The notes under the pieces: generated by a model
The model's database searches: none
Told to the model about the DNA's origin: nothing
Seen by the model: the letters and a program-made list of their open reading frames with translations, nothing else
Position numbers and translations under genes: made by a program
From: a virus
DNA: 37,470 nt
Virus record (IMG/VR): IMGVR_UViG_3300037635_003524
Coordinates: 1 to 37,470 of that record
Strand: one strand, 5' to 3'
Part shown: piece by piece, positions 1 through 37,470 of the stretch
Position numbering within the stretch: position 1 is the first letter of the stretch
How the letters are laid out: each line of letters opens with the position of its first letter

Positions 1-1103
1 GCCCTAAACCAGCCTAAAGCGTTGCCGTATGATGGTAAAGGCTACCTGTATCTCAGTGGTGTTAGTGGTAACTATGCGAGCGGCACAACTACTGGAGAAC
101 TCGGTGGGCTTAATGATGTTGTAATCCAAGTGGATGACATTTCTAGTGATTGGCTTGCGGGAGACAAGAGAATGGTTTTAGGCACACCAAATATAAATTA
201 TTTTGGGCTAAGAGTAACTTCTTCCCGTAATGTATATGCTTTTTTCTCAGAAACCACCCTTTTTAATTCTAATGAATCAAAAGTATCGACGGCTTCGTTT
301 TCAGCGAATGACTTCGACACTGTTTCAATTAGGGTTATTAGAGACACAACTGCTCAAACAGTTACATACTTTGTAGACACAGGTTCGGGCTTCACTCAAC
401 TAGGCGATGCTTTAAGCGTCACAGGCGCAACAACTTATTCGCATACAAACAATTTTGAAATTGGGTCACGAATTGATGGTTCAAGTGATTTGCTTTATGG
501 GAGAATCGGAAGAGTAAGAGTTTGGCCTAACACAGCAATGACGGAAGGCTCAGAGATAGTTAACGTAGACTTCACGGCCACCAACGTGCGCCACGGTGAC
601 ACCAAGTTCAAATGCGCGACTGGCCAAGTGGTAACAATCAACCAGTCCGGCAACGACCCCGCGACGATTATCAAGAAGAGTGTCTTGCGGTTCGATGGTG
701 CAAATAGTGGTCTTCGCGGTCTGTTCAATCAGACGATTGATAGCGGCTATATGTTCGCTGCATTTAGTGTGCTTGGGGATGGTGGTGCGTTCTCGGGAAG
801 AGTATTTGCTGTAAACTCGACAGGCCAACTTGACTCTGATGTTTCTGGCAGCGGCGCAATCTTTTCAATTCAGCAAGGGACGGACACTAATCTTCGGACT
901 TATGTTAATAACGGTTACAGAACCATTCATCCTGCATTATTTGATGACGCTAATGGTGACATACTTAATGAGTCTTTAATCAAAGATGGCACTCAGTTGA
1001 GCCGAGTCAATAACGCAGACCAAAGCACAACTTCTATTGCTACCTCAATTTCAGCGGAAGAGTTCAGTGTAGCATCGCGAAGCAATCTAGCCTATAACAC
1101 AGC
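1..1103 (+). repeat. Long direct repeat, left copy
   Basis: Bases 1-1103 match 33874-34976 at a constant offset of 33873. I saw one mismatch, at base 27 (G here, C at 33900), then no difference until base 1104 (C here, A at 34977). Beyond that the copies become a patchwork of near-identical and clearly different blocks. The repeat covers the lectin-like N-terminal part of the adhesins. Identity was checked line by line by eye and by the identical translations; it was not computed. Confidence 0.9.
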
Positions 1104-3369
1104 CATCGACCTAGAGTTCCTTGCACTATTCCCATCAAGCATCACCGACGACCAAGCTGACGACGTTCGTAACTACATCAACAACCGCAACAAAGTCTTC
1201 GACCTCAAGGACGGCTTTGGCTACTACTTCTTTGACGCACAGAACGCACCAGTCGGCGCGATAACATCAGGCTCATCCTCATGGAACGGACGTATCGTTG
1301 GCTCGGACAATGGCGACTCTGACCGCTATTTAACACAAGGCACAAGCAACGACAGCCCAGTGGGTAATGGATACACCGTCACCTTCGCAGACAACACTGA
1401 CCACCTAGAGATTCCATCGACAACCCAAGCTGGCTGGCAGGTCGTCGGGACGTCACTCGGAACCTTTGCCTACAAAGTGAATGCTAATGCGGTCACTGAG
1501 TTAAACCTTTTGGGTAACCTTGGCAGCACATCGTATCGCAAAGCTGGTGATTTGTATGGAATAATATTATTACCAGAGAGCGCAACTGGCAAAGACATTG
1601 AGCAGGCCAGAAGTCTGTTAATCGACCGAGGTGCGGCTGATGGTTCAGCTACGAGTTCTTTTCTAACTGCGTGGTTTCAGCGGTCTGACATTGTTGAATT
1701 TAAACCTATTGATTTTTCAAGCGTTACTGACGCTGCGGCCGCATGGAGAGAAACAAGTCTTGTGTCTTTTGACCTTAAATTACCGGATGTTCAAAGCGCA
1801 TCGCGGTCATGGCAAGACTGCTCGTCACTTGAAAGTTTCAGCGCAGAGCTTCCTTCAGCGACTACAGTACACAAAGCATTTATTGGCTGCTCGTCACTTT
1901 CAGATTTTAAAACAACGGACATCAAGAACTGCAGCAACTTCTCGTCCGCATGGCAATCCTGCTCGTCCCTGAGTTCATTTCCGGCGGGCGCAAAGCTCGG
2001 CACGGAGGCGGACAATGTAAACTTTGAGAGCGCATGGCGGTCTAGTGGACTTGAAAGTTTCCCTGCGTTGGACTTAAGCAATGGCAATAACTTCTCGGCC
2101 GCATTTAAATTATCTCCGCTCACATCTTTTCCAGAAGACATTCTGCTTGGAACTAACAGCACCGCCGTCCGCTTTGATGCAGGTTGGATGAATTGTAGCG
2201 GACTTACGTCTTTCCCAAATATTGACCTGAGTGAAGGGAGAACATTCAACGGCGCTTGGTGGTATAATACTTCCCTAGTCAACTTCCCTGCTTTATTTAC
2301 CAATTGGAGTCCATCAACTGTTACTTCGTCAGTATTTAATGGAACTTGGAGAGGGTGTAGTTCTTTAAGTTCAACTTCGGTAGAAAATATTTTAACTTCA
2401 ATAGATTCAAGTGGTGTGTTTGGGACTTACACAGGTTTAGTCACCGGAACAGCACTGCCTGACGCTGGCATAGACATCGACTACAACGTAGCCACTGGCT
2501 CACTCAGTGCCGCGACGAACTCCGCAATCGACAGTCTCTCCGGCAAAGGCTGGGAGGTGTTTATCAACGGAGTGCTTGTGATTCCTAACATCCTAGACCT
2601 AGCACCCGCAGCCGCTTACAGTCTCCGTTCGTTCGATGCTGACGCTGACCCGAATGTTGTTAATGTTCGACGTTCAAGCGACAACACCACTAACACCTTC
2701 AAGGCATCCGAGGTTAGCGATGGAACGCTTGTGGCTTGGGTAGGTGCAGGGAACGACGGCCACGTCACCACATGGTATGACCAAGGCGGCACTAACCACG
2801 CAAACCAATCAACGGCATCAAGCCAGCCTAAGATTGTCGATGGAGGCACGCTGGTGACTGAGGGCGGTCTGGCTGCGGTGGACTTCCATACTGAGGCTTC
2901 TAACTTGAGCCTTGACCATAGTGACCTTTATGGACAAGCAACCCTTGATTCGTTTTATGTGACTAATGCCACCGGAGACGCTTACCTTTATCCTTCTTTA
3001 TTGTCAACTGGAAACGCATACGGCATGGTTGCCGCCTCGACTGCCGGTGGCGGTAATAATAGCACTACCATTTCTACCAACTACGGCTCACCAACGTTTT
3101 ATGCTAACGGCACTGAAATAACGGGGACAACACGGGGTGGTATTTATGCAGCTACATCTGGAGGGCGAAAACTTGTTGGCCACCAAGGTGCTGACACAAG
3201 TTATACAGCGTGGAGTTCTGGTAGTGTCAACTTTGGTAACTTTACCTTTTCCGCAACGGCCTTTGGCTACACAGGCAAACTCCAAGAGATGATTTTCTTC
3301 AACACCGACCAGTCAGCCAACCGCACAGGCATTGAGAAGAACATCAACGACATTTACACCATCTACTAG
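1..3369 (+). CDS. Giant tail adhesin with lectin-like and leucine-rich-repeat domains (5' truncated)
   Basis: The reading frame is open from the first base, so the true start lies upstream. The 1122 visible residues would become about 1173 if the N-terminus matches the second copy at 33721. In order: a concanavalin/LamG-like domain (about 10-170), a second lectin-like domain (about 200-390), a further beta domain (about 400-545), BspA-like leucine-rich repeats (about 560-800) with recurring AW..CSSL.SFP units, and a C-terminal domain (about 860-1122) with RRSSDN and VTTWYDQGG motifs like the arabinofuranosidase-B-type domain of marine phage tail proteins. Inferred role: virion-surface receptor binding. 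The C-terminal domain is absent from the second copy. Three small genes follow tightly. No GATC site occurs in the gene. Confidence 0.75.
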   Translation, partial: ALNQPKALPYDGKGYLYLSGVSGNYASGTTTGELGGLNDVVIQVDDISSDWLAGDKRMVLGTPNINYFGLRVTSSRNVYAFFSETTLFNSNESKVSTASFSANDFDTVSIRVIRDTTAQTVTYFVDTGSGFTQLGDALSVTGATTYSHTNNFEIGSRIDGSSDLLYGRIGRVRVWPNTAMTEGSEIVNVDFTATNVRHGDTKFKCATGQVVTINQSGNDPATIIKKSVLRFDGANSGLRGLFNQTIDSGYMFAAFSVLGDGGAFSGRVFAVNSTGQLDSDVSGSGAIFSIQQGTDTNLRTYVNNGYRTIHPALFDDANGDILNESLIKDGTQLSRVNNADQSTTSIATSISAEEFSVASRSNLAYNTAIDLEFLALFPSSITDDQADDVRNYINNRNKVFDLKDGFGYYFFDAQNAPVGAITSGSSSWNGRIVGSDNGDSDRYLTQGTSNDSPVGNGYTVTFADNTDHLEIPSTTQAGWQVVGTSLGTFAYKVNANAVTELNLLGNLGSTSYRKAGDLYGIILLPESATGKDIEQARSLLIDRGAADGSATSSFLTAWFQRSDIVEFKPIDFSSVTDAAAAWRETSLVSFDLKLPDVQSASRSWQDCSSLESFSAELPSATTVHKAFIGCSSLSDFKTTDIKNCSNFSSAWQSCSSLSSFPAGAKLGTEADNVNFESAWRSSGLESFPALDLSNGNNFSAAFKLSPLTSFPEDILLGTNSTAVRFDAGWMNCSGLTSFPNIDLSEGRTFNGAWWYNTSLVNFPALFTNWSPSTVTSSVFNGTWRGCSSLSSTSVENILTSIDSSGVFGTYTGLVTGTALPDAGIDIDYNVATGSLSAATNSAIDSLSGKGWEVFINGVLVIPNILDLAPAAAYSLRSFDADADPNVVNVRRSSDNTTNTFKASEVSDGTLVAWVGAGNDGHVTTWYDQGGTNHANQSTASSQPKIVDGGTLVTEGGLAAVDFHTEASNLSLDHSDLYGQATLDSFYVTNATGDAYLYPSLLSTGNAYGMVAASTAGGGNNSTTISTNYGSPTFYANGTEITGTTRGGIYAATSGGRKLVGHQGADTSYTAWSSGSVNFGNFTFSATAFGYTGKLQEMIFFNTDQSANRTGIEKNINDIYTIY

Positions 3370-3371
3370 TT

Positions 3372-3608
3372 ATGTATTATACATCACAAGACAAAGAGAC
3401 CCTTGACGCTTACAACGCGAAGATTGTTACTGGAGAAAACTACGATGGCACTACAACAGTCCTGTGGGCTAATGTGGTTGAGCATCACGAAGGTGGTATG
3501 TTTGCAATTCTTAAGCACAACGGTTACCAGCTCATCGACGGCGAAGAGGATGCACCTACGGTTGATAACATCTCTGATTTCTTTCCACCACTTGAGGAAC
3601 TAAACTAA
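3372..3608 (+). CDS. Small protein downstream of adhesin, unknown function
   Basis: This 78-residue acidic protein starts three bases after the adhesin stop, and its own stop overlaps the next start in a TAATG junction. I do not recognise the family. It has no counterpart behind the second adhesin copy, where the 110-residue gene follows directly. Its position suggests a fibre chaperone, a fibre accessory protein or a small structural protein; that is inference from place only. It is predicted soluble and has no cysteines. Confidence 0.7.
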   Translation: MYYTSQDKETLDAYNAKIVTGENYDGTTTVLWANVVEHHEGGMFAILKHNGYQLIDGEEDAPTVDNISDFFPPLEELN

Positions 3609-3940
3609 TGAACGACGAAACCCATAGATTCTTCCGGTTCTCTGGCCTTCATCAAGCCAGCTATGACGAGCTTACAGAAAAAGGCAACGAAGCTAGAAAT
3701 TTACCTGATGGCGAAGGAACAGAAAGATGGCTTGCGCCGTGGGAAAAGCTATTTTTAGACCCCGAAACTGGCACAGATAAGTTATATTGTGTAAAACGCT
3801 CAGGTATATTGCCGACTGACCAGTTTGACCTAGAGGGTATCGAAGAAATCAACCTTGAGACTTACTTGCAACGCTTGCAATGGGAGCCACCGATTGAGGA
3901 AGACTTGGAGATGCTCGACGAACTAGAAATTTTAGACTAA
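3608..3940 (+). CDS. Conserved 110-residue protein of adhesin cassette (copy 1)
   Basis: This protein begins with the motif DETHRFFRFS and ends in a strongly acidic tail (EEDLEMLDELEILD). It is clearly homologous to the 110-residue product at 36547; shared stretches include LYCVKRSGIL and DFDLEGIEEINL-type sequence. Both copies sit directly behind a giant adhesin and before the same 111-residue gene, so the three genes travel as a unit. The function is not known to me. A fibre assembly chaperone or a fibre-associated structural protein would fit. Start and stop are coupled to the neighbours by TAATG overlaps. Confidence 0.8.
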   Translation: MNDETHRFFRFSGLHQASYDELTEKGNEARNLPDGEGTERWLAPWEKLFLDPETGTDKLYCVKRSGILPTDQFDLEGIEEINLETYLQRLQWEPPIEEDLEMLDELEILD

Positions 3941-4275
3941 TGGAAGACCAAGAACCTTTAACCGAGATTGAGCAGAGCCGCGCTGATTGTGGCTTTCGTT
4001 TCTATGTCGTAAAACCAGACGAATTGTATACGCAATTGGTCGCAAGCGTGGACACTGACCGACAATTCCCCAATAAGGCAAAAACTACCCTGACATCATT
4101 ACCACCCGTTGAGAGCCTTGCAGAAGCCACTGACGGAAGCGGAAGACTTATTGCAATTGATTGCTGGCGATTTACCGCCAACGATGACGCGCTTCTCGAC
4201 GGCGTTGATGGAGTGCAGGAGTTGACGCAGTTGGAGTTTTTAGCAATTAAGCCCGAGCCACAAAACGAACTTTAA
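3940..4275 (+). CDS. Conserved 111-residue protein of adhesin cassette (copy 1)
   Basis: It is homologous to the 111-residue product at 36879. Both begin MEDQ/MEDE, share EPLTEIEQSRAD and the strongly conserved core GRLIAIDCWRFTANDD, and end QELTQLEFL.IKP. It contains no signal peptide or membrane segment. The start overlaps the previous stop (TAATG), indicating translational coupling. I cannot assign a function. The constant order adhesin, 110-residue, 111-residue in two different phage contexts suggests a role in adhesin folding, attachment or assembly (inference). Confidence 0.8.
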   Translation: MEDQEPLTEIEQSRADCGFRFYVVKPDELYTQLVASVDTDRQFPNKAKTTLTSLPPVESLAEATDGSGRLIAIDCWRFTANDDALLDGVDGVQELTQLEFLAIKPEPQNEL

Positions 4276-4276
4276 A

Positions 4277-4462
4277 ATGCACCAACACCTCACGCATCCT
4301 GTAACCGGAATGATTGCCTCTAGTTGGTCGGCTTTAAGCGCATATTTTAATCACTTTGAAACTGCAACCGGATTTATTTCGGCAGTTATCGGCTTGGTTA
4401 TTGGGGTTTTGTCCCTCCTCAATACTTGGGACAACTTTAAACAACGAAGGAAAAAGAAATGA
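4277..4462 (+). CDS. Small membrane protein, holin-like
   Basis: This 61-residue protein has one clear hydrophobic segment (about residues 33-50, FISAVIGLVIGVLSLLNTW) followed by a very basic tail, NFKQRRKKK. Size, topology and place at the head of the lysis genes fit a holin, antiholin or other small lysis membrane protein. Its stop overlaps the next start (ATGA). It is the last gene of the GATC-free left block; the first GATC lies inside the following gene. Confidence 0.6.
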   Translation: MHQHLTHPVTGMIASSWSALSAYFNHFETATGFISAVIGLVIGVLSLLNTWDNFKQRRKKK

Positions 4463-4635
4463 TTGAATATATTACAGAAAACAAAGAGCAGCTTTTCGGC
4501 ATTGTAACAGCAGTAATCGCAGCAGCTTCAGCAATCGCCGCTTTGACGCCTACACCTAAAGATGACGGGCTGATCAAGAAGATCTATAAAGTGATCGATT
4601 TTCTGGCTCTCAATGTCTTTAATGCCAAGAAGTGA
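4459..4635 (+). CDS. Small holin-like membrane protein
   Basis: Fifty-eight codons from ATG to TGA encode a short N-terminal region, a hydrophobic alanine-rich segment (about residues 12-28, LFGIVTAVIAAASAIAAL), a TPTPKDDG turn, and an amphipathic tail ending NAKK. I recognise this layout from small phage membrane proteins often annotated as holins. It overlaps the previous gene by four bases, and the next GTG start overlaps its stop. The first three GATC sites of the window lie in its 3' third. Confidence 0.6.
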   Translation: MIEYITENKEQLFGIVTAVIAAASAIAALTPTPKDDGLIKKIYKVIDFLALNVFNAKK

Positions 4636-4841
4636 TCAAGCTGCTTACTGTTGCTTTACAAAGCTGGATTTGCCTTGTTAAGCTTAAAGAAAGAAAGCTT
4701 GTTTATGATATTGAAGACGAAATTGATCGCCTTGCCGCTGATGGCTCTCCTGCTGCAAAGTTGCGGATCGAGCGCCTTGGTAGGAGGCTCAAAGCTGAAC
4801 GAGAGCGCCCTTTACGATCCTCCAACGATCACGTTGATTAA
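4632..4841 (+). CDS. Putative inner-membrane spanin (Rz-like)
   Basis: A GTG start overlaps the stop of the preceding gene. The 69-residue product has a short hydrophobic N-terminus (about residues 3-16) and then a long charged, probably coiled-coil region rich in K, R and E. This is the topology of an i-spanin, which joins with an o-spanin to disrupt the outer membrane at lysis. The o-spanin candidate at 4705 is embedded in it in another frame, as in Rz/Rz1 pairs. The hydrophobic stretch is short, so the call rests largely on the arrangement. Confidence 0.5.
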   Translation: MIKLLTVALQSWICLVKLKERKLVYDIEDEIDRLAADGSPAAKLRIERLGRRLKAERERPLRSSNDHVD

Positions 4842-4941
4842 AGGGCAATTTTACCAGTTTGAAGAAGGGATCTTGCCGGGTCGGGGGCAAAAATTCCATA
4901 ATGATTACAGCTATCGACGCGCTATCATCATAGGTAAATGA
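4705..4941 (+). CDS. Putative outer-membrane lipoprotein spanin (Rz1-like)
   Basis: I chose the ATG at 4705 because it begins an excellent lipoprotein signal: MILKTK, a hydrophobic core, then LLQSC with the acylated cysteine at residue 20. The mature part is about 59 residues. The gene starts inside the i-spanin candidate in the +1 frame and runs past its end, like embedded Rz1 genes. It should be exported, lipidated and sorted to the outer membrane, implying a Gram-negative host. An upstream in-frame ATG at 4651 would put charged residues before the signal and is less likely. Its stop overlaps the amidase start. Confidence 0.65.
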   Translation: MILKTKLIALPLMALLLQSCGSSALVGGSKLNESALYDPPTITLIKGQFYQFEEGILPGRGQKFHNDYSYRRAIIIGK

Positions 4942-5594
4942 AACCGAGCCAAATACTTGACAAGATTCTTGAGTTAATTACTGCCTACAAGGTGGCGATT
5001 GCGGCAAAGCGCAAGAAAGTCAAGAAATTGAAGCGTGTTGCTATTTGCGTAGGACATAGCCGAATTGGCGACAAAGGCGCGTGTTCTGTCGGCGGTGTGG
5101 ACGAGTGGACTTACAACAAAAAGGTTGCGGATATATTACAGAACCATCTTAGGCATCAAGGTGTTCAATCGGTTGTTTTTGATAACTACCCGGCAGAAAG
5201 CTACGGCCGAGCCATGGACTGGTTAGGCCAGAGCGTTGCAAAGGAAAAGTGCGACATTGCGATAGAGCTGCACTTTAATAGCTACTCAAGCACGAAAGCA
5301 GAGGGATACGAATACCTGTTTTATCACGCCAGTAATAACGGCAGAAGATTAGCTGAGTGTTTCCGCAAAGCTCAATCTGAAACTTTTAAGGTGCAGAAAG
5401 ACAGGGGGATTAAGCCGATTGAGGCTGATGGCCGGGGAGCTGGATTTCTGCGATCTGTTGCGCCTCCTGCCGTGATCTGCGAGCCTTTCTTTGGCAGTTC
5501 TCCGAAGGAATGGATACTAATGGAGAACAAGCACAGCTTACTAGCTGACGTTTATGCTCGCGCTATCGTTGACTATTTTGAGGGTGTCCAATAG
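4938..5594 (+). CDS. Endolysin, N-acetylmuramoyl-L-alanine amidase (Amidase_3)
   Basis: The 218-residue product has the Amidase_3 zinc site: His40 in VGHSRIGDKGA, Glu56 in VDEWTYN, His112 in ELHFNS, and the catalytic glutamate Glu182 in VICEPFFGS. The enzyme cuts the amide bond between N-acetylmuramic acid and L-alanine in peptidoglycan. An N-terminal stretch of about 33 residues with a hydrophobic helix and a lysine-rich patch precedes the domain; no cleavable signal peptide is obvious, so release probably depends on the holin. It is the last gene of the rightward lysis cassette and overlaps the convergent gene at 5573 by 22 bases. Confidence 0.9.
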   Translation: MKPSQILDKILELITAYKVAIAAKRKKVKKLKRVAICVGHSRIGDKGACSVGGVDEWTYNKKVADILQNHLRHQGVQSVVFDNYPAESYGRAMDWLGQSVAKEKCDIAIELHFNSYSSTKAEGYEYLFYHASNNGRRLAECFRKAQSETFKVQKDRGIKPIEADGRGAGFLRSVAPPAVICEPFFGSSPKEWILMENKHSLLADVYARAIVDYFEGVQ

Positions 5595-5971
5595 CCCTTG
5601 ATAACGCGATGAGAGCAATCAGCAGTGTCGTTTACTACGTTGTCAATCACTGCAACAAACTGATTGGTCATTTCTGCAATATAACGACCTTTCGGCAAAT
5701 CAGCGACCTTTGTGCTTTCTCCCTTAATCCTTTGGATCTTGATATATTCCCAACCTAAACTTCTCAAGGCACTCTCAAAGTCTTGCTTGTAAATCCCTTT
5801 TGCGATTGCGCGGCTTTGCATTTCCCCGAATGCTGAAGCCTCTTTGCATATCTTCCTAGCCTTTGCGTAGCTAATACTGCAAGCGATCGCCATGGCTCTA
5901 ATACAAGCATCATTGGTATTAAAAAACCCGGCGGCTTTCCTTCCTCCATCGTTATGTTTGAAGTGTTTCAT
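5573..5971 (-). CDS. Papain-like fold phage protein of unknown substrate
   Basis: This is the only leftward gene between the lysis and head genes. I chose the internal ATG at 5971 (MKHFKHNDGGRKAAG) because this N-terminus is typical of a phage family predicted to be cysteine-peptidase-like. Cys23 of the 132-residue product sits in the NDACIRAMAIA helix where the family places its nucleophile. The second motif, usually a histidine in a stretch like H-x-VAVIDG, reads NQFVAVIDN here, so the usual histidine seems replaced by glutamine. It could be an inactive relative or an adapter. Role unknown. Confidence 0.6.
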   Translation of the reverse strand: MKHFKHNDGGRKAAGFFNTNDACIRAMAIACSISYAKARKICKEASAFGEMQSRAIAKGIYKQDFESALRSLGWEYIKIQRIKGESTKVADLPKGRYIAEMTNQFVAVIDNVVNDTADCSHRVIKGYWTPSK

Positions 5972-5992
5972 TGTGTTGTAGTAATAAGAAAC

Positions 5993-6003
5993 GGGGACCA
6001 CAT
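5993..6003 (+). repeat. GGGGACCAC boundary motif, copy between lysis and head modules
   Basis: GGGGACCACAT lies in the gap between the leftward gene at 5971 and the portal start at 6046. The identical 11 bases recur at 31234 just after the large terminase, and GGGGACCAC recurs at 21997-22005 on the minus strand and at 10575. By composition this nonamer should be seen less than once in the window. Confidence 0.5.
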
Positions 6004-6045
6004 CCCAGACGCGACCCCTTGGGCTCTGTCTGACATCGTTTTTCG

Positions 6046-7773
6046 ATGAACTATGGATCGCTCATTAGGGCCGCATTTCCTTCTCGACGTGATAAAAGCA
6101 AAGTTGTTGAAGCAAAAGAAAATACTGTCGAAAGTGGCGATTTTGATCCTATTGTTGCACCTAAAGCGCAAGACAGATTGCTTGAGCTGATTGAGCGGGA
6201 ACAGCTACCCGGTGACGTTAGAGATACCCTAGCAGGCGCTCTGACAGGTGATTTGCAGCGTCAACAGCTCTTATTTCAAGCCATGATCGACACATGGCCG
6301 CGCTTGCAGAAGAATCTGTCTGAGGTATTCCGGGAAGTTAAAAAAGCGCCTTGGTCGTTTGATCCATATTGTGAGCGAGGCGAAGAGCCGAAAGACTCTG
6401 CAATTGAAAAAGCAGCATTAGCAGAGAAATCGCTGCAAGATATGACGCCGAGGCCAGCATACGGTGAGCGAGGCAACAAAGGATTGATTGAAGATTTGGC
6501 GTTTGGTTATTTCTCAGGTCATCAAGTGGTCGAGCTGCGTTGGAGCCAGAAATATGATTCTATTTGCCCGAGAGCCGCAAAGGTCTGCCCTCCAAGGTTT
6601 TACGGCTACCCAATTGAGACTGAAGGAGAAGATCGGTTAATGTTCTCTCCTGATGGTCAGTATTACGGAACAAACTACGTTGATTTCCCTGAGCATCGCT
6701 TTCTTTTAGCTGTTAACTCGGGCCATCCGGGGCATCAATCAATTGCAGCTCCTCTCAGGGCTCTCACTGGCTACTGGCTTGCCGCAACCTTTGGCTTAAA
6801 GTGGTTATTGCAGTTCTCTCAGCTTTACGGCGTCCCATTCCGTTGGGCAAACTATTCTGACCCCAACGACAAAGCTAAAGTATGCTCAATGCTTGAGACT
6901 ATTGGATCGTCAGGATGGGGAGCGTTCCCAGAAAACACCAAGCTCAATTTTGTCGACGCAAGCAAATCAGCCTCATCACTTCCACAAAAGGAATTGATTG
7001 AGATGGCAGATCGCCAGTGTGATACCTTCATTCTAGGTCAAACGTTGACGACTGACGTAGGTAGCAGCGGAAGCCGAGCCCTTGGCGAAGTTCACGAAGG
7101 AGTTAGATCTGGCGTGATTGAGGGAGTTGCTGAGTTTGTTGCAGACATTCTGAACGAGCAGATGTTGCCGTCTTTAATTCATCTTAACTATGGCGATGCA
7201 AGCGAGATCCCTACGATTAGGGCAGACTTTGAGCGTTCACGAAACGAGAAAGAAATGGCCGAGCGTGATCGCGTCTTGTTTAAAGACATGGGCTTGCCAG
7301 TCGAGAAATCATGGTTGCACGAGCGCCATAGAGTTCCAGCACCAGACCCAGAGTCTGACGATCTATTTCAGCCGAGCCCGGATGGTGCTCAAGGAGAACT
7401 TGAGACAGAGGCTTCGTTGGCTTCCCATGAAACAGAGGGACGGCTGGAAACTCTTCCTGTGCAAGTGAAAGCCAGAGAAGAGGACTTTTCGACAACTATC
7501 GACAAACTAAGCGCAAACGTGCTTGAGGATCTGACTGGTGTAACTCAAGAATGGGTTAAGCCTGTCAAACCGTTCTTTGATCGCCTTGCCGCCCTCGCTA
7601 TGTCCAAGAATGTGACTGATGAGGACTTCACCAAAGCACTTATTGAAGCGCAAAACCAGCTTCCTGAGTTGTTTGATTCGTTGAACGTTGAGGTGTTGCA
7701 GGATTCTCTTGATGCAGCAATCGGCACAGCAATGCTTGCCGGGAGCGTCGAACGCTACGAGAAAAATGATTGA
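6046..7773 (+). CDS. Portal protein, DUF935 / Mu gp29-like
   Basis: The 575-residue product resembles the DUF935 portal family (phage Mu gp29). The core includes APWSFDPY near residue 100, IEDLAFGYFSGHQVVELRW, PEHRFLLAVNSG, LRALTGYWLAATFGLKWLLQF and DTFILGQTLTTDVGSSGSRALGEVHEGV near residues 325-350. Portals form the dodecameric ring through which DNA enters the capsid. The C-terminal part (from about 430) is acidic and variable. The gene begins the head module, and its stop overlaps the next gene. No Shine-Dalgarno sequence is evident before the ATG. Confidence 0.88.
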   Translation: MNYGSLIRAAFPSRRDKSKVVEAKENTVESGDFDPIVAPKAQDRLLELIEREQLPGDVRDTLAGALTGDLQRQQLLFQAMIDTWPRLQKNLSEVFREVKKAPWSFDPYCERGEEPKDSAIEKAALAEKSLQDMTPRPAYGERGNKGLIEDLAFGYFSGHQVVELRWSQKYDSICPRAAKVCPPRFYGYPIETEGEDRLMFSPDGQYYGTNYVDFPEHRFLLAVNSGHPGHQSIAAPLRALTGYWLAATFGLKWLLQFSQLYGVPFRWANYSDPNDKAKVCSMLETIGSSGWGAFPENTKLNFVDASKSASSLPQKELIEMADRQCDTFILGQTLTTDVGSSGSRALGEVHEGVRSGVIEGVAEFVADILNEQMLPSLIHLNYGDASEIPTIRADFERSRNEKEMAERDRVLFKDMGLPVEKSWLHERHRVPAPDPESDDLFQPSPDGAQGELETEASLASHETEGRLETLPVQVKAREEDFSTTIDKLSANVLEDLTGVTQEWVKPVKPFFDRLAALAMSKNVTDEDFTKALIEAQNQLPELFDSLNVEVLQDSLDAAIGTAMLAGSVERYEKND

Positions 7774-8374
7774 TGTCGGTGTAGATGTAACGGACAACGC
7801 AAGCCCGGCACTAAAAAAAATGATTGCCTTACTAGATGGTAGGGAAATCTCTGAGTTGAATGAGGTTGGTGCAAGATCCGCAACAAGTGCTTCAATTGAT
7901 TATCATAGGGGCTTCAACAGTGAAAACGGTTGGAGGGGGTCAAATTACTTAGCGGGACCGGGGCGCAGATCAGGAGATTTTGCGCAAAATATAACGCTAG
8001 GGTGGAATTTTGTAACTGCGAGCAAACAAGGCGCAACGATTCGCAACAGTGCGCCATTTTACGCTCACAAAGTTACGGGCGGCACTATTACGCCCAAAAG
8101 GGCTAAAGCCCTAACGATCCCAATGGTCTCTGAAGCAGTCGGCAGAAGAGCGCGAGACTATGAATTAGCAACTGGGAATTTACTTTTTCGGGTAATGGGC
8201 AAAAAGGCGCTGTTTGAAAAGAAAGAAGGCGGTGGAATTCGCGCCGTTTATGCGCTAGTCAAACAGGTCACGCAAAAACCTTGGCCCGGAGCATTACCTG
8301 ATCAAGACTTGCTAGAAGATTCCTTTACTAAAGGATGGATGGGCGCATTTGCTGACAAAATTGAATCGTTATGA
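7766..8374 (+). CDS. Phage virion morphogenesis protein (Mu gpG-like)
   Basis: I chose the ATG at 7766, which overlaps the portal stop, giving 202 residues beginning MIDVGVDVTDNASPAL; an upstream start at 7688 would read deep into the portal gene. The product has features of the virion-morphogenesis/tail-completion family: N-terminal helix, RRSGDFAQNI near residue 70, IRNSAPFYAHKVTGGTI near 90, and YALVKQVTQKPWPGALP near 165. It is longer than the usual 150 or so residues. Expected role is in head completion or head-tail joining. It overlaps the following MuF gene by four bases. Confidence 0.72.
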   Translation: MIDVGVDVTDNASPALKKMIALLDGREISELNEVGARSATSASIDYHRGFNSENGWRGSNYLAGPGRRSGDFAQNITLGWNFVTASKQGATIRNSAPFYAHKVTGGTITPKRAKALTIPMVSEAVGRRARDYELATGNLLFRVMGKKALFEKKEGGGIRAVYALVKQVTQKPWPGALPDQDLLEDSFTKGWMGAFADKIESL

Positions 8375-9948
8375 TTACTAGACCACTTCCATTTGAGCAA
8401 GCTGTAAAGATGCTTGAGCGGCGGGCTGTTGTCCCGGCATCTCAATGGAATCCTGATCTTTGGCGAGGCTTTGAGAAAGAGGTCAATCAGAGATCGTTCT
8501 TTTCGGCTAACGTCGAAAATATGCGGTTTCTTAACCGTGCAAAGAAATTTATTTTAGACACTTTAGATCTAGCAACCAAGGAAGTCATTGACTCAGACGG
8601 TAAAACTGTGCGGATGTTGAGCGGAGGCGACCGGGCTACGTTTGTGAGAACAATGCGCGAGTTTATGATTCAAGAGTCGATGGTTTCCGGCGAAGAAGAA
8701 TTCTTTGATGTAGATCAAAAAGAAATCACTGACTTGCGCTCTGAAAACCGTTTAAGGCTCATCTATGAAACAAACCTGAGACAAGCTTATGGCTTTGGAC
8801 AATGGAAGCAGGGGCAATCTCCGGCAATTTTAAAAAGGTTTCCCGCTCAAAGATTTGTTCGTGATCGGATTGTCAGAGTCAAAAGGCCGCGCCACGCTCT
8901 AAGTGAGGGAGAAGTCAGGCTAAAATCAGACATTGAGTATTGGGGCAACTACCAGAACGATCCTAAAATTGGAGGCTTTGGCGTTCCTTGGGCTCCGTTT
9001 GGATTCAACAGCGGGATGGGCTTGCAAGACGTTGACAGGGAAGAAGCTATTGCTCTCGGTCTACCAGTCGAAGAGATTAAGCCAGACACAAAACGAGGTC
9101 TAAACTCAAAACTTGGGGCTCTTGTAAAAACTGCTGATCCTGATCTAAAACGCAAGCTATTGCTGAAGCTGCGAGGGTATGAAGCGCCAGACGCCGCCGA
9201 GAGAGGGCGCAGAGCTGCGCAAGGTCTACAGGTTGAGGATAAAGGAGACACTATCCAACTGATTACAGAAGACGAACCAGCTTCTGGAGGAAGTAACTTT
9301 GCTGACAAGCTAGTAAGCAAAAAGGGAGTTACCAAAAGGGTTGAGGCTATTAAACAAAGAACGTTGAAGGCAATCGAGAAAGTTCATGGTGATGGCCCTT
9401 TAGAGCAAATAGAATTCATTCAGACAAGAGCAAGAAGATATAGAGGTCAATACGTTTACAGTTTGTCTGGAGAAGCTTTAGAGATTAAGTTAAGTGGTAT
9501 TTCTGGAAATGAAATAACTACAGCGCATGAAATAGGGCATTGGGTTGATCATCAGGCTTTTAACACAAAAGAGCATAGATATGGCAGAAAGGAATTTTTA
9601 GAATTGTTTGGCAATGTTAAAGATTACAGATTCAGAAGCTCATATGGGTCATACGGTCCGGAATTTGCTGAATTTAGAAAAGCTTATGTAGAATCCGAAG
9701 GATATTCTAGGATTGAACAAGCAACAGCGCCTAGAGGATACAAAAAATACTTATTATCTATGCATGAAGGTTGGGCTAGGGCATATTCTCAATGGATTGC
9801 AGAACAAAGCGGCGACGAAGTAATGATTGCGGAAGCCAGAAAAAGAAACGATAAAGAGCTTGGCCACTGGAGCGATGAGGATTTTGCGCCCATATCAAAG
9901 GCAATCACAAACATATTCACTAAACGAGGATGGATGAGGAAGAGTTAG
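8371..9948 (+). CDS. MuF head protein fused to a zinc metallopeptidase domain
   Basis: Residues 1 to about 230 look like a MuF minor head protein (SENRLRLIYETNLRQAYGFGQW near 130, then EGEVRLKSDIEYWGNYQNDPKIGGFGVPWAPFGF in pieces near 190-215). After a linker comes an unrelated C-terminal domain with a textbook HExxH site, HEIGH at 386-390, and a candidate third zinc ligand Glu466 in MHEGWARAYSQW. Sampled GC falls from roughly 45-65% in the MuF/linker part to 32-38% after about base 9380, suggesting a separately acquired domain. MuF proteins enter the head, so the peptidase may be injected as an effector (inference). A small acidic gene overlaps its end. Confidence 0.78.
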   Translation: MITRPLPFEQAVKMLERRAVVPASQWNPDLWRGFEKEVNQRSFFSANVENMRFLNRAKKFILDTLDLATKEVIDSDGKTVRMLSGGDRATFVRTMREFMIQESMVSGEEEFFDVDQKEITDLRSENRLRLIYETNLRQAYGFGQWKQGQSPAILKRFPAQRFVRDRIVRVKRPRHALSEGEVRLKSDIEYWGNYQNDPKIGGFGVPWAPFGFNSGMGLQDVDREEAIALGLPVEEIKPDTKRGLNSKLGALVKTADPDLKRKLLLKLRGYEAPDAAERGRRAAQGLQVEDKGDTIQLITEDEPASGGSNFADKLVSKKGVTKRVEAIKQRTLKAIEKVHGDGPLEQIEFIQTRARRYRGQYVYSLSGEALEIKLSGISGNEITTAHEIGHWVDHQAFNTKEHRYGRKEFLELFGNVKDYRFRSSYGSYGPEFAEFRKAYVESEGYSRIEQATAPRGYKKYLLSMHEGWARAYSQWIAEQSGDEVMIAEARKRNDKELGHWSDEDFAPISKAITNIFTKRGWMRKS

Positions 9949-10124
9949 ATAAGGCAATGACTGAAATCTATGATGACTTTTTTGCTAAGGTCGTCGATTT
10001 TGAGTCCGCTGTTAATAAGCTTGTCGATTTAGGCGTATCTGAGGAAGATGCTAGATCTGGTTTAGCTTCTATGATGACGATCAACTTCACAATCATTGAT
10101 GATTTAGAATCGGGGACCAGATAA
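9930..10124 (+). CDS. Small acidic protein, candidate partner or immunity protein of MuF-peptidase
   Basis: This gene overlaps the 3' end of the MuF-peptidase gene by 19 bases in another frame and encodes 64 residues, of which many are Asp or Glu (MDEEELDKAMTEIYDDFF). It has no known motif, signal peptide or membrane segment. Small acidic proteins coupled to toxin-domain genes are often inhibitors, so an immunity or holding role is a testable guess; it may equally be an unrelated head-assembly factor. The last codons contain GGGGACCAG, a one-base variant of the phage's boundary motif. Confidence 0.6.
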   Translation: MDEEELDKAMTEIYDDFFAKVVDFESAVNKLVDLGVSEEDARSGLASMMTINFTIIDDLESGTR

Positions 10125-10153
10125 GAAGGTCGCCAGAAAAGAGCTTTTAGCCA

Positions 10154-11170
10154 TTGTCTAATGAAATGCTGATTTGCGCTCTTGATTACTCTTTGCCGGA
10201 AGAAGGGCAAGTTGCCTCAATCGTTTACATTCCAGAGGGATCTCACACAATTACGCCAAGCGTTAACGGGAAGCCCAAAAACGTTGAGATTAAAATGGAA
10301 GCCTATTACGGCGAAGAGGTTGCTGCAACGTTCCAGAGAGATCTAGAGCAAAGGCTTGCCGCTAACGTGCGCCCAGTGTTTGATTTTGATCACAACGACA
10401 AAGGCCCAGCCTCTGCGCTACCAAAACGCTTCTATTACGTTCAAGGTGAGGGGTTGATGGCCGAGATTGAATGGACTGGCGCAGGCCGCAAAGCAATCCA
10501 ATCAAAAGACTATTCGTATTTCTCCCCTACCTTCTTGCTTGGCAAGGATGGAGTGCCTGCCGGGTTACCAAAACGGGGACCACTAGGGGCGCTGGTCAAT
10601 GAACCAGCCTTTCGAGAGATTCCTCGTATAGCTGCATCCGAACAGGAAGCGGAAATAACTGATACAAGTAAAAAAATGTCTGATCTTATTCTTGCCGCTC
10701 TCTCAATTGAGCCGGAAACCGAAACCGCCGAGGCCGCCGCTGTTGCCGCCATCGAAGCCCTCAAGAGTGACGCCGAGACCGCTAAGGCTTCTCTTGCAGA
10801 AATCACAGAAGAGCGCGACGAGCTTCAAGCTAAAGCTGCCGAGGCTAACAAGTCCCGCGCTGAGTCACTTGTCAAAGCTGCCGTCTCTGAAGGCCGCATT
10901 GCTCCAAAAGACGAGGACACCAAAACCAAGTTTATCGAAAAGATTGAAGCAGGGGATGACTTTGCTGAAGAGATCCTTTCCAAGCTGCCAAAAATTCACG
11001 CCGGACTTGAAGAGTCGATTGTTAAAGCAAGCGGAGAAAAGACTGGTAGCTCAGAAGTCAGAATTGAAGCCGCTATGGCAAAAGCTTCTGACCAATGTGG
11101 CGACAACGCTTCTTTCGACGTCAAATGGGAGCTTGCTGCTCAAATCGACCCCGAAGCCTTTGGCCTCTAA
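10154..11170 (+). CDS. Head maturation protease/scaffold, Mu I-like
   Basis: Residues 1 to about 165 resemble the Mu I-type prohead protease: VFDFDHNDKGPAS near residue 75 (with the conserved His), GLMAEIEWTGAGRKAI, KDYSYFSPTF and LGALVNEPAF. The rest is alanine/glutamate-rich and helical, as expected for a scaffold. In Mu the C-terminal half is also made separately from an internal start. The start is a TTG at 10154, with an in-frame ATG at 10166 as the alternative. It lies directly before the decoration and capsid genes. The boundary nonamer GGGGACCAC occurs inside the gene at 10575. Confidence 0.82.
   Translation: MSNEMLICALDYSLPEEGQVASIVYIPEGSHTITPSVNGKPKNVEIKMEAYYGEEVAATFQRDLEQRLAANVRPVFDFDHNDKGPASALPKRFYYVQGEGLMAEIEWTGAGRKAIQSKDYSYFSPTFLLGKDGVPAGLPKRGPLGALVNEPAFREIPRIAASEQEAEITDTSKKMSDLILAALSIEPETETAEAAAVAAIEALKSDAETAKASLAEITEERDELQAKAAEANKSRAESLVKAAVSEGRIAPKDEDTKTKFIEKIEAGDDFAEEILSKLPKIHAGLEESIVKASGEKTGSSEVRIEAAMAKASDQCGDNASFDVKWELAAQIDPEAFGL
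10676..11170 (+). CDS. Possible internally initiated scaffold protein (Mu Z-like)
   Basis: An in-frame ATG at codon 175 of the protease gene follows an A-run (AAGTAAAAAA), the same kind of A-rich leader found before the decoration and capsid genes. It lies exactly where the protease domain ends and the helical scaffold begins. Initiation here would give a 164-residue alanine/glutamate-rich protein equivalent to Mu Z, which is known to be produced from within gene I. Nested initiation is inferred, not shown. Confidence 0.4.
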   Translation: MSDLILAALSIEPETETAEAAAVAAIEALKSDAETAKASLAEITEERDELQAKAAEANKSRAESLVKAAVSEGRIAPKDEDTKTKFIEKIEAGDDFAEEILSKLPKIHAGLEESIVKASGEKTGSSEVRIEAAMAKASDQCGDNASFDVKWELAAQIDPEAFGL

Positions 11171-11202
11171 ACTCTATTTAAGAACTAAAACTAAAAAATA
11201 TT

Positions 11203-11580
11203 ATGCCCCTCGCAAATGATGGCCCAATCTTGGCCTTTGATAACGGAGCTTCCGCAATTGCCCAAGGCAAGGTTGTGAAGCTTTCTGCCGGAAAAACTGT
11301 TGTAACTGCTGCCAACACTGATGTGGCTTTTGGAGTAATTACAGAAGACGCTTCTGCTGATGGTCAAGCTGCTGTTGCAGTTGCTGGATCTGGTGCAGTT
11401 GTTCTCGTTGAAGCTCACGGTGTTGTTGCACTTGGAGCTGACCTAATGCCCGCCGCCGCTGGTCGCGCTGCAACTGCAACAAGTGGTAAGCACGTTTTAG
11501 GTGTTGCTCTTGAAGCAGCAACCGCACAAGGCGCTCTAATCAAAGTTGTTCTCGGACAAAGCAACAAGCCCACAGCTTAA
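11203..11580 (+). CDS. Capsid decoration protein, DUF2190
   Basis: The 125-residue alanine/valine/glycine-rich product, beginning MPLANDGPILAFDNGAS, fits the DUF2190 family, whose members lie just before the major capsid gene in Mu-type heads. The pattern of short beta strands (GKVVKLSAGKTVVTAAN, FGVITEDAS, AVVLVEAHGVVAL) and the C-terminal VLGVALEAATAQGALIKVV is typical. Such proteins are thought to coat or stabilise the capsid surface. The leader before ATG is A-rich with no Shine-Dalgarno sequence. Confidence 0.8.
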   Translation: MPLANDGPILAFDNGASAIAQGKVVKLSAGKTVVTAANTDVAFGVITEDASADGQAAVAVAGSGAVVLVEAHGVVALGADLMPAAAGRAATATSGKHVLGVALEAATAQGALIKVVLGQSNKPTA

Positions 11581-11610
11581 TTCTAAGGTAAAATCTGACT
11601 AAATAAAAAA

Positions 11611-12516
11611 ATGGCTACTTCCGCAAATATCTCAGTCTTGAACCAGTTCGCTAAAGGACTCTTCCAAGACACCTCCAGCCCAGTCGCTGATTTCCTCGCC
11701 CCAGTCGTTCCAACCGGAGCCGCTGAGTTTTCGATCATTGACTACGGACAACGTTCCGGCTTCCAGACTCCAGATGCACGCCGCGCAATCGGTGGTGACT
11801 CTTCCGCTGTTGTAACTGACGGTGAGCGCATCAACGTGAGCCTTCAGCCTTACGCTCTGCATGACATGATCGACAATCACGAGCTTGACCGCGCCACCAC
11901 TGGCGAAGGTTCTCGCATCCTTCGTGAGGCTCGCGTCCGCAACCTTGTTTCTCAGGCTGGCAACTCTCGCCTTAATGAGACCCTCACCACTCTGCGCGCT
12001 GGCGTTTCTGCTGCTGCTCAGACTTGGGGATCATCAACTGACGTGATCAGCGCAATTGATGAGAAGATGAAAGAGATCGCTGACTCGATCGGTCTCCTTC
12101 CTAACCGTGTTGTTTTCAACCTTGGCGCATGGGAGGCATTCAAAAACAGCCCATCTGTAATTGATCGCTACCCCGGTTCTGTGACCGCTGCTCCTCAGAT
12201 TGGTGGAATCGGATCTCTCTTCTTGAACCCAGACACTCAGTGCATGATGTCCACGTCTGTGTTTGATTCTAAGATTCGCCAGACCAGTGCAAAAGCTAAC
12301 GCTCTCACTTCTGACGTTTGGATCTACTACTCAAGCGATTCGGTTGATATGTTCGACCCTTCTGCATTCAAGACCTTCCGGGTTCGTAACAACCCATTTG
12401 GTGGGGTTCGCGTTGTCCAGAAAGACTTCGGTGAGAAAGTAATCACTGAGTGGACTGAGGCCGCATTCGTTAACAACGCTGCTGCCGCTGCCCGTCTTGA
12501 CGTAACTGTTTCCTAA
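11611..12516 (+). CDS. Major capsid protein
   Basis: The 301-residue product lies between the decoration gene and a terminator, the usual place of the capsid gene in Mu-type heads. Recognisable stretches are GERINVSLQPYALHDMIDNHEL near residue 90, a central LPNRVVFNLGAWEAFKNSP, and the C-terminal FRVRNNPFGGVRVVQKDFGEKVITEW. It should have the HK97 fold and build the icosahedral shell. No N-terminal delta domain is evident; scaffolding is probably supplied by the I/Z-type gene. The start follows an A-rich leader (AAATAAAAAA). Confidence 0.88.
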   Translation: MATSANISVLNQFAKGLFQDTSSPVADFLAPVVPTGAAEFSIIDYGQRSGFQTPDARRAIGGDSSAVVTDGERINVSLQPYALHDMIDNHELDRATTGEGSRILREARVRNLVSQAGNSRLNETLTTLRAGVSAAAQTWGSSTDVISAIDEKMKEIADSIGLLPNRVVFNLGAWEAFKNSPSVIDRYPGSVTAAPQIGGIGSLFLNPDTQCMMSTSVFDSKIRQTSAKANALTSDVWIYYSSDSVDMFDPSAFKTFRVRNNPFGGVRVVQKDFGEKVITEWTEAAFVNNAAAAARLDVTVS

Positions 12517-12534
12517 CATCCGTTTTGATTCTTT

Positions 12535-12574
12535 ACCCTCTTCCTGTGTGTTGTGCAGGGAGGGGGTTTTTTTT
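12535..12574 (+). terminator. Rho-independent terminator after the capsid gene
   Basis: ACCCTCTTCCTG and CAGGGAGGGGGT form an imperfect stem around the loop TGTGTTGTG, followed by eight T residues. It lies 18 bases after the capsid stop and would end the rightward head transcript. Confidence 0.8.
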
Positions 12575-12658
12575 GATTGCCACACAATAAAAATCATGTT
12601 TAATCTCTTCTGTCTTCTCTGGATCTGTGTTCATAGTAGTGTGTAGTAATAACGGAAG

Positions 12659-12687
12659 CCCTCGGCCTTAATTGGTCGGGGGTTTTT
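12659..12687 (+). terminator. Second rho-independent terminator after the head genes
   Basis: CCCTCGGCC and GGTCGGGGG (one G-U and one mismatch-like pair) enclose the loop TTAATT and are followed by five T residues. It is the second terminator in the 199-base gap after the capsid gene. The roughly 85 bases between the two hold no gene I can support. Confidence 0.7.
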
Positions 12688-12715
12688 GTTAGCTACTAGA
12701 TGAGTGCCTTTTATC

Positions 12716-13006
12716 ATGGCCATTCCTAAATCAGTAACAATTGCAGGGCATCGCATTGCCATCAAAAGGCAGGCGCTGGATGATTGTTATGGCCAGTATC
12801 GGCACGACGAGCGCATCATTTTGCTTAACTCTAGCATTGCCGGGAAAGAGTTAGCTTTAACCTTGCGCCATGAAATGGTTGAAGCCTCTCTGCTGCTTTC
12901 TGGGGTTGGTTGGTGTGACAGGTATGAACAAGAGGCCGTTGTCCGGTGTATGGACGAGGTGTTTTTCCCGGCTTGGGAAAGGACGCGCAAAAAACTAAAA
13001 TTATGA
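12716..13006 (+). CDS. Small zincin-like protein with HEMVE motif, unknown function
   Basis: I chose the ATG at 12716 (MAIPKSVTIAGHRIAIK) over a GTG at 12704. The 96-residue product has a helix LTLRHEMVEASLL resembling the zinc-binding helix of small phage zincins (HExxH), but the second histidine is glutamate. The C-terminus reads EQEAVVRCMDEVFFPAWERTRKK. Similar small proteins occur in phage accessory regions, sometimes called ImmA/IrrE-like; I cannot confirm activity. The stop overlaps the next start (ATGA). Confidence 0.6.
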   Translation: MAIPKSVTIAGHRIAIKRQALDDCYGQYRHDERIILLNSSIAGKELALTLRHEMVEASLLLSGVGWCDRYEQEAVVRCMDEVFFPAWERTRKKLKL

Positions 13007-14139
13007 AAGTTCCAAGATTAAGACTCAGCGAAAACGAATACACGTTAATAAAGCAGCTTAGAGAAAAAGGTGTTGCAACCGAGCTTGTCAATCAATGCGA
13101 CGAGGCCGGGCTACCATTGTCTAATGTAAAGCATTTTTGGTATAAGAGTGAGAAGTTTTCGATCTTCAGCAAGACAGACGGGTTACAGCTAGAAGATGTA
13201 TTCGATCCCATCATCAAGGACGTTCAAAGGTATTCGCCAAAAATGCGCAAAATTAAGCGCGCAAAGGTCAAAAACCCGCACTGTTTGATTTTAGACCCGG
13301 CTGATATTCATGTCGGTAAATATGCGACTAACTCCGAGGCCGGGGAATCCTACGACATCAAAAAAGCGGTCTCAATCGTAGACACCGGGATTGACTCGCT
13401 AATTCAGAAAGCAAGCGGGTTCCCATTGGATAAGATTATCTTTGTGATCGGCAATGATTGCTTGCACATAGACAGCCCTAGAAACACCACTACGGCAGGC
13501 ACGGGGGTCGATGTCAGTGGAAGCTGGCACGAGGCTTTCTTGGCCGCTAAGGATATGTATGTGCGCGCAATTGAGAAGTGCCTCCCTTTGGCTGATGTCG
13601 AAATTATTTTTTGCCCTTCAAATCACGACTTCATGAGTGGTTTTATGCTCGCCCACACCATTAAGGCATATTTCCGCAAAAGTAAAAACATCACCTTTGA
13701 CGTTTCTATCGCTCATCGCAAATACACAGCGTACGGCAAGAACCTCCTAAGCTTCTCTCACGGCGATGGCGCTAAGATGGCAGACACGCCTTTGCTAATG
13801 GCTACGGAACGGCCTGAGATGTGGAGCAATAGCGTTCACCGATACATTTACCTCCATCACATTCATCACAAACAAACGGCGAAGTTCATGATTTCTGGAA
13901 AAGATCTGATTGGCGTCACTTGCGAATACTTGCGCAGCCCGTCAGCGAGTGACGCATGGCACGCCAAGTCTGGCTATAGGAGCCCTAAAGCGGTCGAGGC
14001 GTTTGTGCATTCATACGATCACGGTCAGGTTGCTAGACTGACACATTTTATTGAGCCGGATGCAAAGGTCTGCAAATGCGGAGCGCATCTTTATAACAAT
14101 TACACGCACGGCTGGATTTGCCCTCGCTGTGATGAGTAG
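13003..14139 (+). CDS. Calcineurin-like metallophosphoesterase
   Basis: I chose the ATG at 13003, overlapping the previous stop and preceded by the A-rich leader AAAACTAAAATT; 378 residues result. Metallophosphoesterase motifs appear in order: D101-I-H103, GND at 150-152, PSNHD at 205-209, SHGD at 252-255, and HHIHH at 285-289. A C-terminal zinc ribbon, CKCGAH...CPRC, closes the protein. Relatives in phages are often miscalled oxidoreductases. It probably acts on nucleic acid or a phosphorylated metabolite; the substrate is unknown. The short N-terminal region looks like a helix-rich DNA-binding or adapter segment (inference). Confidence 0.82.
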   Translation: MKVPRLRLSENEYTLIKQLREKGVATELVNQCDEAGLPLSNVKHFWYKSEKFSIFSKTDGLQLEDVFDPIIKDVQRYSPKMRKIKRAKVKNPHCLILDPADIHVGKYATNSEAGESYDIKKAVSIVDTGIDSLIQKASGFPLDKIIFVIGNDCLHIDSPRNTTTAGTGVDVSGSWHEAFLAAKDMYVRAIEKCLPLADVEIIFCPSNHDFMSGFMLAHTIKAYFRKSKNITFDVSIAHRKYTAYGKNLLSFSHGDGAKMADTPLLMATERPEMWSNSVHRYIYLHHIHHKQTAKFMISGKDLIGVTCEYLRSPSASDAWHAKSGYRSPKAVEAFVHSYDHGQVARLTHFIEPDAKVCKCGAHLYNNYTHGWICPRCDE

Positions 14140-14143
14140 ACAC

Positions 14144-14174
14144 AAAAAAAGAGCGGAGCAATTAAGCCCCGCCC
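14144..14174 (-). terminator. Rho-independent terminator for the leftward gene at 14195
   Basis: Read leftward, GGGCGGGGC and GCTCCGCTC pair (with G-U pairs) around TTAATT and are followed by seven T residues. It lies 20 bases beyond the stop of the leftward 78-residue gene, making that gene a single-gene transcription unit. Confidence 0.75.
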
Positions 14175-14194
14175 TTGCGGTTAAGGTGAAGATG

Positions 14195-14431
14195 CTATTC
14201 GTTTGGAAGTACAGAAAATGGAACTGAACAGCCGTTAAGCTCCATGTCATACTTTTGTAAATCATAAACAATGTTTAACACATCATTAATGTTTACAAGT
14301 CGGTTCCCATTGTGAAGCATCACATTGCGATCAACTATAGATTGGACTCTTTGCGCAATTTCACGGCTCCGGTTATAACTTTCGTTCATCGCGGAGGCAT
14401 CTTTGTCTACTTTGGTTTTTTGTGTTTTCAT
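14195..14431 (-). CDS. Small charged protein, possible regulator
   Basis: The ATG at 14431 was chosen (MKTQKTKVDKDASAMNESYN); upstream in-frame codons read hydrophobic sequence unlike the rest. The 78-residue product is mostly helical with many charged residues and has no motif I recognise. It stands alone on the minus strand, with its own promoter-like element at 14517-14544 and terminator at 14144-14174. That layout resembles an independently expressed accessory (moron) or regulatory gene. The promoter shares its core with elements at 28121 and 29010. Confidence 0.6.
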   Translation of the reverse strand: MKTQKTKVDKDASAMNESYNRSREIAQRVQSIVDRNVMLHNGNRLVNINDVLNIVYDLQKYDMELNGCSVPFSVLPNE

Positions 14432-14730
14432 AATAATAACTTTGTAAAAATCAAACTCAAATAGGGCTGTCAAAGAACGGTTGTCGCATTGGTCTAGGAC
14501 TCAATTGCTTAAACGCAGTTTACAAAACCCATGATTAATGTCAACACCTTTTTTCTAGAGGGGTTTAAAAAGGTTAAATCAATATCGATCAAACAGACTA
14601 GTTTTTTGCTAATTTAGGCCACTTGATAAAAATGCGCTAAAACATTCGATTTGTCTTGTGGCATACACCAAAAACGTGTATTGCTTATCTGTCGGCAGGA
14701 AAAAGCCTGCTGCTAACTACCAAAACTACT
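14432..14730. other. Intergenic region between divergent small genes
   Basis: These 299 bases separate the leftward 78-residue gene from the rightward 132-residue gene. They hold the leftward promoter candidate at 14517-14544, an AT-rich centre around 14550-14640, and a small hairpin at 14695-14710 (GCAGG, loop, CCTGC) in the leader of the rightward gene. I saw no convincing ORF, tRNA or tandem repeat, and no clear rightward promoter. Confidence 0.6.
14517..14544 (-). promoter_or_regulatory. Leftward sigma-70-like promoter
   Basis: Read leftward, a perfect TTGACA (14544-14539) is separated by 16 bases from TAAACT (14522-14517), matching four of six -10 positions. It points toward the gene starting at 14431. 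The bases after the -35 box read TTAATCATG, close to the TTAATCAAG in the element at 28121, so the same factor may act on both. Confidence 0.5.
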
Positions 14731-15129
14731 ATGAAACCAATAAAAACCAACGAAGAAGCCCAAGCCAAACTCGACTCCGAAATCTTAAAAGTAAAAGCTG
14801 AGATTGCAGGATTAGAAGACAAGCTTGGTATCGTAGATGAAGCCGAAGAGCTTGAAGTCGAGGATTGCCCTTTAATGAGTAGGACTCCAAGACAGTGGAA
14901 GATTTCACAGCTTCAACACGCTTGCAGGTCATTGAAATGGCTGAACAACACAAAGAAAGCAGAACTAATTTTCCCAGACGGAAAATATCTGATGGTTCCA
15001 AAAGGGACTAAAGTTTTATCACCTAGCGGATTCCACCCGGATGAAAAAGTCTTCCTTAAGCCCGAACAAGGATGTCTTGTTGATGTTCTTCCCCGTTCAT
15101 CTAATATGGGATACCACGATTTTACCTAA
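14731..15129 (+). CDS. Hypothetical protein with N-terminal coiled coil
   Basis: The ATG at 14731 was chosen because it follows the A-rich leader CCAAAACTACT; an upstream start at 14656 would add an unlikely leader. The 132-residue product starts with a charged helix (about residues 5-45, EEAQAKLDSEILKVKAEI) and ends with a compact beta-rich part (KAELIFPDGKYLMVPKGTKVL). I do not recognise the family. One base after its stop begins another small gene, so the two are probably co-transcribed. Confidence 0.6.
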   Translation: MKPIKTNEEAQAKLDSEILKVKAEIAGLEDKLGIVDEAEELEVEDCPLMSRTPRQWKISQLQHACRSLKWLNNTKKAELIFPDGKYLMVPKGTKVLSPSGFHPDEKVFLKPEQGCLVDVLPRSSNMGYHDFT

Positions 15130-15130
15130 T

Positions 15131-15370
15131 ATGAGATCTCGCATTAATAGAGCCATTAGCCACCTCGGTCTTGAGATCGCAGGTGGTGGCCGCGATGGGG
15201 TGTTCTACTTTGTAGACATTGCCAGTAATAGAGCCCTTGAGGCAAATTCGGTGTACGTCTCAGCAATGAGCCATCTGTCTGTGTCTGAGTGGCGCGAAGA
15301 GGCTGAGGTTGCCCTAAAGGATGATAAGGCTATCAGAGCTGGCTCGCTCAAGCCTTGTTACTGGTGTTGA
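15131..15370 (+). CDS. Small phage protein, unknown function
   Basis: The ATG at 15131 lies directly after the previous stop, giving 79 residues (MRSRINRAISHLGLEIAGG). The pattern INRAI.HLGLEI.GGRDGVFYFVD, then EANSVYV and LSVSEWREEAE, resembles a short conserved protein often seen in phage accessory regions, with no known role. Its 3' end overlaps the end of the convergent tail hub gene by 57 bases. No terminator separates the two converging transcripts. Confidence 0.6.
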   Translation: MRSRINRAISHLGLEIAGGGRDGVFYFVDIASNRALEANSVYVSAMSHLSVSEWREEAEVALKDDKAIRAGSLKPCYWC

Positions 15371-16975
15371 GCCTGTAAGCCGCTCAGGAAGGCCGAGGGA
15401 TAAGCTTTGCTCTCTAGTGAACAGATCAAGCGTCTCGCCCTGCACAAGCCCTCCCATCGACTCCCAGACAGATCTGCCGCCTGCTAGGTTGATCGTCGAG
15501 CCCGTCTTTCTTACGAATGGCGGGTTTTCTGCTTCTAGGTCTACGCTGCCAATATAAGGAAGCCAGTTTTGCGCGGCTCTTAGGTTCTCAGCAAAGTCAG
15601 CCGGGGGAGTCTCAAAGATGTAGCTCAGTGGCTTGTAAAACGTTTGATCAATCAATTCACGATCAAGCAAAATGATCTCAAGATCTAAATCGAAGAAAAT
15701 CGTTGTGTCATTATTATCTGGCCCTCCGCTGACTATCCTACTGACATAATTAGAATCATTGATCAGGTCAACGATCCAATCATCTGTAATAGTAGCATTG
15801 GCCTCAAAGACCCAAACCGTTCCCGCAAGTCTTGCTTTCTGCACTGTTTCAACGTCAGACAACCAGCTCGGAATTTCTAAATCAGGATCGTAAATAATAG
15901 CCCAACGATTATGGTTGTTGATGTCTAAATCTGTTCCATCTTCTAGCTTGATAAAAGGCGTAATTCCGTCACTGTAACGTTGTGAAATTGCATCAGTAGA
16001 CCAAAGGTTTAAATTCCTTGTTGCTGCTATTGAGGGATAAGTTGACTCAAATCGATACCATACAGGAAATAATTTCTCAATCGTTGTCTTCTGCACTGTG
16101 ACCGAGTTGGCCATTGCGTTGGCGGTGCTTATCGTGACACCATCAATTGGATCAGGAGGGACGAAATCAACAAGCTCAGGGCCGCTGACAGGAACGACCT
16201 GACGAGTCCCGGAGCCAGTGCCAGCAGAAACCTCTTTGTAAGAAATGGAGCCATCAAGCAGCCTTTCAGCGTAAGGAATAGATACCCGATCAATCTTTAA
16301 GCTGTATTCAGCCTCTAACGAGCCGGAAAGAACCGCATCAGATCCCAAGGTAAACACTTCAGCCGCATCAGTATTGCGCCGCGATAAACGAAACTGAGGA
16401 TCACCAATAACTGAGTAATCAAACCAGCCAACAGCGTCAGGCACTAGGCGCAGCAGCTCAGAAAGCGCGCGACCAAAAGAGGCGTCTCTAAAGGTGGTCG
16501 TCGGGATGTCGTAACAAGCATCCATTGCACCAAGTGCGACTGGTAGACCAAGATCTTGCATTCGGTCGAATAAACGCCGGATGTGGCTTTCTACGCCGCC
16601 GATCTCGCATCTAAATTGCGGCCTTTCAATTGCATCGTTACCAACTCCAATAATATCAGATAGCGCGGTCTGTTCTAGCCACCAGAATGCGCCTGAGACG
16701 ATTATATCGACCGAAAGGGCTCCTTGCCCCCATTCGTTCTGAACGCGCGTCACAATGCCCCTAAAGAGCCTTTGTGAGCCTTGGAACAGTTCGATGTATT
16801 GGCCTTCCTCCGGGATCTCTTGGTCTCTACCGTCAAGATATTGAGGTTCAATTGAAAACGCTAGTTCATCAACACCCAGAGATTGATACGTCAATGAGCC
16901 GCTTGCGCCTATTTCTGCAAAATCAATTTGTGCAGGGCCAAACGCTTTGCCTTGTTCTCCTGCAATACTAATCAT
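15314..16975 (-). CDS. Tail hub/baseplate-like protein
   Basis: This is the last gene of the leftward tail operon, after the tape measure. The 553-residue product starts with beta-rich sequence typical of hub proteins (GSLTYQSLGVDELAFSIEP, GQYIELFQGSQRLFRGIVTRVQ). Its C-terminus has an LPYIGSVDLEAENPPF and STINLAGGRSVWESMGGLVQ pattern that I associate with tail-tip/hub proteins. It probably sits at the tail tip and links tube to receptor-binding proteins. The assignment rests on these patterns and on gene order; a distal tail protein is an alternative. Confidence 0.65.
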   Translation of the reverse strand: MISIAGEQGKAFGPAQIDFAEIGASGSLTYQSLGVDELAFSIEPQYLDGRDQEIPEEGQYIELFQGSQRLFRGIVTRVQNEWGQGALSVDIIVSGAFWWLEQTALSDIIGVGNDAIERPQFRCEIGGVESHIRRLFDRMQDLGLPVALGAMDACYDIPTTTFRDASFGRALSELLRLVPDAVGWFDYSVIGDPQFRLSRRNTDAAEVFTLGSDAVLSGSLEAEYSLKIDRVSIPYAERLLDGSISYKEVSAGTGSGTRQVVPVSGPELVDFVPPDPIDGVTISTANAMANSVTVQKTTIEKLFPVWYRFESTYPSIAATRNLNLWSTDAISQRYSDGITPFIKLEDGTDLDINNHNRWAIIYDPDLEIPSWLSDVETVQKARLAGTVWVFEANATITDDWIVDLINDSNYVSRIVSGGPDNNDTTIFFDLDLEIILLDRELIDQTFYKPLSYIFETPPADFAENLRAAQNWLPYIGSVDLEAENPPFVRKTGSTINLAGGRSVWESMGGLVQGETLDLFTREQSLSLGLPERLTGSTPVTRLERASSDSLIIL

Positions 16976-18627
16976 CTCCGGGGATTCTGGTTATTGACCC
17001 GCTCAGTCAACTGGATATTTTTGGTTTTCGTTGTCGCTATTGTCTGGGTCAATTGGTCAACCGTGCTTTGCAAGCGATCAATCATCAAAGTGTTTTCTTT
17101 AGTGGCTCCGACCACCGTAGTTGTAAGGCGACCAAGAACCTGACTTGTCTGACCTAGCTCTTCAGCCGTCAGTGTGTCGTCATCCATTATTTTGCGGAAT
17201 TGTTCGTTGGCAATTTCGACACGCTTGCGATCGGCTTCAGTCATTGCCGAAGTGTCTTTTGCAGCAGTCTCAAGCGCCGATACACCAGCAGAAAGCTCTG
17301 CTCTTGCTTCTTTTGCAACCTGATTACTTGCCTTTGCTTCTATCAGTTTAGTCTTCAGCTCAACCGCTTGCGTCTCAGTTTCTTCTGTTAATTTCGCAAT
17401 ATTAAACGCTTCTCCTTGAAGAACGCTTAAATTCATTTGTTGCTCTTCAGCCGCCTTTTTAGCTGATTCAAGTGACTTAATAGAGCTTTCAAACTGGCTC
17501 AACTGTTCCTGAACCTGTATTAATTCCCTGCGCTGCTCTTCTCCAAAAATTAGTTTTGCACCTTCAATTCTAGCTTCTCCAGTAGCAACTTTGGAGCCTA
17601 TACCCAAAAAACCTTTTTTCTTTTTTTCTTTTTCTCCTTTTTCTATCTGTTCCTCAGCAGTTTCTTGACGACTTTGCAGAGCGTTACGCCTATCACGAAT
17701 TTCGGCCTCTTGTTGTTGTAATTTAACTATCCTCTCACTTAGCCTTACTTGTTCCGCGCCCGCCGCAAGTCTTTGCTGGTTAATCAGTTCAACCTTTTCC
17801 CTGCCCTGTAAGATCTTTTCATCGGAAGCACTTTGAACTTTTGCGATTTCTAGCTGCTTGCGTCTTTCGTCGGCCTCCTGTGGGCTAATTTCTTTAGCTC
17901 CTTCTGCCCTTGCGATTTCTTGCAGCTCTAGATCTTGCGTAATTTTAGCAAGCTCCAGCTCTGCCTGTCGCTTTTTTTGGATTAAACTTGTGTTTTTTGC
18001 GAGCGACGAGCTTTGCTGGTCGAGAGAATCGACAACGGCAGCAATTTGCGCGCGCATTGCAGATGTCCCATCTTCAGCCGCAATCTTGTAAAACTCGTTG
18101 ATTTGATCTCTGGCTACCTCAACGATCATCGAAAGGTTAGAAATCTCCTTGTTTGATCTAGACATCGCCTCGACCAGTTGCGTCAATCCAACAGCAGCCA
18201 ATGATATAGCGCCAGCAAGACCAGCGCCGCCGCCCATGAATTGAACGAGCTGCGGGATGTTGTTAAGAATGCCTCTCACGCCATACTGCGCATCCTCAAC
18301 CGCTCGCGAAAATTCTAACGCTGCAAGGCCGGCGTTCTTTGTTGATTTAGCGTTTTTGCCCTGAGCAGTTGCCATTTGGCGACCACTCACAGCCGTCTTT
18401 TCAAGCGATCCGGCAAGCTTATCAACGTCCGTTCTAATTTTTGGATCAAGCCCGTCAATCTTATCAAGCTCGCGTCTAAGATCGGCGGCTGAGTCTTCTA
18501 CGTTATCAAGCGCCCGGTCTGTGTCGATAGCAGTGCGCTCGACTTTCTTGATACCTTTCTCGGCCTGCCGCGCTCCTTTTGTATCGGCGCGAGTCCGAAA
18601 ATTAATATCGACGTTTTTGCCAGCCAT
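16972..18627 (-). CDS. Tail tape measure protein
   Basis: The 551-residue product is almost entirely charged helix (long E/K/Q/R-rich coiled coil from about 215 to 470) with a hydrophobic glycine-rich segment near residues 122-155 (IPQLVQFMGGGAGLAGAI). The N-terminus, KNVDINFRTRADTKGARQAEKGIKKVE, is typical of tape measures. These set tail length and leave the tail at infection. At the usual 1.5 angstrom per residue the tail would be about 80 nm, short for a siphovirus. It overlaps the hub gene by four bases. Confidence 0.82.
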   Translation of the reverse strand: MAGKNVDINFRTRADTKGARQAEKGIKKVERTAIDTDRALDNVEDSAADLRRELDKIDGLDPKIRTDVDKLAGSLEKTAVSGRQMATAQGKNAKSTKNAGLAALEFSRAVEDAQYGVRGILNNIPQLVQFMGGGAGLAGAISLAAVGLTQLVEAMSRSNKEISNLSMIVEVARDQINEFYKIAAEDGTSAMRAQIAAVVDSLDQQSSSLAKNTSLIQKKRQAELELAKITQDLELQEIARAEGAKEISPQEADERRKQLEIAKVQSASDEKILQGREKVELINQQRLAAGAEQVRLSERIVKLQQQEAEIRDRRNALQSRQETAEEQIEKGEKEKKKKGFLGIGSKVATGEARIEGAKLIFGEEQRRELIQVQEQLSQFESSIKSLESAKKAAEEQQMNLSVLQGEAFNIAKLTEETETQAVELKTKLIEAKASNQVAKEARAELSAGVSALETAAKDTSAMTEADRKRVEIANEQFRKIMDDDTLTAEELGQTSQVLGRLTTTVVGATKENTLMIDRLQSTVDQLTQTIATTKTKNIQLTERVNNQNPRR

Positions 18628-18630
18628 TAG

Positions 18631-19362
18631 TTAGACCTTTTTGAGAGAAAGAAAAGAACCAGCAAGGATTTCCACCTGATGAGTCGCAGTTTTACTTTTA
18701 ATTGATAGACCTAGCTGACTACCCGGATTAATCGAGTTGGTTGTCAAGATTCCGTCAATTGTCATAATTTCCGGCGTTGCATTATCTGCAAACGTAGCAA
18801 AGCCAGCATCTACATCAAAAGCGTTAAGATTAAAAACCTCATCGTTTGCGCTGGCCTTAGCGGTTAAATATGAAAGCGACGAAGTTGGCCCGGTCAATCG
18901 TGGTTGCAGACAATGCGATTTATTTGCCGCCTCGACGCGCAACACTGCTTTTAAATGGTAAGTGCTAGAAGCCTCAAGCGGTAGCGTGAAACCTGTAACA
19001 GCTTGAGGTGTGTCACTTGTGGTTGTAAAATCAGCCGCAAGAACTTTGTGCTGCTCGTCAAGAGCTTCTCGGAAATCTGAAACATTAGTAACCCCCGTGC
19101 CATTTCCTAAAACAATAGAACCATTTCCATCAGGGAATGAAATCGTTCTGTTTTGTACGGCATTACTTTGAAGAGTCAAACTATTCCCGTAGGTGTTATG
19201 GATTCCAATTGCTCCGGGCAACAAAAACAGACCCGTCCCCGTCCCGTCACCTTGTGCCACTCGTGCGCCCGAATTGAGCGTCTGGTTGTAAATATGCAGA
19301 AGCGTGTTTTGGCTATTGTCCGGCGCGCCTTTTGATTCGCCTATGATGGTGTAAGTTGTCAT
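18631..19362 (-). CDS. Tail-associated structural protein with C-terminal beta domain
   Basis: The 243-residue product has an N-terminal part with fibre-like short repeats (NSLTLQSNAVQNRTISFPDG, NGTGVTNVSDFREAL) and a C-terminal beta-sandwich-like domain starting near residue 107 (LAADFTTTSDTPQAVTGFTL, STYHLKAVLRVEAAN). Such domains decorate tail or fibre proteins. It lies immediately upstream of the tape measure in the leftward operon, with a gap of only three bases. Exact function unknown; a small tail fibre or tail-tube decoration are both possible. Confidence 0.6.
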   Translation of the reverse strand: MTTYTIIGESKGAPDNSQNTLLHIYNQTLNSGARVAQGDGTGTGLFLLPGAIGIHNTYGNSLTLQSNAVQNRTISFPDGNGSIVLGNGTGVTNVSDFREALDEQHKVLAADFTTTSDTPQAVTGFTLPLEASSTYHLKAVLRVEAANKSHCLQPRLTGPTSSLSYLTAKASANDEVFNLNAFDVDAGFATFADNATPEIMTIDGILTTNSINPGSQLGLSIKSKTATHQVEILAGSFLSLKKV

Positions 19363-19363
19363 T

Positions 19364-19861
19364 TTATATTAGTTGCCATTTGGTTGAGTCAGCAGTGTCC
19401 CAAGTAGAAGCGTCAGTTGCAAGCCAAGCTTCAGCATACCCGCCAGATAAAACAGTCTCCTCTTCGCCTCCTAATCCTTCAAACGCTAAAACCAAATCAT
19501 ACTGATTCTTTTCCCACCGTTGTGATGGGGTGACGCTGGTAAGGCAAAAATCTTTGATTCTAGTAGATCCACCATTTTCAACCTCAATCAAAAGATCAGC
19601 AGTTCCTAAACCCATATAAGAAGCAGCAAGCTGGAGTTGCCACGTTTGCCGCTCTGCAAGGCTTGCAAAGGTCATAACCCGCGACCAATTAAAGGTTCTG
19701 ATTGCGTTTCCGCGATCTCTAGCCTTACCCCAACGAGCCCCAACGAAATTACTCTCTTGAACTTGTTTAGCAATTGGATGCGCTGGCTCCTCAAGCATTT
19801 TATCGCCGTAGTCTAACAAGACAACGCCGTTAAACGTGTAGCGGTAATGAGAGCAGAACAT
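19364..19861 (-). CDS. Tail protein, possibly distal-tail-like
   Basis: The 165-residue product begins MFCSHYRYTFNGVVLLDYGDKM and contains RTFNWSRVMTFASLAERQTWQLQLAASYMG and QYDLVLAFEGLG segments. The place in the tail operon between tube and tape measure, and the beta-rich composition, support a tail structural role. I do not recognise the exact family. The last 20 residues (ATDASTWDTADSTKWQLI) are low in complexity. Another gene starts two bases after its stop. Confidence 0.55.
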   Translation of the reverse strand: MFCSHYRYTFNGVVLLDYGDKMLEEPAHPIAKQVQESNFVGARWGKARDRGNAIRTFNWSRVMTFASLAERQTWQLQLAASYMGLGTADLLIEVENGGSTRIKDFCLTSVTPSQRWEKNQYDLVLAFEGLGGEEETVLSGGYAEAWLATDASTWDTADSTKWQLI

Positions 19862-19869
19862 TTCAGAGG

Positions 19870-20295
19870 TTAAATCTGATTAGGGCTTGAAGGGCTTGGT
19901 GACGGTGTTGGGTATGTATCAGGACTTCCGGGCGATGGTGTAACAGTTGGGAACGTGTCAGGCGGCAACGAGCTAGGGCTTGCTAAAGAAAAAGCATCAG
20001 GGCTTGAAAGGCTTGCGGCCGAAACGCTAATTTCATCAGGGCTAACCCAATCCGATACCGTGTATTTTACCCAAGTAGCAGTCTCAGGGCTTGTTGAGCC
20101 GCCACCTGTTGAGGTCTCTTTTAAAACTTCAGCCACATCAGTCTCACCGAAAAGAGTCCAAGTTGAGCTTGGTATTCTAAATCGGTAATTGTTATCGGGA
20201 GAAATTTGATCCCAGACGTTAGTGTTACCTACTTTTTCATAGATACCACTAGCGGGAAAATCATCAATCAGCGCGTCAACTTTTACAAAGGGCAT
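19870..20295 (-). CDS. Tail-operon protein with Pro/Ser-rich repeat tail
   Basis: Residues 1-90 of this 141-residue protein are ordinary (VKVDALIDDFPASGIYEKVG, NNYRFRIPSSTWTLFGETDV), but the final 50 or so are a repetitive Pro/Ser/Thr segment with recurring SPD-x-F/Y units (SPDEI, SPDAF, PPDTF, SPDTY). Such tails are likely extended and could reach out from the tail surface. Function unknown. It lies between the tail tube and the 165-residue gene, with gaps of one and eight bases. Confidence 0.6.
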   Translation of the reverse strand: MPFVKVDALIDDFPASGIYEKVGNTNVWDQISPDNNYRFRIPSSTWTLFGETDVAEVLKETSTGGGSTSPETATWVKYTVSDWVSPDEISVSAASLSSPDAFSLASPSSLPPDTFPTVTPSPGSPDTYPTPSPSPSSPNQI

Positions 20296-20296
20296 T

Positions 20297-20857
20297 TTAC
20301 ACGTTAGCTACGTTATCTAGCTCGACAACATTAAGGGCGCTATCGTTCTGAGTGAACCGCAAGCGAGGAAAGACAGATTTATCATTGTAGGTTGGTAGCT
20401 CAATCATCTCAAGCTTACCCCAAAGGTCCATCGTCCAAATATCCTGTGCTTTATTTACGTTTGTTGCTTGGAATTTAAGCCATCCGTAAATTTCACGAAC
20501 ATTTTTAGCGTAAGGAATCACTGGAGTATCATCAGAGACTTCAGCATCCAGACCAAGCATCAGCCTGTAAATTGGCTCTGCGTGATTTTTTAGGGTGAAT
20601 TCCCAGCCGTCTTCTAAGACTACGCTAGTTGTCTCTTGGCGATAGCGAGCGCCTTCAAAGCATTTAAATGGCGTGTCCTCTTCGGTAACACGGTAAGGAG
20701 TTAAATCATTGACACATCCAAGGGTTCGCCAGTTGCTTGTTGGGGAAATGTCTGGCTTTGCAGCTTTTGAAACTGTCACATTGTCAACACTCACGCCGCT
20801 CTCGATGAAGTATAGCGTCGAGCCAAGCATTGTTTTTTGAAGATTATATTGAGGCAT
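20297..20857 (-). CDS. Major tail tube protein
   Basis: The 186-residue product resembles siphovirus tube proteins in size and pattern: a short N-terminus, WRTLGCVNDLTPYRVTEED, then KCFEGARYRQETTSVVLEDGWEFTLKNHAEPIYRLMLGL and a final beta-rich segment. It lies downstream of the tail terminator and upstream of the tape measure on the same strand, as expected. It should polymerise into the inner tail tube. No sheath gene is seen near it, so the tail is probably non-contractile. Confidence 0.68.
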   Translation of the reverse strand: MPQYNLQKTMLGSTLYFIESGVSVDNVTVSKAAKPDISPTSNWRTLGCVNDLTPYRVTEEDTPFKCFEGARYRQETTSVVLEDGWEFTLKNHAEPIYRLMLGLDAEVSDDTPVIPYAKNVREIYGWLKFQATNVNKAQDIWTMDLWGKLEMIELPTYNDKSVFPRLRFTQNDSALNVVELDNVANV

Positions 20858-20891
20858 TTTATTCTATGGGTTGAGGTTTTTTTGTTTAAAT

Positions 20892-21104
20892 TTATGCGAC
20901 TCCCTCGATTTTAACTTTGCCCAGTTCTTTAAGGGCTTCGGCTTTGTCTTTTGGAAGGTTTGCTTTTGTGCCAGCAAGGCATAACATTGAGCCAATTTTA
21001 GTGTAGTCTTCAATTACTACACAGGAATACAAAACCTCATTTTGGGGCTTTGCTTGCTTTGTTTTGGCGGCTTTTTTAGCCTGCTTTTTAGCTTCTTCGC
21101 TCAT
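20892..21104 (-). CDS. Small lysine/alanine-rich tail-operon protein
   Basis: The 70-residue product has a Lys/Ala-rich N-terminus (MSEEAKKQAKKAAKTKQAK) followed by a small beta domain (EVLYSCVVIEDYTKIGSMLCLAGTKANLPKDKAEAL in pieces). Small proteins with a G...NLPKDKA.AL..LG pattern occur between connector and tube genes in many phages (DUF7210-like); function unknown. Its start shares one base with the stop of the upstream tail-terminator gene. Confidence 0.6.
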   Translation of the reverse strand: MSEEAKKQAKKAAKTKQAKPQNEVLYSCVVIEDYTKIGSMLCLAGTKANLPKDKAEALKELGKVKIEGVA

Positions 21105-21529
21105 TAGGGTAAATTATGTTTTAATTGCAGGGTTAACTCGTGGATCAAGAATTTTGGGTTGGGTATTAGTCGCCCCCGCAAAACTTGCGCGTTGTTCTGA
21201 CAGAAAGCGTCATGCTGCCAATCGTGTAAAGCCTTGTGAGTGGCCTCAACCAAATCGGTGTTTTTTGGATTACTGCCTCTTAGGATGGGCTGAGTCCAAA
21301 TTGTGATTGAAAACGACGAAATAAGCGTCGAATCATTGACATCTAAATCATTCGGCTCGTAGCCGTCAAAAAGGATGATAATGACGCCGCCTTTTGCCTT
21401 TTGTATGGCTTTAGCAAATTCGGCAGCAATGTCTTTTTGCTTGTCAACAATAACTTCGACAGACGAAAGAGCAGACACACCATCAAGGAGTGTTTTTATC
21501 TCATCAGCTTTGTCGAGAAATGCGCTCAT
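21104..21529 (-). CDS. Tail terminator-like protein, DUF1834 / Mu gp37-like
   Basis: The ATG at 21529 was chosen (MSAFLDKADEIKTLLDG) because it overlaps the upstream stop by one base; an earlier in-frame codon would lie inside the upstream gene. The 141-residue product matches the DUF1834/gp37-like plan: N-terminal helix, VEVIVDKQKDIAAEFAKAIQKAKGGVIIILFDGYEP, then a beta hairpin region with FSITIWTQPILRG and a C-terminal LTLQLKH. Such proteins cap the tail end that meets the head. It lies next to the gp36-like adaptor. Confidence 0.65.
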   Translation of the reverse strand: MSAFLDKADEIKTLLDGVSALSSVEVIVDKQKDIAAEFAKAIQKAKGGVIIILFDGYEPNDLDVNDSTLISSFSITIWTQPILRGSNPKNTDLVEATHKALHDWQHDAFCQNNAQVLRGRLIPNPKFLIHELTLQLKHNLP

Positions 21530-21951
21530 TAAAATTTGTATAAGGGATCGCCGCCAAAACATCCGGTATCTCTGCCGCCGATATATGATCCATCTGGTTT
21601 TTCGATACCGATGTCACAAGCAGCGACATCAGACAGGAAGTCTTGCGCTGCCCGGTATTCGTCTTTTCTTAGATCTCCTTCGTCTTCTAGGCCAGTAGAA
21701 GGAAGGCTGGCGCGAATGTCATGCTTGGCGAGTGTCGCGGCAGCGTGTAGGCATTCTTCTGGAATCGTTCCGGCGTCTCCAAGTGGGTTGTCATCGCAAG
21801 CGGCAACTTTAGCTCTTACCAATGCCGTGACCTGTAACAGTATCCCAGCCAAACGATCGCCATCTCCTCCTCCTGTCGCCTCAATAGCGCCAAGCTCGTC
21901 GAACGCCAAGCGGTCGCGAACGTGATCAACTGTTAGTGTAATCCAAGCCAC
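21529..21951 (-). CDS. Head-tail adaptor, gp36-like (DUF1320)
   Basis: The start is a GTG at 21951, giving a 140-residue product beginning MAWITLTVDHVRDRLAFDEL; the early helix matches gp36-like adaptors. Further features are the helix LAGILLQVTALVRAKVAAC, then PEECLHAAATLAKHDI and ARSLP-like DEYRAAQDFLSDVA. It is the first gene of the leftward tail operon. A terminator-like hairpin with its T-run ends one base before the start codon, leaving no room for a separate promoter, so expression may depend on read-through or antitermination. Confidence 0.7.
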   Translation of the reverse strand: MAWITLTVDHVRDRLAFDELGAIEATGGGDGDRLAGILLQVTALVRAKVAACDDNPLGDAGTIPEECLHAAATLAKHDIRASLPSTGLEDEGDLRKDEYRAAQDFLSDVAACDIGIEKPDGSYIGGRDTGCFGGDPLYKF

Positions 21952-21952
21952 G

Positions 21953-21985
21953 AAAAAGAGGATGACCTTTGCAAGCCATCCCCTC
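21953..21985 (-). terminator. Terminator-like hairpin directly before the tail operon
   Basis: Read leftward, GAGGGGATGGC and GTCATCCTC form a stem around TTGCAAAG, followed by five T residues that end one base before the GTG of the gp36-like gene. It could end the HTH-gene transcript, or act as an attenuator controlling the tail operon. Confidence 0.65.
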
Positions 21986-21996
21986 CATTATTGCTA

Positions 21997-22005
21997 GTGG
22001 TCCCC
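21997..22005 (-). repeat. GGGGACCAC boundary motif, copy after the HTH gene
   Basis: GGGGACCAC, read leftward, lies between the stop of the HTH gene and the terminator-like hairpin. It matches the copies at 5993 and 31234, which also sit at module edges. Confidence 0.5.
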
Positions 22006-22008
22006 AGT

Positions 22009-22260
22009 TTACGATTCTAACGCTGCTAGATGCACACTGAGCAGGTTGAGAGTGTGAGCTGGTGGCGTTGCCCCTTGGAAAAACTTCTCGACTGATCTGG
22101 CGCTCTTATAGAAGCAAAAAGCCGCAAACTGAGAACGAGACCACCCAAGGCGATCGATTACAGCTTTCAGACCTTCAGTCATTTGCATGGGCTGGCCAAG
22201 GTCGTTTAATATGACCGGGATACCTCGCTGACTGGCGGGATGATGACAAGTTACCTCCAT
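22009..22260 (-). CDS. Small helix-turn-helix-like regulator
   Basis: The ATG at 22260 was chosen (MEVTCHHPASQRGIPVILND), overlapping the end of the upstream membrane-protein gene; a longer reading from 22458 would overlap that gene throughout. The 83-residue product contains helices MTEGLKAVIDRLGWSRSQFAAFCFYKSARSVEKFFQG, with the look of an HTH (LGWSRSQFAAF then SARSVEKF). Ends AHTLNLLSVHLAALES. It may regulate the tail operon just downstream or the divergent replication genes. The target is unknown. Confidence 0.6.
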   Translation of the reverse strand: MEVTCHHPASQRGIPVILNDLGQPMQMTEGLKAVIDRLGWSRSQFAAFCFYKSARSVEKFFQGATPPAHTLNLLSVHLAALES

Positions 22261-22382
22261 TTGTTGCGCTCTTTTAGTTTTTTTTGCCGCCGGGTTTCCG
22301 TTTTGACTAGATTCGCCCAAATGATAGCAATCATTAAGGGAAGTGTCAGCAAAACGCCAATTGTGAGGAAAAACTCTCTCAT
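22251..22382 (-). CDS. Tiny single-pass membrane protein (43 residues)
   Basis: An ATG at 22382 opens 43 codons ending at TAA (22253-22251). The product starts MREFFLTIGVLLTLPLMIAI, a clear membrane helix, and ends with a strongly basic tail, KTETRRQKKLKERNKWR. Composition and the ten-base overlap with the HTH gene argue that it is real. Function unknown; it may be a host-membrane effector. A perfect TTGACA, read leftward, lies at 22471-22466 upstream, but I see no good -10 box at normal spacing. Confidence 0.6.
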   Translation of the reverse strand: MREFFLTIGVLLTLPLMIAIIWANLVKTETRRQKKLKERNKWR

Positions 22383-22483
22383 GTGGTAAAGAAAACACAC
22401 TTTTACGGTGTGCCGACAAGCCTAAAGTGAAAAAAAGCAAAATAAGCATTGCAATCACCGATCAGTGTCAATAAGTCTGTTGC

Positions 22484-22648
22484 ATGGCTACAACATTAAC
22501 GTTTGCGTTCTTCATACTGTCAGTAATCCTGACGGTTTTATCAATCGGCTTTTTTATCCGGGCATTTCTCGGAAGTGACAGGCTCGACTACTCAAAATCT
22601 AGGCTCAAGGTATGGCCTCGCATTAAACGATACCTTCAATTGAAATAA
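22484..22648 (+). CDS. Small membrane protein (54 residues)
   Basis: An ATG at 22484 opens 54 codons to TAA at 22646-22648. The product has an N-terminal membrane helix (about residues 5-25, LTFAFFILSVILTVLSIGFF), then a basic soluble tail with KVWPRIKRYLQLK. It is divergent from the 43-residue membrane protein gene across 101 bases and leads into the recombination genes. Its function is unknown. The 101-base gap contains AT-rich sequence that could hold divergent promoters. Confidence 0.6.
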   Translation: MATTLTFAFFILSVILTVLSIGFFIRAFLGSDRLDYSKSRLKVWPRIKRYLQLK

Positions 22649-22660
22649 AACACTAAAACT

Positions 22661-23410
22661 ATGAGTGAAATTATAACACAACAGACAGGAGCTGATTCTC
22701 AGCTTGCCCTTATCCTTGAGCTTGCGAAAAGCCCAGAGGTTGACGCTAATAAGCTTGAGCAGCTCGTGAAGCTGCACAACCAAGAAAAGGATCGACAAGC
22801 ACGAGATGAGGCTTATCGGGCTCTAGCCTTGTTCAAGCAGGAAGTGCCTGTAATTCCTAAAATGAGGGACGGAGCAAAAACTCGCGGCGGTCAGGTTGCA
22901 TTTAGATATTCAGCAATGGATGATCTTGTCAGGTTCGTAAAACCCTACGCAGACAAGCACGGGTTGAGTTGGACTTTCTCCCACGAAATCCAAAACAACA
23001 AACAGATCACGATCTGCCGGGTTCTGCATATCTCTGGATTTACTTTCCCGGAAACGACAATTCCGATTCCATTTGCTAAACCTCAAAGCCAACTTACAAG
23101 CGACATTCAAGCCGGGGGCATAACCAACACCTACGGCGAACGGTACGCACTAAAAGCCGCGCTAGGGCTCGTCTTCACTGACGACGACACTGATGGCGTG
23201 CTGCCTAAACCTGATACAGTGACACAAACAACCGTTGACGATGCTATCAAGTTGCAGATGGAGCGCGCAGGGGTGACTAGCGATCAACTCAATGCAGCGT
23301 TGACTAAAAAGGGCGTTGATCTTGACGGTTGGGGCTGGGAAGAGCAAAGCGATAAAGTGAAAGGTCGAATTGTGTCAGGCTGGGACAAACTATTTACCTT
23401 AGAATCATAA
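22661..23410 (+). CDS. ERF-family single-strand annealing protein
   Basis: The 249-residue product has the ERF plan: N-terminal helix LALILELAKSPEVDANKLEQLVKL, QARDEAYRALALFKQEVPVIPK near residue 45, then FRYSAMDDLVRFVKPYADKHGLSWTFSHEI and AGGITNTYGERYALKAALGL near residue 150. ERF proteins anneal complementary single strands and drive phage recombination, commonly beside a 5'-3' exonuclease, which is found two genes on at 23649. The start follows an A-rich leader (AAAACACTAAAACT). It opens the early rightward block. Confidence 0.85.
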   Translation: MSEIITQQTGADSQLALILELAKSPEVDANKLEQLVKLHNQEKDRQARDEAYRALALFKQEVPVIPKMRDGAKTRGGQVAFRYSAMDDLVRFVKPYADKHGLSWTFSHEIQNNKQITICRVLHISGFTFPETTIPIPFAKPQSQLTSDIQAGGITNTYGERYALKAALGLVFTDDDTDGVLPKPDTVTQTTVDDAIKLQMERAGVTSDQLNAALTKKGVDLDGWGWEEQSDKVKGRIVSGWDKLFTLES

Positions 23411-23652
23411 TGAGAAGACGCACACTTGCCGAAGCACTGAGCATTCTACCCGAACCACTTGCGACGAGAGCAATACGCCAAGCCAACCCTGAGCGTTTTA
23501 CCGCAAGGGTGGATTCTATCTATGACGCTGTTGCAGGCTTCGCTGATTGGTCTAAAACCCCGGAAGGGCTTGAGTTTTGGATCGAAGTCAGCGAGGCAAT
23601 TGACCATGACGAAATTAACGAAGAAAAGATTAACCAACTACTGAACCTATGA
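23410..23652 (+). CDS. Small conserved protein of the recombination block
   Basis: The 80-residue product (MRRRTLAEALSILPEPLATR) ends with FADWSKTPEGLEFWIEVSEAI, a pattern common in short phage proteins of recombination and replication blocks; function unknown. It sits between the annealase and exonuclease genes with one- and four-base overlaps, so it is co-translated with them. Confidence 0.7.
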   Translation: MRRRTLAEALSILPEPLATRAIRQANPERFTARVDSIYDAVAGFADWSKTPEGLEFWIEVSEAIDHDEINEEKINQLLNL

Positions 23653-24848
23653 AAGACCCATTTGAAAACATCATTTACCCGACAAATCCCCGAAACGAGA
23701 TCGTGATCGGTATGCCAGACACTGAGTATCGATCTGCTGACGGATTGTCACCTAGCGGCCTCAAGAAGGCAGTCGAAGACCTTGGCGGGTTTGGCGAGCC
23801 AAAAGGCTCCGCTGCCCGTCTTCGGTCATACCTTGCCGGAGAAATTGAAAACAAACGATCTAAAGCTCTTGGTCTTGGGACGCTCGCGCACAGGCTAATC
23901 CTTGAGTCTGACGAGTTCATCGTCATCAACGACGAACGCCGCAAAGAGATGGAGGCTTCTAGGTTGGCGCGCAAACGTGACCAGCTTTTTGCGGATTATT
24001 CAGCGCGCAAATTTATGTGTAATTTTGCCGAAGCCAAAGCATTCAAGGTAGACAATGGCCGCACTCCTGACGAGTCAGAGCAAAAGGTTTTGATTAGGTC
24101 ACGCATTGAACGAGAGCTGGCCGCTGATTCTGGTCTAAACAAGAACTCTAAAGAGATGCTAGATCTATCAGAGACCGCTCTGGTGCTTGATGATAGTTAT
24201 GCCGACCACAAGACTGTTATTGGCATGAAAGACGCGCTGGATTATGCGCCGATGAATTACGAAGCGAGGGAGGTGCTTGCAGACATCGATCAAAAAGAAA
24301 AACGGGTTGAGGTCAGCATTTTCTGCGTTGTTGATATTACGGTCGCGCCCGGTGTGACTATCCCGGTGCAGATGAAAGGTCGGCCTGATCTTGTCCTCAA
24401 GGGCGACACGCTCCACGATTACAAGACTTGCCGCTCTATCCATATTGAGGATTTTAGCAAGGAATCGATTAAGCGAGGTTATTTCTTTTCGATGGCGATC
24501 TATTTGGAAATGCTTAGGCAGTTAGCGACCAAAGTGCCGAAAGATCTTTGTGAGCTTTACAGCCTACCTGATAAGCGCAAGGCCGTATTGTTAGCCCAAG
24601 AGACAACTGCACCCTTTGAGGCTTACCCGTACGAGATCCCTGACGCGCATCTAGTCGCTGGTTGGCATTGTGCTGATATGGCGCTGAAAGATGTCTGCAA
24701 ACGCTACCTAGCCGATCGTAAGGGCGAAAAGGACGCTTGGAAGACTTGCATTGATCCGGTTTTACTTGATCCGCTGTTTCCGGCGTCAATTTCTTACATC
24801 ATCCAAGAACTTGCAGGCACTGAGCCAAAAGGAGGCGCTGATGAGTGA
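23649..24848 (+). CDS. PD-(D/E)XK exonuclease (RecE/DUF3799-like)
   Basis: The 399-residue product has a conserved LGLGTLAHRLILE near residue 76-86 and an active-site array Glu220, Asp246 in KGRPDLVL, and Asp256-Tyr-Lys258 in HDYKT, followed by FFSMAIYLEML. This is the pattern of the lambda-exonuclease/RecE-like superfamily. It probably digests 5' ends of double-stranded DNA and hands single strands to the ERF annealase two genes upstream. It overlaps the next gene, whose start lies within its last three codons. Confidence 0.83.
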   Translation: MKDPFENIIYPTNPRNEIVIGMPDTEYRSADGLSPSGLKKAVEDLGGFGEPKGSAARLRSYLAGEIENKRSKALGLGTLAHRLILESDEFIVINDERRKEMEASRLARKRDQLFADYSARKFMCNFAEAKAFKVDNGRTPDESEQKVLIRSRIERELAADSGLNKNSKEMLDLSETALVLDDSYADHKTVIGMKDALDYAPMNYEAREVLADIDQKEKRVEVSIFCVVDITVAPGVTIPVQMKGRPDLVLKGDTLHDYKTCRSIHIEDFSKESIKRGYFFSMAIYLEMLRQLATKVPKDLCELYSLPDKRKAVLLAQETTAPFEAYPYEIPDAHLVAGWHCADMALKDVCKRYLADRKGEKDAWKTCIDPVLLDPLFPASISYIIQELAGTEPKGGADE

Positions 24849-25248
24849 GATCTTTAGCGAAACTGTCTTTCTCCCGTTTGAGATTAGCAACAAGAACAAC
24901 GGTCAGGGACGGTCATGGCATGGATCAGCAAAAGATCGTAAACGGTTCGAGTTTGAGATTAAATCTCTCGGCTTAGTTAGAACTCCTTATCTTTTCCCGG
25001 TCAACGTTCACGTTGTGCGTGTCCTAGGCAAAGGTCAAAGGTTCTGGGACTCCAGCAGCGTGCTGCGTGGCAACTATAAGCAGCTAGAAGACGCTCTGGT
25101 TGCTTGCGGGTGGTTTACTGATGATTCCATGACATTCATCAAGCGCACGTCTTCAGATCAGGACTCTACAAGGCGCGAGCAAGGGCCAGCGGTAGAGCTA
25201 ACGATTACGGAAGCCGGAGCGTTTGAGCAGGAAGGAGGGCGCAAGTGA
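24841..25248 (+). CDS. RusA-like Holliday junction endonuclease
   Basis: The ATG at 24841 follows a strong Shine-Dalgarno (AAAGGAGG), the best one I saw in the window, and gives 135 residues. The fold signature fits RusA: FLPFEISNKNNGQGRSWHG, a central VNVHVVRVLGKGQRFWD with Asp70, LEDALVACGWFTDDS with Asp84 and Asp94-Asp95. In E. coli RusA the site includes Asp70, Asp72, Lys76 and Asp91; here position 72 is serine. The role would be cutting branched recombination intermediates. Activity is uncertain because of this change. Confidence 0.6.
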   Translation: MSEIFSETVFLPFEISNKNNGQGRSWHGSAKDRKRFEFEIKSLGLVRTPYLFPVNVHVVRVLGKGQRFWDSSSVLRGNYKQLEDALVACGWFTDDSMTFIKRTSSDQDSTRREQGPAVELTITEAGAFEQEGGRK

Positions 25249-25550
25249 TCCCTGATCTTTTTGACGAGTGGCAAGATGTTTGCCAAAACAAGCACCAAGG
25301 CAATGAGCAATCTGCCGAAGCCTTTCAGACAAAAGTTAAACCAACTCTAAGGCAACGACAAATTGAGGTATTGCTTGCAATAAACAACGCCGGAAATCAA
25401 GGGCTTACGTGTAAAGAGCTTGCCAAGGATTGGGGAATCGGCATGAATGCGATCAGTGGACGATTCTCAGAGCTGAAAAGGCTAGGCGAAATACAGCCAG
25501 CCGGATCATCACGAGATGGATCAAGACCCTACAAAACTACACAAAAATGA
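25245..25550 (+). CDS. Winged-helix DNA-binding protein
   Basis: A GTG start overlaps the previous stop. The 101-residue product has a winged-helix pattern in its C-terminal half: RQRQIEVLLAINNAGNQGLTCKELAKDWGIGMNAISGRFSELKRLGEIQ, then basic sequence SRDGSRPYKTTQK. It probably binds DNA and could regulate the early block or assist replication initiation. The next gene overlaps by four bases. Confidence 0.7.
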   Translation: MIPDLFDEWQDVCQNKHQGNEQSAEAFQTKVKPTLRQRQIEVLLAINNAGNQGLTCKELAKDWGIGMNAISGRFSELKRLGEIQPAGSSRDGSRPYKTTQK

Positions 25551-26350
25551 ACTACTTGAACATAAACACAGATATTTTGAGATCTGAGGACTACCTAGGT
25601 GCTGAACCTGTTGAGCGAGCAACTTGGCTCAATCTCCTTGGCTGGTGTGCGTCTCAAGAAAACGGTGGCGTCATCAAAGACGCAACGAGTTGGAAGTGCC
25701 GAAAGTGGCAACAGATTGCAGGCGTCACTCTTTTTGAGGTAACGACTGAAAGCGCGCTCTATTATTTTGATAAAGAAGGGAATTTGGTTGTCAACTACTA
25801 CCCAAAGAGCATGGAGCAAACAGCAATTGCCCGCCGGGAAGCTGGCAGAAAGGGCGGTAAATCAACCTCAGAAGCAAAGGTGAAAGCCGCTCAGGTAAAT
25901 GGCTCTAAGCAAAACCCAAACAAACCGCCCAAGCAAAAGCCAAGCAAAAGCCCAACGAAAGATAAAGAAAAGAAAGATAAGGGAAGGGAAGATAAAGAAA
26001 AGAAAGATACACCCCCTCAGTCCCCCAAGGGGGGATGTCCTTCCGTTTCTGAGATGATTGAGGTTATCCCGGCAGAGTTTGACGAGAGAAAAGCCAACGC
26101 CGCCAAAGAATGGGCATTTGATAAACAGGCTCGCTCGATTAAGAAAAGCCGATTCCAGAGCCTGACGGCTTGGGAGAAGTCATTGAAAAGAATGAATCTC
26201 TACCCTACCCCGGTTTTGACTGACGCGATAGATAGAGCGATCGCAGCGGGCTGGCTTGGTTGGGAACAAGAACAAATTAAGCCTTTACAAATCAAGGATG
26301 AGCAAACAAACCTAGAAAACTGGTCAACCAATGGAATCAAAACCCTCTAA
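25547..26350 (+). CDS. Replication initiator-like protein with basic linker
   Basis: The ATG at 25547 was chosen since it overlaps the previous stop; 267 residues. The N-terminal 90 residues form a probable winged-helix domain (ERATWLNLLGWCASQENGGVI, WKCRKWQQIAGVTLFEV, LVVNYYPKSMEQ), a type found in phage replication proteins that precede a DnaC-like loader. A very basic, repetitive Lys/Asp/Glu linker (KPSKSPTKDKEKKDKGREDK) follows, then a helical C-terminus. It probably recognises the phage origin and recruits the loader encoded next. No iteron array was found within the gene apart from a purine-rich stretch near 25960-26010. Confidence 0.68.
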   Translation: MNYLNINTDILRSEDYLGAEPVERATWLNLLGWCASQENGGVIKDATSWKCRKWQQIAGVTLFEVTTESALYYFDKEGNLVVNYYPKSMEQTAIARREAGRKGGKSTSEAKVKAAQVNGSKQNPNKPPKQKPSKSPTKDKEKKDKGREDKEKKDTPPQSPKGGCPSVSEMIEVIPAEFDERKANAAKEWAFDKQARSIKKSRFQSLTAWEKSLKRMNLYPTPVLTDAIDRAIAAGWLGWEQEQIKPLQIKDEQTNLENWSTNGIKTL

Positions 26351-26921
26351 AACACAAGTCCGAAAATGGCTGAAGAAGTGGAAATTCCCACGCCGCCACA
26401 TTGAGAAGCTGGAATTCATGCACGGCCCTAGCCTAGACATGGCAGAGAAGCACGTTGCTCGCGTTCTGTCGGGCGATCTTCTTTGCATCCTATGCGGTCA
26501 CCGTGGGCCGGGTAAGACGCAAATGGCGGCATTCTGGGGCCAAAGCGTGGCGACTGACATGAAGCGCGCGCGCTATTACAAATGTCACGATCTGCTCTGT
26601 AAGATCCGAGAGCAGTTTGACAAAGATAGGCACAGGAGCGATTCAGCCAGAGAGGAGCTAGAGGTGGCGAAGAAATGCCATTTCCTCGTGCTTGACGAGT
26701 GGTCTGAGCTTGCCGGGACGGAATGGGAGAAGCGAACGCTGACAAATCTGATCGATCATCGATACGACGAAAAGCTTTCGACCGTGATCATTACGAATCA
26801 CAGCCCGTCTGAGGCGATTGTTGCTGTTGGCGAGAGCATTTGGAACCGAGCAGAAGAGACTGGCGGCATTCTGCTATGCGACTGGCAGAGCTATCGTAAA
26901 CACAAAAACGAAATTGAATGA
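26331..26921 (+). CDS. DnaC-like helicase loader (AAA+ ATPase)
   Basis: The 196-residue product has Walker A GHRGPGKT at 56-63, Walker B FLVLDEW at 118-124, and a sensor-1 VIITNHS near residue 150. These are the marks of DnaC/DnaI-type loaders, which place the host replicative helicase on DNA. The adjacent initiator gene overlaps its start by 20 bases. The N-terminal region is highly basic (KTQVRKWLKKWKFPRRH). Together with the initiator and SSB it forms a theta-type replication module. Confidence 0.82.
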   Translation: MESKPSKTQVRKWLKKWKFPRRHIEKLEFMHGPSLDMAEKHVARVLSGDLLCILCGHRGPGKTQMAAFWGQSVATDMKRARYYKCHDLLCKIREQFDKDRHRSDSAREELEVAKKCHFLVLDEWSELAGTEWEKRTLTNLIDHRYDEKLSTVIITNHSPSEAIVAVGESIWNRAEETGGILLCDWQSYRKHKNEIE

Positions 26922-27235
26922 CCAAACGAATCAAAGACACGATTGTTGCTAGTCGAATCATTGAGGCCGTTTGTGAGTCGGCTGAGATAGAGCCGGGGGA
27001 AATGCTGTCATACACAAGACAATGGCGCGTCTCCTATCCGAGGTTTGCCGCTATGATCCTGATCCGGCGGCACACATTTATGAGTTTGCACGACATTGGT
27101 AAGATATTTAAAATCAATCACGCAAATGTTTGCTATGCGCTGCGCAAGCTTGCAACGTCAAAACCGGGCGACCGAATGGCGGCGACATACGAAGCAGCAG
27201 AGCAGGCGATCATTCAACGAAACAACAATCTATGA
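26918..27235 (+). CDS. DnaA domain IV-like DNA-binding protein
   Basis: The 105-residue product resembles the C-terminal DNA-binding domain of DnaA alone: YPRFAAMILIRRHTFMSLHDIGKIFKINHANVCYALRKL is the characteristic helix-turn-helix region, where bacterial DnaA reads SL..IG..F..RDHSTV..A. Asn-His-Ala-Asn replaces the usual Arg-Asp-His. It lacks any ATPase domain. It may bind the phage or host origin to redirect initiation. It is overlapped by the loader and the SSB gene by four bases each. Confidence 0.7.
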   Translation: MTKRIKDTIVASRIIEAVCESAEIEPGEMLSYTRQWRVSYPRFAAMILIRRHTFMSLHDIGKIFKINHANVCYALRKLATSKPGDRMAATYEAAEQAIIQRNNNL

Positions 27236-27615
27236 ACCTAAACAAAACGATAATTGCCGGACGGCTTACCCGTGACCCAGAACTAAAGGCACTTCCAAAT
27301 GGAAACTCAGTGACTGAGCTAGGGTTAGCAGTAAACCAACGAACCAAAAAGGGAGAGGAATGGGTTGATGATCCAATCTTTCTCGATGTGTCAGTCTGGG
27401 GACGGCAGGCAGAGAATGCTTGCCAGTATCTCAAGAAAGGCTCTGTCGCGCTTGTAGAGGGGCGGCTCACTATGGATCAATGGGAAGACAAGCAAAGCGG
27501 TCAAAAGCGCAGCAAAATCAAGATCACAGCTCAAAATCTGCAATTTGGGCCAAAACTTGAAGGTCAAACCCAATCAGGTGCATCGGTTGCCAGTGGTGAC
27601 GAGATACCATTTTAA
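27232..27615 (+). CDS. ssb: Single-stranded DNA-binding protein
   Basis: The ATG at 27232 was chosen since it overlaps the previous stop (ATGA). The 127-residue product has the SSB OB-fold pattern: NKTIIAGRLTRDPELKALPNGNSVTELGLAVNQ, then FLDVSVWGRQAENACQYLKKGSVALVEGRL and a C-terminal acidic tip, DEIPF, which in bacterial SSBs recruits partner proteins. It would protect single strands during replication and ERF recombination. The last base is shared with the next start (TAATG). Confidence 0.9.
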   Translation: MNLNKTIIAGRLTRDPELKALPNGNSVTELGLAVNQRTKKGEEWVDDPIFLDVSVWGRQAENACQYLKKGSVALVEGRLTMDQWEDKQSGQKRSKIKITAQNLQFGPKLEGQTQSGASVASGDEIPF

Positions 27616-27839
27616 TGGGTTACAACGAATATCATCCAACTTTGCAGGAGCACTTTATTCACAAGAAAAAGGCGCAACGGCAAATTGGGACTTGTAAGAT
27701 CTGCAAAAAAATGCCGATCCTGACGTATGAACCCGGTTGTTTGTCAGCTTGGTGCAATTGTAAAACGTGGAAATCCCACGAAGAAGATCGCATTGAGCTT
27801 GCTGCAATCATCCAGCGCGACCTTGAAACCATGACCTAA
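27615..27839 (+). CDS. Small zinc-ribbon-like protein
   Basis: The 74-residue product has CKICKK followed by GCLSAWCNC, giving a likely four-cysteine zinc-binding unit. Not otherwise recognised. It shares a start-stop junction with the SSB gene and another with the next gene, so it is co-expressed with the replication genes. Function unknown. Confidence 0.65.
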   Translation: MGYNEYHPTLQEHFIHKKKAQRQIGTCKICKKMPILTYEPGCLSAWCNCKTWKSHEEDRIELAAIIQRDLETMT

Positions 27840-28093
27840 TGTCAGACCCAGAAGAGAGCCTCAGCCATTTAAGAAAGGAGCATCATGTCTCTTGGGAAGA
27901 AGGGCGGGGCTACTTTCTGCGAGTCACAGTCATTTGGTCAACTAAGGTCGTCGGTAAACGAATTAAGGTCAGGCTAAGAACTAGAGATCTTGATGAGGCG
28001 ATCGCCCGGCGTGATACAATTATCGCAGCTTATTGCGCGCTAGGTTTTGAGACTGGCTTGAAAGGCGAGCTTACGCTAAAGCCAAAAAAGTGA
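27839..28093 (+). CDS. Small basic protein, possible DNA-binding
   Basis: The 84-residue product carries GYFLRVTVIWSTKVVGKRIKVRLRTRDLDEAIARRD, which resembles the arm-type DNA-binding segment of tyrosine integrases and AP2-like folds (three strands then a helix). No catalytic integrase domain is present anywhere in the window, so it is not an integrase by itself; it may be a stand-alone DNA-binding protein. It is the last gene of the replication block. Confidence 0.55.
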   Translation: MSDPEESLSHLRKEHHVSWEEGRGYFLRVTVIWSTKVVGKRIKVRLRTRDLDEAIARRDTIIAAYCALGFETGLKGELTLKPKK

Positions 28094-28120
28094 AATATTG
28101 ATTACTATTGAAATTAAGGG

Positions 28121-28150
28121 TTGACCTTAATCAAGGTTTGAGCTTTGCTT
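28121..28150 (+). promoter_or_regulatory. Promoter-like element, copy 1 (TTGAC-N3-AATCAAG family)
   Basis: TTGAC, three bases, AATCAAG, three bases, TG, one base, GCTTTGCTT. It matches the element at 29010 at 23 of 30 positions with equal spacing. TTGA and TCAA, six bases apart, form an inverted repeat overlapping the -35-like box, as an operator would. The start codon at 28159 lies 38 bases from the first T, implying a very short leader if this is a promoter. Confidence 0.5.
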
Positions 28151-28158
28151 TGGTTGTT

Positions 28159-28389
28159 ATGAAAACACAACTATCCAAACCAGCAAGATGGTCATCAAAC
28201 GGCGAAAGCTTCAGTCAATTTCACGTTGTATCTGGCGCGCCAACTGACCAAGATTTAGACGAACTTTTTAAGTCTAGATGTCATTGCTCGCATGATTGTT
28301 GCGGTCACACTCATACCTATGTGAGTTTAGTCAGAGAAATTAACGATGACAAAGTTGCTGTGATTCAGCGCGGGTTTATCAACGTTTAA
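28159..28389 (+). CDS. Small Cys/His-rich protein, first gene of moron-like cassette
   Basis: The ATG at 28159 was chosen (MKTQLSKPARWSSNGESFSQ); an earlier TTG would overlap the promoter-like element. The 76-residue product has a CHCSHDCCGHTHTY cluster that looks metal-binding, flanked by FHVVSGAPTDQDLDELFKSR and REINDDKVAVIQRGFI. I do not recognise it. It has its own promoter-like element and terminator, typical of an accessory gene. Confidence 0.6.
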   Translation: MKTQLSKPARWSSNGESFSQFHVVSGAPTDQDLDELFKSRCHCSHDCCGHTHTYVSLVREINDDKVAVIQRGFINV

Positions 28390-28405
28390 TAAAATTAAAC
28401 CAAGG

Positions 28406-28430
28406 CCGGGGGTAATACCCCGGTTTTTTT
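28406..28430 (+). terminator. Rho-independent terminator
   Basis: A perfect six-pair stem CCGGGG/CCCCGG with loop GTAATA is followed by seven T residues, 16 bases after the stop of the Cys/His-rich gene. Confidence 0.9.
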
Positions 28431-28451
28431 GTGCCTAAATGCTTTTTATTG

Positions 28452-28481
28452 TGGACAAGAATCAAGCGAGCGCCTACCCTT
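28452..28481 (+). promoter_or_regulatory. Promoter-like element, copy 2 (degenerate)
   Basis: TGGAC, three bases, AATCAAG, aligned with the copies at 28121 and 29010. It keeps all seven bases of AATCAAG and four of TTGAC; the GCTTTGCTT block is weaker (five of nine). The next start codon, at 28490, again lies 38 bases from the first base, as with copy 1. Confidence 0.4.
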
Positions 28482-28489
28482 CTGGAGTT

Positions 28490-29002
28490 ATGACAAATAC
28501 AACTACTACCGAAGCCCCTAAAGTAACTCAGATTTTTACCCAAATTATCGAAAATTACGGCGCGCACGATTGGGATGGTGAAGGCGAATGCCCTCAATAT
28601 TGGAAAAAGAAAGGCGGAAACACGTTTCTTCTTACGGAGGAAATTGATCCGATTGCGTTTGCTAAAGCAATTACCCGCAAAGATGAGTATTTCTCAGAAT
28701 TTGTTATCGGAGTAGAAGAAGTGGAAAATTGGTTTGATGGTATTGATCTAACTTTAGACAATTGGACAATTGTCGGTAAGCCAAAGCCGTCAAACCGTCA
28801 CACCTTTGTGGATCGCCACCCCGGTGATTTTAGATTGCAGACTGCTGTATCTCACGAAATCGGTGCTTTCCACCCTAGTATTAAAACCAGATACACTGAG
28901 ACAATTATCGACGCAGGCGGCAACGAACTTAGGTCGGTTGTTCGTTACGAAAACCAAAAGGGGCAGACCTTTGCCGCTAAGGATTGGAAGAAATTCGTGT
29001 AA
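28490..29002 (+). CDS. Hypothetical protein, second gene of moron-like cassette
   Basis: The ATG at 28490 was chosen since it sits 38 bases from the promoter-like element and begins the charged protein proper (MTNTTTTEAPKVTQIFTQII). The 170-residue product is soluble and acidic, with HDWDGEGECPQYWKKKGGNTFLL and SHEIGAFHPSIKTRYTETIIDAGG segments. I do not recognise it. The HEIG here is not a full HExxH. It is flanked by a terminator upstream and another at 29105. Confidence 0.65.
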   Translation: MTNTTTTEAPKVTQIFTQIIENYGAHDWDGEGECPQYWKKKGGNTFLLTEEIDPIAFAKAITRKDEYFSEFVIGVEEVENWFDGIDLTLDNWTIVGKPKPSNRHTFVDRHPGDFRLQTAVSHEIGAFHPSIKTRYTETIIDAGGNELRSVVRYENQKGQTFAAKDWKKFV

Positions 29003-29009
29003 TTCGTCA

Positions 29010-29039
29010 TTGACGCAAATCAAGAAATGCGCTTTGCTT
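29010..29039 (+). promoter_or_regulatory. Promoter-like element, copy 3
   Basis: The same motif as at 28121 (TTGAC, three bases, AATCAAG, three bases, TG, one base, GCTTTGCTT), eight bases after the preceding stop. No ORF follows at the 38-base distance seen for copies 1 and 2; a terminator occurs about 65 bases downstream, so transcription from here would give a short RNA unless it reads through. Confidence 0.45.
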
Positions 29040-29104
29040 AAAAACATCAAGACGGCTGGCATCCTACTACCGATCTTTAAGACGATTTTAAACTAACTTT
29101 GACA

Positions 29105-29127
29105 CCCCGGAAAGACGGGGATTTTTT
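29105..29127 (+). terminator. Rho-independent terminator before the packaging genes
   Basis: Stem CCCCG/CGGGG with loop GAAAGA, then ATTTTTT. It ends six bases before the ATG of the RHH gene at 29133. Confidence 0.85.
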
Positions 29128-29132
29128 ATATT

Positions 29133-29327
29133 ATGAAGGTAACAAATACACATGGAGGAGCCCGCAAAGGGGCAGGCAGACCCAAGGGCTCAGGCAAGGG
29201 GCGTACAGTAGTCACAAGGTCCGTTAGCATGAAACCAGAGATATGGGCCGAGATCGATAGGCTTAGAGGTAGCCAATCAAGAGGCGTCTATCTTTCTGAT
29301 AAGATCCTGACATCAATCAACGTTTAA
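29133..29327 (+). CDS. Ribbon-helix-helix-like DNA-binding protein
   Basis: The 64-residue product begins with a GGARKGAGRPKGSGKG basic motif and continues VVTRSVSMKPEIWAEIDRLRG, a pattern typical of small RHH DNA-binding proteins found just before phage terminase genes. It may bind the packaging region or regulate the late genes. It starts directly after a terminator and precedes the small terminase gene by four bases. No Shine-Dalgarno sequence is visible. Confidence 0.7.
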   Translation: MKVTNTHGGARKGAGRPKGSGKGRTVVTRSVSMKPEIWAEIDRLRGSQSRGVYLSDKILTSINV

Positions 29328-29331
29328 GCTT

Positions 29332-29838
29332 ATGGAGAAGAAGAGGAAGCGAGGAGGCCAGACAGTTTACACAGAAGAGAAAGCTGAGGAGATACTTGCA
29401 AGACTGTCAGAAGGGGAATCGTTGCGCTCAATATGCAAAGACGATCACCTTCCTGCTGCCAGCTCTGTCATCGGATGGGTCATGGATGATCGCGAGGGCT
29501 TTAAAGAACAATACGCCCGCGCGAGAAAGATCCAAGGTGATGTTTTGTTTGATAAGCTCATTGAGCTATCACAGAAGGCATTCCAGAACGCAACAGGAGC
29601 GCCCGGCACAGGTGAAGCCAGCGCCAAGGTGCAGGCGATTAGGCTGGAAGTGGACGCGCTTAAATGGAGCTTATCAAAGCTGCATCCTGAGCGGTATTCT
29701 GATTTCCGTCGAAACGAACTGACCGGGAAGGCCGGGGGGCCAATCAAACAGGAGGCATCGTTTTTGCTTACCAAGGAAGACGAGGAGAAGATCAGGCAGA
29801 TTGCTGATACGCGCAACAAAATCAAGGATGAGAGCTAA
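29332..29838 (+). CDS. terS: Terminase small subunit
   Basis: The 168-residue product fits the Sf6-like small terminase: HTH segment YTEEKAEEILARLSEGESLRSICKDDHLP near residue 13, VIGWVMDDREGFKEQYARAR, then oligomerisation helices with VDALKWSLSKLHPERYSD. It recognises the packaging start and activates the large subunit. The next gene begins with GTG immediately after its stop. Confidence 0.85.
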   Translation: MEKKRKRGGQTVYTEEKAEEILARLSEGESLRSICKDDHLPAASSVIGWVMDDREGFKEQYARARKIQGDVLFDKLIELSQKAFQNATGAPGTGEASAKVQAIRLEVDALKWSLSKLHPERYSDFRRNELTGKAGGPIKQEASFLLTKEDEEKIRQIADTRNKIKDES

Positions 29839-31233
29839 GTGGCAGGATCAGGGACAACGCTAACGCCTGCCGAGTTTGCTCTGCTCAGGCTCAACATGGG
29901 CTCGCTCTACGATTGGCAAATCGAATGCCTTGAGTCCATTGGGCTACAAGAGAGCGGCGGGCTTCCCACGGCGGTAGTTGCAGCAAATGGGTCAGGCAAA
30001 ACGTCAAACCTTGTTGCGCCTGCCGTCCTTTGGTTTCTAGCGCATTACCCTAAAGGTCAGGTTGTGGTCACCTCTGGCTCGTTTAGGCAGATTGAGAAGC
30101 AGTTATGGCCTGCTATGCGGGTGTTCTCGCAGTGTTTCCCGGAGTGGTCGTTTCTGCAAACTGAGCTAAAAACGCCAGAAGGAGGTTTTGCGCTTGGGTT
30201 CTCAACAGACCAACCGGGTCGAGCTGAGGGCTGGCATCCAAAGATCAGCAAAGAAGATGATCCCGTGATGATTATCGTCGATGAGGCTAAGACCGTGCCA
30301 AATAAGATTTTTGAGGCGTTTGATCGTTGCACTCGCCTGTTTCAGCTTTGGGTATCATCTCCCGGCCCAGCAGTTGGAGAGTTTTATGAGGCATTCCATG
30401 CAAATCGCAGTTTGTTTTGGACTCGTCAGGTCACATCATTAGAATGCCCACACATTGACCCAGCAAAGCGAGAGCGCGATCGCAGGAAGCACGGGGAGAC
30501 TTCCCCTCTGTATCGGTCGATGCACCTTGCAGAGTTCACAGAGGACGAGGAAAGGCTTGTTATCACGGCGTCAAACCTAAGAGAAGCCATCGACACACAA
30601 GCGCCCAAGATCTACGGCGGCGAAAAGGTTGCGTTCTTTGACTTTGCAGCCGGACGAGATGAAAACGTTTTTTACATGCGCAAGGGCAACATTGTCGAGC
30701 TGGTTGACGCTTGGACAGATACCGACACAGTGCAGGCTGTGCGCAAGTTCATGCGGTTAGCCAAGCAACAAGGGCTTGCAGGAAGTCAATGCTGGGGTGA
30801 TGCTGACGGATTAGGCAAGCCGATGGTCGATTTGTTTGCGGATGAGGGATTTCCTATTAACGCATTTCATGGAGGACTCCCGGCAAAGGACTCACAAAAC
30901 TACGCTAATCTAATCTCAGAGGTCTGGATTCAAGGGGCGCGCAAGATTGAACGGGGAAAGATCCATATGGTTTCTAATGATGGCGAAGGGATTGACCCGG
31001 CAACTTTCAAGCAAATCACAAGCCGATTCATCGAATGGGACGACCGGGGTAAGCTTCGCGTTGAGTCTAAGAAGAAGATGGCAGCTAGAGGATTGAGATC
31101 ACCGGATAGAGGGGACGCGCTTCTTGGTTGCATTATTTGCGGCGCATCAATGACGGGATCACTGACTGATGAGGTATTGAATAGAAGCGAATCAGGATCA
31201 TCTAGGTTCTCAGTCAATCATGTGTCGTTCTAG
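29839..31233 (+). CDS. terL: Terminase large subunit
   Basis: A GTG start directly follows the small-subunit stop; 464 residues. ATPase motifs: Walker A AANGSGKTS (Lys54) and Walker B VMIIVDEA (Asp148-Glu149). Nuclease residues: Asp268 in FFDFAAGRDE, Asp321/Asp323 in WGDADGLGKP, and Asp422/Asp425 in SPDRGDALLG. It translocates DNA into the procapsid and cuts concatemers. The gene keeps the high GATC density of the phage body. Confidence 0.93.
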   Translation: MAGSGTTLTPAEFALLRLNMGSLYDWQIECLESIGLQESGGLPTAVVAANGSGKTSNLVAPAVLWFLAHYPKGQVVVTSGSFRQIEKQLWPAMRVFSQCFPEWSFLQTELKTPEGGFALGFSTDQPGRAEGWHPKISKEDDPVMIIVDEAKTVPNKIFEAFDRCTRLFQLWVSSPGPAVGEFYEAFHANRSLFWTRQVTSLECPHIDPAKRERDRRKHGETSPLYRSMHLAEFTEDEERLVITASNLREAIDTQAPKIYGGEKVAFFDFAAGRDENVFYMRKGNIVELVDAWTDTDTVQAVRKFMRLAKQQGLAGSQCWGDADGLGKPMVDLFADEGFPINAFHGGLPAKDSQNYANLISEVWIQGARKIERGKIHMVSNDGEGIDPATFKQITSRFIEWDDRGKLRVESKKKMAARGLRSPDRGDALLGCIICGASMTGSLTDEVLNRSESGSSRFSVNHVSF

Positions 31234-31244
31234 GGGGACCACAT
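31234..31244 (+). repeat. GGGGACCAC boundary motif, copy after terL
   Basis: GGGGACCACAT lies directly after the terminase stop, identical over 11 bases to the copy before the portal gene at 5993. Confidence 0.5.
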
Positions 31245-31286
31245 GAAACAAGTGATCTTGCCTTAAAATGGTGGTTGCATCCAATT

Positions 31287-31544
31287 ATGCCAATCAGCAC
31301 CGGAACCACCCCAGTCGTTAAGAAACTCCAATCTGGCAAAGAATACGCAATTCAAGCAACTGGCGGTTCTCTGAACGTCCAAGTCGTTAGAAATGGCTCG
31401 CTTTACTCTGAAGGATCAGTTGCAGACGGCGAGCGTCTAAGATTGTGCGTTGCCCATGATAACAGTGAGGTTGATGTCACTTTTACACCTTCAGCTTCTG
31501 GAGTCGATTGGGCGGTCACAGTTGTAAGAGTAGAAGACAACTAA
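31287..31544 (+). CDS. Small beta-rich structural-like protein
   Basis: The ATG at 31287 was chosen over a TTG at 31275; the 85-residue product (MPISTGTTPVVKKLQSGKEY) is rich in short beta strands (NVQVVRNGSLYSEGSV, ERLRLCVAHDNSEVDVTFTP). Placement after the terminase and before the fibre genes suggests a small virion or fibre-base protein. I do not recognise the family. It holds the second-last GATC (31414) before the GATC-free right block. Confidence 0.55.
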   Translation: MPISTGTTPVVKKLQSGKEYAIQATGGSLNVQVVRNGSLYSEGSVADGERLRLCVAHDNSEVDVTFTPSASGVDWAVTVVRVEDN

Positions 31545-31556
31545 AAAAATCCTACA

Positions 31557-33704
31557 ATGTTTAGATTCTCAGAAAAGTCTGGCGTTCATGGGTTTTCTGG
31601 ACTTCACGGGACAAGTGGTGTTTATGGAAACTCTGGCGTTTATAAAGTAAGCGGGTTTAATCCATTAGACCTTGATCCTTACCTATTATTTGACGCTGAA
31701 ACGTCGATGATAGGCACGTTTGAGAATCCGACTTTAGACCTTGACCCTGCGACACCATCGACCCTTGACGTTATCACAGCGACCCGCTCATCAGTGGCGA
31801 CTAGGACACTTCCAGACGGGACGATAGCCTTGGCTGAACAGGACACGGTGCGCGTTGATTACACGCAGGGCGAGCAGTTGACGCCGACGAAGTTTCAGCG
31901 GTTTGTGAATACTGAGTTTGACCAAGCATACTGGTCGTTTAGCTCGCAGATGGGCAATCCGGTTTACAATTATGACACTGCTCCGAATGGAGAGCAGGAA
32001 GCCACCAGAATTGTATCAAACGGAGGTTCCTACCCTCAAATCGTTGAGACTATAGAAGGATTGACTATTGGGCAGCAATACACTGCTAGCTTTTATGTTA
32101 AATCCGACGGGACTTCACAGATTCAGCAAACCACTCATTTTACAGGACTTTCTGGCGGTATAGGTTTTACACCGACAGATAATTGGGAGCGAGCAAGCTA
32201 CACCATAACAGCAACAGCAACGACTCACAGTTTTGTTATTTTTACAAACGGTTCTTCCACTCCTGCTTCATCTTATCTTATTTGGGGGCCGCAGCTTGAA
32301 GAAGGCACAACCGCGAGCGACTTCGTGGAGAACACAACGGGCAGCCCGAAGTTTATAAGCAGTGCCGTCTACTCCGATAGGGTTCCCATGGTCTTAATAG
32401 AACCCTCGGCAACTAACTTGGTGGATTACAGTGAAGACTTTAGTGACTCTTATTGGACTAAAAGCGGTTCAAGTGTCGTAAGTGGTCAAACCTCTCCTAG
32501 TGGGGACACAAGTGCTTACAAGTTAGTAGAAGACACAAACAACGGTGAGCATAAAGTATCGACAGGCATCATATTTGTATCAGCAGGTAACACTGACACT
32601 TATAGTGTATTTGTAAAAAGGGCAGGCCGCACAAAGGTTGCAATTAGAGAAGAACAGCACGGGGGAAAATATGTTTCATTTAACCTTCTCAGTAAGACCG
32701 TAATCAGTAACACAGGATTGACTGCAAACATTATTGATTTATCTGACGATTGGTTACGCATTGACTATTCACAGAATTCAGGTGGCGGGTTAGAAAAGTT
32801 CAGCTTGTTTTTATTAGATGACACTTACACATCAGGAAGCCCTACGGCACATTCTTACACTGGAGATGGCACAAGCGGGGTCTACATCTGGGGCGCACAA
32901 GTCGAGGCCGGAAGTGTCGCAACGTCCTACATACCAAACCCCGCACCTATCTCCTCTGCTCTAAACAGTGTGACTTCTTTTGAGGCAGATGGTTCCGTCG
33001 GTGGCTTTAATAACATTCATGTCGAATCAATCGCTGGAATCTCAGGCAAAGAGGTTGAGGTCGAGTTTGAAATATTTGATTATGTATCTGGCACATCGGC
33101 ATGTCTTATGGGCCATGCGTTCACTCCTTCAATTCAGGTCGGCGGCTCTTTGAATGCCAATGGTATTTACCGAGGAGTGGTTACTGCCGATTCAAATAAT
33201 AGAATTTTATTTAGGAACAATTCTAATACTGATAACTTTACGGGGAAAATCAGAAACATCAAAGTTGTCGAGGTGGATACATCGGGAGCGCGAGCCGCTG
33301 ACAACCTTGTGATTACCGGCAGTGACTTCGATTTCTACAATGGTTCTGAGGGGACGTTTTATGTGGAGCTAATTGATAAGAATATTTTGGACATTGCCTC
33401 ACACCTGTATTTGCATGGAGGCGGAAACAATTTGATATTATACAGCAACGGTAATAGCGCAAACGTCGCCAATTATGATAATGCGAATTTCTTACAATTC
33501 TCAGGGATTCCCTCAAACCAACTAATTAGAATGGCACTGAGTTACGAATCTTCGACTAAGAAATTAAGCGTGAACGGAAACACATCCAGCGATTCTGCAT
33601 ACAACGGTAATTATTCTGGGATTTCCAGTTTAACCATAGGAACTAATTTAAGCGGCCACATCAAGCGCGTCCTATTTTGGCCATATTCGTCCGACCGTCT
33701 TTAA
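31557..33704 (+). CDS. Modular tail fibre/spike with carbohydrate-binding-like domains
   Basis: The 715-residue product begins with a short repetitive glycine/serine motif (SGVHGFSGLHGTSGVYGNSG), followed by a conserved fibre base and two tandem jelly-roll-like modules, each ending in an IWG-P/A-Q-L/V-E motif near residues 240 and 445, typical of phage head-spike/tail fibre domains that bind glycans. A C-terminal LamG-like domain ends GHIKRVLFWP. It likely acts in host recognition with the adhesin encoded 16 bases downstream. The last GATC of the window is at 31674 in its N-terminal coding part, so the distal modules seem to come from a different background. Confidence 0.72.
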   Translation: MFRFSEKSGVHGFSGLHGTSGVYGNSGVYKVSGFNPLDLDPYLLFDAETSMIGTFENPTLDLDPATPSTLDVITATRSSVATRTLPDGTIALAEQDTVRVDYTQGEQLTPTKFQRFVNTEFDQAYWSFSSQMGNPVYNYDTAPNGEQEATRIVSNGGSYPQIVETIEGLTIGQQYTASFYVKSDGTSQIQQTTHFTGLSGGIGFTPTDNWERASYTITATATTHSFVIFTNGSSTPASSYLIWGPQLEEGTTASDFVENTTGSPKFISSAVYSDRVPMVLIEPSATNLVDYSEDFSDSYWTKSGSSVVSGQTSPSGDTSAYKLVEDTNNGEHKVSTGIIFVSAGNTDTYSVFVKRAGRTKVAIREEQHGGKYVSFNLLSKTVISNTGLTANIIDLSDDWLRIDYSQNSGGGLEKFSLFLLDDTYTSGSPTAHSYTGDGTSGVYIWGAQVEAGSVATSYIPNPAPISSALNSVTSFEADGSVGGFNNIHVESIAGISGKEVEVEFEIFDYVSGTSACLMGHAFTPSIQVGGSLNANGIYRGVVTADSNNRILFRNNSNTDNFTGKIRNIKVVEVDTSGARAADNLVITGSDFDFYNGSEGTFYVELIDKNILDIASHLYLHGGGNNLILYSNGNSANVANYDNANFLQFSGIPSNQLIRMALSYESSTKKLSVNGNTSSDSAYNGNYSGISSLTIGTNLSGHIKRVLFWPYSSDRL

Positions 33705-33720
33705 CATATCTCTTTAAACA

Positions 33721-36543
33721 ATGGCACTCAATCTATCCACACTGACCAGCCCAGCGACATCTGGAGACGTCCTAGCAGAAGCCCTGACCACCGCTGATTT
33801 CCTTGAGAGCGTTCCGGTTCTTCGCAACTTGGCTCGCGGTTCACAAAAGGGCGGCGATGCGAAACAAGACGTTGCCCTAAACCAGCCTAAAGCGTTGCCC
33901 TATGATGGTAAAGGCTACCTGTATCTCAGTGGTGTTAGTGGTAACTATGCGAGCGGCACAACTACTGGAGAACTCGGTGGGCTTAATGATGTTGTAATCC
34001 AAGTGGATGACATTTCTAGTGATTGGCTTGCGGGAGACAAGAGAATGGTTTTAGGCACACCAAATATAAATTATTTTGGGCTAAGAGTAACTTCTTCCCG
34101 TAATGTATATGCTTTTTTCTCAGAAACCACCCTTTTTAATTCTAATGAATCAAAAGTATCGACGGCTTCGTTTTCAGCGAATGACTTCGACACTGTTTCA
34201 ATTAGGGTTATTAGAGACACAACTGCTCAAACAGTTACATACTTTGTAGACACAGGTTCGGGCTTCACTCAACTAGGCGATGCTTTAAGCGTCACAGGCG
34301 CAACAACTTATTCGCATACAAACAATTTTGAAATTGGGTCACGAATTGATGGTTCAAGTGATTTGCTTTATGGGAGAATCGGAAGAGTAAGAGTTTGGCC
34401 TAACACAGCAATGACGGAAGGCTCAGAGATAGTTAACGTAGACTTCACGGCCACCAACGTGCGCCACGGTGACACCAAGTTCAAATGCGCGACTGGCCAA
34501 GTGGTAACAATCAACCAGTCCGGCAACGACCCCGCGACGATTATCAAGAAGAGTGTCTTGCGGTTCGATGGTGCAAATAGTGGTCTTCGCGGTCTGTTCA
34601 ATCAGACGATTGATAGCGGCTATATGTTCGCTGCATTTAGTGTGCTTGGGGATGGTGGTGCGTTCTCGGGAAGAGTATTTGCTGTAAACTCGACAGGCCA
34701 ACTTGACTCTGATGTTTCTGGCAGCGGCGCAATCTTTTCAATTCAGCAAGGGACGGACACTAATCTTCGGACTTATGTTAATAACGGTTACAGAACCATT
34801 CATCCTGCATTATTTGATGACGCTAATGGTGACATACTTAATGAGTCTTTAATCAAAGATGGCACTCAGTTGAGCCGAGTCAATAACGCAGACCAAAGCA
34901 CAACTTCTATTGCTACCTCAATTTCAGCGGAAGAGTTCAGTGTAGCATCGCGAAGCAATCTAGCCTATAACACAGCAATCGACCTAGAGTTCCTTGCACT
35001 CTTCCCATCAAGCATCACCGACGCCCAAGCTGACTCTGTTCGTAATTATATTAATAATAGGAACAACGTGTTTGACCTAAAGGACGGCTTTGGCTACTAC
35101 TTCTTTGACGCACAGAAAGCCCCAGTCGGGCCAATCTCATCAGGTTCATCCTCGTGGAACGGACGTATCGTTGGCTCGGACAATGGGGACTCTGACCGCT
35201 ATTTAACACAAGGCACAAGCAACGACAGCCCAGTGGGTAATGGATACACCGTCACCTTCGCAGACAACACTGACCACCTAGACATTCCACAAGTCACACT
35301 GGCGGCTGGAGACAGCTATGCATGGATGGTCTGCGGGACAAGCTTAGGGACGTTTGCTTACAAGGTGACAGTGAGTGGCCAAACGGAGATTAACTTGCTT
35401 GGACACACTGGTCATGCTGTTAGTTATTTTGCAGGAGACCTTTACGGAATCATTCTATTACCAGAAAGCGCAACTGGTGCGGACATTGAAGTGGCACGGA
35501 AATTGTTAATCGACCGAGGCGCGGCTGATGGTGCATCTTCAACGAGTATTAGCAATTATTTTAGAGGTCGAAATGATATTGTTGAGTTTGGAAATGTAAA
35601 TCTTGACAGTGTAACACACGCTTCTCAACTGTTTGGTGGTTCTGGAAATATCCAAAAGTTCAATGTTCCATCGCTGCCAAATGCTGTAGTTTTAAATAGT
35701 GCATGGGAAAATGGTGCTTTGCGCTCGTTCACAACGCAGCTTCCAAAAGCTGAAAATGTAACTTATACATGGTATCAAAACACGGAGTTAGAAGCATTTT
35801 CAGTTGACCTACCCGAAGTTACCGACGCGCGTTTCGCATGGTATGGTTGTTCAGGACTCAGTAATTTCAGGACAACGGACATCAAGAACTGCAGCAACTT
35901 CTCGTCCGCATGGAAATCCTGCTCGTCCCTAACGTCATTTCCGGCTGGCGCAAAGCTCGGCACGGAGGCAAACAATGTGAACTTTACGAGCGCATGGGAG
36001 TCTAGTGGACTTACAAGTTTTCCTGCGTTGGACTTAAGCACTGGTAATCTTTTTACAAGTGCGTTTAAACTATCGGCACTTACATCTTTCCCAGAAAACA
36101 TTCTTCTTGGAACTAGCAGCACCGCTGTAAGATTTGACCAATGCTGGAGTCAGTGTAATGGTTTAACTTCTTTTCCAAATATTGACTTATCTCAGGGAAG
36201 GTTTTTTTACATCGCTTGGTATTTCAACACAAGTCTGGTTGAGTTTCCGGCTTTGTTTACTAACTGGAATCCATCAATAATAACAAGCGGAGTATTTAAC
36301 CTAACATGGAGCGGCTGTTCCGCATTATCCGCTGATTCGGTCGGCAATATACTACAAAGCATAGATGCAAGTAATCAATTTGCCACAGTTGACGGAAATT
36401 CTGGGTCGGCTGCAATCGCTGACGCTGGCATCGACATCGACTACAACGTAGCCACTGGCTCACTCAGTGCCGCGACGAACTCCGCAGTAGATTCACTCAA
36501 AGCCAAGGGCTGGAGCATCATCGTTAACAACGTAACACTTTAA
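33721..36543 (+). CDS. Giant tail adhesin, second copy (complete, shorter)
   Basis: The complete 940-residue product starts MALNLSTLTSPATSGDVLAE, a 50-residue region likely to anchor it to the virion. Residues 52 to about 419 are the same as the left copy (one silent-level mismatch region seen near the junction), giving lectin-like domains. The leucine-rich-repeat part (about 590-880) mixes near-identical and different units, and the protein ends after KGWSIIVNNVTL without the C-terminal domain of copy 1. It is followed by the 110- and 111-residue partners and then a T7-like connector. Start follows an A-rich leader without Shine-Dalgarno. Confidence 0.78.
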   Translation: MALNLSTLTSPATSGDVLAEALTTADFLESVPVLRNLARGSQKGGDAKQDVALNQPKALPYDGKGYLYLSGVSGNYASGTTTGELGGLNDVVIQVDDISSDWLAGDKRMVLGTPNINYFGLRVTSSRNVYAFFSETTLFNSNESKVSTASFSANDFDTVSIRVIRDTTAQTVTYFVDTGSGFTQLGDALSVTGATTYSHTNNFEIGSRIDGSSDLLYGRIGRVRVWPNTAMTEGSEIVNVDFTATNVRHGDTKFKCATGQVVTINQSGNDPATIIKKSVLRFDGANSGLRGLFNQTIDSGYMFAAFSVLGDGGAFSGRVFAVNSTGQLDSDVSGSGAIFSIQQGTDTNLRTYVNNGYRTIHPALFDDANGDILNESLIKDGTQLSRVNNADQSTTSIATSISAEEFSVASRSNLAYNTAIDLEFLALFPSSITDAQADSVRNYINNRNNVFDLKDGFGYYFFDAQKAPVGPISSGSSSWNGRIVGSDNGDSDRYLTQGTSNDSPVGNGYTVTFADNTDHLDIPQVTLAAGDSYAWMVCGTSLGTFAYKVTVSGQTEINLLGHTGHAVSYFAGDLYGIILLPESATGADIEVARKLLIDRGAADGASSTSISNYFRGRNDIVEFGNVNLDSVTHASQLFGGSGNIQKFNVPSLPNAVVLNSAWENGALRSFTTQLPKAENVTYTWYQNTELEAFSVDLPEVTDARFAWYGCSGLSNFRTTDIKNCSNFSSAWKSCSSLTSFPAGAKLGTEANNVNFTSAWESSGLTSFPALDLSTGNLFTSAFKLSALTSFPENILLGTSSTAVRFDQCWSQCNGLTSFPNIDLSQGRFFYIAWYFNTSLVEFPALFTNWNPSIITSGVFNLTWSGCSALSADSVGNILQSIDASNQFATVDGNSGSAAIADAGIDIDYNVATGSLSAATNSAVDSLKAKGWSIIVNNVTL
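33874..34976 (+). repeat. Long direct repeat, right copy
   Basis: The right copy of the 1.1-kb repeat; see the entry at 1-1103. It encodes residues 52-419 of the second adhesin. The sequences part abruptly at 34977, within codons for the stretch AYNTAIDLEF, initially at synonymous positions. Confidence 0.9.
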
Positions 36544-36546
36544 GTA

Positions 36547-36879
36547 ATGACAGACGAAACTCATCGATTCTTTAGGTTCAGCAACGAGGCATCCTATGAC
36601 ACCTTGACCGCTGCTGGTAACGAAGCCCGAGGATTACCGGACGAACAAAGTGAACGGTGGCTGGCTCTTTGGGATAACACCTTCTTAGACCCTGAGACAT
36701 CTAGTGACCGACTCTATTGTGTTAAGCGCAGTGGCATCCTTGAGACCGACGACTTTGACCTTGAGGGCATTGAGGAGATTAACCTAGACACATATCTACA
36801 ACGATTGAGCTGGGAGCCACCTGTCGAAGAAGACCTTGAGATGGCGGATGAGTTAGAACTACTAGAACTACCTGACTAA
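36547..36879 (+). CDS. Conserved 110-residue protein of adhesin cassette (copy 2)
   Basis: Homologous to the product at 3608: shared DETHRFFRFS start, ERWLA.W...FLDPET, LYCVKRSGIL, FDLEGIEEINLDTYLQRL and an acidic C-terminus. The difference is spread along the protein, so this is a diverged relative rather than part of the recent identical repeat. It begins three bases after the adhesin stop and overlaps the next gene by one base. No GATC site is present. Function unknown, as for copy 1. Confidence 0.8.
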   Translation: MTDETHRFFRFSNEASYDTLTAAGNEARGLPDEQSERWLALWDNTFLDPETSSDRLYCVKRSGILETDDFDLEGIEEINLDTYLQRLSWEPPVEEDLEMADELELLELPD

Positions 36880-37214
36880 TGGAAGACGAACAAGAACCAC
36901 TCACAGAAATCGAACAGTCACGCGCTGACACAGGGTTTCGTTATTACGTCGTGCAACCCGATGTCTACACAGGACTTGTTAGCGCAGTAGATGCTGACCG
37001 TGGGTATCCTAACAAACAAGGCACTACGCTCACCGGACTTCCACCTGTTGCTAACCTGGCTGAAGCTACGGACAACTCAGGGCGACTCATAGCCATCGAC
37101 TGTTGGCGCTTCACCGCTAACGATGACCTGATGCTTGAGGGGACCGATGGAGTCCAAGAGCTTACTCAACTAGAATTTTTATCAATCAAACCTCAACCCG
37201 AGGAACTACTTTAA
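36879..37214 (+). CDS. Conserved 111-residue protein of adhesin cassette (copy 2)
   Basis: Homologous to the product at 3940, with EPLTEIEQSRAD, LPPVANLAEATDNSGRLIAIDCWRFTANDD in near-identical form and QELTQLEFL. It is followed 12 bases later by a T7-like head-tail connector gene instead of a holin gene. The constant pairing with the adhesin and the 110-residue gene in both places suggests the three work together. Function unknown. Confidence 0.8.
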   Translation: MEDEQEPLTEIEQSRADTGFRYYVVQPDVYTGLVSAVDADRGYPNKQGTTLTGLPPVANLAEATDNSGRLIAIDCWRFTANDDLMLEGTDGVQELTQLEFLSIKPQPEELL

Positions 37215-37226
37215 CAACAATAACAC

Positions 37227-37470
37227 ATGCACGCAGCCGAGACAGCACAGCAACTCTATACCACCCTAGAAGGCGCACGGTATTCCTACCTTGACCGAGG
37301 ACGGGCCTGTTCAAAGCTGACGCTTCCTTATGTTATGCCTGACGAGGGCTTCGGTCCCCACAGTCGCCTAGAGACACCTTTCAGTGGCGTCGGTTCCCGT
37401 GGTGTTAACAATCTTGCCTCTAAGCTGTTGCTTGCGTTGTTGCCTCCTAACTCACCTTTCTTTAGATTCC
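37227..37470 (+). CDS. T7-like head-tail connector (portal), 3' truncated by window end
   Basis: The ATG at 37227 opens a frame running off the window, giving 81 visible residues. They include an N-terminal helix with RYSYLDRGRACSKLTLPYVMP and then FSGVGSRGVNNLASKLLLALLPP, the well-known signature of the T7 gp8 family (in T7, VGARGLNNLASKLMLALFP). The T7-type connector is the portal of podoviruses. It is incompatible with the DUF935 portal at 6046 being in the same virion, so this end probably belongs to a different phage. No GATC site is present. Confidence 0.88.
   Translation, partial: MHAAETAQQLYTTLEGARYSYLDRGRACSKLTLPYVMPDEGFGPHSRLETPFSGVGSRGVNNLASKLLLALLPPNSPFFRF

Follow-up and report, generated by a model that had tools for sequence, protein, structure and literature searches.

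The window, that is, the complete 37,470-nt stretch of IMG/VR record IMGVR_UViG_3300037635_003524, begins in the middle of an adhesin gene, the remainder of which (1..3369, + strand) is an ORF truncated at its 5′ end by the contig end. This adhesin belongs to a marine phage hereafter called phage A. Downstream of it, the same strand carries four small genes of 78, 110, 111, and 61 aa (3372..4462; found in the same order in contig L059 with 58-100% aa identity), an amidase-type endolysin (4938..5594; PF01520, phrog_435), a Mu-type portal protein (6046..7773; PF06074, E=2.7e-69; 99% aa identity to contigs L057 and L059), and, much further downstream, the large terminase subunit TerL (29839..31233, + strand; 98-99% aa identity to contigs L041 and L057, with annotated terminase relatives in Akkermansia phages). 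The body of phage A also carries head genes as well as recombination and replication genes. A minus-strand gene block at 15314-22458 is mostly devoid of family matches, with 16972-18627 matching a tape-measure family weakly. The right end harbors, again on the + strand, a mosaic tail-fibre-like gene (31557..33704; phrog_5939, tail), a second adhesin ORF of 940 aa (33721..36543), whose 5′ part could stem from phage A or from a second phage, phage B, and whose 3′ part is ascribed to phage B, and the beginning (81 codons) of a gene for a T7-type portal, or head-tail connector (37227..37469; PF12236 Head-tail_con, E=2.1e-11; phrog_449). The adhesin 3′ end, two small genes, and the start of this portal gene make up an attached tail (34977..37470, + strand).

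The two adhesin genes share a long repeat. The segment 1..1103 recurs at 33874..34976, both on the + strand, with 1102 of 1103 positions identical; the sole mismatch is a G at position 27 of the left copy opposite a C in the right one, so that 28-1103 and 33901-34976 match exactly over 1076 bp. This identity, which had been described correctly by a sequence-only reading of the window, is far above chance expectation. The repeat contains no portal gene and sits inside the adhesin (receptor-binding protein) gene, with the left copy covering adhesin codons 52-419, including variable domains 1 and 2. Since its left edge coincides with the first base of the contig, the natural repeat may be longer. 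On the right, exact identity stops at 34976 as stated in the sequence-only reading, which had, however, overlooked that homology weakens there without ending: DNA identity is 86.6% across the 127 bp past 1103/34976, 74% between 1904-2526 and 35864-36486, and 65% between 3603-4253 and 36542-37192, such that weaker homology between the module copies extends to ~4250 and ~37190, respectively. The right tail is a second version of the adhesin and small-genes module found at the left end.

Alignment of the right-hand adhesin with its relatives revealed three conserved blocks on the + strand, referred to here as hinges. Hinge 1 is the conserved N-terminus (aa 5-65, 33733..33915), hinge 2 separates the two variable domains (aa 245-311, 34453..34653), and hinge 3 (aa 422-461, 34984..35103; 86.6% DNA identity between A and B) follows just past the end of 100% identity. 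The exact 1076-bp segment starts within hinge 1 (codon 61) and stops at codon 419, 7 bp short of hinge 3, thereby enclosing both variable domains. The adhesin module occurs in 35 viral loci. The adhesin profile had no relative in a scan of bacterial and archaeal genomes, a sequence search of solved structures returned none either, and Pfam gave no significant domain for the adhesin and the fibre with E allowed up to 10. The AlphaFold model of the adhesin is poor (mean pLDDT 57) and matches laminin-G/neurexin-like folds, a low-confidence hint which suggests that the variable domains are two tandem beta-sandwich domains resembling a laminin-G/neurexin LNS pair. Considering this low-confidence tandem LamG-like fold together with the tail phrogs in the adjoining fibre gene, the adhesin is a putative host surface-binding protein.

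The fibre gene upstream is a mosaic, with best matches changing along its length from L057/L076 to L009 and then to L030. It is of the A type up to ~31,800, and its later segments resemble other lineages: 31900-32299 is 97.75% identical to the 61-kb phage contig L009, and 33300-33699 is ~94% identical to the small contig L030. Because of this mosaicism, the switch to phage B could lie anywhere between ~31.8 kb and 34,976. Position 34976, previously taken as the boundary between two phages, thus marks where the A and B versions become distinguishable and not necessarily the switch itself.

As deposited, the window places the terminase gene 22 kb downstream of the portal gene. Both genes occur in 16 relative records, among them prophage-like regions of Haloferula and of MAGs assigned to Verrucomicrobiaceae and Opitutae, and in every one of these records the Mu-type portal gene lies 0.1-6.8 kb after terL on the same strand; if the ends of the window are joined, the portal gene comes to lie 8.7 kb after terL. 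Furthermore, L057, an independent 16.7-kb contig from another dataset, crosses this join, proceeding from a region matching window 29052-31790 (90.6%) through the fibre gene and a single adhesin gene to a region matching window 3961-14111 (91.6%). Joining position 33873 to position 1 also restores a stop-free, in-frame adhesin of 1173 aa, for which 33721-33873 supplies the start, and the adhesins of relatives that precede the same 78-aa gene measure 1118-1302 aa. The relatives' gene order, the course of L057, and the restored reading frame therefore support the view that the window holds essentially all of phage A, circularly closing (or permuted) at ~33.87 kb. This agrees with the closure at about 33.9 kb that had been proposed from the sequence together with a sensible gene order (terL, fibre, adhesin, small genes, lysis, portal, head), in which terL precedes the portal gene as in the relatives. 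The contig's own ends are not identical, as the sequence continues for 2.5 kb beyond the repeat and the right-hand overlap is internal.

The sequence beyond the repeat leads to a different phage. Contig L092 (IMGVR_UViG_3300006789_001120, 7993 bp) matches window 35754-37470 with 100% identity across 1717 bp and extends past the window's end, completing the T7-type portal gene and adding capsid and tail tubular genes, colinear with Ayaqvirus AP013544 at 88-93% identity. Owing to this identity and to the T7-like genes with which L092 continues, the tail can be attributed to the T7-like phage B. That everything to the right of 34976 comes from another phage, as had been claimed, is directly borne out for 35754-37470; since L092 begins at window 35754, we infer the same origin for 34977-35753 and, likewise, a probable presence of the repeated adhesin cassette in B. 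The partial portal protein shares 96% aa identity with that of AP013544 and 100% (residues 4-81) with that of contig L006, and a 24-mer from its gene matched 19 stretches in an exact-match scan of viral contigs, L092 being among them. Judged by these similarities, the tail belongs to an Ayaqvirus-like phage of the Autographivirales. In the fosmid-library record AP013544 (Ayaqvirus S45C18), the order of fibre, adhesin, two small genes, and T7-type portal is like that in the right tail of the window; however, its adhesin has only ~50% protein identity to the right-hand adhesin, which makes it a relative of phage B but a different virus. AP013544 also contains a gene for a single-subunit RNA polymerase, a region that L092 is too short to reach. 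A literature search with the Ayaqvirus record name and the dataset number of L092 found nothing.

Based on these comparisons, the window is very probably a chimeric metagenomic contig, in which phage A and ~2.5 kb of the unrelated T7-like phage B are joined within a shared adhesin gene. Its parts match different genomes, with L057, L059, and L041 corresponding to the phage A part, and no genome matches its whole length. Moreover, no record in a set of 26 relatives combines the two portal families or contains a second adhesin N-terminus, features shown by the window alone, in line with the earlier judgment that its two portal genes are incompatible. In the proposed scenario, the assembler would have started at the shared segment, completed one lap of phage A, returned to the segment, and left it via the B branch. 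A segment that exceeds short-read length and is common to both genomes would create a fork that the assembler could not resolve, and a path leading from the segment through the A genome back to the segment and into B would yield precisely the window as deposited and also account for its start at the segment. As for the cause of the long identity, on which the sequence-only reading had been silent, it appears likely that the exact 1076-bp segment is carried by both A and B, having been acquired through recent recombination in the flanking hinges that swapped the adhesin variable domains (between A and B or near relatives). The contig would then be an artefact whose cause is probably a natural and recent cassette exchange.

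A chimera could also have formed without natural exchange, if the 1.1-kb identity were the overlap of phage A with itself, read on a second lap, and if B had been misjoined through a short match at hinge 3 or through an amplification chimera. Such an origin would fit the conservation of hinge 3 (aa 422-461) among lineages, with 83-89% DNA identity between the window and B contigs, as well as the fact that exact identity stops just short of this hinge, and chimeric virome contigs are on record (PMC5610896). However, the DNA just 5′ of 34976 is poorly conserved (aa 401-420 have 33% aa identity to relatives), and A and B would still need at least one common assembler word there, which renders a misjoin without the cassette in B less likely. 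De Bruijn assemblers usually leave an overlap of word length, which a self-overlap of 1.1 kb exceeds. Furthermore, the mismatch near the contig start, at position 27, suggests two source paths, and exact hinge-to-hinge sharing is seen between other lineages. Overall, we regard a join without cassette exchange as rather unlikely.

A true duplication, which the sequence-only reading had considered possible, would turn the window into a single virus with two adhesin and two portal genes, as the deposited contig in fact reads, with open adhesin frames. It was rejected as extremely improbable: the two portal families are unrelated and, like two adhesin N-termini, do not co-occur in any of the 26 relatives, the left adhesin lacks a start, the order of terL and portal would be broken, and the tail is identical to the T7-like L092. 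The presence of 2.5 kb beyond the right copy and the position of the repeat inside an adhesin gene whose start belongs to one copy only speak against a direct terminal repeat of a linear packaged genome, as do the flanks past the copies, which are homologous yet diverged; although such a genome would likewise show near-identity between one contig end and a region close to the other, this explanation was likewise rejected and has hardly any probability. The same applies to strain variation within A, by which the tail would represent another A strain with a different adhesin 3′ end. Module and gene order are indeed the same up to 37214, but a T7-type portal gene comes next, and L092, by continuing into capsid and tail tubular genes of the T7-like kind, contradicts this explanation, leaving it with next to no credibility.

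The shared adhesin gene, in which A and B have very probably been joined, is part of a fibre, adhesin, and small-genes module that was found in at least 5 unrelated phage backgrounds with differing head and packaging genes. These are characterized by Portal_Mu; a T7-type portal of ~518 aa; a PF12236 portal of 548-553 aa with a phrog_2 terL; a phrog_21 portal with a phrog_15 terL; and a 61-kb phage with a phrog_2 terL. Despite unrelated head genes, some contigs match each other exactly within the adhesin or fibre: L024 and L013 over 570 bp between hinges 2 and 3, L037 and L036 over 487 bp from hinge 2 to a point shortly before hinge 3, and L034 and L037 over 503 bp from the end of the fibre to hinge 1. 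Cross-lineage identities of this kind come mostly from metagenomic contigs that are possibly chimeric themselves, with only AP013544 originating from a fosmid library, and each of the three matches could represent natural exchange or a further chimeric contig. Seven of 11 contigs broken inside the adhesin end at most 1 residue from a hinge (p ~0.01), in a set of loci found via patterns of which some lie in hinges. An exact-match scan of viral contigs for variable DNA of the cassette (~34383-34410) yielded no second carrier, with records very near the window possibly outside the scan, and the corresponding scans for the middle of the right adhesin (~35644-35670), the fibre (~32620-32643), and the left adhesin (~1746-1773) yielded no match. 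We tentatively suggest, as a possibility somewhat short of even, that at least 5 unrelated marine phage lineages draw on one interchangeable pool of tandem LamG-like adhesin cassettes, possibly all on the same Verrucomicrobiota hosts, and that these cassettes recombine between hinges, recently enough for 1076 bp of identity between a Mu-portal and a T7-like phage.

Relatives of the phage A terminase were found in Luteolibacter, Haloferula, Akkermansia, Verrucomicrobiaceae, and Opitutae genomes, with Akkermansia phages at 38-48% aa identity. One terL match at 98% originates from a Porticoccaceae MAG contig, which is itself a piece of an A-type phage ending in the fibre gene and may be a phage contig that was mis-binned. 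By its PF06074 portal and related terminase, phage A is assigned to a Mu-type-portal lineage related to Verrucomicrobiota prophages and Akkermansia phages and, going by its relatives alone, it probably infects Verrucomicrobiota; the shared adhesin suggests that phage B may have the same host.

Chimeric contigs arising from similar regions of co-occurring viruses have been documented (PMC5610896; Phables, PMC10563150); compared to those cases, the join was placed here in a specific adhesin gene, and both parents were identified. The window is an assembly artefact that rests on a further example of something already known, namely that unrelated marine phages share host-recognition modules. The Alteromonas phages A5, V22, and P24 are unrelated and yet share a host-recognition module, for which recombination between unrelated phages has been proposed (PMC10579305). 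As in the present case, a tail-fibre or receptor-binding module with downstream small genes is found there in marine phages that belong to different families and are otherwise unrelated in gene content. However, the Alteromonas modules are alike at the protein level, whereas the parts described here are DNA-identical for hundreds of bases and the hosts are uncultured; the likeness drawn here between their fibre/chaperone and the present adhesin is one of kind. Similarly, in the metaviromic islands of marine phages, the host-recognition genes form the hypervariable part of the genome and, like the present adhesin, combine a conserved N-terminus with C-terminal or lectin-like domains that vary (PMC3909814); these islands were described as under-recruitment within phage populations, unlike one cassette exchanged between families. 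Less usual here are the breadth, with five backgrounds, and the apparent recency, with identical DNA of ~1.1 kb.

The record should be trimmed, since in its deposited form it mixes two phages and hides the near-completeness of phage A, and any further contig of these phages with a break or a switch inside the adhesin gene needs checking. If the cassette sharing is natural, it would be evidence that a gene which probably sets host range has very recently been exchanged across phage families; A and B would then be predicted to share a host, providing a route to link uncultured phages with hosts. Lastly, two small genes of ~110 aa, located at 36547-37214 and at 3608-4275, accompany the adhesin in nearly every background, with 61-96% aa identity among the relatives inspected. 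This pair is without a known family and could encode fibre chaperones or attachment proteins.
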